The position numbers and the translations under genes are program-made. The notes under the pieces are model-generated. The model saw nothing but the letters and a program-made list of their open reading frames with translations. It was not told the origin of the DNA and did no database searches. A DNA stretch of 64,000 nt, taken from Flammulina velutipes. Its lineage: Eukaryota > Basidiomycota > Agaricomycetes > Agaricales > Physalacriaceae. The stretch's first letter is position 1. Every line of letters starts with the position of its first letter. The stretch lies in contig CM022368.1 of assembly GCA_011800155.1 (NCBI GenBank), positions 4,340,001 through 4,404,000 on the forward strand. Reading direction: 5' to 3'. This document shows positions 1 to 64,000 of this stretch, one piece after another.

Positions 1-1091
1 CCCGCTGCAGGAGTTGGGGATTAGAGGTATCGGTAAGACTGTTTCCCAAGGCCTGAAGGCGGAGAGTCTTCCTTGGGTGCTTATCCGGAAGTCTTCGAAT
101 GGAGTGTTCGAAGAGAAGCTGCATCGACGGGGAAAGCTTCAAAGACTCTACCGAAGCCGTCTCATAGCACCCTCTAGAACGCACGTAATCGTCCATCTTG
201 GAGGTGAGCAAGAACTGGGCATCGCATATCCCAGCAAGATTGGAGAGGAGGCGAATACGCGCTACAACGCGAGGGAGAGCAATGATTCGTATTTTAATGG
301 TGTTGAATACAGTGTTGTCGAGGGGCAGCCGGACGTTGCCCTGCATCGACATGGAGACTAGGTGGTCCATCGATTTGACAAATTCGTCGTCGCTGCCATC
401 TAAAATACCGTTCAGTTCCCGGTCAACGACGGCGCAGGTAAACCAACATACTCAAGTTGAGCACAGGCGAAGCGGAAATTGGTGAATGATATGGGGCCGC
501 ATCGAAGGCAGCTTGGACCATTGGTGTATCTTCATCTTCCAGAATGACGTCCGCCTCGATTCCTAGGAAGGTGTTAGGATGTGAGGTCCAGTCAAAATTG
601 AACTGGTTTACCTGTGCGCGGATTATTGTACAGATCTTCCAGATCAAGATAGACTGAGCCCACTTTCCGACGACTGTGTTCTTCATAGATGTCGAGGTTC
701 AGCAGTTCTGCTTCCATCCGACTGGAGAGGGGTTGAGCAATCGTACGAGCAGAGACATAACGAATACGCACACAGTAATGTCCGCGGTCCTCATTATCCA
801 TTGCCCGTCATTGCTTTGTGTCTCGGCGCGCGCTCTGGCCAGCGTATTCTCCTGGTGAACATACTCGACGAAAAGCCTCGTTGTGGCAGGTAGTGATGCT
901 TTCAAGACGAGGTCTACCACTGTCTGTGAGCCAGGATGTTAAACACAATACCAGACGCGTACTTGAGATGGATAGTATCCCTCTAAGGACATGTTAGAGT
1001 TTATTGGAGAAGAAGAAGAGACAGATAACGCACCTGCTACTCATGATGGTTCGAAATCAGGAAAAACGGACGCGTCTTGAATGCTGGGCAT
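1..1091 (-). pseudogene. decayed copy of an unidentified duplicated gene (copy a, cut by window edge)
   Basis: The minus strand carries several exon-like open stretches separated by plausible GT-AG introns. The conceptual exons read MPSIQDASVF..., then ASLPATTRLFVEYVHQENT..., then MEAELLNLDIYEEHSRRK..., then GSDDEFVKSMDHLVSMSM.... The first exon meets a stop (FEPS then TGA) before its donor site, so this copy is probably not functional. Two long relatives lie at 44238-45267 and 62717-63500, and a short one at 49160-49480; together they define the family. I do not recognise it: there is no clear catalytic motif, signal peptide or membrane segment. The right end (low coordinates) is cut by the window. 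A plus-strand frame over 14-361 is only the shadow of these exons. Confidence 0.5.
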
Positions 1092-1619
1092 TTTGACCCC
1101 GAGAGTTCGGGCGGTGTTGAGTCCGAAGAGATGCTAGGTTTGATGTGCCCTCGATGCGTGGCGCAGTCCAGTTCTTGCGTTCAGACCAGCGAGTAAGAAG
1201 GGAACCAAATGCGCGTAGCTCATGGACGTTGACTTTGGGAATGGCGACGGCGCCGGCCCCGGGCAGAATGCGATCAGCGGCATCGGTGATCTCCGGTGAA
1301 ATTGTGGCGTGTCACAATGACTAATTACACGTCTATCACCCACATATAAACAATAATTATTGCTATTAATACGCACTGCATCTCTGACGCCCAATTACTG
1401 TGCGTGGAAATTATCACAGCGTCAACATTTACAGCTTTGTCGTGCCACTGATTACTCAAGGCGGTAAGTAGCGCTTGTAATATGTGTGTAAATGTACACA
1501 GCCTGATATGGATCTTAATTTGTTGGTGTTCTCCTATATAATCCTGGGAAATGTACAACGACATCCATCTTCCCCATCCCCACCGCCTCACTTCAGCCAC
1601 TCACACACACCGTACAGCC

Positions 1620-1853
1620 ATGCCTTCTACCACTCACCACCCAAACTCACATACAAATGATGGAGAGCCTTCGAAGCAGAGCCCACCGCCTCCCGCTGCA
1701 GGCAGAACCATTGTGGCGCAACGCGCTATAAACAGAACCAGAAACAGAAACCGGAGGAGAAGAGGGGAGTCATCGGAGGTGTCTGGGATTACAATAACTC
1801 TGGTCACGGAAGATGAAGAGAGCAGAATAGTGTCGAAGACGCTGGACTATTAG
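1620..1853 (+). CDS. small basic protein of 77 aa, paralog of 43499-43732
   Basis: Single-exon frame starting MPSTTHHPNSH and ending SRIVSKTLDY. It has a Ser/Pro-rich N-terminal half, a basic centre (RTRNRNRRRRGE) and an acidic C-terminal stretch (TEDEES). An equally long paralog with the same ends lies inverted at 43499-43732, and the two differ by many base changes without frame damage. That is the main argument for it being a real gene. No signal peptide or membrane segment is visible. The basic patch could be a nuclear localisation or nucleic-acid-binding segment, but that is a guess. I chose the internal ATG at 1620 because it matches the start of the paralog; an upstream in-frame ATG at 1551 is not conserved. 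Confidence 0.55.
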   Translation: MPSTTHHPNSHTNDGEPSKQSPPPPAAGRTIVAQRAINRTRNRNRRRRGESSEVSGITITLVTEDEESRIVSKTLDY

Positions 1854-2020
1854 TCGGCAAGGCGCCACAAATTATGTTATCATCCTAGCTCAACCATGCA
1901 CATCCATATGTTCCAACTCAAAATTTTGTAAGTGATTTTAACAATTCATACTCTGAAAAGTCATCTTCTCGATGTATTGCTTTGAGATAACCACACTTGA
2001 AGAGAAGAAATCTCCACCTA

Positions 2021-2995
2021 TTACGATCTTCTAACTTTCCACTTCGACGGATTCTGCGAAACTAAATAACGCAAATTCTCCTTCACCTCTCTCGTAACAT
2101 CCTTCCACTCATCCAGCTTCTCATCCAGCTCACCCGTTTCAACAATATCGAACGAACATCCAGCCCATACACCCTGAATAAACCTCCCCGCGAATTCGTC
2201 CGACATTTGTATATCGACGCTCCATTTCGAAGACCACACAATGCGGGACATGAGCGCGCATCTCAAAGTCATCAGGTTGCGCTTGAACGTGTACTCAGGC
2301 GAGAGCGACAGCCCATCATCGCGGACGTATTCCTTCTTCGTCAGGTTACGAAGAACCATCGGCTCGTTTCTCTTCCGAGTGCGTAATCTGAAGCACTGGG
2401 ACAAACTCCTCCATCCATTTCGGTACAGCAGTAGAAAACATCCTTTCACGGATACGTAGCTTGAAATCCTAGTCCTCGTCGTCTTCGTCCAGGATGGGCA
2501 TATGGCTCGCACCGTCGCTGAGAGCCATCTGCAATGAGCCTCTTCGTAGTACTCGTCGACAGAGTCACGCTCGTCTTCTGTCAAGACAAGACCTGAAGGA
2601 TCCGCATACGTTCTGGCAATGATGAGACGACAGCCAGCCCATGCGCCACGCTTGTGGAGAATCCACGGCGTGTAGAGTTTGCTCAACGTGCGGACTCCAA
2701 CGGTCCACATGTAACGAGATGTGATACTCAAACAGAACACGTCGTCATATCGAAATATGAGTATGTGTACGTACTCAGATTCCACAGAGGATAACATGAA
2801 AGTCTGCCCCACAAGAGGGTCTTCAGGCAAGATGGGCTTGGGAATGGTAAGAAGACGCATGAGCTTTTTGTCAGTCCCATTGACGAAGCATTCCGGGAGC
2901 TTTCCAGTATTTAGTTCTGCTTTCGTATGACTTGGCGTATCATTATAGAAGGCCAAATTCATGTTGAAGATGTCGAAGAACTGCTCCGAGTCCAT
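2021..2995 (-). CDS. Agaricomycete F-box-associated-type protein of unknown function
   Basis: A 324-aa open frame. The N-terminal part contains the segment YMWTVGVRTLSKLYTPW, and the C-terminal part contains VLRNLTKKEYVR followed by IVWSSKWSVD and GVWAGCSFDI. The combination of LRNLTKKEYV, an 'I-WSS' block and a 'GVWAG-F-I' block is a signature I associate with abundant Agaricomycete proteins often annotated near F-box families; their function is unknown. The middle (about 2370-2510) reads more like the family in another frame (FKLRIRERM, KWMEEFVPVLQIT). A 44-nt GT-AG intron in phase 0 would move into that frame, but a one-base shift is then needed to return. The gene is therefore either mis-framed here or slightly broken. 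A clearly decayed relative is at about 12240-12990. Confidence 0.6.
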   Translation of the reverse strand: MDSEQFFDIFNMNLAFYNDTPSHTKAELNTGKLPECFVNGTDKKLMRLLTIPKPILPEDPLVGQTFMLSSVESEYVHILIFRYDDVFCLSITSRYMWTVGVRTLSKLYTPWILHKRGAWAGCRLIIARTYADPSGLVLTEDERDSVDEYYEEAHCRWLSATVRAICPSWTKTTRTRISSYVSVKGCFLLLYRNGWRSLSQCFRLRTRKRNEPMVLRNLTKKEYVRDDGLSLSPEYTFKRNLMTLRCALMSRIVWSSKWSVDIQMSDEFAGRFIQGVWAGCSFDIVETGELDEKLDEWKDVTREVKENLRYLVSQNPSKWKVRRS

Positions 2996-3174
2996 GGTGA
3001 ATGCGAGGGTTTAAGAAGGGCCTGGACAGTCTCAGTAAACGGCCCGAATTGTCTTTTCAACCAAGTCGCGGTCACGTGAAGATATGTTGGCTCTCTGAAC
3101 AATGTTAGGGACCCGTAAGAAAGTCCAAATACTTACGTAAATTACCGCGACATTTCGTCAAGGCTCTGGTAGCT

Positions 3175-3285
3175 TACGGGTACGCCACAAAAGTCACGAG
3201 GTCGGGAAGTACCGCGGTCTACTTTATTCGAGAATCGACTTTGGTCATTTACCACCATATATGACATTGACGATATCTATGTATT
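3175..3285 (+). repeat. dispersed short element, copy 1
   Basis: About 75-90 bp containing GTCACGAGGTCGGGAAGTAC, then CGCGGTCTACTTT, a TTCGA block and TTTACCACCAT. Near-identical copies occur at about 32855-32945 (same strand) and about 41070-41150 (opposite strand). It is non-coding, sits between genes, and shows no terminal inverted repeats or flanking open frame that I can see. It may be a MITE remnant or a piece of a larger duplicated unit. Confidence 0.7.
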
Positions 3286-3308
3286 TAGTGAACTCTATGT
3301 TGTTTCCC

Positions 3309-4548
3309 TTAAGGTGCGATCTTATTCGTGCCATTCGCAACTAACATCGCCCCTCCATCGACATCGATAGTCTGTCCAGTGATGTAACCTGACGCAGCGC
3401 TGGCAAAGAAGGTTACAGTCGCTGATATGAAATCGACGCATTAGCGTCATGTGTGTATACAGGAATTCGGAGAGACGCACCCATGATATCCTGTGGCGTA
3501 CCAGAACGTCCAAGCGGGATACGTTTGTCGTTATCTGGGTGGGACATGGCGTATGGGTTATCCGGTAGGTTCGAGTCCCTACAATGTTCAGTAAGTATAG
3601 AAGTGAAGAAGCCCACGCAGACTCACGTTGGGAACGAACCAGGCGCGATGACATTGACGCGAACTTTGTGAGGGTACAGACGCGCCGCAAGGATCTTGGA
3701 GATGTGCTCAAGACCCGCCTTAGCTCCAGAATACGCTGGTCACATACTTCATCAGAACAGACCACACACTACGAGATAGGAATATAGATCTACCAGGAAT
3801 CGTCCAATGGGGGTTGAAGAAGCGTGCTGCGATGCTGGAGACCATGATGACGGAGCCTCGACCTTCGCCTAGCTTAGCGGCCTCCGCCAGGAGGGGAAGG
3901 AACATCAGCGTCAGCGTGTAGGGTGCCCAGCTGAAGACGCTGAATTGCTGTGCCCATTGGTCGGGGTCTTCGGACTTGAGGACTGGGAAGGGATTGGCGG
4001 AGTCGATACCGACGGTAGCGTCCGTTTCGGGGGAGGGAAGGTCCCAAGCAGCCGCGCCGCCCTGGAGAATCAATCAGTCAACCGTGAGGGATGGATTAAA
4101 CGAAAATGAGAACGTTGTTGATGAGAACATCGACGCGTGTTTCGTGCTGCTTGACCAGTCCGACGATCTTGTCGAGATCATCTTTCTTCGCGATGTCGGC
4201 GACACAACTGGTGTAAGCATGAGTGAGGTCCTTTGTCAATGCAGTTTCGACGTACTATTTCGCGCTACCAGCTCTGATCGCGTTGAGCTTGTTCGTCGTT
4301 TTGGAAAGTGATTCCTCCCGACGGCCAGAGATATACACTGTAGGGAAAGGGTAAGAATTCCAGCTTGCCATCGCAAATCGTGGACCCACCCTTCGCTCCG
4401 GCTTTGACGAAACCTTCTGCGAGCCATGCACCTATACCGGACCCACCACCTGTTCGTCCATTCGTTCAGCCCAGACAGCAGTGGTTGAAATGATTGGCGT
4501 ACCAGTAATAACCACCACTCTTCCAGAGACGCTGAACACGTTTTCCAT
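3309..4548 (-). CDS. short-chain dehydrogenase/reductase (SDR)
   Basis: NAD(P)-dependent oxidoreductase of the classical SDR family, probably cytosolic. The start at 4548 gives MENVFSVSGRVVVIT, and splicing a short intron yields the cofactor motif GGGSGIG (TGxxxGxG type). Later exons give the arginine-containing SGRREE turn, VLINN (the NNAG-like motif), GSVIMVSSIAA with the catalytic Ser, AYSGAKAG with the catalytic YxxxK, RVNVIAPGSF, and the C-terminal ASGYITGQTIDVDGG before the stop at 3309. About six introns of 45-60 nt separate the exons, all with GT-AG ends, and no frame damage is seen. The C-terminal motif and the cofactor loop suggest a 3-oxoacyl-reductase-like (RhlG-type) or related SDR. 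The substrate cannot be told from sequence. Confidence 0.88.
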
Positions 4549-5191
4549 TGTTTAGAGGTACTGCGAAAGAAGATGGGATGGGGAGCGCTTCAGGGCTCTT
4601 CAATACATCTTGGTTCTTATAGCAGCCGTACACCGTGCGCGTGAGAATCAGAAGCAACAATATACCCACGACGCGCCAGAGTACATGCGACCACTGGATG
4701 TGCTTCGTTCTCAGGGAAGAGACGAGTTCAACAACGAATCAACGTCGCCCAGAAAATGAGATCAGGTTGAAGATCATAAAAATGCCTATTCCATTTATCT
4801 CCAAGGGGATATCATATGTGATCTACTGGATGGTGCCGACCGACTGGCGTTAAATGGTCAGCGTCCAGCTGGTGTTTTTACGTCTCGTTCATTGGCCCTC
4901 TGTATGTCGAACTGTCTAACTTTCGCACATTAATCTTACCGAAGGGTTGAGACAGGCTAACAGGCACATGGAGTACAGAAGCCAAGACTGCGATAATTTT
5001 CACGATGTCGATGGTCCCAAGATTGTCCGTTCATCCGGCCCATCCTGACTTGCCTGCCAACCGTTGAAAGGCAAGGTTCGTCCCTCCCCCTCCCTGCATC
5101 TCCACTCTCTTTCTTATTTATACTTGGTACAGATTTCCCCCCGTCTTTTGCGCGACTACCGCAACATTGGACACTTGGATCTTGCTCAAGA
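4549..5191. other. intergenic region between two divergent genes
   Basis: Start codons of the SDR (minus) and the DUF6534 gene (plus) face away from each other across 640 bp. A pyrimidine-rich stretch with CTCCCCCTCCCTGC at about 5085-5115 lies just upstream of the plus-strand start, a common feature of fungal promoters. No convincing gene or repeat is seen here. Confidence 0.5.
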
Positions 5192-7114
5192 ATGTCTGTC
5201 CTTGACGCCACGTAAGTAATATCTATGTTTGGCCGTCCGACCGGGTGTACTGACGCCCTCTCCCCGTAGACTCGGCGCTCTATTCATCGGTGAGAGCTTT
5301 CCCTAGGACAATTATGCGCTGATTTAACGTCGATCGTTCAAAGCCATGGTTATTGGTGCATTGTAAGCTCTTGAACCCTCCCTCGTCCTACACTGATCAA
5401 CTCGCGCAGTCTACACGGAAGTACGTCTCTTCCTTCCAGACATCCCTCTTTCGCTCAGATAGACGTCCTTCACAGTCACCCTATCCCAGGCATGGTACTT
5501 CTTCGTCGCCCAAGGTCAACAGTTCCAGGATACGCTCCAGTTGAAAATCCTCGTTCGTCACCTCCGTACTTTGATCGTCGTGGTATTAAGGAGCTCATAG
5601 GTCGGTGTCGTCGTCACCCTGGACTTTATACATCAAGTCTGCACGACCCATTGGAGTACGTATCATATTACCTGCGGATTTGGCATCGATTGATCTATTA
5701 CAGTTTATACGTTCTGTGTAACAAGCTTTGGCGACGCAGCGGCGCTCGCTATTCTCCCTCCGTAAGTCCTGATTATGATCTCGAGATTATTTGCTGACAC
5801 TCGAGGGTACCTGTAGAAGCTACCTTGTAAGTGACCTCCAAGTCGATATGATCAATTTCCAAAGCTCATGGGACTGTCGCTAGGGAATGGCGTACCCAAC
5901 GGTATGGCGTGGTACATGAGACTCCCGCGTGGATCATACTGATTTGACCTTGTCTAACAGGGATTTGTGACGCTCCTCGTTCAAGGGTACGTTGCTCTTC
6001 ACAACGAATATATAACTATTTTTCGACACCTGCATTCATAGGTTTTACACGTGGCGTATATGGAAACGTACCTATCCGCTCCGATTTGGAAACGTTTGCT
6101 AATCGCATTGCATTGATAGTGGCCGAAAAGCAATGGTACATCCCTCTATTCATCGTGCGCTCTTTTCTTTTCGTGTTTGGGATCATACTCATGTCATGGC
6201 AGTTGACGTGCGCAATGGTCCAAGAAGGCATCCAGCTCTGTGAGTTATCGCCTTTTCTCTCATGTCGTGAAAGTGTTTGAACCGAAGCCAGACTCGATGC
6301 ATATCATGTACGTCCCCAATCCATCCCTCCTCCTGCTACCGACTAATCCTGCGTAGTGGCCAGAACCGCGATTCAACGCAGTTCACGAGTACGCTCGGAA
6401 ACATCGTCATCATCGTGAACAGTATCGCCGCTGCTATCGACTTCCTCATTGCCGGCGCCATGATTTATCTACTCATTGGTCGTCATAAATCTAAGATTGC
6501 TCGGTATGTTATGGATCTTACTTTGCTACTACTTCTTCTCACGCTGGCACGGGTAGAACGAACCATATTTTGCGGAGCATAGTGCGTTTTGATATCAACT
6601 GGGTCACTACATGTCACTCAATATATATCGTATTTATAGGCCATTTACACCGTCACGACGGGAACGATGACGAGGTGAGTAGTACTTCAACCAACGCCCT
6701 CTCGTATTTCTCATGAATCTCATGATCCAACCCAGCGTCTGTGCCCTCCTCGTCCTCGTGATGGCCGTAGCAATGCCCCAAACACAATACGTCCTACTAT
6801 TCTATGTCCTCCTCTCACGAAGTACGTACCTCTCTCCCATCTCTTCCTTTTACTCCATCCCTCCAACACCAACAGTGTACTCAAACTCCCTCCTGGCGAC
6901 CCTAAACGTACGAACCACCATCCGCCAAGCGGGCTCAAACGGCGTGGTGATACATTCGTCCCAAATGCAGTCGCATCACCCCGCTGACGCTGAGCCTAAT
7001 TCCGACTCATCGTACCATTTGGAGGATCTGAAGAGGGGGGCGAGTGGATCGGCGACGCATCAGAGTATTGCGATTAAGGTGGATACTAATAGGCAGACAG
7101 ATGTAGATTTTTAG
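5192..7114 (+). CDS. DUF6534 multi-spanning membrane protein
   Basis: Integral membrane protein of a large Agaricomycete family of unknown function, thought to have seven membrane spans. The start MSVLDAT leads through a 20-nt micro-exon (LGALFIG) and further small exons typical for the family. Recognisable segments are AWYFFVAQGQQFQDTLQLK, VVVTLDFIHQVCTTHW, TSFGDAAALAILPP, WYIPLFIVRSFLFVFGI, IVNSIAAAIDFLIAGAMIYLL followed by GRHKSKIAR, VCALLVLVMAVAMPQTQYVLLFY, and the family hallmark YSNSLLATLN near the end. The hydrophilic C-tail (HHPADAEPNSDSSYHLED...) ends at 7114. About a dozen short introns are needed. Exon limits between 5280 and 6100 are tentative. Confidence 0.8.
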
Positions 7115-10100
7115 AGTACGTACGACTTGGAGGTGAAGTCTTTTGTTGGAAATGTAGCCACTGGTTTCTTGATTGAGAGGTTTGAGTCTGCTGCGCGAAA
7201 CGATAACATCCAACTTCCGTAATACAACGTCGTAGAACAGCATTTCTACCACCTTCCGTTACGCGTTATGCGGATCTGAAATTGTCCCAGTGAAGACAGC
7301 CTTGTTCGTATGTCGCGTCGAGAAGCTGGGTCGGGAGGGCGTCAAACCAGGTGGTAGTGGATCTGAACGAGGGACAGACCTTGAAATGGTCCTCGTCCGA
7401 TTCAGTCTTGCCAAAGCTCATGCCTATAGCGCCGCGGGGGTCGAGGCATCGCCGATCTTACGGGTGCCATGAAGGGTGAAGGCTGCATGACATCGCGAGA
7501 CTTTTATAGAAAAAGAGAGCCCGGCGAGAGGCATACTTAGACCCTACGACGAGGCGTAAGCAGGTATTGTAACTATGCGATGATGAGCGTACCGTCTGGG
7601 TGATTGTTCATTCTCGCTCTTTGCTCTAGCTTATCAGGTGCCTAGCTCGGGTTTGGGACGGCGCTGATGAGATTTTAGTGAAAGCTCGAGCGGTATACAG
7701 ATTCCGCACCTATTCACATTTCATCCACCGCCGTGCGTGGTGCATAGAAGAAACCGGAGGTCTTTCAAGTATGTGTATTTGGTTGTGCCATGGTCGTGGT
7801 TTCAGCCAACAACATCCTCCGGGCTGTGGAACCCGACTCGATTTGACGCGTAGACGCTGGATATGAATAAGTTGGTGTAGGTGCTTGTCGCGTACGCGAT
7901 CTCGTCCCATAACCCAGGTCCATTCTAGACGTAACGGTACATTCGCTTGGAGACGCGATCGCTGAGCGAAGAGCGCAGAGGAAACATGATGGTGGTCGAG
8001 AGGAAGGGGGGAGTAAACAAATGTCAACAACGCGGACTGGGTTTCCTTCCTGCCACCAACTTTGGCGACGACGAGCACTGGAGAGACACGACTACGGCGA
8101 CTTTATCCTCGGAGACGAACTATGCCATGCCTTCTTGCAAGCGAACATGATCCTTGGACGTCCGCGAAGCTATGCGTAGCGGGAACTTTGACCAGGCTTA
8201 GTGTAGAGCGACCTCCATTCACACATCTATCTATCCCAGGTGTGACGGTAAGCATGTTCTCATTTTCTGCCAAAAAAATTCTTGACAGACATTTCAGGTG
8301 CGCCACACTAAAATCTGATGAGAATTGTCTTTCTCACTAGACGACATATCTATCCACTGCTTTAATAGTGCGTAATTACCGTCAATCACATTCCTTGCAT
8401 CCCTCGAGGGCCTGCTTCGCGATTTATGTTCGCTTCAGCAATCCTTACGGCTACGCGAGGTTTGTTCCATTGTTTTTTTTTACTATGTGTCTCATTCAAG
8501 AACAAGGACGGACTCTCAGCTCGGGCACGGATCTAAACCAGATTTATTCACGACTCGGGAGGTGCCGCCTGCGGCGTCGCACAACCTTGCTTGTTTTGTA
8601 CTCTGGGCATACAATGTACAGTGGGTCACTGGGAGAGGATGGCAGGCCTTCATATATCCGGGGTAGGATATAGAAGGTGTAATTTTATACGCAACATCGA
8701 GCATTGACGTGCACTTGACAAGCCAGGTCAGAGGAAAGCAAATTCCATGAGATATTGGAGCAGGATGCCCAGCGGCAGCTCTCTTGTATGTTCGATGTGG
8801 CTACGAACTGTGAGTCGCGTGGCTGAATTGAGGCATGAGGAGGAGGACCACTGAGTCTATGTGTGGCGTGTAGCATGAGCATTCAGTTCTGTCACAATTT
8901 TGAAGGTCCAGTCATATTTGAGGGAGGCAAGTGATAAGCAATCCACGCAAATATGTTGTGAGCAACATCAGAATCGTGCTGAGCGTCAAGTACGCTAAGT
9001 GGCGGGAGACCTGTATCGGAGAAAGCCGAAGCAGCCGTCGGTTTGTACTCATTTGTTCCGTGCAAGCCGGCGGTATAATTTCCACTTTTGAATGACCTTG
9101 ACAAGCAAGGTGATGCCTTATTGCCCTCGCACAGGAAGTTCATCCCATGGATTCTGTAACTCGTCCAATGTCTTGAAAACCCGGCATCAGGAAAAACGGG
9201 GTTTGCGTAGGATGGCGTTTTCCGCCGGAATGTGCGTAACAGTGCGTAAAACACTATATACAGCATTTTATGTCAGATGTAACCGGAATCACTTGTATGC
9301 AACCTATGGGTGCGTAATATAGAAGAAAAGTATGTTAATCTTCGTTGTAGATGATGAAAATAGTTTATCACAATTGAACATTGCATTCGGTCAGAATCGG
9401 TCTACGTGATCATAGTCTACACTAATACCCTTCCGACACATCACTGCACTCCTTACACCTCCCTTACGCGTCGGTATTGGCCTCTCTTGCCACCAGAGAG
9501 CTGGAGACCATGACCAACTCTTCCGTTCTCCGTGAACGAAGCCATTTGCGGAAGCAATTATATCTAGCAGAACATCAGCATTCATCTCTGCAATCGGGGC
9601 AGCCACGTACATGTCCTTCACCGCCAATTCGTGTGGTACGTTCCTACGATAGGGCTAGAATCAAACACAAAGAAAAGTGTCCCGCCGTTGATGCCCATAC
9701 CATTCGCAGGCTCAGACAGAGGCGATGCAATGTTGTACAATGCTGGTAAGTGAAAGTCGGTTCCACTGGCCATGCAGTGCTTTGAGCCATCCAGGAAGTA
9801 GTAGTAAAGGTTGGATACAACTCACCTAAAAAGCCTGTAGTGTCTACTTTCCAGACACTGGTCGTTGTAGTGTTGATGCATCCGCCTGGCTCGCGCCAGC
9901 GCCACCACTGTTGGTATCGTTGTGGGGGTTGTTCGGTCCAGTCATGTTTTGTCCCAGCGCAAGAAAATGTGTGGTATCGGTCAACATGCTGTATCTGAAA
10001 TGTAGAAACAAGACCGTCGCACCTATGCAGACTCGAACCCGCTAAGTAGACATAATCACTACGTTTCCACCCTCAACAACAGTGGAGAACCAGTAACACC

Positions 10101-11726
10101 GGGATGGTCGAGACTATATATTTTGCATTTCGGTGAAGCAGGTGTGTGGGTCAGTCAAATAATAGAAGTCAACGACAAGGGTAAGAGGCAAAAATGGGAA
10201 AATCACACAAGTCCATTTGCCGACGGCACATGTCACATGATGTTGGTAATCCACGGTCCGAACCAAGTCCGAACGACAGGGAGTCGGACAGTCAGACTTC
10301 CTTCTCTCGCTACCATCACTGTCTGTACCACTGCCTGACCGCTGCCGGGTCTGTACTTATCGTTGGTCTTTGTGGATCGCCTGGCCGTCTGCTTGTTGTA
10401 CCGTGCTGCTCAGGACCTCCTTTATTGAACTTGAATATGGACTATATGGTACGTCCACATTTGTTTTCAGTTGAATATACAGTAACCACGGGCAATGCAG
10501 TCCAGGTCAATGTCGTGCTTCCGCCAGATAAATGAGTCCTCCGCGCCACTCGAATTCGTCTCACCAGCACCCGTCTCACCATTGCTGAGTACTCTCACGA
10601 CACAGAGTTTTGCTCGCCATTAACAACCTTCTGAGTCTTCCAGACTGGCTCCGAAGCTTTAGTTGTTCCCTGTCAATTCCTTTCATCGGCGTGGCTGGCG
10701 ACGTAGGTCCGCTTTTTTCCCATGATTTTCCCCGCGACTCATTTTTCATATGAAGACGAAACCATCCCCAAGAACAATTGGATTACCTTTCTTAACTCCT
10801 GCCGCGCCACCGCCTTTGCCTTTTGGCCGCCACCCACTACGTCGTCCCAACCAACGGTTCTCAACGTCTCGACTAGGTACATATCCACTCTTTCGATCAT
10901 TCACCATCATTTTGAATGTTTCGAAAGGTAACACCGAATCGTAATGATGATATGGCGGCGGCGGCGGCAAAAGATTTGCATCTCAAATGGCAAATGCCAA
11001 GGTGTGCCTTGACTGTGTCATGCTCGTTCTTTTCACTGATGTTGGTACTATTGCAGATCATCCTTATTATGCTGATGAGATTCAAGTTCTGGCAGGTTTG
11101 TTTTTCTACTCTGTTGGTGGAGGTGATATGGTGAGTTTGAACAGGTTGGTAGTGTAGAATAGTCATTGTCTATTGTTTTATGTAGTTCCAATCAACTCTC
11201 TTTTTTGCGTCCCCAATTGTGTACTCTTTTGTCTTTCTAAGAATTGTGCTGGAGAAAGGTCATATTCAGGTGAATTACAGTCTTTCATGTCACATTCAAG
11301 CTGATATAGCTGGTAAAAGTACCTGTTATTTGCGGGGCTGCAATCATACAGCCATTTCCGACGTTTTACGCAACAGTGCGTAAATGTGCGTAAAATGACG
11401 GAAATGATCGTATCGTACTGCAAATGGACAGAAACCAATCATGTCTAGTTCTTCCCGGACATTTCTGTGTACCCCGCTTTTCCTGATGCCCTCCAACCAG
11501 TGGTAGAGGTAGTCGCTGTAGCGCGCTGTCTTCAAGTTGTTGAGTGATGGGCTTTGATTGACGTCAAGAGCCACGGGATCAATATGTACTCTCTTTTGAG
11601 TGATGCTAGCCGTGAGTGGAGTGACAGATAGGGTATTGTGGATGTCCTTCCTTCTCAGACTCAGAAGATTTTCTGAAACCCGATAAGTATCCTCCAAAGT
11701 TATACACATATATATACACATCCTTC
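7115..11726. other. gene-poor stretch with eroded reading frames
   Basis: 4.6 kb without a gene that I can support end to end. On the minus strand between about 8890 and 10000 there are exon-like frames with introns: ALYNIASPLSEPANGMGING (9660-9745), AVKDMYVAAPIAEMNADVLL (9560-9625), GTNEYKPTAASAFSDTGLPP (about 8990-9060). They could be one secreted or enzymatic protein, now fragmented. I could not name the family. The phrase NMTGP occurs twice about 1 kb apart (8920 and 9940), hinting at internal duplication. The rest (7115-8890, 10000-11720) shows only short overlapping frames. Confidence 0.35.
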
Positions 11727-12040
11727 CTATCTCTTTCTACCCCCAGGCCCCTCACTAAACTCAACCTCTTGCGTCTCCTCTTTCCCCGGCTTATCCAGCC
11801 TCGAAAATATAACCCACACTTTCTTCTTATCGTCTTGCGCTGACTCGATATACAAATCCACCTACCATACCAATCCCCATCAGAACAACCCCCGGATAAA
11901 GAGGGTAACGCACTTGTTTGAGAATCTCAACCGCAACCCCCAGCTGTTCCTCCGATACTTGCATCACAGTGGCCGGTCTTCCGTTCTTGTCTTCGGGCTT
12001 TTCGGTCCATACGATGTTGTAACTTATGATGTCGGAGGAG
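11727..12040 (-). CDS. C-terminal exons of an unidentified protein, probably a gene remnant
   Basis: Two minus-strand exons join across a clean GT-AG intron of about 50 nt. The reading is YNIVWTEKPEDKNGRPATVM then QVSEEQLGVAVEILKQ, joined to VDLYIESAQDDKKKVWVIFS and RLDKPGKEETQEVEF, ending GGRKR and a stop at 11727. The frame is well behaved and charged, as in a soluble protein. Upstream (12040-12240) the frame breaks up and no start could be assigned. It may be the preserved end of a gene whose front has been lost. Confidence 0.35.
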
Positions 12041-12239
12041 TGTGCAGATATATTATCAAGTACGAGTACCGTTGGTGGTCGCTGTTATTCAAAGGTGATT
12101 CTTCATTAGACAATTCCCCATGTTCGTCACCGACACCCCTTGCATTGGCGAGTGACGTCCGCCATATCTCCAGAGTAGTTTTCACGGCAGCAGGAGTACT
12201 CTTCGCACGCTATGTACGGTAATCAAGATTTAGATCACC

Positions 12240-12990
12240 TGTTGTTTGTACTTACGGCTGAGCATGAACGAGAGCGTCATTATCCTCCGCAGTTCCTTCA
12301 CCTCCGCCGTAACGTCTATCCACTCCCCGTGCAACACCTCGAGCCCAAGCTCACGCACCCTTTGATCTGACATGCGTATATCCCAGCATCATGAGTTGAC
12401 CGTGGGACTAGGAGATAATATAGGATCCGAGCCTGATCGCACATATTACTTCTTCGTGAGACTCGGCGAACTTCCGATTGAATTCACAGATGCGAACATC
12501 TCGTCCGGTGTACGAAACATGTCTCCTTCTCCCGACTTGCGCTTTGTAGTTAGGTTTGATGGCGTAGGGAGAAAGAAGGAGGATTGTCGAGGACTCCCCG
12601 ACGAAGCAGAAAGGGAGTTTGCGGGGGAGAGTGTAGAGGAATGACTAATCTGTTTGACCTTGTGAAGATCGACTCGGAGTCGGTGTAGGGATCGAATAAC
12701 CATTCTCCGATCCGAGTATGGGGTTTTCCCTGTGGTGGTTAAGAACGGGGTTCGGTTTGAAAAGCACAGAATTACGACCCACGTGGAGAGAGGCGTTCGT
12801 TTCGCGTAGGTTGGATTCGGGGCCGACACGCGGTCACTGTTATCGTCATCTTTCCACCTGAACGACGTTTGAAGCTCTTACGCAACTTCTTTAACCCATC
12901 CTTCATGTAATAACCACCGCGGGGAAACATGCCGCGCCACACAAGGTCATTCTCTTCCCGATGATGCTGGGGACTCGGAGTCATTTGTTT
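12240..12990 (-). pseudogene. decayed relative of the gene at 2021-2995
   Basis: Minus-strand fragments in shifting frames match the other family member: SLTKK then YVRSGSD, DIRMSDQRVRELGLEVLHGE and WIDVTAEVKELRRIM. These correspond to NLTKKEYVRDD, VDIQMSDEF and EWKDVTREVKENLRYL in the 2021-2995 gene. Frames are interrupted by stops and shifts, so this copy is not expected to make the protein. Confidence 0.6.
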
Positions 12991-13379
12991 TTGATTGAAT
13001 CATACTCTGGGACGCAGGAGGAGTGTGCTTCAAATTTTACTATACCTTCAACTTCAAAGGGATAGGGTACGAGCGTCTTGTAGACTATGAAGGGGGACGC
13101 TGTCCATGTTTATTCTGAGGCCGCAATAATCAAGCAGATTATATGCACCGCGATGTAGGTGTCGCGCTAGGTCAGCCCCGTGTCACGCATGGGGTCGTAA
13201 CTCACACGTTGATTGAGATATATTTCGAGGAAAATGGGTCTCGAGGTTGGGCATCATTCCAAACACGAGGCTGCTGCTGTGAGCCTATAAGATTTCTGAT
13301 TCTGGCGCAGGCACAGCAGAAACGGTTCATGCATGAGGCGATAAAGAAAAATAAAAGACAATGAAGAGTGGTTTCAGTT

Positions 13380-13450
13380 GGACACTGTGAGGATTGAACT
13401 CACGACCTCACGCATGCGAAGCGTGCGCGCTACCACTGTGCCAAGTGCCC
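13380..13450 (-). tRNA. tRNA-Ala(CGC), copy 1
   Basis: 71-nt cloverleaf on the minus strand: 7-bp acceptor GGGCACT/AGTGTCC (one G-U pair), D-arm GCACAGTGGTAGCGC, anticodon stem CACGC/GCGTG with loop TTCGCAT (anticodon CGC), and T-arm GTGAG-TTCAATC-CTCAC. No intron. Identical copies are at 16623-16693 and 17837-17907. Confidence 0.93.
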
Positions 13451-13701
13451 ATAAAACTGGTGTGAAAGGCAGTGTTCATTGCGAGAGGGCGGCAAGAAGC
13501 CAGAAGATGATAGCGGGGCAAGATCGATATGTTTGCTTGGGAAAGGGCCATTCGTAGGCTACAGGACTGGAAGCAGACGGGGGCGCGAGAGCGGGGGAAG
13601 ACATGACGCGTCGAAACATGGAGCAAACGCGTCTTTCGGACCGCCGATCCGAAGAAGAAACTTGCGAACGTTTGATGGCTCATCGATCTCCTCTCTCCAC
13701 C

Positions 13702-14475
13702 ATGTCCTCCCCCTCCTCCCCACCGCACAGCACGCTCCCCTACCCGCCTCTCTTCGTCGACGCCAAATTCGTCGTGCTCACCGACTGGGACGGGACGATC
13801 ACCACGCAAGACTCCAACGACTACCTCACCGATAACCTGGGGTTCGGCCTTGCACAGCGGCGTCAAGGGAACCTCGACATCCTCGCGGGCCGTACATGCT
13901 TCCGGGATGGCTTCCGCCTGATGCTAGAGAGCATAACAGCCAACGGCCACTCCTACGACGACTGCAAACGCGCGTTGAGGGAGAACATCCGCCTCGATCC
14001 GGGGTTTGGGGGGTTTCATGCGTGGTGCGTCGAGCATGCCATTCCGGTGGTTATCGTCTCCTCGGGGATGGAGCCGACGATCCGCGCTGTGCTCCCCCCC
14101 GCGCAACAGGACATCCCGATCATCTCGAACGGGGTGGTGGACAATGGGGGGACGGACTGGCGTATCGAGTTTAGACACCCGGATAGTCCGTTTGGGCATG
14201 ACAAGTCCCATGCTATCCTTCCCTATACGCGTCTTCCGCCGCATCAGCGTCCCACTACTATCTTCTTTGGGGATGGGGTATCGGATATGAGCGCCGCGCG
14301 CCATGCGGATTTGCTCTTCGTCAAGCTCAAGGGAGAGGGTGGGGAGAACGACCTCCGGGAGTATTGCATCAAGGAGGGTATCCCGCATCGGGTGTTTAGC
14401 GAGTTTGGGGAGGTTGTGCCGTTGTTTGAGAGGTTGGTGGCGGGGGAGAGTGTGCAGGATATTTTGGATGCGTAG
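13702..14475 (+). CDS. HAD-superfamily phosphatase (phosphoserine-phosphatase-like)
   Basis: Single-exon protein of 257 aa. All four HAD motifs are present: motif I DWDGTI (nucleophile Asp and general acid Asp, about residue 30), motif II VIVSSGMEP (Ser), motif III in HDKSHAI (Lys), and motif IV FFGDGVSDMSAA (Mg-binding Asp pair). It resembles the HAD-IB group that includes MtnX-type phosphatases and the yeast YNL010W/CTO1-like proteins, which act on small phosphorylated metabolites in the cytosol. The exact substrate is unknown. I chose the start at 13702 because it sits in a strong CACCATG context and gives the usual family length. The frame is open further upstream to an ATG at 13603 that would add 33 residues. 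Confidence 0.85.
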   Translation: MSSPSSPPHSTLPYPPLFVDAKFVVLTDWDGTITTQDSNDYLTDNLGFGLAQRRQGNLDILAGRTCFRDGFRLMLESITANGHSYDDCKRALRENIRLDPGFGGFHAWCVEHAIPVVIVSSGMEPTIRAVLPPAQQDIPIISNGVVDNGGTDWRIEFRHPDSPFGHDKSHAILPYTRLPPHQRPTTIFFGDGVSDMSAARHADLLFVKLKGEGGENDLREYCIKEGIPHRVFSEFGEVVPLFERLVAGESVQDILDA

Positions 14476-14543
14476 AATAGAATAGAGCGCATATATTTTG
14501 ACCGTGCCGCTCTCTCTAGCTGCCTCTCGATCGCCTGAGGATA

Positions 14544-14637
14544 TGCCCCATGGCTGAGTTGGTTACAGCGTCCGACTGTTATGAACCCGTACCACTTGAT
14601 CATCGGAAGGTCGTGAGTTCGAGCCTCACTGGGGCAG
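14544..14637 (+). tRNA. tRNA-Asn(GTT) with a 20-nt intron
   Basis: Acceptor TGCCCCA/TGGGGCA, D-arm GCTGAGTTGGTTACAGC, anticodon stem TCCGA/TCGGA. The loop reads CTGTTA, then a 20-nt insert from TGAACC to TTGATC, then A. Removing the insert after position 37, the canonical place for eukaryotic nuclear tRNA introns, gives a normal Asn anticodon loop. The T-arm GTGAG-TTCGAGC-CTCAC is perfect. Confidence 0.88.
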
Positions 14638-14865
14638 CTAAGGAGATTTAGACGACAACGTTTTTCTTCTGATCGTATCCCTCCCGCATGCACCACCCTG
14701 ACTCTGAGTATTTCTCTCATGCATGTTCCAAAGTATATTTTGTTGCGTTGGACTCTTTTTGCTCGTTCCCGCCCACCGTCTCCTTTGACTGTGTACTTAT
14801 ACAACCTAAGGCATTGAAGATTACCTAGAAGAAAACTACAAGATACCATGTTCCTGACCTTTCCT

Positions 14866-15010
14866 GAATTCGTACGAAAGATGAATGAGGGGAAGCGCAA
14901 GCAGGCCTGTTACATTGTTTAGTGCGATGCAAGCTCGACGAAGACTACGCTTGGAATAACTGAAGCATCTCTTCGAAACCTGGCTGAAAGGGATTTCATG
15001 TCTCTCGTCA
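14866..15010 (+). pseudogene. eroded fragment of the CxxC...HxxxC zinc-finger family
   Basis: Plus-strand DNA matches the last exon of the gene at 32034-32703 with internal deletions: PEF, KMNEGKRKQA, then a nucleotide match to the GATGCAAGC/AAGCTCGACG...GACTACGCTTGGAATAACTG segment, and FETWLKG. Several stops and frame changes show that it is dead. It is the only member of this family outside the 30-43 kb block. Confidence 0.7.
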
Positions 15011-15639
15011 TCTATGTTGAAATATATATAGCCATAGGGTTACGTGCAGTCACAGCATACTGAGATCCTGCCCGTATCATACTTTGTTCGCTCACCACCA
15101 CCAATGTTTTCCCTACTACGTCCGACGAATGAATTCTAAATGACTCGCACAACCATTTTCAGGTCGGCGGGAGAGGATTTCATATACGCTAGCTATTTGG
15201 ATTTCGTAGGCGAGCGATAATCCCTTACCATCATGCTTCTAGTGTTCTTCACTCCATTATTCCCTAGGTCTCATTCTTCAGTTGCAAAAATATGCCAACT
15301 GTCATCCCCGCCTCTCTGACGCCACATTTGGACGAATGCCTTCGCTTCACCTTGCCTTGATTATCGCACCACATATGTACTAGCCGCTTGGGACTCAGAG
15401 GTTAACCATTGCATTGCAATGTTGCAACTACCGGACTACTGCTCTGGGACGTTCACAGCAAACAAATGCGTCTTTGCCATATCTCATATCTCTGTAAACC
15501 ACGTCGTGGAAATGCGCGCGCGAGAGTTCATCTTCCGTTCCTTCTTCGTATACCTTCTTCCCTCGCGCTCTTCTCGTTCTCCCATCGATATCTTCCGTTT
15601 TGTCCGTCCTTCAAGTCGCCTCGTTCACCCCACGACAAA

Positions 15640-15795
15640 CACCGTCCCTTCTCACGCCTTGTAAATGCCAATCTAGATCGAGCCTCCACTTGCTTGCTTG
15701 CTTTCATACTCCCAGCCGACGTTAGTATCCAATCTAGATCGAGCGTCCACTTCTCTGCGACGTGGCCCGACTTGCTTGCTTGCTTTGAATGAATT
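15640..15795 (+). repeat. imperfect tandem duplication of about 65-70 bp
   Basis: CCAATCTAGATCGAGC followed by TCCACTT and a run of CTTGCTTGCTTGCTT occurs twice in a row, with a short insert (TCTGCGACGTGGCCCGA) in the second copy. Non-coding. Confidence 0.7.
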
Positions 15796-15816
15796 CACAA
15801 GTGCATCGTTTCTCTG

Positions 15817-16480
15817 ATGCTAACGGATCCCAAAGTCAAATCCATACTCCATTCTTCCCCGAAGAGAGGGCCTCCCTCCACCTTCGCATCGTCATTCATT
15901 CTCAGCCCAGGTTCCGATTCCCACAATCAACTTATACTCCGACTCACAAATCCCTTGTTTCCTATTAACGAATACGCAGCTCTCGTCCTATTTCGTATCC
16001 ACCGATCCCGCGACGCCGTTCACCTGCTCTTCCTCCTCATCCAACGCTTACAAGCCTGTCCTCCGCACAAATACGGCGTTATCAGGATGCTGTGAGCCAC
16101 TCATCTCCCGCGCTTCGCAACTATCTATGCTCGTCATCCGTTCTTGAGAATACCAGCTCGGATTGCGGTTCTCACTCCCATGTACATACACGAACTCGTT
16201 TCGTCTTGCCATCCTACTAAGGAATATCCATCGTCCTCCACGGGATGAATCCCTAAGTCGAGACCCCGCGACGCCGCTCTTCGTGTTTCTGTATACCCTC
16301 CCCATCCAACGCTCACTGGTCGTCCTCACGCTATCATGATCCTGTGAGCCAGCCACTCATATTGAATCCTTCCGGGCGCAGTAAGTACCCGTCCTCTCGA
16401 GTATGCCCGCTACTTGGTAGTTTCTGTACCCCTCTTCTCTCGCGTACGCATCGCACAAAGACTGCTATTAGTATTACTTG
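15817..16480 (+). pseudogene. eroded BTB-gene fragments, left arm of a local inverted duplication
   Basis: Plus-strand pieces resemble parts of the intact BTB gene at 25720-26578: ...SRDAVHLLFLL... then CPPHKYGV near 16065, a second piece RDPATPLFVFLYTLP at about 16265-16300, and a third at 16390-16470 with the same FLY-type region and a CGTACGC...GCACAAA block. All are out of frame with each other. The same pieces appear in opposite orientation at 18150-18830. Confidence 0.6.
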
Positions 16481-16622
16481 ACTTTCCCGGAATACAGTAG
16501 CTTGATCAGACAGTGACAGCATCGTACCCATCACCTCTAAGCGAAGAAACGGTGAAACTTGAAGGATGGGGAGGATGAATACGACTTGGTCGCAAAAAAT
16601 GAACAGCCGCATTGTGTGAATT

Positions 16623-16693
16623 GGACACTGTGAGGATTGAACTCACGACCTCACGCATGCGAAGCGTGCGCGCTACCACTGTGCCAAGTGCCC
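16623..16693 (-). tRNA. tRNA-Ala(CGC), copy 2
   Basis: Identical in sequence to the 71-nt copy at 13380-13450, with the same cloverleaf and CGC anticodon. It faces the third copy (17837-17907) across the gene at 16941-17573. Confidence 0.93.
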
Positions 16694-16940
16694 ACGTCCG
16701 TTCCAATTCCCCAATAAGCCACAGCGCACCTCCACGACCTCTGTGGCGCTTTCTCGTTCCACAACACAACGGGGGAGGACACGTACCGCAACAGTCGCCA
16801 CAAAAAATCCTCCCCATAGCAAGTGTCACCCCCTCCGTCAAACATGACATCACACCCACATCGGACCTCCCCGGCCCGACCAAACACGAGTCACCCATGC
16901 ACTTACAGCACTTCCCCACCCACCTTCTCTTCTATCAACA

Positions 16941-17573
16941 ATGTCAACGACGCCCTACTTCCGCCTGCGCACGATCGGGCGCGCAGCGTCCCCGCCTACG
17001 TGGGCGTGCTACGAGCAGATAACATACCATGAGGATGATGACGAGTCGGAATCTTGCAGTGAGGAGGACGAGGAGTATGAGGATGAGGATGTGGATGTGG
17101 ATGAGAAGAAGGGGAAGCAGGGGGAGGAGGCGAACTTGAACGACAAAGGGAAGGGGAAGGGGAAAGCTGACGGGGAGGGGGGAGACGGGGACGCGGGGAG
17201 AGAGAGGGAAAGGGAGAGGAGGGAGGCGGGGAGGGAGAGGCGCCGTGCGGAGCGGAAGGTTACTCTCCGCCCGATATTGACTATTCAGCGGAGCCAGGGG
17301 TTTGTCTGGAACCAGGTGTGTCTTCTTTCCACTCGTCCTTTCGAGGAGGCTAACGAATGAGGCGCAGGATTTGTTCGTCCCGGCTTACATCAAAGATCGC
17401 TGTGCGTCTCCCATTCCTTCCTTTCCCTTTCATGTTTGAGCTAATGGAATGTAGACATCGCGTCGACGTCGCCACCGTCTGATACACCGATGAATGATAG
17501 CGAGTTGAGTGGCAAACCGGAGGTGGTGGAGATCCGCGTGGATGGGCGCGGGTTGGCTGGGATCATTCCTTGA
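16941..17573 (+). CDS. charged low-complexity protein with conserved C-terminal segment, unknown function
   Basis: Three exons. Exon 1 begins MSTTPYFRLRTIGRAAS, continues with a strongly acidic stretch (EDDDESESCSEEDEEYEDED) and then a Lys/Gly/Glu/Arg-rich region (KGKGKGKADGEGGDGD..., RERERERREAGRERRRAERK), before VTLRPILTIQRSQGFVWNQ. Two GT-AG introns lead to DLFVPAYIKDRYIASTSPPS and the end PEVVEIRVDGRGLAGIIP. The FVWNQDLFVP-YIKDRYI ending is what remains after correct splicing and looks conserved rather than random; I recall similar endings in other mushroom hypothetical proteins. No signal peptide or membrane span. The acid-then-base composition suggests a nuclear or RNA-associated protein, but this is a guess. 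Confidence 0.7.
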
Positions 17574-17836
17574 CTTTGAGGCGCTTCCATTCCATTCCAT
17601 CCATTCCATTTCATTCTGCCCCCCATCGACCATCTACCTTGGATCATACTACTCCCGCCACTTTCCCCCGCCTACATCTTCACCCACCCACATACTGACC
17701 TTTCCTCCCTCGTCTCTCATCTCTCCTATCGTTACTCTATAACTACTACATACTGGGCTCATCCGTGTATCACTATCTCTGCTTATTTCTGGACCTGTAT
17801 CATACCCCGCCTCATTCCCACTCATCGACGCTGTCA

Positions 17837-17907
17837 GGGCACTTGGCACAGTGGTAGCGCGCACGCTTCGCATGCGTGAGGTCGTGAGTTCAATCCTCAC
17901 AGTGTCC
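17837..17907 (+). tRNA. tRNA-Ala(CGC), copy 3
   Basis: Identical to the copies at 13380-13450 and 16623-16693 but on the plus strand. A complete cloverleaf with anticodon CGC, no intron. Confidence 0.93.
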
Positions 17908-18105
17908 ATGATACCTGTAGTCCAATACTTTTTGCACTTTGCATTCCCTTCTCATCTCTTTCCTATTCACATTGGATGTTAGATTTGAGCCTCAATATGA
18001 GGGGAATTCGAAGAGAGAAAGATGAGTGAAGATTATCCAGAAAAAGGGGAGGTGCTCAAGAAAGACCATCATATGAAGTAGGCGGAGTCAAGCCTCTTTT
18101 CGTCT

Positions 18106-18128
18106 TATGTATGTATGTATGTATGTAT
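18106..18128 (+). repeat. TATG microsatellite
   Basis: About six tandem TATG/GTAT units followed by ATATGTGC. No coding frame crosses it. Confidence 0.9.
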
Positions 18129-18149
18129 ATGTGCATGGAAATCCAGTGT

Positions 18150-18830
18150 AAGTAATAGCAGTCGGCTCAGATGAAATAGTAGCCGTATTTGTGCGCTGTG
18201 TACGCGAGAGGAGGGTACAGAAACTAGTACCTATATACTTAAGGTCCCATATTCAACTATACGTACCAAGCGACTTCCACTGCATCCACAGTCTGCGCTT
18301 CTCTTTGCTTTGTTGGGGGTACACTGTTGGGTCACGATTAAGAATAGCGATCACGATATCCCATCCGCATATGATATGTCACGTCGTATTTGTGCGCCAC
18401 ATAGGCAGATAACGTTGGACGGGGAGGGTACAGAAACGCGAAGAGCGGCGTCGCGGGATCTTTGCCGTGGAGGGCCAAGTTCGTTAGTAGGGTGGTAAGA
18501 CAAAACGAGTTGGTGTAGATGGAAGTCCGGATGAGATGCGGAAGCATGTATTGGCAGGCGTATTTGTTGCGCCTGGAACGATTGGGTATGAGTAGCAATA
18601 GCAATCATGATATCGCATACGAGATGCCCCGCCGTATTTGTGCGGAGGACGTTGAGAGGTTGGATGGGGAGGCGAAGGGTACAGAAACACGAAGAGCTGC
18701 GGCGGGTTCTCAACTTGGAGGTTCATGTGGCGCCCTGGAGGACGAGAGGATGGATATGTCTGCGTGCGGGATGGAAGGGATGTGCGCACCACTCGATATT
18801 GAGCAAGGGAATCGAATGACGAGCGAAGAG
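18150..18830 (-). pseudogene. eroded BTB-gene fragments, right arm of the inverted duplication
   Basis: On the minus strand, 18560-18830 reads ADISILSS, then after a deletion PPQLFVFLYPSPPHPT and PPHKYG. A second piece at 18351-18480 reads KDPATPLFAFLYPPRP and VAHKYDV. Both match the BTB core of the intact gene (ADISILSSDEVLFRIHS, ELLFAFLYHTPPHPS, YAARKYGV) but are deleted and frame-shifted. The outer part (18150-18240) is the reverse complement of 16390-16480. Confidence 0.6.
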
Positions 18831-19286
18831 GGAGGGAAGGGAAGCAATTTCGGGTCTGATCATCGTAGACATATCACTCGTTCAGCGGCTCCGAGTGGGA
18901 AGCACTGTACAGGGGAGGGGGGGGGGCTCATTGACAATGAATGAGAACATCCGGGAGGTGAGTTGAAGATATATCCTGAAACTGAAAACCTGAAAGGGAG
19001 ATATTGCTTGGTAGTGAGGAGAGCGCGAGAGGTTATTAGGCGCCGTCGATCATTTATTCTCGCTGAGCCTTCGGGATTATCCCTATTTTCTCGCCCCCGT
19101 CCTCTCTTATAACAAGTGTCTAATCAAATGTGGTACAAATACCTTTTGTCTATCACTCACTCTACGCAATATGTAAGGTGACACGTTCAAACTGTGTTTG
19201 CTCCCACCCAATAGCACGAGCGCAGCTATAACACTACCGTCACACTTAAGTTATAACACTGAATCTCAAGCCGATAATGCCCTGTC

Positions 19287-19967
19287 TCATATTTGTATCC
19301 GCACTGTACGTGTTCGACAACCCGCACAAAGACCGCTTTTCGCGCACCATTCCTTGAAGAGAGGTGCTATAGGCACGGAATAAGGATGCATGTCTCTCCC
19401 GACAGTTGCCCACGCCACTGAACAAGGGCGTGTCTCCTCAAATCTTTCTCTAGTACGGTTATGCCGTCGTCGATCCAGCGATCTCGGTATACTACCTGAT
19501 GGAATATAGGTATCACGACAGAGAGAGACGTACCCAAGCGGCGAAGACTCGGACATCAGCGTCTAGGATCTCCACTGCACGCACGGTATCACTACTTGCT
19601 GCCGTCTCTTTTCTTCGTTGGGCAAAATAGTCCGAGAGGATGGTTATCGATGCTGTCGGAGAGTCAGGTCCCCACGTCGGTTATGATTAGTAACTGTAGC
19701 AGTTCTCACACCATCGCATACAGATGCCACGCCGTACTTGTGCGCTGGAGTCGGATGGGGTGGGGAAGGGTACAAGAATGTTGGACGGCTCGGAGAACGT
19801 TGCAGGATCAGAGGCGATTCTCTTCTGGGAAAGCTGTGCTATTGGCTCTGATGCTGTGGATACGGAATGAAACGCGGTCGGACGAGAGATGCATCTGGTG
19901 CGCAGACTTGGAGGGGGTGGAAGGGGAATGAAGCGATGGGCGTACACTTTGAATGTACATTGGACAT
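19287..19967 (-). pseudogene. BTB/POZ gene copy, broken
   Basis: Start-like MSNVHSK at 19967 is followed by an intron, then SLSSDRVSF, FRIHSIRANSTAFPEE, SDPATFSEPSNIL. After a gap come LEILDADVRVFAAW, an intron, VVYRDRWIDDGI and LFKEWCAKSG. The order equals that of the intact BTB gene, including the intron after '...AAW'. The middle (about 19560-19690) has lost most of the FLY...KYG region and several frames are shifted. Confidence 0.7.
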
Positions 19968-19986
19968 TGTGTGGATGAAATGGGAT

Positions 19987-20043
19987 TTTAGCGCTGAGAT
20001 GAGAGTTTAGCGCTGAGATGAGAGTTTAGCGCTGAGAATCGAG
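19987..20043 (+). repeat. 19-bp tandem repeat, three units
   Basis: TTTAGCGCTGAGATGAGAG is repeated twice exactly and a third time with changes (TTTAGCGCTGAGAATCGAG). It sits exactly where the BTB promoter block (20025-20095) meets the leader, so it seems to have grown from the GCGCTGAGA part of that promoter. Confidence 0.9.
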
Positions 20044-20095
20044 CGTGAGAAAGGAAGGGTTTTGAATTAAGAATCATCTGGTTCCGGGCCGGTGC
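20025..20095 (-). promoter_or_regulatory. shared BTB promoter block, copy for the pseudogene at 19287-19967
   Basis: Reverse complement contains CCGGCCCGG, an AATT core, AAACCCTTC, TTCTCACGCTCGATTCTCAG and CGCTAAA upstream of the start at 19967. The same order of words occurs upstream of the other two BTB genes. Confidence 0.7.
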
Positions 20096-22239
20096 ACTCA
20101 CGAATGCGGGAGCTTCGATAGAAATCGTAGATAGACCGCTCTGTAGCTATTACGCTGACACAGTCTTCCTAGAAGTTGAAACGGACAGATCCACAGAATT
20201 CTCGTAACGCCGCATGAGGGTCTCGTCATGGAGGAAAATAACAGCTTATGTGGCACAGGGATTGACCCTTATGAGCCTTACGCTTGAGGATTCGTGGAAT
20301 ATAACGTCAAATTTACATTTCGATGAACATAAAGTAACAGTATCGACACCGCTGTCGGAGCCTTGATGAAGAACGGAGCCAACACCAATCATGAGCGTGG
20401 GAAGTTCGATCGTTGATGCACATGGTTCAATACCAACCACTAAGTTCATTCTGTCCTCTTACAGTGTGGCGTGAGCTCACAGTGTCCGATACTTCCAGGT
20501 CCAACTCATATGCGGAGGCGCTTGCACGCGCCCCCGGCCGGTTTTGCGGACTCTGAATGTAGAATGATTCTTTTCCTGAGCTGTATAGCCCACCATAAAT
20601 TCCGAGGCACGACCAAAGTAGTACAAGTAGCTCGTTGAACGAGCTAAAATCGGTATAGATGTACTAATGACTAACTAAAATTGGTTCAGCACTCTTCCCG
20701 CCCGCCAACCAGCTTGAATCGGAGATCCCGACAGTGGCTGTGTACCCGCTATCATGATGTCATCCGACTCGTTTGCCCAATGGCGACTGAAAGCGACGGC
20801 GCGACGTGTTTGTTTTTGAAGTTGAGTACTGACATTGAAGGATAGATAGCCATATATATATCAATCTAAGTACTACCTGAGTCTTCTGCCCCCAGCCGGG
20901 ATGAAAATGCATTAGGTGCTTCATCCGACTGGGCATAACCTTTTTTTTTTTTTTTTTGGTGTACGCATTACTGGCCTTTCCGATCTACTAATTGTCTTCC
21001 GTACTAGGCTTGCGTGTGTAGCGGGGGATTGAAACCTCGCTCTTAAAACACCCCGAGGAAATGCTCTTACGCACAAAGGGCTCAACGGCGAAGGGACTTT
21101 TTAAACCATAGATTCATAGAGCATAGCTTACCTTATTTGTTTTATTTTAGTTGTCCCAGAAGCGCGCAATACCCACTAAAACCCCGGCTCTTCCGGACCA
21201 GTCATCCGGAAGGAGGTCCTCGTTCTCGAGGAGGCCACTCCATGTTTCTCTCACTAGAGGTAATGTGGTCTCTTTCTTTCCTTTTTTACGGCGCTTGGCT
21301 ATAGCGATGTCTGTTTGTAGTCTATTGTTCAGAGGACTGGGCATAACCTGCCCACTGACATACGGGGTTCAACGACTGACATTCATTCTCTGAGGCTGCC
21401 CTGTGGCGTCTTGTCCCAGAGGTTGATAATCTGACGACGTCACAGACGTCCTCGCGTTTCTGCAGGATGTTGAATCCGACTCGATGGCAGGAGGAAAAGT
21501 GAAGCAAATCTTCCGTTCCACTCGTCCTAATTGGGAAACCAAACAGCGGCGGTGGCGGGAATGTGCTGATTTTAGCTGGATATGTGGTGCGATCTAATCT
21601 TAGTTGGTTCCCTTTAGATCACTCCAATTTTAGCTAGTACTACCAATCTTAGCTACTTACAACGAACTACTTGTACTACTTTGGTATATACTCATAAATT
21701 CCCATGGCTGTATGTAAGAACAAGGATACTGGGATATACTTACACGGCGATGATAACATTGACGACCCCCCCCCCCCCCTACCGCCTCCACGTCAGATCA
21801 CAAACTGCATATGCAGTGTTTCGCGCACAACCACCAGGAAAATCGAGGCCTTTGCATTTTATTATAGTAGACTAGAAGTTACCCGTGAGACCGGGGAGCA
21901 TAAAAGTGATGGTGGTTAACATTGCAAAAGGTTCTGAACTCGTTTGTAGCCAATCCAGAAACAGAGTCTGACACGTGGCGACAGTAAGTAATTGACCTAA
22001 GACTATAAAGCGAGCCCGACCCGTGCGCGTGAGCAATTGTGCCAGCGCCACGCAAGTAACTTGTGAATTGCCCCGCTACGGAGGACGGTCCGAACAACGG
22101 AGAGAGCCAATGAGGATCGAGAGATTTAGCCAATGAGAAGGGGGAAGAAGCAGGCCTCGTGGCCTTTGCGTTTTATTATAGTAAGATATATATGTATGCC
22201 GCCTCTGCCTATTCCCCCCTCCAGATTCAAAATAAGATC
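20096..22239. other. non-coding region with AT-rich motifs and homopolymers
   Basis: No supportable gene. Contains a run of 18 T (about 20941-20958), a run of C (21769-21779), and several copies of TTTTAGCT/TCTTAGCT words between 21570 and 21660. A sentence of about 20 bp (GGCCTTTGC-TTTTATTATAG) appears at 21850 and again at 22160. The latter hints at small local duplications. Confidence 0.5.
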
Positions 22240-23087
22240 TCAATACAACGTCCTCGACCTCCGCTTTTCGTGCACGATTGTCAGGCATTCCTTGAAGCGG
22301 GGGGCTGGCGGAGGGCTGCTACTCCTAGAGCTCCAACCCTCACGTCTATGGGTCTGCGCCCAGTAGCGGAGTCCGTATCTTCCTGCCTCCTTCCCTGCAG
22401 CCACAATATCATCGGTCCATAGCTCCCGGTACATAACCTTTCAATTATGAGCCTCACGGAGAAAGTGGAGGGGAGTGAGTCAGACATACCCAAGCGGCGA
22501 AGACATTGATGTCAAGGATCTCCAGCGCACGCACGGTTTGACTCGAAAGTGTGATAATCGCAGCGTCTTCTACTCTTTTATCTTTTAGCGGCAGACGTAC
22601 TCCAGTAGCTCGAGGGGATGTTCGTCATCTCGACTTTTGGCGCTTTCGCTGCAACGGGTTACTGAGGGGACAAATCTGGGCAATAGAGTAGCCGGCTCAC
22701 ATCATCATGACATTGCATAGACTAATGGCAGATGCGATGCTGTATTTGTGCGCTGCGTAAGCCAGAGGCTGGAGGATTTCGAACGAGAGGTCTGTGAGCG
22801 TTGGATGGGGCGGAGAAGGGTATAGGAACGCGAAGAGCAGTTCTAGGATGCTGGAAGGCTCGGAGAACGTGGCGGGATCGTTTGGATTGGAGGTGATCTC
22901 TGTTGGGAATGCTGTGCTGTTTGCTTTGAGATTGATGCTGTGGATACGGAATAGGACTCCATCGGATGAGAGGATCGATATGTCTGCGTCTGCTGCGTTG
23001 ACTTTGGGGTTCGTTAACACCAGAGGAGGATGGAAGAGAAACGAGGATATGCGTACAATTGGGATGGACTTGTGTGTCGTTTGACAT
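22240..23087 (-). pseudogene. BTB/POZ-domain gene with a frameshift
   Basis: Exon 1 MSNDTQVHPN splices to an intact BTB core: ADADISILSSDGVLFRIHS, NLKANSTAFPTEI, NDPATFSEPSSILELL, FAFLYPSPPHPTLTDLSFE, LQPLAYAAHKYSIASA. After an intron the frame reads RDDEHPLELLEYVC and then stops. One base out, it continues RLPLKDKRVEDAAIITLSSQ, RALEILDINVFAAW, an intron, VMYRELWTDDIVAAGKEAG and ends KRRSRTLY at 22240. The single frameshift at about 22590 breaks an otherwise complete gene. BTB domains form dimers and often bridge to cullin-3, but no second domain is visible here. Confidence 0.75.
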
Positions 23088-23094
23088 GGGAGTT

Positions 23095-23165
23095 TAACGC
23101 TGATAATTGAGCGTGAGAATCGAAGGGTTTGAATTATGATAGAGAGTCTCGGGATCCGGGCCGGG
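23095..23165 (-). promoter_or_regulatory. shared BTB promoter block, copy for 22240-23087
   Basis: On the minus strand: CCGGCCCGG, ATAATTCAAACCCTTCGATT, CTCACGCTCAATTATCAGCG, immediately before the start region of the BTB gene. Same word order as at 25655-25715 and 20025-20095. Confidence 0.75.
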
Positions 23166-24210
23166 ACCGAAAGCGCCACGGTTACTGGCAATGTGTCCTG
23201 ATTCTACGCCCGATTGTGAATACAAATCTTATATTGTGTGCTAAAAGATGAAACGGGAATACACTCCTCATGTCGTACAGGTTGGATGATAAATTTACAA
23301 CGCTCCAGGTGGGGAGGCGTAGGTAACGGGATCACTGTTATTTCCGTGTCGAAAGATGAAGGGCAAACAGAACTTGAACTATCACTTACTTTGTCTTCGT
23401 CAACGAGGATAGTGGAAAAACCATCCGTTTCTTGTCACCGAAGACAAGCCTAAGGGAAAGCTGTTGATCCGAAAATGATTTTCTGAACTAAGTTGAAGAT
23501 CGAGGAAGACGAACAGCATCGTTAACATTCTTCTGTCTTTTGCGATTGCCACTGGTTTCAATAAAGTCTACAAAAGCCCCAACGAACGTCCCAGTTTGGA
23601 GCTGTAGACTGTAGTTCCCCTGCTCAACATCATGATCAGAAGAAGATAGGCAACGACCGTGTGCATGTATACACACCTCCCATGTAGACTTCATCTGTCA
23701 GGATGCGTCAGCAATTTATAACCGTGTTTAGCTGGGAATATTCTGACCTTATAATCTCTCGGTTGGAGAGGGTGATGAGAGACGATGAGAGGCGCTTATC
23801 GACCACGATGGCATCTTTACGACACCGTGTGGGAGGAATCCTACCGATCAAGAAAGACACCACGACTTATTGTGGTCAAGGGAAAGGACAATGTGAGTCA
23901 TGGGACGGAGCCGCAGGATCGCCCGTGTAGGTGATTCGGAGACTTATTCTCATTGACAGGCGACGCCCCATTGCTCGTCACAATCAAATCACACATCTGG
24001 GGGACAGAACATATAGAGCCAATCTTTATAGGTGAGAGAAGCGAAATATCTTCTATGATGATGCTCTGAACAGATTGATCTGGCGTCGCGCAGAAAGAGT
24101 CCGAGCAAGGGTGGATAAAACACATGCTTTACCACGTGACCGTGCGTACTTCGAAGTTTGATCGTTGATGGTTCAAATTCAACCACCACGTTCGCGTCTT
24201 GAATTGTGCC

Positions 24211-25648
24211 ATGGCGCCATCCTTGACGACAAGCGCTGCAGGTCTATCAGCCTTGATACTGAGCATTGCGTCTGTAGCTGCGTATCCCTATTTACAGGAT
24301 AGAAGACTTCGAGGCAAGGTCATACCTATCTCTACGGAACCAAACACGAGCTTACAGAGGTCTTTGCAGCTCCCAAAGACGCTGGAAGATTGGCGATACG
24401 CGGATTACGACGAACTATGGAGCGGACATAAGATTTGGGACCTGTTACGTCCAGTCCTTGCGCGGCACCGTCTGACCGCCTGGGTTTGGCTTGGCCCGCC
24501 GATGTTCACAGTGCAGCCACCACCCGGGAGCGACGCACACTATAACGGTTATACTTTTGTAGGGCCTTCCTACAACAGCGCACATCTTTTTCCGGACCGT
24601 GTGCGCTATTTCGATTGTGTGGTACGTTCTTTTGTTCCCGTTGGCAGCTTGAACTTGAATGACGTAGCGGTTCTAGCGACCAGTGTATAGACCACTGCGT
24701 ACGCTTGATGGGATGGACGTTGTATGTCGCCTGATCACCGTCGGCGGTGACGGTCATGAGTGTCTGGCGGCTTTACGTCGACTTACCGCAGCGCCTCTGA
24801 CCATCTTTAGCGATAACGGTGTCCTTCCCATGCTTCGCGAGATACAGTTTTATGATATCACTCTTGGGATCTTCCCTTACGCTGGGCTTAGTATGAGTGA
24901 TGTTTTTGGACCGTCTGTGCTGGATTTGGCAAAGAACTCGGTTGGGGATCTTATGGATTTACTGCTTCAGGCGCTCGAGGTAGGTAACTTCATTATCATT
25001 CATTATCTTGTCTAATTTCTCAGACGCTAGAGTTCGTCCATAGTAAACGTGTCGCCCATCTAGTACGTCAAAGCCGCAGTCATCTCCCCCGTGTATTTAC
25101 CATCTGTTCATCTAGGACGCTTTCTACAACAATTTTTTAGCGGAATGGAGACCAGACTCGTCTCCCTCCGGACGGCTTCCTTCTAGGAAACCTCGTGTAT
25201 GGCTCATCGATTTCGATACAGCCATCTGCTTTCCCCCGGATATGGCGTACGACGACTGTGTATGTACCAAGCTTCCGTTCGAGGATATCGAAGATTACAA
25301 GCGTCCCTATTTCTCTGTAATGGCCGAGGGAAAACCGTACGACCCCTTCTTCTTCGACCTATGGTGTCTATGCTACTACTTTATGTTCATCGAGGTATGC
25401 GCCAGCGAATCTGGTTACTCTTGTGCTTAAATTGGGTATAGACATCAGTTCCTGCGTTAGACGAGTTATTGCGCGCACTTCCGTTGAAGCGAACTGCGGC
25501 AGACGCCCATGCGGCTCTGCGAGAGTTCTGTGGATCTATCCCTCCGAATGACTTGAAGGTCGAGGCTGGGTATAGCAATCCAAAGGGCACAGAGAGAGGA
25601 AATCCGGACAGTCATCCATTATTTGTATCTATACTCCTTCGTGACTGA
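24211..25648 (+). CDS. protein-kinase-like protein with N-terminal signal anchor
   Basis: Multi-exon gene starting MAPSLTTSAAGLSALILSIA, a hydrophobic segment that could be a signal peptide or membrane anchor. After exons with ITVGGDGHECLAALRRL and the linker PLTIFSDNGVLPMLREI, the C-terminal half shows a kinase catalytic layout: LEFVHSKRVAHLDAFYNNFL (catalytic loop with H-L-D and the metal-binding Asn instead of H-R-D), then VWLIDFDTAICF (DFD in place of DFG), then DLWCLCYYFMF and an end at SILLRD. No glycine-rich loop or clear VAIK lysine is visible at the front. Such kinase-like proteins are numerous in Agaricomycetes. It may be an atypical or inactive kinase. Introns at the catalytic loop are short and clean. 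An upstream in-frame non-ATG codon was ignored; 24211 is the first ATG. Confidence 0.75.
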
Positions 25649-25654
25649 ATGCAC

Positions 25655-25715
25655 ACCCGGCCCGAAAGCTCAATTTAAACCCTTCGTTTCTCACGCTCGA
25701 CTCTCAGCGCCCACC
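25655..25715 (+). promoter_or_regulatory. shared BTB promoter block, copy for the intact gene
   Basis: CACCCGGCCCG, then AATTTAAACCCTTCGTTTCT, CACGCTCGACTCTCAGCGC, ending just before ATG 25720. Conserved with the blocks upstream of the two other BTB copies although the intervening sequence has diverged. Confidence 0.8.
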
Positions 25716-25719
25716 CACC

Positions 25720-26578
25720 ATGATGTCGACTGAACCTAAGATGCATCATCCCAAATGTAAGCATCCTACCATGTTTAGTCTTGGAGTTGGTCTGATGAAT
25801 CGTGATTGAAGTCGACGCACCGGACGCAGACATATCGATCCTCTCGTCTGATGAGGTTCTGTTCCGCATCCATAGTGCGAATCTCAACGTCAACAGTACG
25901 GCATTCCCAGCGGACATCGCGCCCAATCCGAACGACCCTGCGACGTTCTCTGAGCCGTCCAGCATCCTAGAGCTGCTCTTCGCTTTCTTGTACCACACCC
26001 CGCCTCATCCGAGTCTCAAAGACCTATCGTTCGATTTGCTGCAGCCCCTGGCGTACGCGGCACGCAAGTACGGTGTGGCGGCGGCTATTAATGTGTGTGA
26101 GATTAGACTTTTGTACGTCCGATTTTGCTTTCGTTCATGATGTTCTTAGTATTCACGAAATTATAAGGGAGGATCTATCGTTCCGCGACAGTCAGCCTCT
26201 GAGCCTACTGGCTTATGCATGTCAACATCTCTCCAATTCGAGGATTGATGAGTTCGCGTTGTATACTGTGGCCAGTAACTCTGAGGATGCTCTACAGGCG
26301 CTCGGATCTCAGACGTTCATGGCTTGGGTACGTGTCATGCTTCGAATGTTTACGAAAGGTATGTTGATGGGCCTACGACCACTTTGTAGGTGATACATAG
26401 GGATCGCTGGTACAAAGCCCTGTCTAAACCTTCCACACCCCAAGATGCGCAAAAGTCGGCTCTCATACTTTGGAGTCGTCAGATGAACTCCAACGGGGCT
26501 CTTAATCCGACACAGGTAGATCGGCTGTTCACGAAATGTGTGTCGTTTGTTAGGGAGAAGTTGTCGGAGAGTAGGTAA
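25720..26578 (+). CDS. BTB/POZ-domain protein
   Basis: Intact four-exon gene, about 234 aa: exons 25720-25756, 25812-26112, 26150-26327, 26390-26578. The BTB core runs from DADISILSSDEVLFRIHS through NVNSTAFPADI, ATFSEPSSILELL, FAFLYHTPPHPSLKDL to LAYAARKYGVAAA. A helical C-terminal part follows (REDLSFRDSQPLSLLAYACQ, DEFALYTVAS, TFMAWVIHRDRW) and ends FVREKLSESR. BTB domains mediate protein-protein contacts. In fungi this 'BTB alone' form is very common and its partners are mostly unknown. It is the only undamaged member of a local cluster whose other copies lie at 22240-23087, 19287-19967, 18150-18830 and 15817-16480. The start MMSTEPKMHHPK is supported by matching starts in two copies. Confidence 0.85.
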
Positions 26579-26738
26579 CGGTTCGAGAGGGTTTCATGGT
26601 ACGAAGGTGAAGGAAAATGTATACCACTTCTACGTCCCCGATATGTACTTCAGATTAGCGCCATTGATTTTCGTGTTGTCAAATTGTTAGCAAGGCTGAG
26701 AAAGAGGGAGAGGTTCGAAGTCGAATGATATGATACAT

Positions 26739-28142
26739 TTACATGAGTAGACGGACAACGTAAGCAAAAACAGCAACTATAACTACAGCGATTACAGATT
26801 TTGACAAGGTGATCCACTTGAAAAATATGAACATCAGACTCCAGCGCCTGGAGGCGTAAATGCGTGTATCATCTACAACCCTCTGTTTGAATGAAGGAAC
26901 ACCAATCAGATCGAAGTAAGCGTCAGCCTTCTTTTCCATTTCAAGAGCCTTGTGCTCTTTGCCAACGGTGTCCCAAAAGCGCCCAATTGTGTAGAGCACA
27001 AGAGGGTAGTACGGCATTAGCTCTAAACCCTCTGTCTCGATATCTTGCTTGAGTCTAAGGAGGAAAGAGAAAGCAAGATGTCTGGGGAGGCCGGCCACAG
27101 TGCGGTACAGCGAAAATACTGGGGAACTCTTGCTAAGAAAAGCGCCAAGTAGGCTTCGACGCGCATCTGACTCGTCCTCGTTCAGGTGGCAGCCTTTACA
27201 GGTACATGGTGTGATGCTGTACATCGAAAGGATTGCCTGACGAATCGACCGCGGGTATTCCAGGGAGCAGTACGAGACGAATATCTGCCCTCCTTTGGGA
27301 ATGTCGCGGGATATTTTCACGATGAATGTGAATGTGGATTCATGAAATTCCCAGGTTGCGTTGGGAGAGCAGCTGCAAGCGTCGTTAAGCGTGCGAACGG
27401 CAAGATGACGAAGTTGAAGCTGGGCGAACCTGTGGTTGATTCGTGATGCATCTCTTGCGACGACACGATATTCCTTGTATCGCCCAGCCATGGGCTTCTC
27501 AACGGTGAACGAATTTGCTGCGAAGACGTCCATGTCTGGATAGACATCTAGAAATTCAGGCGGAGGCGACATGTAATATGAGAAACTCTTGCTAAGTTTC
27601 GAGTAGACCTCTCTGTTGGTCGCAGACATTCCTTCCATGGCCGGACCGAGGACTTGATTGTTGAAGGCGCGTCGTACTATGTGCCATCGACGTACAGCGT
27701 TTTGAATTGGAATGGGTAGTCGATCGTCGCCTACAAGACTAGGAGCAAACAAAAGAGGGCGCTCGTGGACAACGGTTTCGCCGACTCGGAGTTTGCGCGT
27801 AGCAAACATGCCTAGACCCATACCGGGTGCTTTCGCTATGATTGTTTGTCGTTTGGGCTTGTTGAAAGGCATTGGGAAGATGGGAAATTTAGCCCTCAGA
27901 TCATCGAGAACTACCTGCTCCCCCACGAAGACTGTGGTGTCAGTGTCAACGGCTTTGGAGCCATGAATCCGAGCAACGACCATGTCGGCTCTGATGGTGT
28001 CTTCCCAGGATTCATATGCACGAGTTTCTGCATCGGACAACATGCTGTGCAAGTTTTAGCCAAATCGCTTGAACGACGATAGTTGGGCTTACGCGTGGTG
28101 GTTGGTAAGAAGGCGAGGAGGGGAACACATGTCCACAGGCAT
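26739..28142 (-). CDS. SET-domain protein, putative lysine methyltransferase with C-terminal membrane segment
   Basis: Start at 28142 (MPVDMCSPPRLLTNHHA), a 48-nt intron at 28045-28092, then a long frame. The SET domain begins near GMGLGMFATRKLRVGETVV and includes ERPLLFAP, a long SET-I-type insert, the core INHSCSPNATWEF and GQIFVSYCSLE. The NHSCSPN motif only appears after removing a 57-nt intron (27373-27429) that is otherwise open and in frame. A post-SET-like Cys cluster (CTCKGCHL) follows. The protein ends in a hydrophobic segment (SVIAVVIVAVFAYVVRLLM), suggesting anchoring to a membrane. SET proteins methylate lysines of histones or other proteins; the target here is unknown. The layout resembles the SmyD/Set5-like group rather than the histone H3 enzymes. 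Confidence 0.82.
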
Positions 28143-28528
28143 CGGATATGAACGTGAGAGATCTGCACCATTGAAAGCGGCCAATTGAGTCGGAAATGTG
28201 GCACATTGCCTCGTTTGTTGGGGGAGACACTCGGTAATTAACTATAGTTAATCACTTCGTCAAGATGAACATGCCTTGGTCTCCTTCACCAGAACAAAGT
28301 GCAAGGTTTGAGGAGAGTAATGTCCACGTTGCACGATATTGTTGAACCGAACATCGATGTTAAAAATGGGAGGAATGCTTAGAAAGTTATTAATTTCATT
28401 GCAGAGGACCTGCAGCGCTGTAACGCTCATCTATCGAGCGAGTCGCCCATCATGGCAAGTGGCAAGAGTCAAGCACGGATATCGGCCCGGACAGCCCCTA
28501 ACTAGTACGCAACCTGCGTCTTACCATC

Positions 28529-29494
28529 ATGGCTTCCAACGACGAACGGCCTGGACCGACGCGAATTGGAGCTGGGAGCTTCGCAACTGCCTTTGTCATC
28601 TGTGGTGGACCTGCCGTTTTCAAGGAGGTAGCCCAGGCAGACGATGGACCTACGCTCCGTCGGGAATACCATTTGCTTCAGGCTATTCACCGCCACTGCA
28701 GCGACTTGTTCTTCGCCGTTCCTCGAGCCTTTGCGTTCAACGATCCTTTCGCGACTCCTGACGGCTTCTTAACGGACTACCTTCCCGGTCCTCGCACTCG
28801 TAACATACGGCCGGTCGTGACTCCGGGAGTTATGGCTGCTTTCGCGCGTCCAACATACGCCATGGACCGTGTTTACGCCTTACCATATGACGCAGGAAAC
28901 GTTCTATCCTCACTCTTCTTCCCTCCGAGCATAAAAGAACGACCCGCGCTTTGTCGCCTGTACTTTGGGAAGGATTTGTCTCAAACGACGTCTCGATTTA
29001 TCAACACACAGAATTTCCCTCTGGATGTGCGTCGCTACGACCAGCTTCGCGAGGTCTTTCCCGAATTCCTTTTCGAGGGGTCGGAAGTAGCAAGCGGGAT
29101 GGGCGAGATGCTCTCTCAGCTTCATTACAAGCTCTCAGTGGATGCTCGCGATGTCGAATTCATTTTAGGCGGGGCTGGTATCGCTGGATTCTCCTACTTT
29201 ATGATGGATTTCAATCAGGTACGTGGCCTTTCTCTGTACGACGGATCTATTGAACATCAATAGGTTCGCACCTGGACAAAAGGTGCAGATACTATCCCAG
29301 ATTTGGTCAGTGCCTTTTTCGACAACGACCCGTATTACCCTCGTCCTCGTCCCGCTGATGCGTTGTACGGCCATTTTAAGAAGGCGTACGTGGATGCATG
29401 CCCCGATGAAGATCAATCTATCGCTGCCACTTTTTTGGAGGCAATTGAAAAGGAACAGGCTCGGAGAGACTCGGGTTGCTCGCTCGTTGTATAG
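28529..29494 (+). CDS. DUF3669-type (zinc-finger-protein-like) fungal protein
   Basis: Two exons (28529-29218, 29264-29494), 306 aa, start MASNDERPGPTRIGAGSFAT. Family features are a kinase-like front (RIGAGSFATAF... AVFKEVA...), then VYALPYDAGNVLSSLFFPPS, ERPALCRLYFGKD with the RIYLG-like signature, FINTQNFPLDVRRYDQL, and ASGMGEMLSQLHYKLSVDARDVEF, the usual 'MA..LA.LH...DA.DVEFVL' block. Exon 2 ends FLEAIEKEQARRDSG. The domain is widespread in fungi and the N-terminal part looks like a degenerate protein kinase fold. No biochemical role is known to me. tRNA-Thr follows 80 bp downstream. Confidence 0.75.
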
Positions 29495-29575
29495 ACACTC
29501 ATGGACGCAGTCCATACCTATGGAAAGGCGATTACTTTGGACGGATCTGATTCAAACATATGGTCGAGTTGAACG

Positions 29576-29664
29576 TCCCGCTTAGCTCAGTGGTAGAGCG
29601 CATCACTTGTATTCTAACGAATGAGTGCCATGATGAGGTCAGTCGTTCAACCCGGCTAGTGGGA
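29576..29664 (+). tRNA. tRNA-Thr(TGT) with intron
   Basis: Acceptor TCCCGCT/AGTGGGA, D-arm GCTCAGTGGTAGAGC, anticodon stem CATCA/TGATG. The loop starts CTTGTA with anticodon TGT, followed by an insert (TTCTAACGAATGAGTGCC) after position 37. T-arm AGTCG-TTCAACC-CGGCT pairs with one G-T. Confidence 0.87.
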
Positions 29665-29746
29665 ACTTTTGCTAACGCTATGCTAGTAGGAGATAGGACA
29701 ATGTTTTGGAAATCTGCATCCTATCTAACCATTGAAATCATTTACA

Positions 29747-30459
29747 TTAGGCAATGGAAGCGCCTTTGGGTCGCTGTTTCTTGAACATCTGACCAGCCAG
29801 TTTCCCACTGATGTTAACCTTGTGCGTCTCAGCTGAAATCTTCGCTCTTTTGACATTGCCCGCCACTATGATCCACATACTGTCTCGTCGCAGCTTCACT
29901 TTATATGTCCCGGGGCCAGATATCATGAAATCGTAGGCATATCCAACTAGACGATGGTGGTTCGATCGGTCGAGCGAGACTGACGCGAAGATTCGTACCT
30001 TGGAATGACACCGTCTTTCTCTCCCCTTTCCTCAAGGCGATCGTCGTCGCATGGGGTGATTGATAATTGGCAGGATCATCGTTGAGGGTCTCCTCGAGGT
30101 ATGAATCCAAGTCCCAGTTGACGCTCGCCCCGATGAAGACGGGCTGCATCGTTGTGGAATCACTCCCATTAGTCTCGCGCTCCCAAACCCATGCGTTGAT
30201 TGGTAAGCCGTCGAAGAGTGGGCCAGAGGGATCCTTGACGACGTCGTAGTCCACGTCGCTGGTATTCTCGAGCGTCAGCTCGATGTCGAAGGAACGGATG
30301 TCTGTCACAGATTCCGGGACTGCGGCGTGGTTAGAAAATACGAGACGAAATAACAAATATGCGATGACCTGATAAAGACACAGATAAAAGACCTTCCTCG
30401 GCGTCGAGGGTTCCAGGTGGTGGTGGGATGGTGGTGGTCAGTGGAAGAGACATATCCAT
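29747..30459 (-). CDS. stand-alone M35 propeptide-domain protein (no catalytic domain, no signal peptide)
   Basis: Three exons. Exon 1 MDMSLPLTTTIPPPPGTLDA lacks a hydrophobic core. After an intron: VPESVTDIRSFDIELTLENT, SDVDYDVVKDPSGPLFDGLP, INAWVWERET, FIGASVNWDLDSYLEETL, KGERKTVSFQG. After a second intron: YAYDFMISGPGTYKVKLRRD, SMWIIVAG, KVNISGKLAGQMFKKQRPKG and a stop. Every block matches the propeptide of the full-length M35 peptidases at 33378-35005 and 39017-40622 (e.g. DPSGPLFEGLAIDAWDWE, SAYDFTKSGAGTYSLKL), but the protein ends exactly where the propeptide would end. The insert between WER and FIG is short, without the Lys/Asp repeat. All introns are clean and the frame is open, so it is probably expressed. 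A broken sister copy is at 35712-36432. Confidence 0.75.
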
Positions 30460-30663
30460 CACCCGCTGATCCCCGTAGATGATGTCGGACTGAGCTCGAG
30501 ACGTATATTGAGTTCGCGATCACGTGTATATTTCTTGAATCATTCGCGCGGCACTTGAAGTAGAAACTCCAATTACATTGATAATTATTACAGACAGCGT
30601 TGAGCGAGATGTTTCATATACATGCACTGGCAATTAATGATACAGGATTCCAAATTTCAGCTC

Positions 30664-31403
30664 TCAGCTTGAAGGCTGGGCGTCCAACCAGTTCTCGAAG
30701 AGTTTCTTGCATCTCTTATGATGCTTCGTCCAGTTGTTGATCATGTAGACACCGTCGAGGTTCCGGATTTCGTAGCATCCGGCGCACCTCAACTGCCGTT
30801 CATTGACAATCTCAGCGACGCTTGGGTCATCGAGGAATGCTTGCTTGCGTGCCTCCGCGCTGACGTTCTTCGGGAACTCTGGGAAGGATGCAACGTATTC
30901 TGCGAAGCGCTTGTGGCTGCTGTTGCTCGTGATTTTTTGTGTGTCTTCTTTCTTCAATTTTTTCTTGGGCGGTCTACAAGAAGATGAGAGGTGGAAGTCA
31001 GAAGTAAAGGACTGGACGCACTTGACATCTTCAACCTCGTTCGAATCGACGTTCACTACACTTTCTCTAGCTCTCTTTTGGGCGCGCGTCCTCGATGCAG
31101 GCTGGGCCGTGGGCTGCGCTTCTTGGGCTGGGGCTGGAGGTGGGGCGAGAGGTGGATTGACTATAAGGCCATCTCTCATTTCCGTGAGGGTAATTGCGGC
31201 TCTATTATCATAGGTCAGCTTCGACGAAACATAGTAGGAAACATCTATTGACGTACTCCAACATTTCTCTACCTCCTTCTTCCTGTAGCAAGACGGCGAT
31301 GTTGGCGAATTGGCGGCATTCAATGCTAGAGATTCAGAAGAGGTTAGCTCAGCAGTGGAAAAGAGGGGAGGGTTACACACTTGAGGAAAAGGTCGGCGGA
31401 CAT
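30664..31403 (-). CDS. putative zinc-binding protein, CxxC...HxxxC family, type I (copy 1)
   Basis: Exon 1 MSADLFLN, then IECRQFANIAVLLQEEGGRE, an intron, AITLTEMRDGLIVNPPLAPP, a Pro/Ala/Gln linker, the basic segment RTRAQKRARESV, an intron, PPKKKLKKEDTQK, then the C-terminal domain EYVASFPEFPKNVSAEARKQ, FLDDPSVAEIVNERQLRCAG, CYEIRNLDGVYMINNWTKHH, KRCKKLFENWLDA. The conserved C-x2-C ... W-x2-HH-x3-C spacing suggests a zinc finger; the preceding basic stretches look like nuclear localisation signals. Hence a nuclear, possibly DNA-binding protein (inference). It is the close counterpart of 42482-43229 and stands back to back with 32034-32703. Confidence 0.75.
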
Positions 31404-32033
31404 GATTATAGTGTGGAATTCAGCAGTAGAAGAGTCGCTTATAAAAGGCCAACTCTCCGGGAGCGCGGTACCAATAGGGAGGGTGTCGAACAATGGAAGC
31501 TAGGACCGTCGAACGTCTCATTGTGTCCCCACGCGTCCACAGTGGAAGATCGGCTAGCCGAGACGTTCGCCGAATTTCTGTAATACGCCAAGCACCCGAC
31601 ATACTTAGGCATCGAGGTACTCGTAGATGAGTAAACAACCTTACACAGATAATATGCTGGGCGCCCTGTTACGTGCCAGCAGACAGTCCGACATTTCCTC
31701 GATATGTGGCGTTGACTTTGCCAGCTTCTACACTAGTCATATGTTATTATCAGCAATATTATTGTCAGCTACAAAAGCAGCTATATTATCAGCGTTGAAT
31801 GAGGCAACTCTGCGGAGGCAGTACATCCCTGGTCCTACGAAACACGATGTGGCGTATTTCAATTGCGTCGGACACGCGGGAAACTGGACACAATCATGTT
31901 GTAAAACGGACAAACAATGAATTTATGGATGGCCATAGCGTCCATTGTTCATGCAGCTTTCAGCGCGCGCCCACCCCACTACTTAAGGAGCTGCCGGATA
32001 CCAGCTACTCTCTATATTTCCCCCATCGCAGTT
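31404..32033. other. intergenic region between two divergent zinc-finger-family genes
   Basis: About 630 bp shared promoter region. The equivalent region in the inverted copy is 41988-42481. The two regions have diverged strongly; only short words such as GCGTCCATTGTTC / ACGTCCATTGTCG can be matched. No further gene is seen. Confidence 0.5.
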
Positions 32034-32703
32034 ATGTCTTCCTTCGAGTACGAGTAAGTTCCCTTCTATCCCGTCTCATCTATTGGTTGACTGACTTGTC
32101 CCCAGGACTTTTGAAGAGCCCAAGACCAAATTCGAGGTTCTCCTCCAAGTGGCTTACTGGGCAAATCAGCTGGAAAAGGCTAAGTGCGTTCCGTTATTCC
32201 TTGCGTCAATTTCTGTCTTGCTGACATAAATAACAGAGCCGCGTCCGAAGAGGTCATGAAATCCATCGTCGACGAGTCCGAAGAGCCGCCCAAGCCCAAG
32301 AAGCGCGCACTGAAGAGAGCGCGTGAGGTCACTGTCGATGAGGAGCAGGACTCCGATGAGTATGTTCTCCCTCTTGTCGCTCAGGTTTCAACATCTCATT
32401 CAATTACCTAGACCACCGAAGAAGAAGAAAAGCCCAGGAGCCAACAAGAAACACGTTCTTTACCTTTCCTACCTCAACACCTTTCCAGAATTTGAAGGGA
32501 AGATGAATGAGAAGATGCGCAAGCAGGCCTTGCTCGACGATCGTTACATTGGAAAGATTATCGATAAGCGGCTGGTGCAATGCGCGGGATGCAAGCAGAA
32601 CCGAAAGCTCGACGGAGACTACGCTTGGAATAACTGGAAGCACCATCGCCAGAATTGCAAGACTCTCTTTGAATCCTGGCTGGAGGAGATACGCCTCGAT
32701 TAA
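32034..32703 (+). CDS. putative zinc-binding protein, CxxC...HxxxC family, type II (copy 1)
   Basis: Exons: MSSFEYE; TFEEPKTKFEVLLQVAYWAN, QLEKAKA; ASEEVMKSIVDES, PKPKKRALKRAREVTVD; and the terminal exon PPKKKKSPGANKKHVLYLSY, LNTFPEFEGKMNEKMRKQAL, LDDRYIGKIIDKRLVQCAGC, KQNRKLDGDYAWNNWKHHRQ, NCKTLFESWLEEI. It has the same C-terminal putative zinc finger as the type I genes but a different N-terminus. The basic runs suggest nuclear import. The frame is intact, with GT-AG introns in conserved positions. Counterpart in the inverted copy: 41336-41987. Confidence 0.75.
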
Positions 32704-32854
32704 TGTGTTCCGCATCGCTTTATCTTTGTTACATATTTCTCTCGTCTCTTTGATTTGTACTATGTCTATGCCGCAATATATGTATATGCCTAATCATTTA
32801 AAGACAACACTCAAATGATGGAGGCACAGGTCTTCCATTTACCTCTCAACCCAC

Positions 32855-32945
32855 TACGCCACTAGAGTCACGAGGTCTGAAAGTACCGCGGTCCACTTTT
32901 GTTCGACTTTGATTACCTACCACCATCACCCTGTTGCCTGCAAGG
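32855..32945 (+). repeat. dispersed short element, copy 2
   Basis: Matches 3175-3285: GTCACGAGGTCTGAAAGTAC, CGCGGTCCACTTTTGTTCGA, CTACCACCATC. It lies just outside the 3' end of a zinc-finger-family gene; the third copy lies in the equivalent place of the inverted arm. Confidence 0.7.
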
Positions 32946-33377
32946 ACAACAACATCACTTCTATACTCGTGCTCGAACAAGCGCATACAATCTTTCCAGG
33001 CTGACACGCTCGACGACGCGCTCAACCGGCACCGTCCGGACGTATCAGCCCAGTATTCCATTATTTCCTCAGACATCTACCCTACTCAGAGCATTAGTCT
33101 AACCTTTTGTTGACGGTGCATTCCGACAGCCATTGAGACTACATTGCATTCGATTGGAGGTGTATGTGCTTCCCCGACCGCGCGGAAAGACTCGGACTTG
33201 CGCCACATTGGAATGAAAATATCTCAAGACTGTGGCGCTTGCCATCACGTTGTTTCTCTAGCCCTGAACCTTCTCCACGGGTTTGCATTTGTTCGCTGCA
33301 AAGTAGATTCCAAACTTCATGGTAAGTCTCTGAACGATCTTCATTTTCAATGACATATTCCATCTCGAATTTGTAGA

Positions 33378-35005
33378 CTACTCCCTATTATCCCGATTTT
33401 CAGAGAAGAACCTATAGTTGTTCGCACTCTGCGCTGCCACCTCCGGGACATTCGCAGCCAGTGCATGTGTCCCTGCCATATCTCTGTAACCTTCATGATC
33501 CTCCGACTTGGCTACATCGTGGAAGTGGGACGCCTCATGGACGAGAGTGCCCGCACGAGAGTTGTGTCCGGAATTGGGTACGGCGTCGCCCCAATATAGG
33601 TTGCATAGGTTGATCACTGGTTTAGGTTGTTCGTTATACCTGTGCGCGTGTCAAGGGTATACAGAACAACATCGAAAGGGGGACGTACTTGGCGCCGACG
33701 ACGAACGCGATGACATCGAACTCGCAATCGCAGTCGTACGAGTAGCCGGAGACGAATCGGCGGGCTCTCATGGCTCTATACGCGCGGATGACATGATCCC
33801 TGACAAGCAGAGCCTGATTAGGAGCCGCTCGGTGGTGGTCCCATGCGCCAAACCACCATTCATAACGAGCGCGCGAGGTGGAATCCGTCGTCAAATATCT
33901 ACAGGATACTGATAAACCGACACGTTCGAACAGTAGGATTACACTCACGTGTATGATTCATCAGCGTAATCGTCCGCTGCTGCTGCAGAGAGCTCGATGA
34001 TACCAATTTGGGCTTCGGTGCATTCTTCCGTGGTGACGGCCCTCTTGTCCAACGTCGAAACTTCCCGTCTTGTCGTGGTGGTGACGGCTTTTCCAGCGAG
34101 CTTACCGGATATCTTGACCGACTGCTTGGGAACTGTCACCTTCACCTCTTGTGTTGTTTTCCCTTTGTCGAACGTGATCCAAAGAGTCTCTCTAGCCAGC
34201 TTCAAGCTGTAGGTTCCAGCACCGGATTTCGTGAAATCGTAAGCGGATCCAACTTTACGCAGGGCTATCAGCTCAACGCTCAAAGGACCAAGTCGCATAC
34301 GCACCTTGATATGTGATCTTTGTCGAAGCTCCCTTCTTCAGCGATATCATCTTCTTATTGGCTTTCTCAGCGGCGCGCTTTTCTTTCTTTGCATCCTTGT
34401 CCGCTTTTTCATCCTTCTTCCCGTTCTTCGAGTCCTTACCACCCAGCGCCGGTGTCGTCTTGGATAGATAAGAGTCTATGGTCCAAGCGACGTAGGCCCC
34501 TATGAATTCTGGTTCTTTCGTGTTGGCTGGTAGGACTTCGGGCTTTCCCTTGTCTTTGTCCTTGCCATCCTTGTCCTTGTCCTTTCCGTCCTTGTCTTTT
34601 GTCTTGTCCTTTCCGTCCTTGTCCTTTGTCTTGTCTTTCGCAGGCGTCGCCCTCTCCTTATTCTTCGTCGAACCACCCTTGGTCAGCTCCCAGTCCCACG
34701 CATCGATAGCAAGGCCCTCGAACAGAGGGCCCGATGGATCTCTAACGACGCTCAAGTCCTTGTCCCCGGTGTTCTTCAACGTGAGTTCTATGGCGAACTT
34801 GCTCACGTCTGATACCGTTGGGGGGACTATTTTCATGACATCAGCACCCGTATGAAATATTGAGGGAATATTGAAGACCTTTTAGTGTCATGGATAACGG
34901 ACCAGCCGTTTTGGGAGCGCGTGCGAGGGGAGTGGCGTAGGCATGTATGACCAGCAGACATGCTGCGCCGATGAGGACGCGTCGGGATGGGAGGTGGAAA
35001 GGCAT
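33378..35005 (-). CDS. secreted M35 (deuterolysin/Mep-type) metalloendopeptidase, full length, copy 1
   Basis: Zinc endopeptidase of the aspzincin clan, made as a secreted preproenzyme. The start MPFHLPSRRVLIGAACLL gives a signal peptide ending near ATPLARA. The propeptide starts PPTVSDVSKFAIELTLKNTG, then DPSGPLFEGLAIDAWDWEL, a 50-60 residue KDKDGK repeat, EFIGAYVAWTIDSYL, a second Lys-rich stretch, and SAYDFTKSGAGTYSLKLARE. A dibasic LDKRAV (kexin-like) site precedes the catalytic domain, which begins CTEAQIGIIE. Catalytic motifs are HEASH (coding bases 33525-33539) and the third-ligand region SEDHEGYRD in place of the usual GTxxDxxYG. It ends FFSENRDNRE at 33378. All introns are short and the frame is open throughout. 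It is the mirror image of 39017-40622. Confidence 0.88.
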
Positions 35006-35064
35006 TTTGGTGGATGACCTTTAGAGATGGGTTTCTGTCATACTTATACTGGCTTTTTTGAACG

Positions 35065-35285
35065 CCCGAGCGACGAGTTGCTACATAAATTCCACCTCAT
35101 TTGAGCGAGCCGTACGAAGTACCGCCTGCTAGCATGCATATATGGCACCGCACTTGTAGAATGGATCATATCGGAGCGACGAGTTACTACCTACTACCCA
35201 AATTTCACCTCATTTGAGCGAGCCCTACGAAGTAACGCCTGCTAGCTTGCATATATGGCACCGCACTTGTGGAATGGACACCGCG
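35065..35285 (+). repeat. tandem duplication of about 105-110 bp upstream of the M35 gene
   Basis: GCGACGAGTT followed by CACCTCATTTGAGCGAGCC, GCCTGCTAGC and CATATATGGCACCGCACTTG appears twice in succession. The front part occurs a third time, inverted, at about 38895-38950 upstream of the other full-length gene, so it belongs to the duplicated promoter region. Confidence 0.8.
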
Positions 35286-35711
35286 ATGTCCTGACAACGG
35301 AATTGGCCTGCCTCAGATGACTATCCCGAACGTTAACGTTATCAGTTGCTGTCTGTCACACTCTGGCTATTCCGCCTCAGGCTGGTAAGTACTAAGGTAC
35401 TTTTAGACCGCACATCAGGGATCCGTCATAACGCCGCCTGGGATCTGCGATCATTTAATTGTAGTACATACGCCACGGGTATCAAGTTTCCGTCGATCGA
35501 GCTCACTTGGTCGTTCTGTTTCCTCGACTCGGAAGCTTTTCAGGTTTTTCCATCGCGCTCTGAGGCCTGAAGCGTTGGAGGTATTGCCCTGAATACTACC
35601 CCTCGTTGATAGTTGACGATTTGGCTCACCTCTGGACCATGCTTTTGTCAATTATCCCCGGTCTAAGTTTACGTCTCAAATCATATCTCCGCTTCAGTGG
35701 CTACAGTACTG

Positions 35712-36432
35712 TTACGCATTGGAACTACCGTTTGACCGTTGTTTCCTGAATTCCTGACCAGCCAGCTGCCCACTAATATTCACCTTGTACGTCTCAGCTA
35801 AAATATTCACTCTCTTCACATTCTTCGCCACTACGATCCATAGACTGTCTCGTCGTAGCTTCACGCCATATGTCCCGGGGCCTGAGTTCCTGAAGTCGTA
35901 CGCATATCCAACTGGACGGTGTTAGCTCATCAATGACAACGGCGCGGGAGGGAGATTCATACCATTAAATATCACCGTCTTTCGCTCTCCCTTCTTCAAG
36001 GGAATCGTTGTTGCGTGAGGTGATCGATAGTTGAGGGGATTCGTTGAGCGTCTCTGCGAGGTATGAATCCAAGTCCCAGTTCACGCTCGCCCCGATGAAG
36101 TCCGGTCTTTTCGTCATCAACAAATCATTATCACTCTGGCGCTCCCAAACCCATGCGTTGATTGGCAAGCCGTCGAAGAGGGGCCCGGAGGGATCTTTGA
36201 CGACGTCGTAGTCCTGGTCGCTGGTATTTTCGAGTGTTAGCTCGATGGCGAAGGAACGGATGTCTGTTATGGATTCTGGGACTGTGGCGCAGTTAGGAAT
36301 GTCATACTGGAATGGGACTGTCCGCTGACCTGATACAGAAACTGCTAGGAAGACTTCTTCTGTGTTGGATGACATTGGTAGAGTGGTAATGGTGGTGGCG
36401 ATGGTGGGGGTCAGTGGATGAGAACGGTCCAT
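35712..36432 (-). pseudogene. stand-alone M35 propeptide-domain gene, frameshifted copy
   Basis: Same architecture as 29747-30459: no signal peptide (MDRSHPLTPTIATTIT), VPESITDIRSFAIELTLENT, DPSGPLFDGLPINAWVWERQ, FIGASVNWDLDSYLAETLN, then the continuation one frame over: LNYRSPHATTIPLKKGERKT. After an intron comes YAYDFRNSGPGTYGVKLRRD, LAETYKVNISGQLAGQEF and a stop at 35712. Compared with 29747-30459, two bases are missing at about 36040, which shifts the frame. Either the copy is dead or the assembly has a small error. No catalytic domain follows. Confidence 0.65.
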
Positions 36433-36960
36433 CAACCACCTGGATGGAAAGGCACGCCCAACGCAGGAACAAAGTACATCAGAGCTGTATCACAACTTTC
36501 TGTACTGTAGTTGGTTACTATGTTTAGTTGCAGCTCCTCGGGCGCAGTTGATTATTAGCTTAGCGCTGGGGAATGGTCGTCGAATAACTCGACTGGAGGT
36601 AAGTACCTTTACAGCCGGTTGAAAGCGGTAGCCGTGAGATACTCGTATTCTAAGCAACGCATCTATCTTCGTACACACGCTTACGCCCCATGCAGTCGCC
36701 GCCAGAAGAGCGGGCGCGTTCTATACATTGGTAAAGGGTGATCAGTTTTCTCGAAGTCCTTTGCATGACATTCGTAAACCACAGTCCCGCCAACGTACGC
36801 GGAAGCATGATCGTCGAGCTGGACAATGGAACCGCTTACAAAGCTGTGACCACGGACCGGGGTCCGAAACCCTTTCTTTTTCTCTTACGGCCACCCTTTC
36901 TGCGCCACACGATTTGGAGCAGCATCGTTGACATACATCGTCGTATCGTTTGAAGATAAG

Positions 36961-37466
36961 ATGTCCGACACTGAACAGCAAAACCTGGACGTGAAGCCTG
37001 AGCAGGATGCCAACGCGCCCATCAGCATCAAGGTAGCTCATTTTCGACGTTGCCCGCGCGCACAGGCGCTCACTCCTTTCTAGGTCGCTGCTTCCTCAGG
37101 CGAAGAGGTCTTCTTCAAGATCAAGCGCAGCACAAAGCTCAGCAAGCTCCAGGGCGCCTATGCTGGCAAGATAGGAAAGGATGTGGGCAGTATACGGTGC
37201 GTCCTTCCCCTCTTTGCCGACAGCCTTGCCGACTCGCCTTCTACAGCTTCCTCTACGACGGCACCAGGATAGCCGACGATGACACGCCCGCGTCTTTGGA
37301 TATGGAAGACAATGGTGCGTTACATCCCGTCTTGCTTCGCGCTTGTCTGACCTTGGCGTCTTTGCAGATACAATCGATGTTATGGTTGAACGTACGCCTT
37401 TCTCTCGCTTTCTCCCGTTTCTATCGCTAACGTGTCATTTCAGAGGTCGGAGGGTGTCCATGCTGA
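36961..37466 (+). CDS. SMT3: SUMO (small ubiquitin-like modifier)
   Basis: Ubiquitin-like modifier that is conjugated to lysines of many nuclear proteins. Five exons give MSDTEQQNLDVKPEQDANAP, ISIKVAASSGEEVFFKIKRS, TKLSKLQGAYAGKIGKDVGS, IRFLYDGTRIADDDTPASLD, MEDNDTIDVMVEQVGG, then a short CPC tail and stop. The flexible N-terminus, the FKIKRSTKL strand, RFLYDGTRI, EDNDTIDV and the di-glycine (to be exposed by a SUMO protease) are diagnostic. Length about 100 aa, normal for SUMO. It is an essential single-copy gene in most fungi; here it lies in the centre of a large inverted duplication, between the two copies of the protease arms. Confidence 0.93.
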
Positions 37467-37646
37467 GCAAACAGCGCTTCCTTGTACTATAACCCCACCC
37501 GTCCTGCAATGTAACCCTCCTACCTACACCTCATTGTTTCGCCCAAGTTTCTAATCCATTTCTTGCCCAATCATCTCTCCTTGTGCCAGGGCAAACATTT
37601 TTCTTAGCCCAATGGTAGAAGTCGCGATACCTCGTGATAGGCCGAC

Positions 37647-37715
37647 TTCGCGCTTAGGCATACGGGTATGACTCGTAAGCGCGAAACACCTACGGCTGCG
37701 ATAAGCTCATCGCAG
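37647..37715 (+). other. two adjacent perfect hairpins downstream of the SUMO gene
   Basis: TTCGCGCTTA at 37647-37656 pairs with TAAGCGCGAA at 37676-37685, with a nested CATAC/GTATG stem in the loop. A second hairpin CTGCGAT-AAGCTC-ATCGCAG covers 37696-37715. The structure is stronger than expected by chance, but no known RNA family is recognised. Could be a small structured RNA, an mRNA 3' element or the end of a former mobile element. Confidence 0.5.
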
Positions 37716-39016
37716 ATCCTTCCCTGGACGTCAGAGCACTAGTTTCCGTCCTGAATGCCCTTTGTCCAACCTCAAGTCGCCGTCCCGTCTTTGCTTCATG
37801 CCGAAAATCTTGCTTGACTGTCGTACGATCATGTTCTCCAACGCTTGCGTGCTTTCGTACCACAGCTTCATCGTACGCAGGTCCCACTTTATGAGAAGCC
37901 GTCGGTGCAAGACATCTTTGTTGGACCCCATCCTACAGAGAGATATCTTCACCTTCTACGAAGTTATCCGCTGCGCTGTTTTCTTCTTATCTCTGTAGCC
38001 CATTGCCATACCATTGCCCTTGGAGTCTACTTTGAAGGTTGACGCAGCCGTCGTCTTGGAGTACGAATTTATTATGCAATCGACATCGTACGCGGGAAAC
38101 CATGGATCATCCACGGGCAGACATTTTCAACATGTGGCGAAGAAGGAATTCGAGCACCCTTTACCAGTACGCAAAACGACCCTGTTGCTTCGTAGATGGC
38201 CGCGTTTCACTATTGGAGGAAGTACTACATTCTCACGATTACCCTTCATTCGATTCAACCCCAGTCGAGCGCCTCGTCCAGTTCGGTGAGCACGTTAAGC
38301 CTATGATCAACTGCGACGCAAGAGCAACGACTACCAGACGTAATATCTACATACAGATCGTGGTGGTCCTCAATTCTGATATACTCTACTATCTCCATGA
38401 TTAGGCCGGTTCAGATCTACTTCTCCTACCAACAACCACGACCCTCGTCCTAACGAAAGCCATGTTGAAGAGTGTATTCTGTGGATGCAATATTACGCTA
38501 GGGGAGGATTTCTGACCTGATTACCACGAAATACGCCACAGTTCCAGCTATAGCTATCCCTTCCTCGATAATACCACGCGACATCTGGTGGTACTGTTGG
38601 ACAAGCTCAAAATAGATATCAAATTCGGGAAATGAGACCGACAAGCTGAGCTCGATCTGCAGAAACCCGTCGAGTTTGATTGATTGCAGATCTAGACGGT
38701 ATCGTGGCGGATCACTGATGTGCGAAAAGTAACTACTCGGTCTGAGAGCGCCTGAGTCTACCACTCGTGTCAGCAGCTAATAATAGGATTAGATATTCAT
38801 CTGTATGTGTTGAGGATTGAGAATTGTATATGTCGCCAGGACATTCAGCGCAAATACAGCGGTAACATAGTACAACGTTCTGGGATATGTAGTAGCTTGC
38901 GACGCGCTCGAATGAGGTGAAATTTGAGTAGCAACTCGTCGCTCCCTCAGTAAACTAGGCGTCCAAAAAGCTAGTATAAGTACGAGAGAAAGCCAGCTCT
39001 AAAGTCATTCAACAAA
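37716..39016. other. stretch without a supportable gene
   Basis: Short frames on both strands (for example around 38040-38400 on the plus strand with PRADIFNMWRRRNSS) overlap without forming a convincing exon chain or a known motif. The last 130 bp before 39017 are the inverted counterpart of the region upstream of the other full-length M35 gene and probably hold its promoter. Confidence 0.4.
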
Positions 39017-40622
39017 ATGCCTTTCCATCTCCCATCCCGACGCGTCCTCATCGGTGCAGCATGTATGCTGGTCATACACACCTACGCCACTCCCCTCGCA
39101 CGCGCTCCTGGTCCGTTATCTGTGTCGATAAAAGGTGATCAAAACTTCCTTCAAGTCGATCTTATGGTACCGACGCTGACAGTAACATAGTCCCACCAAC
39201 GGTATCGGACGTGAGCAAGTTCGCAATCGAGTTGACGTTGAAGAACACTGGGGATAAGGACTTGAACGTCGTTAGAGATCCATCTGGGCCTCTGTTCGAA
39301 GGGCTGGCTATCGATGCGTGGGACTGGGAACTTGCAGGTGGTGCGAAGAAAAAGGTAAGGGCGACACCTGCGAAGGACAAGGCGGGAAGGACAAGGTCAA
39401 AGACAAAAGCGGAAAGGATAAGGACAAGGATGGAAAGGACAAAGACAAGGGAAAACCCGAAGTCCTACCAGCCAACACAAAAGAACCAGAATTCATCGGG
39501 GCGTACGTCGCTTGGACCATAGACTCATATCTATCCAAGACGACACCGGCGCTGGGCGGTAAGGATGGTAAGGACTCGAAGGATGAAAAAGCGGACAAGG
39601 ATAAAAAGAAAGAAAAGCGCGCAGCTGCGAAAGCCAGTAAGAAGATGATATCGCTGAAGAAGGGAGCTTCGACAAAGATCACATATCAAGGTGCGTGGTA
39701 TGCGACTTGATTGTTTGAGCGTTGAGCTGATAGCTCTGCGTACAGTTGGATCAGCTTACGATTTCACGAAATCCGGTGCGGGGACGTACAGCTTGAAGCT
39801 GGCTAGGGATACTTTGTGGATCACGTTCGACGAAGGGAAGACGACGCAAGAGGTGAAGGTGACCGTTCCCAAGCAGTCGGTCAAGATTTCGGGCAAGCTC
39901 GGTGGGAAAGCCGTAACCACGACAAAGCGACAAGCATCGACGCTGGATAAGAGGGCTGTGACGACGGACCAATGCACTGCAGCCCAGATCCGTATCATTG
40001 AGCAGTCTGCAGCAGCAGCAGATGCGTACGCTCTTGAATCATACACGTGAGTGTCGTCCTGGTGTTAGAATATGCTGATTGAACGGATTATCCTGTAGGT
40101 ATTTGACGACAGCTTCCACGTCTCGCCCTCGTTACGAATGGTGGTTTGGAGCATGGGACCACCACAGAGCGGCTCCTAACCAGGCTCTGCTTGTTAGGGA
40201 TCATGTCATCCGCGCGTATAGGGCCATGACGCTCCGGTCGTTCGTCTCCGGATACTCCTACGACTGCGATTGTGAGTTCAACGTCATCGCGTTCGTCGTC
40301 GGCGCCAAGTAAGCCTTCTCCAAATGTCAACTGCGCATATCTTAACATGAGAACTTGAAGGTTCAACGAACAACCTAAACCAGTCATCAACCTCTGTAAC
40401 CTGTTTTGGGGCGAGACGGTACCGAACTCTGGGCACAACTCCCGCGCGGGGACGCTCATCCACGAAGCGTCGCATTTCCATGATGTGGCGAAGTCTGTGG
40501 ATTACGATGAGTATAGGGATATGGCTGGGACGCATTTGCTTGCTACTGGTGCCCCGGAGCCGGCAGCGCAGAGTGCGAATAATTATAGGTTCTTTTCGGA
40601 GAATCGGGATAATAGGCAGTAA
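39017..40622 (+). CDS. secreted M35 (deuterolysin/Mep-type) metalloendopeptidase, full length, copy 2
   Basis: Mirror copy of 33378-35005. Start MPFHLPSRRVLIGAACMLVI (signal peptide), intron, PPTVSDVSKFAIELTLKNTG, DPSGPLFEGLAIDAWDWEL, a Lys/Asp/Gly repeat, EFIGAYVAWTIDSYL, SAYDFTKSGAGTYSLKLARD, the LDKRAV processing site, mature start CTAAQIRIIEQ, RPRYEWWFGAWDHHRA, SYDCDCEFNVIAFVVG, GTLIHEASHFHD (HEASH coded at 40461-40475), SVDYDEYRD and the end FFSENRDNRQ. Inside the repeat (about 39376) the frame changes by one base. This is either an indel or an unusually short 35-nt intron from GTAAGG to GGGAAG, which would restore the frame. All other introns are normal. If the shift is real and unspliced, this copy would be dead. 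Confidence 0.8.
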
Positions 40623-41069
40623 GTAGGCTGTTAGGCTTTGTTAGATATGGCATTGTAATGCATATGATTTCGAGCCTTACGATGTGCGAGTATTGGATTC
40701 ATGGTTATGAGGGGGAAGTGAGGACTGTTAAGTCTTCGTGAGTGCTTGCTATGGGTTGCATGGATAGAAACTAGAGGGACTGGAAGTCATGATATTGATG
40801 AACATCATGCGGAAGACACGTACCTCAGAGAATGTTTTCGAGACCTTAGTCGCCGGAAGGCTTACTAACGGAAGCTAAGTCGCTTGAATAGGCCACAATA
40901 TGATAGCAGAGCAAGCCAGAACATAAGTGATTCTCCCAGTGGTCAATAGCCCTTGTCGAGCCTTTGATAGCCTAGAATAAGCGTTTGAGGCATTGGAAAA
41001 CACGTTACATGAATCAAACGTAAGCATACTAGAAGGGCGATATAAAGGGTCCGTGTCGATGAAGCCAAT

Positions 41070-41150
41070 GGTCATGGTGGTAAATGATCAAAATCGAACA
41101 AAGTGGACCGCGGTACCTCCCGACCTCGTGACTTTGGTGGCGTAAAATAT
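41070..41150 (-). repeat. dispersed short element, copy 3
   Basis: Reverse complement matches 3175-3285 and 32855-32945: GTCACGAGGTCGGGAGGTAC, CGCGGTCCACTTTGTTCGAT, TTTACCACCAT. It lies 3' of the zinc-finger-family gene at 41336-41987, mirroring copy 2. Confidence 0.7.
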
Positions 41151-41335
41151 GACGCGGTTCAGAAGTAAATGGCCGCGTTAGGCATCCATATTGTAACTCA
41201 AGTTAAGTCTGGATATATATCTGTATGCAATTGGAATATATACATCATGATATCTTCCACTACATTTGTAGTACAAGCTCGGAGAGAAGAGGAGAACGGG
41301 GATGGTATCATACATATAGATCATCGTGCCATCAC

Positions 41336-41987
41336 TCAAGCGTACCCTTCTTCTTTCAACCAGGTTTCAAACAGAACCTTGCACTTTCGGCGATGATGTC
41401 TCCAGTTATTCCAAAAGTAGTCTCCGTCGAGTTTTCGGTTCTGTTTGCATCCCGCGCATCGCACTAGCCGTTTATCAACAATCTCCCCAACGTAGCGATC
41501 GTCGAGCAAGGCTTGTTTGCGCATATCCTCGTTCATTTTCTTTTCGAATTCGGGAAAGGTGTTGAGGTAGGAAAGATAAAGAACGTGGTTCTTGATCGTC
41601 TTTGTTGATTTCCTTTTTGGCGGTCTATATGGAATGGAACGTTTAGTCTCTGAGATATGAGGGAGAACATACTTTTCGATGTCTGGTTCCTCCCTGTCGG
41701 CAGTGTTCCGCGCTCTCTTCAGAGCACGCTTCTTGGGCTGTGGCTCTAGTACGGATTCCTTCAAGGCTCCTGAGCTTGAAGCGGCTCTGTTAGTTCATAT
41801 CAGTCAAACGCAATGGATAAGATAAGGGTGGGAACTCACTTGGCTTCTTCCAATTGCTTTGCCCAGCAAGCCATCTGGACGAGAGCCTCGAATGGGGTCT
41901 CGGGCTTCTTGAAGGTCCTGATGGCATTGATTAATCGGTGGATGACACGGAGAAGATGGGGGCATACTCATATTCGAAAGATGACAT
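41336..41987 (-). CDS. putative zinc-binding protein, CxxC...HxxxC family, type II (copy 2)
   Basis: Counterpart of 32034-32703 in the inverted arm. MSSFEYE, TFKKPETPFEALVQMACWAK, QLEEAK, KPKKRALKRARNTADREEPD (starting from PKKRAL), then PPKRKSTKTIKNHVLYLSYL, NTFPEFEKKMNEDMRKQALL, DDRYVGEIVDKRLVRCAGCK, QNRKLDGDYFWNNWRHHRRK, CKVLFETWLKEE. Frame and intron sites are intact. The strong conservation of the finger region against a drifting linker suggests purifying selection on the finger. Confidence 0.75.
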
Positions 41988-42481
41988 CGTTTCGAACGGG
42001 GAAAGGTTTGGAGAAACCATTTGCTAGACCGGGCGGAGTGGCTAGGTTCAGTTGAAGTTGTTACTTTAAAGCAATGAACGTTGTGGTCTTCCCAAAGGTC
42101 ATCTTATATGCCTTTCGAAATACTAACGTGACATATGACGCCTCGTGCGCGATGCACAATTGATTGCGCCACACCTTCTTTCGTTAGATAGGGACGTACC
42201 ATCGGCTTTAACATAGACCAGCTCAAGAATTAACAGCGATAGCAACCCCGTCATTCATTCTATGTTTTACCTTCCCTCATCGTTCGTTTTGATAGGACCA
42301 TGACCTAGAGAGTACTCTGGAAAGCGGGTTTAAATCCCCGCCAATCATTCATTGTGGACGCATGTGGGCACTACAGGGTGTTAGATGGTCGTAACGTCCA
42401 TTGTCGGTTCAGATTCCGTATTTGGATGGCCCATACCGAAAGGACTTTCATCATAAGCAATATTTCCACTCGTACACCATC

Positions 42482-43229
42482 ATGCCCACCGGCGAAGTTC
42501 TCCCCTAGTGCGTATTCCTACCTTGCTTCCGAATGCTAGGTTTAAGATCTTTTAGTATCGATCTCTCCGGCTGCCCGCTCTTGGCATTCGCGAACATTGC
42601 CCTCTTGCTAGAGGAAGAAGGAGGACGTGAGATATTGGAGTACGCCACTGAATCGCCCGGACCCGCATCTTGCCGGTACTGACATATACTTTGATAGAGC
42701 CACCGCCATCAAGCAGAAGTCAAACCAAACACTGATTACCAATAAAACCCTCCAAGTACTATTGGAGCCTCAAGTCCAGCTAGAGCCCAATGCGAAGACG
42801 CGCCAGCAGAAGAGAGCTAGGGAAAGCCTGGGAGGTATAGACAACGACGTCGAAGAACTCAGGTGCGTTACGATTACCGACTCCTTACCCGCGTCTCATC
42901 ATCAAACATGCAGACCACCCAAGAGGAAGTCAAAAGCGAAGAAAGACGACACGGAGAAAGTGATGAGCAACCTTCATCATGAGCTGTTCCACGAATTCGT
43001 CGCATCCTTTCCCAAATTCCCGAAGAACGTCACCGCGGATAGACGCAGGCAAGCATTACTTGCTGATCCGAGCATTGGTGAGATCGTCAATGAGAGGCAG
43101 GTGAGATGCGCTGGATGTCATCAAGTTAGGAACCTCGATGGTGTGTACTTTGTGAATAATTGGACGAAGCATCATCAGAAATGCAGGGGGCTCTTTGAGA
43201 TTTGGTTGAAGGCCCGGGCTGCGAGTTGA
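42482..43229 (+). CDS. putative zinc-binding protein, CxxC...HxxxC family, type I (copy 2)
   Basis: Counterpart of 30664-31403. MPTGEVLPYIDLSGCPLLAF, ANIALLLEEEGGREILE, an intron, ATAIKQKSNQTLITNKTLQV, KTRQQKRARESLGGIDNDVE, an intron, PPKRKSKAKKDDTEKVMSNL, FHEFVASFPKFPKNVTADRR, RQALLADPSIGEIVNERQVR, CAGCHQVRNLDGVYFVNNWT, KHHQKCRGLFEIWLKA. Its start codon is 494 bp from that of the divergent type II gene. Same putative C-x2-C...HH-x3-C metal site and basic nuclear-localisation-like runs as the others. Confidence 0.75.
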
Positions 43230-43498
43230 GAGCTACAGATTGGGTGCGGATTAAAGTTGACGTTGTAGTTATAGTTGTCTTCGAATCATCATTTGTCTAA
43301 AACGGCACCGCGCGCCACTGATGGTTTTGACCCACTTATCCAGGCTGCAGTCCACGCTGTACATACTAATTTAGCACACAGTAATATCTAGAGAAGGCGT
43401 CTCTTAGTATATGTTGTTTATATGACTGCCAAAGATATGAGGGGAAGTTGGTGCATGGTTGAGCTAGGGTGATAACATAAATCGTGGCGCCTTGCCGG

Positions 43499-43732
43499 CT
43501 AATAGTCCAATTTCTTCGACACTATTCTGCCCTCTTCATCTTCCGTTTCAAGCGTTATAGTAATCTCCGATGCCTCCAACGACTCCCCTCTTCTCTTCCT
43601 GTTTCTGTTTCTGGTCCTGTTTATAGCGCGCTGCGCCACAATGGTTTTGCCTGCAGCGGATGGTGATGGGGTATCTCCGGGAGGCTGGTCCTCATTGGAG
43701 CGTACTTGTGGATTATGAGTCCTCGATGACAT
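43499..43732 (-). CDS. small basic protein of 77 aa, paralog of 1620-1853
   Basis: Starts MSSRTHNPQVRSNEDQPPGD and ends GRIVSKKLDY; shares the centre AAGKTIVAQRAINRTRNRNR and an ITITLETEDEE stretch with the copy at 1620-1853. Exactly the same length (77 aa) and an intact frame. Together with its downstream flank it is part of the inverted duplicate of the first 1.9 kb of the window. Function unknown. Confidence 0.55.
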   Translation of the reverse strand: MSSRTHNPQVRSNEDQPPGDTPSPSAAGKTIVAQRAINRTRNRNRKRRGESLEASEITITLETEDEEGRIVSKKLDY

Positions 43733-44237
43733 GGTTGTATGGGATGTGTGAGTGGCTGAAGTGAGGGGATGTGGTGGGTGATGGATATGGATATGGACAT
43801 TGCTGTGTATTTCCCAGAGTTATAAAGAAGAACAATGACAAAAGAAGATACATATCCGGCTGTGTACGTTGACACACAGATTACAAGCGCTACCGCCTTG
43901 AGTAATCAGTGGCACGACAAAGCTGTAAATGTTGCATATGCTGTGATGCTTTCCGTGCCCAGTTATTGATCGAATGTGGTGTAGTTCACTCAAATATCTA
44001 TTATCATTGGATGATGGACGTGGAATGTAAAGTAAGTAGCGATTGTGACGCGCCACAATTTTGCCGGAGATCACCGATGCCGCTGATCGCATTCTGCCCG
44101 GGGGCCAGCCATTCCCAAGGTCAACGTCCATGAGCTCCGCGCATTCGGTTCGCGTCTCGCTCGCTGGTCTAATTTTAAACGCAAGAATTGGATTGTGCCA
44201 CACCTCGAGCAAACATCAACATTTTTTGGTGGTCGAA

Positions 44238-45267
44238 ATGCCCAACATTCAAGCCGCGTCCGTTTTTCATAATTTTGAGCAGTAGGTGTGTCTCCTTCCC
44301 TTCTTCTCTTGCATAAGAAGCTCTAACGTGTCTGTAAAGGGATACTTTCCATTTCAAGGCATCGTGTCAAGACCCATGGCCCTCAGCGGTAGATCTGGTC
44401 TTGAAAGCCTCATTGCCTGCTACAACGAGGGTTTTCGTCGAATGTGCTCACCAGGAGAATACGTTGGCTAGAGCGCGCCCCGAGACGCGAAGCAGTGACG
44501 GGCAATGGATAATGAGGACAGCAGACATCACTGTGTGTGTATTTTTTGTGTTTCTGTTCTTGCGCTTGCTCAACTCCTTTCTAGTCCGATGGAAGCAGAA
44601 CTGTTGACTCTTGTCGTTTATGAAGAACACAATCGTCGGAAACTGGGCTGAGCCTATCTAGATCTGGAAGATCTATGCAATAATCCGCGTACAGGTAGAC
44701 CAGCTTGTTCTTGACCGGGCCTCATATCCTAACAACCTCCCTAGACATAACGACGGACGTCGAAGATACATCGGTCCAAGTTGCCTTCGATGCGGCCCCA
44801 TATCCTTCACCAAGTTCCTCCTTGCGCAATGCACCTCCTGCACCAAACTTCAGTACGTTGGTTTACCTCCATCGTTGACTAGGAACTGACCGCTATCTAG
44901 ATGACAGCGACGAAGAATTTGTCAAATCGATGAACCACCTAGTTTCAATGTCCATACATGGCAACGTTCGACTCCCCTGGACAGGACTGTATTCACCATT
45001 CAAATGCGAATCCTTTTCCATGTAGCGCGTCTGGGCCTCCTGTCCAATTTCGCTGTTATAGATTATATGTGTTCTAGAGGGTGCTATGAGACGGCTTCGG
45101 TGCAGTCTTTGAATACTCTACACGAAGACTTCCGGATAGGCATCCAAGGAAGACTTTCCGCCTTTAGGCCCGGGCCTTGGGAGATGCTTTTACCGACACC
45201 AACTCCTACAGCTGGGGGTTTCGTTACTCGAAGAGGCCGGACATGTACGGCCGTTTGGCGCGCTTGA
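44238..45267 (+). pseudogene. decayed copy of the unidentified duplicated gene (copy b)
   Basis: Plus-strand match to the reverse complement of 1-1091: MPNIQAASVFHNFEQ then a stop, ASLPATTRVFVECAHQENTL, WIMRTADIT, MEAELLTLVVYEEHNRRKLG followed by a stop, DDSDEEFVKSMNHLVS, CSRGCYETASVQSLNTLHED. In-frame stops in at least two exons argue for a pseudogene. Downstream (45268-46230) the sequence carries only overlapping frames, for example a Ser-rich one at 45537-45794. Confidence 0.5.
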
Positions 45268-46230
45268 CCGCCTGACGCTGGCGAAAGGCGCTTCGTGACA
45301 TTGCCGAATTGGATAAAAGGGTCACGAAGCGCTAGCGCACATCCAGCCGGACGTCACAATCTTGTCAACACGTTGGTTCGGCTTCCAGTCTCGAGCTGAC
45401 TTGGACGGGGGATTGAAGTACGCGTTGGATTTGGCGGGGAGCGAGTCGTAACCGTGCGTTTTGCGGTGGAGGACATGAAGGACGACTTGGAGAGGGCGAT
45501 TGTGCTGGTAGACGATCATCCTTCGACGCTGGGCAGTTGGATGCCGGTTCGCATCAATTGTCAGACTCGACTCCCGTTGGCTCAACCGACGAGCATATAT
45601 CGTTCGGTGTTAGCATGCATGACTCAATGTGGAAGACGCCCAGGACTGAGCCTATATCTTTTTCGAAAACCTCCCGATCTTCTGGAAATCGTGCGTCTCG
45701 TAGCCACCATGTACTGGCAATCGGCTGCGGAAGCTCTTCAGGATCGTCCTATGCAGATGATAGCAGTTCGCACGGGGATGAATATCCTTACTAGCACTGC
45801 TTGGCTGGGTCTACCGTCGCAACGCCTTTATGAAACCAGCGTCCCAGGATATGGGCTGGAGACTCCATCTGTTGCAGAGCGCCATCGAAGGGACTGCCTT
45901 CGAGTAGCTCGAGAAAGGGCGTTCGGTTGCATGTAGTCAGATGTCGCAGCTTCGTGCGCTGTTTGATGTTATTGGAAGTGTGGATGCGGGGCTGGCGAAG
46001 CGATTTGGAGAGTTACGACTTTGGAAACGGAGATGGAGGGACGACGCAGCTAGCGAGTGGGGAAGGTTCGCCAGGTACAAGGCATTTGGCGACGCGGGGA
46101 GGGTCTGGAGAGGAAGTGATTCGGCTGAGAGAGGAAGTGTGTCGGAGGGAACTGATAATCATTTAGGATAAAATGTGAATTACATTTGACTGTGAGCATA
46201 ATGGCGGCGCCACATCTTTAGTAAACATAT

Positions 46231-47139
46231 CTACTGCCTATTATCTCTGTTCTCTGAGAAGAACCTGTAATTGTTAGCGCTCTGTGCCGCCACCTCCGGG
46301 ACGTTGAGCGCCAGCGCATGAGTCCCGGTCATATCGCGATAGCCATCATGATCCTCGGACCTCGCCACATCATGAAAATGAGACGCTTCGTGGATCAACG
46401 TGCCTGCACGCGAATTATGCCCAGAATTTGGAACGTCTTCACCCCAGAATTTATTGCAAAGGTTGATCACAGGCTTCGGACGTTCGTTGTACCTGCTTCC
46501 GTATAAGTAGGTGTACGAGGAAGCTTTCAAGAAAGGACATACTTCTCTCCAGCAACGAAAGCGATCACATCGAATTCGCAATCACAGTCGTATGTGTATC
46601 CCGACACGAAGGGACGCGTCACCATAGCCTTGTACGCATTCTTAACATGCGTCCTAACGAGCTCGTTGTCGTTGGGGGGCTTTCGCTGTTGGTCCCACTT
46701 TCCGAACCACCATTCGTATCGAGGCCGCTCTCCATCGCCTTCGGCTGTCATGTACCTATCATTCCGATTCATCAGTGTCATGATCATAAGGAGGCGAACA
46801 CATTCTCACTTATAAGACTCGGCGGCATATTCGTCTGCGGCTATGGCCGAGAGCTCAATGATAGAGATTTGCTTTGTGGAACATTGTTCGGTTGAGACTT
46901 CCGATAACGGCGCTCGTCTCTCGTTTGTGGGAGGTACTCCTCCTGAACCTGTAATCAGGTCGGTTTCATTGAAAGGGGCTGCATCGACGTCATAATGGGA
47001 TATTCCTTCTATGGGATGAGGTGTTACCTTTGACAGATACGGATTTGTTCACGGCTGTAAGCGGTGTGGCGTAAGCGTGCATGACCAGCATGCAAGTGGC
47101 GCCAATGAGAACACGTTGGAAAAGAAGTTGGAAAGACAT
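46231..47139 (-). CDS. M35 metallopeptidase lacking the propeptide domain
   Basis: Signal peptide MSFQLLFQRVLIGATCML...YATPL, then TAVNKSVSVKG, an intron of about 80 nt, a short linker SGGVPPTNERRAPLSEVS, and the catalytic domain from TEQCSTKQISIIELSAIAAD, RPRYEWWFGKWDQQRK, SGYTYDCDCEFDVIAFVAG, GTLIHEASHFHD (HEASH coded at 46378-46392), SEDHDGYRDMTGTH, ending FFSENRDNRQ. The roughly 220-residue propeptide domain present in 33378-35005 and 39017-40622 is missing as a unit; the join falls where that domain is bounded by introns in the other genes. The reading frame is intact, so the product should be secreted as an almost mature enzyme. An Arg-Arg pair in the linker could still be a processing site. 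Confidence 0.8.
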
Positions 47140-48382
47140 TTTGTTGAATGATACTACAAGAAGATTTCTTCACATCTTATACCAGAATTTCAGAGTACGG
47201 GATATTCGAAACTAGTGGCCAGTTGCTACACACCAACTTCAACCGTGTTCAACGACTATCAGGACTTGGGTGCCGTCAGGCTTTCGTTTCCAGCTGCAAG
47301 CCGTCGAATAGCCGGTATGTCTTCTCAGTACGAGCTCAACATTCTCGCATTACCAAATATGTCGTAACGAGAGGATGAATACCGCCGTATCTTCCATGTA
47401 CTCGTAACACTTGGCGTTTGAGGTAGTATGTGTCAAACGGAAGGTCGAGTTGCCAACAGATTTCCATGACCCGCTAGTAAGCGAACATTTGTTGCTGTGT
47501 TTCACACACAAAGGACTGTTGGCTTCTCAAGACTAGAGAGCATACTGAGCACGAGAGTCCCCTCATTTTCACTACCTCATCGGGAATAACACACAATCCC
47601 TGTGAATATTAAACAGTGCCATAGCCGTGTGTCCAGAGTGAACACTTGAGGCAGCAATCAAATGTCGTCTCTCGCTCTTCAACGGAGCATACTCATCTTG
47701 AGGATGTGACACCGGCAGTGAGGCGATGAAGGACAAGCCCGCATGTTGCCGCCTCGGTTAGATTGGACGGAACCCAAAGGGTTTCCCTGTCGGTACAATT
47801 GTTTAGCATCATCAGAATAGTACAAGTTTCGTTAAAACAAATACGCGTCGACTTTACCTGTATTCTTGTTGCATGTATCTCTTATATTATGTATTACGTG
47901 TTCCCCATTTACTAGAAGTACACGCTTACGCGATCAGCAGAGTGCCACTCGGTAAGTCCTCGCTGCTGGCGTTCACTGCCATTTTGGGACATCGGATCAT
48001 TCTTGGCTACGTAATTCTCCCTAGCTTGCTTTCGTTTTACCACCACGTCTCCGCTTTGTTCTCTGCTCTCGATAGCCATCACTTTTTGAACTGGAAAGAA
48101 CTCGTCGACCAACGCTCCAGCTTCTTTTGCTATGAGGCTACCATGTCAGCTCGGGTTGCGGTCTTTATAGTGCGTTGAAAACATCTCTCGTCTACTTTGA
48201 CTGACGCATTCTTTGCATAGAGTCATCGAATCTCGCGCCCCGCTGCAACACAGGCGTCTCAGAAGCGCAGTAACGAATCCGGCGTCTATTATCCTCCCAC
48301 GCATCAACCACGACACACGTAATACGGCGTCTAACAGCTGTCGTTCGTACCACCACCACCTCGTTTCAAGCAAGAGGCACCA
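47140..48382. other. intergenic and repeat-derived sequence
   Basis: No gene supported from 47140 to 47870. From about 47950 the sequence (GTTCACTGCCATTTTGGG and onwards) is duplicated at 56645-57030 and forms the upstream flank of the membrane-protein gene at 48383. Confidence 0.5.
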
Positions 48383-48954
48383 ATGGCTCCTACCTCGTCG
48401 CCAAAGTACCTCCCCGTTTCCACGTTCTGCGTCCAAGTGCCTACCTGGCATGGCCTGCTCTCAGTCCTGAAGAACGGATTGATCTTCAACGATTTTGTTG
48501 GTACGTGACGCTGTACGACGTGCGTCGTGTTTTGATCCTGATATTCCCTCTAGCCAAAGAGTACGCATTTGCTTACATCTCGGGATGTGTCTTCCTGCTG
48601 TGCTATCCAACCGCCTTCACGTGGCCAGTAAAGCTCTGTGGCGTTCTAATCCAGTTTCCCGGCCAAATTCTTCGCTGGCTCGTGCGATGCCTCGGGTTCG
48701 GTAGATCGGGTGTTCAGCACAGTACGTCTCACACTTCTTAACCCAAGCCTTGTTGACTGTCGCCAGATTCCGTCGCCTCGCGTTATCAGAGTATCTACCA
48801 TGGCGGCTACGTCCATCCGGAATCACCCTTCTCTGGGATGCAATCTTTTGGAGCCTCGCACCATGAATCTGAAGATCTATCGGTGCCGCTATATGCGAGC
48901 CTCCTGCAGATTGGTGTAGCCGTTCTACTCGTTCGTTGTCTGTTCTTCCTGTAA
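48383..48954 (+). CDS. small membrane protein, unknown fungal family
   Basis: Three exons (48383-48500, 48554-48721, 48767-48954), 157 aa. MAPTSSPKYLPVSTFCVQVP, WHGLLSVLKNGLIFNDFV; then AKEYAFAYISGCVFLLCYPT, FTWPVKLCGVLIQFPGQILR; then a hydrophilic loop and the C-terminal span LYASLLQIGVAVLLVRCLFF. Two hydrophobic segments suggest a two-span membrane protein. A broken copy at 56645-57420 shares the GCVF-L-YPTAF and GVLIQFP blocks, so these are probably the conserved core. Function unknown. Confidence 0.7.
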
Positions 48955-49142
48955 CTTGACCGCAAAACTACTATCTTGATTTTTCGCTCTCGTCATCGAA
49001 CAGCATCCATCTTCTTCGTGTTCGATTTTGTTGGATCGCGTCCCTCAATTTCATAATTTCCGCAGTAGTCCTCGCGCTCCGTGTCTTTTTAATTCGATGT
49101 TTTCTATCTGATTCAAGGCACTAATCAACCACATACACTGGC

Positions 49143-49191
49143 AGACCAGATAACTTGACAGGACCAGATAACGTGACAGGACCAGATAACT
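49143..49191 (+). repeat. 18-bp tandem repeat, nearly three units
   Basis: GACCAGATAAC(T/G)TGACAG occurs in direct tandem, ending in a partial third unit. Non-coding, just upstream of a short fragment of the unidentified duplicated gene. Confidence 0.85.
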
Positions 49192-49480
49192 GTGCGCCCA
49201 GCGCATTTGGTTTACTTTTCGCTCGCTAGTCTGAACGCGCAAGAACTGCAATGTGTCGCGTCTGCAACAATGTTGGCATGACCCAGCCTCTCGTCGAACT
49301 CGACCCAGCGCGAACTCTTCAGATCCAAATACCCAACATTCAAGACATTTTCCTGAATTTTGGATCGACATTAGGTGTGTCGTCCGTCTCTCATTCTTTG
49401 GCGCAAGCATCTAATATATCCTCCTTAGAACTTGAAGGATATGGGCTCATACCCTCGTTCATCGCAGCTCTACCTTGACT
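49160..49480 (+). pseudogene. short fragment of the unidentified duplicated gene (copy d)
   Basis: Shares the upstream words CTCGCTAGTCTGAACGC and the first-exon reading IPNIQDIFLNFGSTL with copies a and b (MPSIQDASVF, MPNIQAASVF). It ends after about 300 bp, where CHAT-gene sequence begins. Confidence 0.45.
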
Positions 49481-49599
49481 GCGACATATGCGATCGAAGG
49501 ACGATTTCGCTGCTGCGATCAAGTCGAACAAGAGTGTTCGCAGATTGATGCACTCTGCAGTCCAAGTACGGTTCTGGCAATTCGACTTGCAATGACTAA

Positions 49600-50590
49600 G
49601 GCAACAGGTATTGGAGGTGGAGGGACCAAGGTATCAACTTGGACATACCTTTGGTTTCTTTGGGAGATGTGAAGCGGATGCATGCAAGTCTAACGCGAGC
49701 AATGACAGAAATTTTCGCGTCCCGTGCTCCATCTCGAGCAGCGGTGATCGCAGACTTTGATTCTGACGCTGCGGAGACGGTTCTTGAAGAGCTGCTTGGG
49801 AAATTGTGGGTGAAGGTTACCCGGCCAGTGCTGCAGGTTTTGACAATCCAGGTTTGTGGTTATCATGAACATGAACTTACTCTCTGATCTATCCCTTCTA
49901 GCACCCTTCGGAAAGTTTTCGCTGGTGTCAGATGGGAGAGCTTCTGTTCTTTATATGCGTCGGGAGATTTCCAGGAGATTTTGCGAGATCGGATATGGGC
50001 AACGACTTTGTCGTCTATTCATACACTCCGACGCTGAGCGCACTCCTCGATCCCGTGTTCCCTATGGAGGGCTCGAGACGTAGGGTGCTCGCTGTCGCCG
50101 TTTCTTCGCCCACTGGCCAGTTACCCATCCCAGGCGTATTCAGCGAGGTTTCGCTCCTCTCCAACATCAGCAACCCCATGTTCGACCTCCTCAGTCTTTT
50201 TGACTCTGATGCAACACCTGAACGTGTCCTAGAACAGATCGGGAGCACGACATGGGTCCACTTCGCCTGTCATATCACCCCTCCCGTCCCATCCAAAGCG
50301 CCCTCTTACTCATTGGCTCCGAGAAGTTGATGATCTCCGAAATGATCTACGCCAACCTCCCCCATGCGGAGCTTGCGTTCCTCTCTGCGTGCCAGACGGC
50401 GAGTAGGGATGAGCGGCTCCCGAGCGAGTTGTTGCATTAGGCGGCGGGGATGTTGTTGGCTGGTTTTCGGGGTGAGGTTGCTGCGACTACGGAGTATCGA
50501 GGACGGGTGTGCGCCTGGGGTTGCGGTTGATGTGCATGGGGGTCTTTGGGAGGGGAGGGGCGTTGTGCAGGCTTTGCATTGCGCATTGTA
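49600..50590 (+). pseudogene. CHAT-domain (caspase-like) gene remnant
   Basis: CHAT domains are caspase-like peptidase domains, in mushrooms usually at the end of long TPR proteins. Here the C-terminal part is readable: LGKLWVKVTRPVLQVLTIQ, a 50-nt intron, HPSESFRWCQMGELLFFICV, DFVVYSYTPTLSALLDP, TTWVHFACH (His motif), then after a one-base shift PIQSALLLIGSEKLMISEMI, LPHAELAFLSACQTA (catalytic Cys motif), LPSELLH, a stop, and AAGMLLAGFRGEVAATTE. The shift after HFACH and the stop before AAGMLLAG break the domain. No TPR region is found upstream; instead an unrelated gene fragment adjoins it. Confidence 0.75.
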
Positions 50591-53192
50591 GGAGTTGAGA
50601 TGGAAGGTTGGGGAGAGGAATGTTTTGGTTTGGGTTCCGTATTTACATTTCGGGGTTTGATTATCATGCGATACTTATTTCTGGTACGTTTGTATCGTTC
50701 CGAAGCCTATTCCGTACCAGGAAGAGTTTCAAGTGAGAGTAATGACATGAGGTTTCGGAGTTTTACAAGCTAGTCTAACGGATGTTACAAGGTGTTTATA
50801 AGTAGATGGCAATATAGTATCTAGTGAAAACAAGCAATACAATACATGAAATGACAAAAATGATAGCAAAGAGCGACCAGAGCATTACAAGGAGCAATGT
50901 ACAGAGTATTGGGCCTCAGAGAGGTGTACTGACCCGCAGGAATGATGAAGAAATTTTTTACGGTGTTGAGACGGATTGCCATTGTTGGGGGACTACTACT
51001 ACTACATTAGAGGTAAATTCTTAGCTTACGAAGCCAATAAGGACAGGATGGACGTACGAGCTGAGCGACGAAGAAGGTTGGCATTCCAAGATGGAGAGCT
51101 CTCCGGAGAGCCTGCTGCCTACTATGCATCCTAAAGCTGATGAGTAAGTTTCCGTTGAGAATTCTAAGAGTGGGGGACTCACTGGATTCAACTCGACCAC
51201 GACGACGTCGCTCCAGTCAATGTCTTCTCCATCGCGAACTAGACACTGATTTTGCCCGAATCAGAAAACGGCTAGTTTGAGAAGGATGAAATGAGTGTAC
51301 CATGAGAACGTGTCTATTGATGTATTCACGGGCGTAGGGATGGTATCCATGTCGGTGCATTGCCATGGAGGAAGCAGTGACATCTGGGACGTAGACAGCG
51401 CCAAGCGGTACAAGGAGCACGACACGACCAAGGACGCTGTGTGACTGGTAAAAGCGCTCATTTCGACGAGATGGTGGCATTTTTGGTGGGCAGCTGCTTT
51501 TGCGGTGACTTGGGAGACGAGATGATTGAATCTGGTGGGGCTTTGAGAAGGAGATTGGGGATTGAGTTTATTCAATTGTGGACGGCATTCGAATCAAAAA
51601 GGGAATTGATTATGGCATTAGTACTACATTTTCTCCCCTCCCTTCTAGGAGCTTCCATGAGTTTATAGATTTCGGCTCTTGTCCGGAATCTACATTCATC
51701 TCACTGGCAGGAAATAGGACCCGGAGGAGGTTTAATGACCATATGAACGTTGCTGGTTGTTAGGAAGTCCGATGCATAAGCCTTGTTGAGGGTATTGAGA
51801 GCTAACTTTGGATAGAAATCACTATACGAAACACATATACACCATAAACTCGGTGATTGGGAGGCGCTGGGAAAGAGAGATCTTCGGTTTGTTGTTGTTT
51901 GATGGCGATGATCCTTCAGTGCGCCACAACCCCGGAAGGTTGATAACAGCCCGTGGTTCTCAAGAAGGGTTCTTCTGAAGAAATAATCCGCGCGAGACTC
52001 GCAGAGGAGTACATAGTATTATTCTGATATACGATATACGAAACATACAAGACGGTGAAGAGTACAAGTCGGGTACGTAGACATGACGCGACAAAGAACC
52101 GGCGGGATTATGCCTCGCTTGCTCTGGCGCTGAGATCCTATCGATATGAATACCTCAAAGACCACCCCATGACGCGGGATGCATCACATTCGCCACAACG
52201 TCGAGGAGGTGTGATGCGCGCCGGTAATCGTACGCAGCGGCTAGGAGATCGGCGGAGCTTGACGCGATATACCAGGATATTGTAAGTGCAATGTGTACCA
52301 TGCAGTATCAACAGAGTTAGTTTTGGGGATATTGGAGTGACTGAGACGTCGATTCGTTGAGGAAGGGGTAGCGTATAGGATAAAACCGGGTGTCCTACGT
52401 GTGCGTGTGCTTTCTTGAATCAGGATAAGGCGTTTGGAGGGAGAGACTTCCATCAGGGGTGAGCCGACTCGAACGAAGAGAATGGGTCAAAAGAGCCGAG
52501 TACAGGTCGACTTGGTAGCAGCGAAGACGGGGGGCGGGAGTGAGCATCGCCGCTACACGCGCCTGAATGGTTTGGACGGAGCGAGAGAGACCAGTGCTCG
52601 TAAGGTATGACAGTCTTCCAATACCGTGAGAGGAAGTTCGTCCTGCTAAACAAAGATGAGTTCAAAGGTTGGAATCGTACCACTGTACGTACTGTGTCGC
52701 GTTTTTCTGATATCGGATAAGAACGAGAGCTATAAGACTAGTGAGAAAGGGAAAAATGATAAGAAAAGGAAGGTGTACATAAATACGCTCTGCGACGTGG
52801 AAGCCAGCAGGAGCAGACGAGATCCAAGGTCAGTGATGGTCGTTGCGAAGGACGACCCAAGTTTGTTATTGTTTGCCAATAAAGGCTTCGACGCCACAGA
52901 TTGATCTACTCAACTCTCTAAGTAGATCCATTGATAACCACTCAAAGTATAGCTATGTCTCAGACCGAGTAACACTCTTCACTCGGCCTGTATTCCGCGA
53001 CCATGACAATCGTGTCCTCCCGTCGTCGTCGAGACGAAAGACTACCGGAGATCTTCGCTATCATGGGTACGGTTTCCTAGCTATCCATGGAGACTATATC
53101 CATTCATATCGAGTTAAAGAGAAGTCTGCAGCAATGATGATGGGATTCTAACTACTCGTGTCGTTGATCGCCGTGTTCTAACACTCCCGATC
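50591..53192. other. 2.6 kb without a supportable gene
   Basis: Short frames only. A minus-strand set around 51050-51580 (with DGEDIDWSDVVVVELNP and LGCIVGSRLSGELSILECQP separated by an intron-like gap) may be the eroded tail of a gene, but I could not name it. The last 200 bp (from about 52990) are a promoter unit also found upstream of the genes at 54614 and 63705. Confidence 0.45.
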
Positions 53193-54143
53193 ATGTATCT
53201 CTTCCAGTTCCAACCAACTTTAACCTTTGTAGTGGCTATGCTCCTCGTGCGGGTCAATGCATTGTATAACTTTGAATTCTGTGTATAGATTGCTGCTCAT
53301 ACTTACGATCATTTACAGGCCACAATCCACACATCCCTCCCTCGCCCAGCGCAACCCAACCGAATCAAGAAACACCAGGATGCTCGAGCTCGATGATATC
53401 CTCGCGGGCTCAAAGATATCCCCGCCCACTGGCAAAGTTACTCTCACTAAAGCCGACATAAAGTGGAACACGGACAACAAATCGGAGGTCTACGAGGTGG
53501 AAGGATTGGTAGACAAGAACGGCAAGCAAATGACAGAGACAGTGACTGCTACAACCAGGGTAGACGGGGGAGAAATCGATCTGGAATTGATTGACGTTCG
53601 TGTTTTGGTTTAGCGCGAGGAGTGGGCACATTTCTGATGGATATTGTTCACAGAAAGACGCTCTACTTGGGTACGGATATGACAAAGGAGAGGGTTTAAA
53701 CCGACGGTGGTGGGTACTCGAATCGAAGATACCCCCCGATATATCGCAGACGGAGGTACTGGAGATAAGTAAGCTGTTTTATGAACATGGGAGCGTGCCT
53801 ATGCCATTTTACAACAGCGCCTCGTTCAAAGCCTTTAGGAGTGCTGATGATGAAGAGTATATATACTTTACCATGCCTAAAATAGTGATGCACCCATATA
53901 GAGGGTGTGCCTTCACCAGAGTAAATGGCGGTAGGGTTGATAAGGAAGTGCGAGACAGGTTCTTACGCGATGTTCGTGTCTTTTGTGTTTATACTACAGA
54001 TGCTAATATTGATGATGATTTATTTCTTTCAGGAGTCTGGCATGGGCTACGAAATTATATATGGTTTTGAGGAGATGTACGAGCCGTATAGACGGCGATG
54101 GTGGTTAGTGTATGCATGCGGCGAGGTAGAGGATTTGGAATAG
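53193..54143 (+). CDS. small secreted protein, duplicated family (copy 1)
   Basis: Four exons. MYLFQFQPTLTFVVAMLLVR is a signal peptide, intron after ...VNAL, then PQSTHPSLAQRNPTESRNTR, MLELDDILAGSKISPPTGKV, YEVEGLVDKNGKQMTETVTA, ID; then DALLGYGYDKGEGLNRRWWV, EYIYFTMPKIVMHPYRGCAF; and last GYEIIYGFEEMYEPYRRRWW, VYACGEVEDLE. It shows two related halves, each ending in a double-Trp (RRWWV, RRRWWLV) block. No known domain recognised. Possibly an effector-like or cell-surface protein; this is only suggested by secretion and local expansion. Confidence 0.7.
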
Positions 54144-54613
54144 ATTGTCTGTATTTAATATGTGTTACAGATAAAAACGTACGATATACTTCTAACCATC
54201 AGTGAACAATACCAGGGAGCATACTGCCTGTGAGGAAGAGCGTAACGTCCTCCGGCGAGGACATGACGGTCATGGAACGAGAACGAAACAGGCACGCATG
54301 CTCTCCGAATGGGTAAATTTGGAGGGTGAGAGGAATCGAGTTCGTCGTTATGTGACTTTGAGTGCATCACATAGTCATCTATATTTGGACTAGTGGTAGA
54401 AAGTCACCGTATTCAAGGCATAGCTTCCGCCTCCATGGAATCGTCGTCATCGAGACAAAAGACCGTCGAAGATCTTCGTGACGTACAGCACTCTAGTCAT
54501 ATCTAAGGAGACCATAACCAACACGCTCCATTAAAAAGAGTCTTGCACATCACGAGGACCCTCAACTAGACTCGACGTTGACCGCCGTGATCTAACAGTA
54601 AAAACTCCCTATC

Positions 54614-55519
54614 ATGTATCTTTTCCATCCAACATCAACTTTAGCGGTGTATATGCTCCTCCTCGTCGGAGTCAAAGCATTGTACGTCTCTCTCTTTCCC
54701 TCTCTAGTGCTACTAATCTTCCCAACCGTGACCAGGCCCCAGTCTTCCCCCCTCGTTCAACGCGCCCCAACCGATTTAAGAAACAACAGGACGATCGAGC
54801 TCGATGATATACGGGATATCCTCGTAGGTTCAGAGAGATCCCCGCCTACCGGAAAAGTGACGCTCGAAGCCGATGACAGGCGGAACATGGATCCAAAATG
54901 GCTGGTGTACGACGTCAAAGGCCTGGTGGATGGAAACGGCGAACCCATGACGGCGACCGCTACGACGAGGGCAGACGGGAGCCCCATCGATCCGGAGTTG
55001 ATTGATGTTGGTATCTTGGCGCATCTTCGTATCATCCTTTCTGACGCATTGGCAATTGACAGGAGGATGTATTACTTGGGTACGGCCACGATGGGAAGGA
55101 TGACCAGAGGTGGTGGATGCTCGAATCGAAGATCCCGCGCGATCTTACGGGGATAAAAAACATGGGCCTTGTACTGAACGATGTTTCTGGTAAAGTGACT
55201 GGATTAAGGAGAGTCAAAGCCGAGAACAAAACCGATCGTGATGATATCGATGACGGACTTTTTTACTTTATCCTACCCCAATGGGTAGACGGCACTAGTG
55301 TACATGCCACAACGAGAATAAATGGCGGTAAGATGGATCCAGCAATAGTGAAAGCATATGAATCGGACAAGGTTTGTGACCTTCTTTTCCATTTATACCG
55401 ACATTGATTTATTTCTTCTTTAGTCGATTATTTTATATGGTTATGAGACGATGAAGGACCCATCCAATAGACGGAGATGGTGGTTAGTGTCACGTCCTAT
55501 GAATTTTCCAGACATTTGA
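54614..55519 (+). CDS. small secreted protein, duplicated family (copy 2)
   Basis: MYLFHPTSTLAVYMLLLVGV (signal peptide), intron, PQSSPLVQRAPTDLRNNRTI, ELDDIRDILVGSERSPPTGK, YDVKGLVDGNGEPMTATATT, ID, intron, EDVLLGYGHDGKDDQRWWML, SKIPRDLTGIKNMGLVLNDV, FYFILPQWVDGTSVHATTRI, intron, IILYGYETMKDPSNRRRWWL, ending NFPDI. Exon structure equals that of the gene at 53193-54143. About 200 bp upstream are also shared (CATCGAGACAAAAGACCGTC, GAAGATCTTCGTGA...). Confidence 0.72.
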
Positions 55520-56451
55520 GAGCATATGAAGGCACTTGTAGTATCTGGTATTGCATTGCACTACTAAACTATATGTATACAAGATAGAAAGGAATATACT
55601 AGACATTTTGAGTACATCACGTCAATCCAAATGTGTCTGATCTCCGAGCCGAGGTGTTTGGTAGCCAGCAAGATAGAACATTTGAAGAGAACAGAATGTG
55701 ATGGATTCCATGTCTTACTCAACGGATCAAATCTTTGTGTGCGCCACAGATCAATGTAGCGATGTATACTTGTACCTAGTGATATAAAGTTGTCCTATTT
55801 CTGGTCTATCTTCCCCATCCATGACATCTATTCCTGTCCCATCGCCGTCGCGACAGACCATCGGAGATCTTCGTGACAAACAGTATCCTAGTTATACTAT
55901 CTTGAGACGGGATGTGCAACAGGACCAGAAGTGCAACAAAACCAAATAAAACTGCTCTACAGCTGCGGCATCCCCACGAGGGAGCTTGAGATATTTTACA
56001 GTATTCCATGTGAGTATACTCAAAGTGTCGATTGGCTTCAACGAGTCCTAGAATATGGGGAAAATATTCTACGTTTCCGACAGAGTAAAATGAGTGACAC
56101 AGCGTGACTGATGGATATGCGAAATATTGGTGAGGTCACATCAGTCACTGTTGCACTCCTCTGCCAAAAATGATGCCTCCTTTCACGACGCACTCCCACA
56201 AACACCGTGCCTCCTAAAAATCTGAGAGCTCACATACATGATTGTAAGCATCTGAACGTTCCGAAAACCAATTTTGGGACAATTTGAACAGGTAATAAGC
56301 AATAGGGAGCCGGCGGAAGGCTTTGTTGCACATCGCGTCTCAAGATAGTACCCATAGAGACAACAAGCCGCACACTGCATTCATTGAAAAGACTTGTGCA
56401 TCAGGATATCCAACCTGACCGTCACTGACCGACGTACTATAGCTCCTTCAC
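55520..56451. other. intergenic, contains a partial promoter unit
   Basis: Around 55810-55910 (ATCGCCGTCGCGACAGACCA, TCGGAGATCTTCGTGACAAA) is another copy of the upstream unit of the secreted-protein family, now without a gene directly behind it. Otherwise nothing supportable. Confidence 0.5.
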
Positions 56452-56642
56452 ATGCATCTTTTCCAACTAACTTCAACTTTAGCCTTTGTGTTGTGCATGC
56501 TGGTCGTTGTCGTTCGCGTTCAAGTAGTGTGCGTCTCCTATCTATATAATATAGACCACTGATATTAGATAAGCTTTGAGCGAGACGTCCGACACCTCCT
56601 TGTAAGTTCAAACCAGAAATTTGTACCAACCGGGAAAGTGAC
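56452..56642 (+). pseudogene. truncated secreted-protein gene (copy 3)
   Basis: MHLFQLTSTLAFVLCMLVVV resembles the signal peptide of copies 1 and 2. A remnant of the next exon (TTGTAAGTTCAAACCAGAAA, then ACCGGGAAAGTGACAG, cf. ILVGSERSPPTGKVT) follows. At about 56643 the match stops and sequence of the membrane-protein unit begins. Confidence 0.6.
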
Positions 56643-56644
56643 AG

Positions 56645-57420
56645 GTGTTCACTGCCATTTTGGGTCATCAGTGAGTTACGTAATCTTTCCTGTCTTGCTT
56701 TCGTTCCACCACGTCTACTCTCGATGACCATCGCTAGTTGGGTTTGAAGGAACTCAACACTTCTCGGCGAAAGCTGAAAAATTTTCCGCTATGAGGTTAG
56801 TGCGCCAGCTCGGGTCGCAGTCTTTCTGGTGCGTTGAAAGCAGCTCTCATCTACTTTGACTGACACGTTCCTTGCATAGACTCACTCGATCTCGCGCAGA
56901 ACTGCAAGCTGGGTGCCTTGGATACGACGCAACGAACACGGTGTTCAGGCTTCAATCCCGACATAGTACGGTGTCTAATAGCTCTCGTTCGTACCAGTGG
57001 CAACACCACCTCGAGCAAGAGGCTACCATGGATCCTACCTTTCCGCGACAGTACCTCCTAGCTCTCATGTTCTGCATACAAGTACCTATCTGGCGGGCCC
57101 TTGTCTCAATTCGAATAACGGGTTGACCTGGGACGATTTCGTTGGTACGTAAACCTGTACGACGTGCGTTATGTTCACATTTTGATATTTCCCCCCCAGT
57201 CGAAGAGTACATATTTTTCTACATATCGGGTTGTGTCTTCATGTTGTCCTATCCAACCGCCTTCATGTGGCCAGTCTTGCTCTGTGGCGTCCTCATCCAA
57301 TTTCCAGCCAAATTCTTAGGCTGGCTCGCGTGATGCGTCGGGTTCGGTGCCGCTCTACATGAACCTTCTCCAGATAGGTGTAGTTGTTCTACTCGTTCGT
57401 TGTCTGTTCTTCCAGTAGCT
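56645..57420 (+). pseudogene. broken copy of the small membrane-protein gene
   Basis: Copy of 47950-48954. Leader and MDPTFPRQYLLALMFCIQVP, IWRALVSI, then after a one-base shift NNGLTWDDFV, an intron, VEEYIFFYISGCVFMLSYPT, FMWPVLLCGVLIQFPAKFLG and a stop. The remaining C-terminal exon (LQIGVVVLLVRCLF) is present without its loop. Not functional as annotated. Confidence 0.65.
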
Positions 57421-58346
57421 TGACCAAGAATGGAGCATGGAACATTTATGTCTTCTCCTGTACTTCGGTGATAGATTCCGATCTCTGACTCAAGTATCGC
57501 TTTGGTGGCGCCCGTCATACTACGTCCTCGTTCGCAAATGCACGTCCACAATTTCCTACGCGGGAGTTTCGAATCAACCGGCCTTGCATTCCGGTGTGAG
57601 TAAATGTGGCAAAGCGAACCTTCTAGTGGATGCGTACCACATTTGGTTCCGGATCATTTTCCACGATCATATAAAAGCTAAGAGATGAATCCCTTGACGA
57701 CCACCCATGCTCAAGGCGATTGATATCGAGTTCACAATCAATGGCATATGTGCGTGTATCTCACGAAGTACTTGTGTTCAGGATGTTCACTTCCTCATAG
57801 TAATACCCTGGGGATCCACGCCACCCCGGGATTCTATGTCTTCATCTCACAATTCCATTAAACATGCTCCAAAACGGACGCATCACCCGACGCCACACAA
57901 ATGTACCAACAAACTGCCCATTTCTTCACCGCTACTATCGCTGCCACCGTGTACGTCATGCTTGATACGCATCATTCAATATTGACTGTGACTGGAAGTC
58001 GAGAACTTCGTCTTGACACATTCCAACTCTGACGTGCGCCGTCTATGGCAGTAACAATTGTCTTGCACCCTCTCGTTCGTGATAACGTTGACCTCGGGAA
58101 CGTCCACTCGAGGAGTTCGAAATCGTCTGATGTTCCTTATTGAGTCGATGTTGTACTTGGCTCGACTTATCATAAGCCCAACAAAAGCTGAGAAATTTGC
58201 TTATTCGCATTAGTACTGCGCATCTCTAACTGATGTAACTAGATCTCTCTGACTGAGATCACAACATAGCACAATCCCCGTATGATTATCATTACCAAGC
58301 GATAAGCGTCAAGTCTAGAATTGGGTAGATACGTCGATAAGGCCAT
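57421..58346. other. intergenic, nothing supportable
   Basis: Only short overlapping frames on both strands. No repeat or RNA gene recognised. Confidence 0.4.
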
Positions 58347-59810
58347 TCACCAAGGTGTGGGCACTGGTTCCAAGATAATACGACCGCGATTGCCTTCATT
58401 GCCAGCAAGGATCTTCAGATTCTGAGTAAGTATTTGGAACGGGTTTTTCGCCCACGCGGGTGGCGTATACCTGAGCGTGAATGGTCGACTGGTGTCTAAT
58501 TTCAGGCGGGATTGGATATTAATTTCTATACTTTTACTCAATCCGAAAAGTTTATCATGTAGTCTTTTGATCTCGGGGGGATCTGGTGCTGCAGTTTGGT
58601 ATTCCCAGACTTTCACGACAAGGAGGGTGAAGCGCTGAATGCGAAAATTGACATCTGTCGCGAACAACGCGGCCAGAAAATCGATTTGCCTTGCCGCCTG
58701 CCGGAAGGCCACGGTAGAGTGGAGCGAAATACTAGCAAGAATGTCGAGGGGAGGAGGTATTGGGAATGGGTGACTGACTGATTTGACTGGTTAGTTCGGT
58801 ACAGGCCCTGGAAGGATCTACTTACGATCCATATTCTTGTCTAAGCAAATACCTCGTAGTGTCAGCTTTTCAATCGGTGCTTTATTGAGGACATTGATAA
58901 GCCGATCAGTTGTGCGTACTACAGCAGGAATGGAATCGTGATTTGTGTCATAATTGTGTAGCTCCAAAGATTGGAGGTCTTCGAGAATACACATAAAATA
59001 GACATGCTGAAGTGAAACTGACGGATTGACAGATGTTGCGTGTGGCCCGACTATTTTCAGACGTTTCAATTTTGGTTGTGTGGCATTTCTGGGCGGTTTG
59101 AGTGCCTCATCAAGTATCAGGCCTCGACTGTCCTCGCACACCTGGATGAAGGTGAGATCATTGAGTGTGGTCAATGGTCCGCGTAGAATTCTCTCGTAGA
59201 ATTCATTGAACCCATGTCGACCCATCATACAAGGGCCAAAAAGGAGACTAATTTCCTTCGTCCTGTCCGGATCCAACTCACTGAGCTTTCGTAGTAGTGG
59301 TTTCCCAAGAGCCACAATATGCTCCGCGTGGATATCTGGCTGAACGCTTGCCTTCATACTGACCTTGATGACGGTATTCGAGGGGACATTGTCACCCACA
59401 ATTTTCACTCCAGATGTAACGTAAGTGTTATGAAGACATATCATAATTGTAGACATACCTGACAAACTACTGAATCCGAGTTTCCAATTTACAGCACGGG
59501 TATCGACGTTAAAGCCAGGTAGAAAGTCAAGCGTCAGGAGGCTATCCGTATCAGAGTCTGATTCCTCCACTGGTGAGTTCGAATGAGTCGTCACAGTATT
59601 CGTAGACATAGTAGGCTCAATATAGAGGCTGTCCAAAAACTTGACAGAGAGTGTGGGAATGGGTGTGGTTTGTTGGTTGAGATGTAAAATAGACGTGGCT
59701 TTTATAGTTGGCCGCCTCAGTGGCACCCCCCCCCAGTCGAACTTCTTTACCGCAGCCGGATCATTTAGCGTGGTAAGTATCCTACGGTTCGATAGCACAT
59801 CTACTTCCAT
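58347..59810 (-). CDS. F-box/LRR-type protein, unknown function
   Basis: A large minus-strand exon (to about 58820) and a last exon ending VPTPW at 58347. Upstream of the first Met the frame reads PEELTLANIFECMEVDVLSN, reminiscent of the end of an F-box, but no upstream ATG is available without another exon, so the true start is uncertain. The body has leucine-rich-repeat-like blocks (LTTLNDLTFIQVCEDS, PKLKRLKIVGPHA, MCILEDLQSLELHNY, APIEKLTLRGICL). The exact splice to the last exon (AFRQAARQIDFLAALFATDV) could not be fixed by phase. F-box/LRR proteins recruit substrates to SCF ubiquitin ligases, and many such genes of unknown target exist in mushrooms. Confidence 0.6.
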
Positions 59811-60026
59811 GCATTCAAAGATGTTTGCTAGTGTGAGCTCCTCCGGGAAGGGACTCGGGGCTCACCCAGCCTATTATATAGATTTAAGTTACACTGCTCA
59901 TAGCGTCCACAGAAAGACCAACACCGATCTCTGTCTCAGTGGCGTGTGAACGGAGTTCAACCTTGTACCACGTTTTGGGGCCGGATCATTTCCTGGTGAG
60001 TGATGATCGTGAGTGTACATAAGGCT

Positions 60027-60269
60027 CTAATGCCACGGAGTCATCGTCAGATTCCTCGTTCTCCTATAGTATCGCATATGATAGTCGACGACTATAACCA
60101 CCGGACGGAAACCATTTCTCTCCAACGCTTCTTTAAGTGCATCGGGATTGCAAGATGAGGATGCGATTTCATCGAATCCACCAACAAGGCGTCGTAGTTG
60201 AGTATAACGGCTGAAGGACGGAATGGAAACTAGCGTAGCCACAATCTCTGAACGCTCATTTGGGAACAA
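60027..60269 (-). other. short minus-strand frame, possible remnant of an F-box/LRR gene end
   Basis: Reads NERSEIVATLVSIPSFSRYT, RRLVGGFDEIASSSC, ALKEALERNGFRPVVIVVDY. Its upstream flank shares the words AAAGACCAACACCG and GTGGCGTGTGAA with the region upstream of 58347-59810, hinting at a partial duplication. Too short to call a gene. Confidence 0.3.
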
Positions 60270-60612
60270 AGACCAACACCGGTTTGCAAAGCTTTTTGTG
60301 GCGTGTGAATATGTACTACGTTGGCGTACCTTTTACGTCTCAAGCCGTCTCCGCTATTCTCACGTCCGCTCTCGTTGTAGGACTAACTGAGCGAATGAGA
60401 AATTTGTTTCATATAGCCTGTGTACGGTACTAGCAGGCACCCACTATTGCAGAGCTAGCGCTATGGCATTGTTGGACCAAGGCCCGCAGTTTCTCCGGCG
60501 ATGTCAGGTGATACTGAGGTCTCGACTCTTCAGGCGGGCAGTGTGGGAATCCTCCGAACGAAGAGAAATGTGCATTTAATGTACGCGATACGCAGCATCT
60601 ACACATCCTACC

Positions 60613-61304
60613 ATGAACGGATACTCGTCTCTCGATAGCTCCGTAACGCTCGTCAACCCTTCTCCTCCCGTTGAACTCGCGTTCGAGAAGAACAGCGTCA
60701 TCAGCACGACGGTGAGACAAGATGGACAGCCTGCGTACAAGATCAGCCACGTTAATGGGACAATGATTACGGTTCTTGACGTACGGACGCAAGAGGTCAT
60801 CATAGTCATCGAGGATAGGGATCTACTCCCGAACGTAGTAAAGATCAAGAGTCTCAACGGAGGCAAGAGCATCAGGACGAAGAAGTGGCTGGTGGAAGGA
60901 CGCTTACAAGCTGAGGAAGTGTAGGAGCGATTGTTTGCCTATTGGCGCGCGCTAATCATCTGGTAGAGTGATCAGAACGATCGAAACGATGTACGGACGG
61001 TTTGTGTGGCGAATGAGTCCAGAGTATCGTTTACTGGTGAGAGAAAAGTCCATCGAGCGTTCGGCTGAGTCCTCATCGATGTTCAAAGCTCACCAGAGAG
61101 GACGCGATGGACAAGCCGGTGGCATATCTACGACCAGGGGCATCAGCACCAGTGTTGGTCATCGATAACGAAGCTATGGTGCTCGTAGATCAAATTCTGG
61201 CATCGTTTATCATCCAGGAGATGGCCTTGAGAGCAGACGAGCGAAGATCACAGAACGCTCGTTCGGTTATGAACGGATTAGCATTCAGCGTAACAGATGG
61301 GTAG
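60613..61304 (+). CDS. DUF6593-domain protein
   Basis: Three exons (60613-60920, 60967-61036, 61089-61304), 197 aa. MNGYSSLDSSVTLVNPSPPV, AYKISHVNGTMITVLDVRTQ, EVIIVIEDRDLLPNVVKIKS; then IRTIETMYGRFVWRMSPEYR; then MDKPVAYLRPGASAPVLVID, NEAMVLVDQILASFIIQEMA, LRADERR. The pattern of a beta-rich front, 'Y-F-WR' core, 'VAYLRP' strand and a final amphipathic helix is that of DUF6593, a common Agaricomycete family of unknown role. Introns are 46 and 52 nt and all phases agree. Confidence 0.75.
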
Positions 61305-61457
61305 AAATACAACAGCCCAAGAATACATGTTGTGGCAAGAGGTCAAGAGCCGAAACGGCAACTCTTTCCCACGGGCTGCAGCACAGCCTCGTTGCATTTC
61401 GTCACCACCGTCTGCTTTACACCCTCATCTTCGACGCTTAGAACGAGAACTGCAAAG

Positions 61458-62570
61458 ATGGACGGCTGGACAAAACTTCAATCGTCGTTCACGAACCTCA
61501 ACCTCGGCCAAAGTGCCAACAAGCTTGCCAAAGGCTTCAACTCGGGTGTCCAGGCGACGCGGGAGCGCTTAGGCCAGGTTGCACCAGATGAAATTACAGA
61601 GCTGCCCCAAGGTGTGACGGCTGCTCTTACATAGAGGAATAGTGCTCTCATGCCCGTTTTCCAGAGTACAAAGACCTAGAGACTCGCGTCGACGGGCTGC
61701 GCAATGCCCATGTCGCTATGCTCAAGTACGTTTTTACGTGGCTGTCCATTGATCCTTCCTTCTAACAGCTCGATCTCGCAGGATAACCAACGTCTACTCT
61801 TCGGAATCCTACGACTACCCCGTCCAGGTGCAAGAATCCCTCGCCGAGCTCTCCACCACCATCGGTGCCGGATTCAGCTCTCTAGCTGCGCATATCCCAA
61901 ACTCAGCGACGTCTCCCCCAACGTCGCCTACTCCCGCTTCGGCGCCCAAACCTGTTGTACACAAGACCCTCCCTCACGCACTTACCCGCGCATCCCACAA
62001 TGCTGCTACGCTCCTACCCCCCTCCGACCGCCTGGCTATCGCGCTGTCTCATTATGCTGTAGGATTCGAGAAGGTCGCTGAGGCTCGCGAGCAGCACGAC
62101 GAAGCAATCCACGACGGCTTCTTGGCACCGTGGCAGACGACTTTGACCACGAGCATCGCCGTGGCAATGAAGGCCAGTCGACTAGAGCTCGATGCTGCCA
62201 AGCAGACGTAAGCCATCTCCCTTCCTTCTGAAGGCTATGTATTGACTTCTACGCGTGTTATTAGCTTGAAGAACGTGTCTCCCGCGCGACAGGAACATGC
62301 TCGCCTCGAAGTCGAGAACGCTGAGGACGACCTCGTCCAGAAGACGGAGGTTGCCATCACCCTCATGAAGACTGTGCTCGAGAACGTACGGCATTCCCAC
62401 TGTTCGTCTTGTTAGACATCTAACGGCTGTTCTAACCCGAACCCATCAAGAACTTGAACGAGCTTATCAAAGCCCAGTTGATGTTCTTCGCGCAGGCCGC
62501 TGACGCTCTCTCTGGTGTCCAGGGTGAGATCGAGGAGCTAAGTGTTGCTGCCGAAAGGGAATATAGGTGA
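61458..62570 (+). CDS. BAR-domain protein, Gvp36-like
   Basis: Membrane-curvature protein of the BAR family. MDGWTKLQSSFTNLNLGQSA, NKLAKGFNSGVQATRERLGQ, an intron, EYKDLETRVDGLRNAHVAML, an intron, KITNVYSSESYDYPVQVQES, a Pro/Ser loop, SDRLAIALSHYAVGFEKVAE, AREQHDEAIHDGFLAPWQTT, then further exons NVSPARQEHARLEVENAEDD, EVAITLMKTVLEN and NLNELIKAQLMFFAQAADAL, SGVQGEIEELS. The helical composition and order match yeast Gvp36 (Golgi/endosomal trafficking). The stop at 62570 follows EREYR-like EYR; an extra terminal exon cannot be excluded because AGGTGAGA also looks like a donor. Confidence 0.83.
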
Positions 62571-62716
62571 GACAATCGTGAGCAGCAGGTATGCCCTACG
62601 TCTCTTTCTCTCTGGCACGAAATTTCAACGCGACCTTGCTAGAAGGATGATTTCTATCTCCCCAGTATGCGCCTGTCATTGCGTCAGTATACATGGCTCA
62701 TGGGAACTGGCAGATC

Positions 62717-63500
62717 TCGTCTTCAAGCATCATTACCTGCCGAAATGAGGCTCTACCTCGAGTAGTATGTTCATCAGGACAATACATTGGCTAGAGTGCG
62801 CCCCGAAGGTCGAAGAGGTGACGGAAAATAGATAATGAGGACGGAAGACATCACTGTGCGTGTGCATATTTCTGCTCATGCTATTGCTCAACTCCTCTCT
62901 AGTCCGATGGAAGAAGAACTGCCGACTCTTGTCGTCTATGAAGAACACGATCATCGGAAGCTGAGCTCGGTTAACTTGGTCTGGAAGATCTGTACACCAG
63001 TGCGTGCACAGGTAGGCAGAACTCGTTTCAGACTGTATCCCATATTCTGACAACTTCCCAGCAATCAAAGTAGACGACATTATGGAAGACGACGATACGT
63101 CGGCAGCGCAGCTCGTCTTTGATGCGGCCCCGTGCCACCCATAAAACGCTCCTCAAGACTCCGCCCCGCGAAAACCGCATACGCTCAACTTGAGTAAGTC
63201 GGTTCACATCCTCCGTCGTTGACTACAAACTGAACAGCATCTTAGATGAAGTGACGAAGAAAACGTCAAATCGATAGATCACATAGTTTCAAAGTCGATA
63301 ACGGAAAATGTCTGACAGCACTGTACTCTACCCCATTAGAATGCGAGCCATTTCCCTTCCCCGCGTTGCAGCGCGTATTAGCGTCTTCTTCGATTTCGCT
63401 GGAATGTGCGATGCCCAATCCTTGCTCACCTCCAAGATGGACGAAACGGCTTCGGTGGAGTCTATGGAGCTTTCCCCGTGGATGCACAGAGCGAGTAAGT
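62717..63500 (+). pseudogene. decayed copy of the unidentified duplicated gene (copy c)
   Basis: Plus-strand copy: LVFKHHYLPK, FIRTIHWLECA, MRTEDITVRVHIS, MEEELPTLVVYEEHDHRKLS, then MSDSTVLYPIRMRAISLPRV, CDAQSLLTSKMDETASVESM. Compared with copy a, the 'DDYVRSRGCYE' segment is deleted between KMD and ETASVES, and the first exons are missing. It starts right after the BAR gene and runs into the promoter of the secreted-protein gene at 63705. Confidence 0.5.
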
Positions 63501-63704
63501 AACATGCTTTACTCGGCCTGTAACAATCATGTTCTCTCATCGTCGTCGAGACGAAAGAACGCCGGAGATCTTCGTGATGCACTGCATCCTAGTTATATCC
63601 AAGGAAACCATAACCAACGCGCTCCATTCAAAAGACTCTTACATATCACGAGGATTCTCAACTAGACCCTACGTTGACCGCTGTGCTAATACAAACTCCC
63701 CATC

Positions 63705-64000
63705 ATGTATCTTTTCCATCCAACATCAATGTTAACAGTGTACATACTCTTCCTCCTCGTCCGAGTCAAAGCATTGTACGTCTCCCTCTCACTCTCCAGT
63801 GCTACTAATCATCCCGACCGTACCCAGACCCCAATCCTCCCCCCTCGCCCAACGCGCCCCAACTGATTTAAGAAACAAAACGACGATCGAGCTCGATGAT
63901 ATACGGGATATCCTCGTGGGTTCAAAGAAATCCCCGCCTACCGGAAAAGTGACCCTCGAAGCCGATGCCCGGTGGGACATGGATAAGAGATGGCTGTTGT
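63705..64000 (+). CDS. small secreted protein, duplicated family (copy 4, cut by window end)
   Basis: MYLFHPTSMLTVYILFLLVR (signal peptide), intron after ...VKAL, then PQSSPLAQRAPTDLRNKTTI, ELDDIRDILVGSKKSPPTGK, VTLEADARWDMDKRWLL before the window ends. Exon structure and about 200 bp of upstream sequence equal those of copies 1 and 2. Intact as far as visible. Confidence 0.7.

Follow-up and report, generated by a model that had tools for sequence, protein, structure and literature searches.

Plant infection and the Lys-N enzymes of proteomics have both been linked to the M35 metalloprotease family. In the window (the whole stretch of 64,000 nucleotides of Flammulina velutipes DNA analysed here), a cluster of M35 genes forms the genomic setting of two genes, proA and proB, homologous in sequence to the attached M35 propeptides but devoid of the enzyme. 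Why should a propeptide be kept as a gene of its own, and may it act on M35 enzymes in trans?

RESULTS

The M35 genes of the cluster

The M35 family is expanded in this fungus. The five genes of the window (Table 1) have GT–AG introns at homologous places, in agreement with the outlines of the original prediction; their intron 1 donors are not textbook. Across the family, 158 introns were modelled with an aligner permitting lengths of 40–130 nt, and the shortest is 44 nt.

Table 1. Coordinates of the M35 genes and propeptide genes
Gene	Description	Position	Strand	Exons
proA	stand-alone M35 propeptide, intact	29747..30459	-	30459-30369, 30319-29999, 29946-29747
M35A	zymogen gene, intact, 474 aa	33378..35005	-	five
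proB	proA paralogue, frame shifted in exon 2	35712..36432	-	36432-36330, 36281-35963, 35911-35712
M35B	M35A paralogue, frame break in exon 2	39017..40622	+	
catC	signal and catalytic gene, intact	46231..47139	-	47139-47028, 46978-46810, 46755-46543, 46492-46231
catD	catC sister gene, outside the window	C1:4432829-4433730 (L039 1830-2731)		

M35A carries a signal, a propeptide with a Lys/Asp-rich insert, processing sites, and a catalytic domain with HEASH, the form in which HEXXH is met in the translations of M35A, M35B, catC and catD. The catalytic profile PF14521 scores 68.4 bits in M35A and 70.9 bits in catC (cut-off 30). The putative third zinc ligand of M35A, an Asp, aligns with that of the Grifola PKM, in the context SEDHEGYR versus the motif GTXDXXYG. 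Of the two genes predicted as full-length, M35A is open throughout, and the frame of M35B breaks in the Lys-rich linker, which lies in exon 2 (about 39355-39400). The frame of M35B is restored only by assuming an extra intron of about 35–41 nt, below the shortest one modelled in the family.

The bare propeptides proA and proB

The open frame of proA encodes 203 aa, in three exons, and contains the propeptide alone. Its stop falls inside the exon that, in the zymogen genes, runs on into the enzyme; in both proA and proB the stop precedes the catalytic part and the catalytic domain is absent. A Pfam search assigns no family to proA and finds PF14521 in M35A and catC. Over aligned codons, proA is 44% identical to the propeptide of M35A and, like proB and that propeptide, has no cysteine. 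Both bare propeptides keep 27 of the 28 near-invariant residues defined on 32 attached propeptides. With a simple hydrophobicity score of our own (not SignalP), the N-termini of proA and proB reach 0.8 and 1.2, versus 2.6–3.0 for M35A, M35B, catC and catD. A scan of the 1.5 kb upstream of proA gives no candidate signal exon, and no catalytic relic above background adjoins the gene. Thus, of the two signal-less propeptide genes predicted, proA stands as described.

Under the homologous introns, proB shifts frame in exon 2 (about 36042-36030) and meets a stop at the end of that exon. With an alternative donor 13 bases further upstream the frame would stay open, at the cost of about 20 changed residues. 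In the 1.5 kb upstream of proB, the signal-exon scan gives 34 splice combinations; the six listed share one weak start (score 1.9). A metagenomic relative, P0001, shares 100 of 110 positions with proB and keeps its frame where proB breaks. The codon model gives branch lengths of 0.56 codon changes for proB versus 0.26 for proA, and the longer proB branch may reflect relaxed constraint.

The propeptide-less enzymes catC and catD

The open frame of catC (251 aa) encodes a signal and a catalytic domain. A remnant of the first propeptide strand is kept and the propeptide body is absent, as predicted; no propeptide relic above background adjoins the gene, and the weak propeptide-like or catalytic-like matches elsewhere in the window are at background level. 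The original prediction had catC as the lone catalytic-only gene; catD, 46 kb further on and beyond the end of the window, has the same layout. A search with catC among 272 candidates gave no match at E 1e-5, a result that is silent on other fungi.

The breakpoints were expected to fall at introns, and they do not. proA and proB start anew within exon 1 and stop within exon 3; the gap in catC and catD extends from a few codons past intron 1 to within exon 3.

Selection and origin

Between proA and proB, dN/dS is 0.31 (0.20–0.46) with a dS of 0.57 over 200 codons; split at the frame break of proB, the ratio is 0.32 before and 0.35 after. The catC/catD pair is also constrained (0.22). Identity between proA and proB is 0.70, 0.81 and 0.80 in the three exons, 0.58 and 0.55 in the introns, and 0.41 and 0.38 in the flanks. 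The dN/dS values and the conservation of exons versus introns show, beyond what chance would give, that each pair evolved as protein-coding sequence, and purifying selection acted on the detached propeptides. The new N-terminus, the stop and the tail are common to proA and proB, and the common start and stop are older than their duplication.

In the trees, proA and proB fall outside the M35A/M35B group, and catC and catD are the sisters of M35A and M35B. The trees thus favour separate origins for the two split layouts and disfavour the fission of one M35 gene into both halves; an AU test of a single origin does not reject it (p 0.18 and 0.14).

Search for other stand-alone propeptides

Among the 24 of 40 homologue matches examined, no second proA was found in a named species. 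The named proteins of 200–280 aa without a PF14521 label (P0005, P0007, P0008, P0011, P0013, P0023) reach the catalytic domain or its processing site. Another metagenomic sequence, P0015, ends straight after the propeptide; it has a signal-like start and is possibly cut at an intron. Two loci of the genome were rejected as stand-alone propeptides: C5:694880 is an M35 front half with its catalytic part about 2 kb off across other sequence, and C9:1898679 is a chance-level match (E 0.49). L040 carries an M35 gene split by an insert.

Fold and relation to known propeptide-like inhibitors

The fold model of a fungal relative, P0012, matches the AsaP1 zymogens, its catalytic part being modelled poorly; unrelated adhesion and complement domains are also among the matches. 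The match to the IPI-like fold is not specific, and kinship with BsuPI (B. subtilis IPI, family I22) has no sequence support: a genome-wide search with PF12690 gives no match up to E 10 (B. subtilis was recovered among 14 controls), and this profile is absent among the Pfam matches of 12 propeptides. The likeness may come from a common fold alone. IPI targets subtilisins and reportedly has no effect on metallopeptidases (PMC3901451).

The closest known counterparts of proA are the propeptides of M35 zymogens (peptidyl-Lys metalloendopeptidases and AsaP1), with which it shares a homologous domain; it differs from them in having its own start and stop and no signal peptide, processing site or catalytic domain. 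For PKM, an inhibitory action of the attached propeptide is described (PMC11985622). No precedent for a stand-alone M35 propeptide appears in the literature searched, in line with the novelty first supposed, whereas subtilase and cathepsin cases are known.

Crammer and the related I29 inhibitors belong to a cysteine protease family, with a fold unrelated to that of proA. These cathepsin propeptide-like proteins resemble our reading of proA in that a freed protease propeptide serves as inhibitor. Like proA, SUB1-ProM of Plasmodium is a small free-standing gene that resembles a propeptide and neighbours members of the protease family; unlike proA, it belongs with serine proteases, has another fold and a signal peptide, and its inhibition was measured (PMC6993865), whereas that by proA is putative. 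Pbi2 and POIA1 (family I9) are also free propeptide-like proteins, but with the subtilase propeptide fold, and Pbi2 is described as a cytoplasmic fungal inhibitor (PMC10512327). The I9 profile is absent from the Pfam matches, and proA and proB are homologous to M35, not subtilase, propeptides. According to PMC6993865, Pbi2 and POIA1 are not significantly similar in sequence to the propeptides that they mimic, and convergence is suggested for I9 proteins; proA, unlike them, is plainly paralogous in sequence to attached propeptides.

DISCUSSION

Having been kept by selection, proA may serve as a free-standing brake on M35 enzymes. Our preferred reading, to which we give a probability of about 0.4, is that proA descends from a zymogen propeptide and has been kept as a probably cytosolic trans-inhibitor of M35 enzymes. 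proA, and proB before its frame break, would descend from the propeptide of an M35 zymogen, with loss of the signal peptide and catalytic half in their lineage; purifying selection would then have retained a soluble, cysteine-free, probably cytosolic protein. Such a protein would bind M35 catalytic domains in trans and inhibit them, a role that the attached propeptide plays in cis, and would brake mislocalised or prematurely active enzyme in the manner of Pbi2 or SUB1-ProM. Separately, catC and catD would have lost the propeptide and been retained as secreted M35 enzymes. The cytosolic location, the binding and the inhibition, as well as the activity of catC and catD, are inferred. Against a function of this kind, M35 enzymes are secreted, so that an inhibitor confined to the cytosol would seldom encounter them; no second proA turned up in a named species; the IPI-like fold match is unspecific, with IPI reportedly without effect on metallopeptidases; and proB is broken in this assembly and has the longer branch.

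proA and proB might instead be decaying, functionless front halves of M35 genes, with proB already broken and proA next. The truncated architecture, the frame break and longer branch of proB, the fast turnover of the M35 gene family and the gene split by an insert would all suit such relics. The low dN/dS over a dS of 0.57, similar on both sides of the frame break, does not; nor do the start and stop older than the duplication, the far lower conservation of introns and flanks, and the open frames of proA and P0001, and we hold decay to be unlikely. Another use of the detached domain, as a binding module for some other contact (for example a cytosolic scaffold) rather than as an inhibitor, is rather unlikely: Ig-like folds are general binders, the fold matches include unrelated domains, and the missing signal separates proA from the secreted M35 enzymes, but almost all the conserved residues of attached propeptides are kept, and an M35 cluster surrounds the genes.

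A chaperone role was part of the original prediction, and it fits poorly; the other part, inhibition in trans, is plausible. The zymogen would have been split into two genes, with proA acting in trans on the folding of the propeptide-less catC and catD; both halves are in one cluster and constrained, and the AU test tolerates a single origin. The trees place the two pairs apart, and proA and proB, with no signal peptide detected, would have no classical ER route, which makes a chaperone of the secreted catC, itself with a signal peptide, less likely; we regard this role as quite improbable. Very improbable, finally, are mis-read structures, in which splicing would join proA or proB to an exon for a signal or for the catalytic part, or in which catC would have an overlooked exon for its propeptide. 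The gene models come from genomic sequence, the first donors are unusual, and M35A lies 706 bases downstream of proB on the same strand; yet the in-frame stop is identical in proA and proB, and the scans next to proA and catC gave neither a signal exon nor relics above background.

With proA as an inhibitor, the wider picture, which we consider doubtful, would be that of a zymogen dismantled in evolution: the freed M35 propeptides would form a new intracellular family of metalloprotease inhibitors, sister M35 genes of the same region would have shed self-inhibition, and control would have passed from cis to trans. If proA does inhibit these enzymes, a new kind of gene-encoded inhibitor would be added to those of metalloproteases, one that, unlike I9, clearly descended from the protease's own propeptide. 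With catC and catD, nature provides a test case for whether a propeptide is required at all by an M35 enzyme.

M35 genes in the window

The original prediction placed five M35-related genes in the window (two full-length, two propeptide-only and one catalytic-only), and all five are present where it put them (table). The spliced aligner restores an open frame to proB by using a donor 13 bases further upstream, but about 20 residues are then altered. M35B is readable if an extra intron of 35–41 nt is assumed; introns of the family are 44 nt at the shortest (median 53; 158 introns modelled, one locus twice, within aligner limits of 40–130 nt). In catC, an intron 1 of 49 nt (exon 2 from 46978) is preferred over one of 79 nt, and the frame is open under both. 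The propeptides of M35A (34350-34675) and M35B (39335-39650) carry long Lys/Asp-rich inserts, mostly absent from the other aligned M35 propeptides, which could be a stretch for self-cleavage, the family having Lys-specific members.

M35-related genes and neighbouring features
Feature	Position	Strand	Description
proA	30459-29747	-	three exons, open, 203 aa, bare M35 propeptide
M35A	35005-33378	-	intact zymogen gene, five exons
proB	36432-35712	-	proA paralogue; frame shifts in exon 2 with homologous introns, stop at exon 2 end
M35B	39017-40622	+	frame shift within Lys-rich linker of exon 2
catC	47139-46231	-	intact, four exons: signal peptide, remnant of first propeptide strand, RR site, catalytic domain
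catD	C1:4432829-4433730		outside the window, ~46 kb beyond catC (locus L039, C1:4431000-4436500); signal peptide, remnant, catalytic domain, no propeptide
Small repeated Cys/His-containing protein, between M35 genes	30664-31419	-	copy 1 of four
	32184-32703	+	copy 2
	41336-41794	-	copy 3
	42612-43229	+	copy 4
tRNA-Ala (CGC)	13377-13451		equal Rfam score, three within 4.6 kb
	16621-16694
	17837-17908

The original prediction put the breakpoints at introns; none of those of proA, proB, catC or catD coincides with one. proA and proB have in common a new N-terminus inside exon 1 of the zymogen gene, and stop inside its exon 3. In catC and catD, the missing part runs from a few codons past intron 1 to inside exon 3. 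The remaining introns are at conserved positions. Since the linker before the processing site is common to catC and catD, a single deletion with duplication afterwards would be the simplest history of this pair.

The Cys/His-containing copies form inverted pairs, 74% and 84% alike, and the three tested as whole frames gave no Pfam match at E 0.01. A 99-base tandem duplication (87%) at 35067-35278 lies directly upstream of M35A, and a portion is repeated upstream of M35B. A SUMO-like domain (PF11976; one frame above cut-off, one below) is encoded by exons beside proB at 37002-37427 (+), and a weaker Rfam tRNA, not called by ARAGORN, lies beside proA at 29576-29664.

M35 family across the genome

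The genome (38.1 Mb, 23 contigs; the window is C1:4340001-4404000) contains at least 53 matches to the M35 catalytic profile and at least 89 to proA at E up to 1. Its short introns, and fungal proteins among the matches of the profile search, point to a fungus. Clustered by position, they give 47 clusters, 37 with both parts, seven catalytic only and three propeptide only, with proB falling within the M35A cluster. As three clusters with both parts contain a pair of M35 genes, the catalytic units total 47. For three of the seven clusters with a catalytic part alone (scores L001, 115; L002, 91; L059, 80, where the catalytic part is defined by the profile match; background maximum 61, measured in the window), spliced alignment recovered an upstream propeptide, so that a propeptide is in place for 43 of the 47. 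Of the remaining four, two are catC and catD. In the third, C5:698086 (L040 2311-5817 = C5:694810-698316), about 2.1 kb of other sequence separates the end of the propeptide from the catalytic part, and the fourth, C7:2139613, has stops inside. Apart from a chance-level match on contig C9, the propeptides lacking an enzyme are proA and proB. The catalytic units number at least 47 in all, many on contigs C5, C6 and C8; for Rhizoctonia cerealis, the reported number is four (PMC7215534).

Selection on the detached parts

Between proA and proB, dS is 0.57, dN 0.18 and dN/dS 0.31 (bootstrap 0.20–0.46; Nei–Gojobori, 200 comparable codons), with 0.32 upstream (109 codons) and 0.35 downstream (81 codons, 0.16–0.68) of the proB frame break. 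Their identity is 0.70, 0.81 and 0.80 in exons, 0.58 and 0.55 in introns, and 0.41 and 0.38 in flanks; in M35A/M35B, the contrast is less even (exons 0.79–0.92; introns 0.56, 0.90, 0.74 and 0.48). In 32 attached propeptides (three distant rows having been set aside), 28 residues are conserved at 85% or more, and proA and proB each retain 27 of them; their overall propeptide scores (proA 0.77, proB 0.75) are inside the range of the attached ones (0.63 at the lowest, mean 0.79). On these comparisons, both genes were protein-coding and constrained through most of their history, and the proB frame break is either recent or an assembly error. In a three-sequence codon tree, the proB branch is the longer (0.56 vs. 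0.26 for proA), which may reflect relaxed constraint. For catC/catD, dN/dS is 0.22 (0.14–0.31; dS 0.79) and, for M35A/M35B with the assumed intron included, 0.14 (0.10–0.20; dS 0.50).

Relatives and origin

A protein search with proA gave one match at E 0.001, a metagenomic prediction of 153 aa (P0001). Of 110 exon 2 positions aligned with proB, 100 match, and P0001 stays in frame at the site of the proB shift. It reads through intron 1, as expected of a prokaryotic gene caller, and the prediction includes neither the third exon nor, therefore, a stop. Its partner in the propeptide tree is proB (99/93, or 97/84 once three distant rows are removed), and the proA–proB duplication is therefore older than the P0001/proB split. 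Over the coding parts compared, two further proteins, P0002 and P0020, agree with propeptides of this genome, so public metagenomes contain this species or one nearly identical to it; P0001, which is not the same as proB, belongs to another strain or species. Among the 24 examined of 40 profile matches, no second proA was found in a named species; the named fungal proteins of 200–280 aa without a PF14521 label continue as far as the processing site or the catalytic domain itself, and resemble ordinary M35 genes with truncated models.

In the propeptide tree, the proA/proB/P0001 clade (100/100) branches outside a group of six rows, namely M35A, M35B, three genes of L041 and L023 (95/93; 94/91 without the distant rows), the nine together at 94/81 and 86/79. 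The catalytic tree, of 36 rows with catD entered twice, has catC and catD (97/89) as sisters of M35A/M35B (100/99 together). Because proA/proB branch outside the M35A/M35B group but catC/catD are its sisters, the trees point to two events: first a propeptide was released, and later another gene lost its own. One split of a single gene followed by fast change is possible, since the AU test does not reject forcing proA/proB together with M35A/M35B (p 0.18 and 0.14), although the branching favours separate origins.

A putative intracellular inhibitor

In PKM-type M35 enzymes, the propeptide is described as inhibitory; Kex2-site cleavage is reported for some of them, the G. frondosa enzyme not being among these (PMC11985622). 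Among subtilases, inhibitors of the stand-alone, propeptide-like kind are established: SUB1-ProM, encoded beside subtilase genes, inhibits SUB1 (PMC6993865), and the cytoplasmic protein Pbi2 inhibits vacuolar protease B (PMC10512327). By analogy, proA would most likely bind and inhibit an M35 enzyme inside the cell. The sequence analysis shows the genes, the selection, the retained propeptide core and a relative with an open frame; location, binding and inhibition are predictions. proA has no cysteine and no detectable signal peptide, features consistent with a cytosolic protein and unfavourable to a chaperone role for the secreted catC. SUB1-ProM differs in that it carries a signal peptide and encounters its enzyme outside the cytosol. 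Recombinant RcMEP2-2 induced necrosis, as did the full-length protein (PMC7215534), which suggests that an M35 domain is able to act without its propeptide, and we infer that catC and catD are active enzymes.

Among the papers listed by searches of the open-access literature, which misses most subscription papers, there was no stand-alone M35 propeptide. Free propeptides that act as inhibitors are already known; what is new is the M35 protease family and the plain sequence descent. A selected, signal-less M35 propeptide would surprise specialists and is directly testable, but its function is a predicted one and one of the two copies (proB) is broken here.
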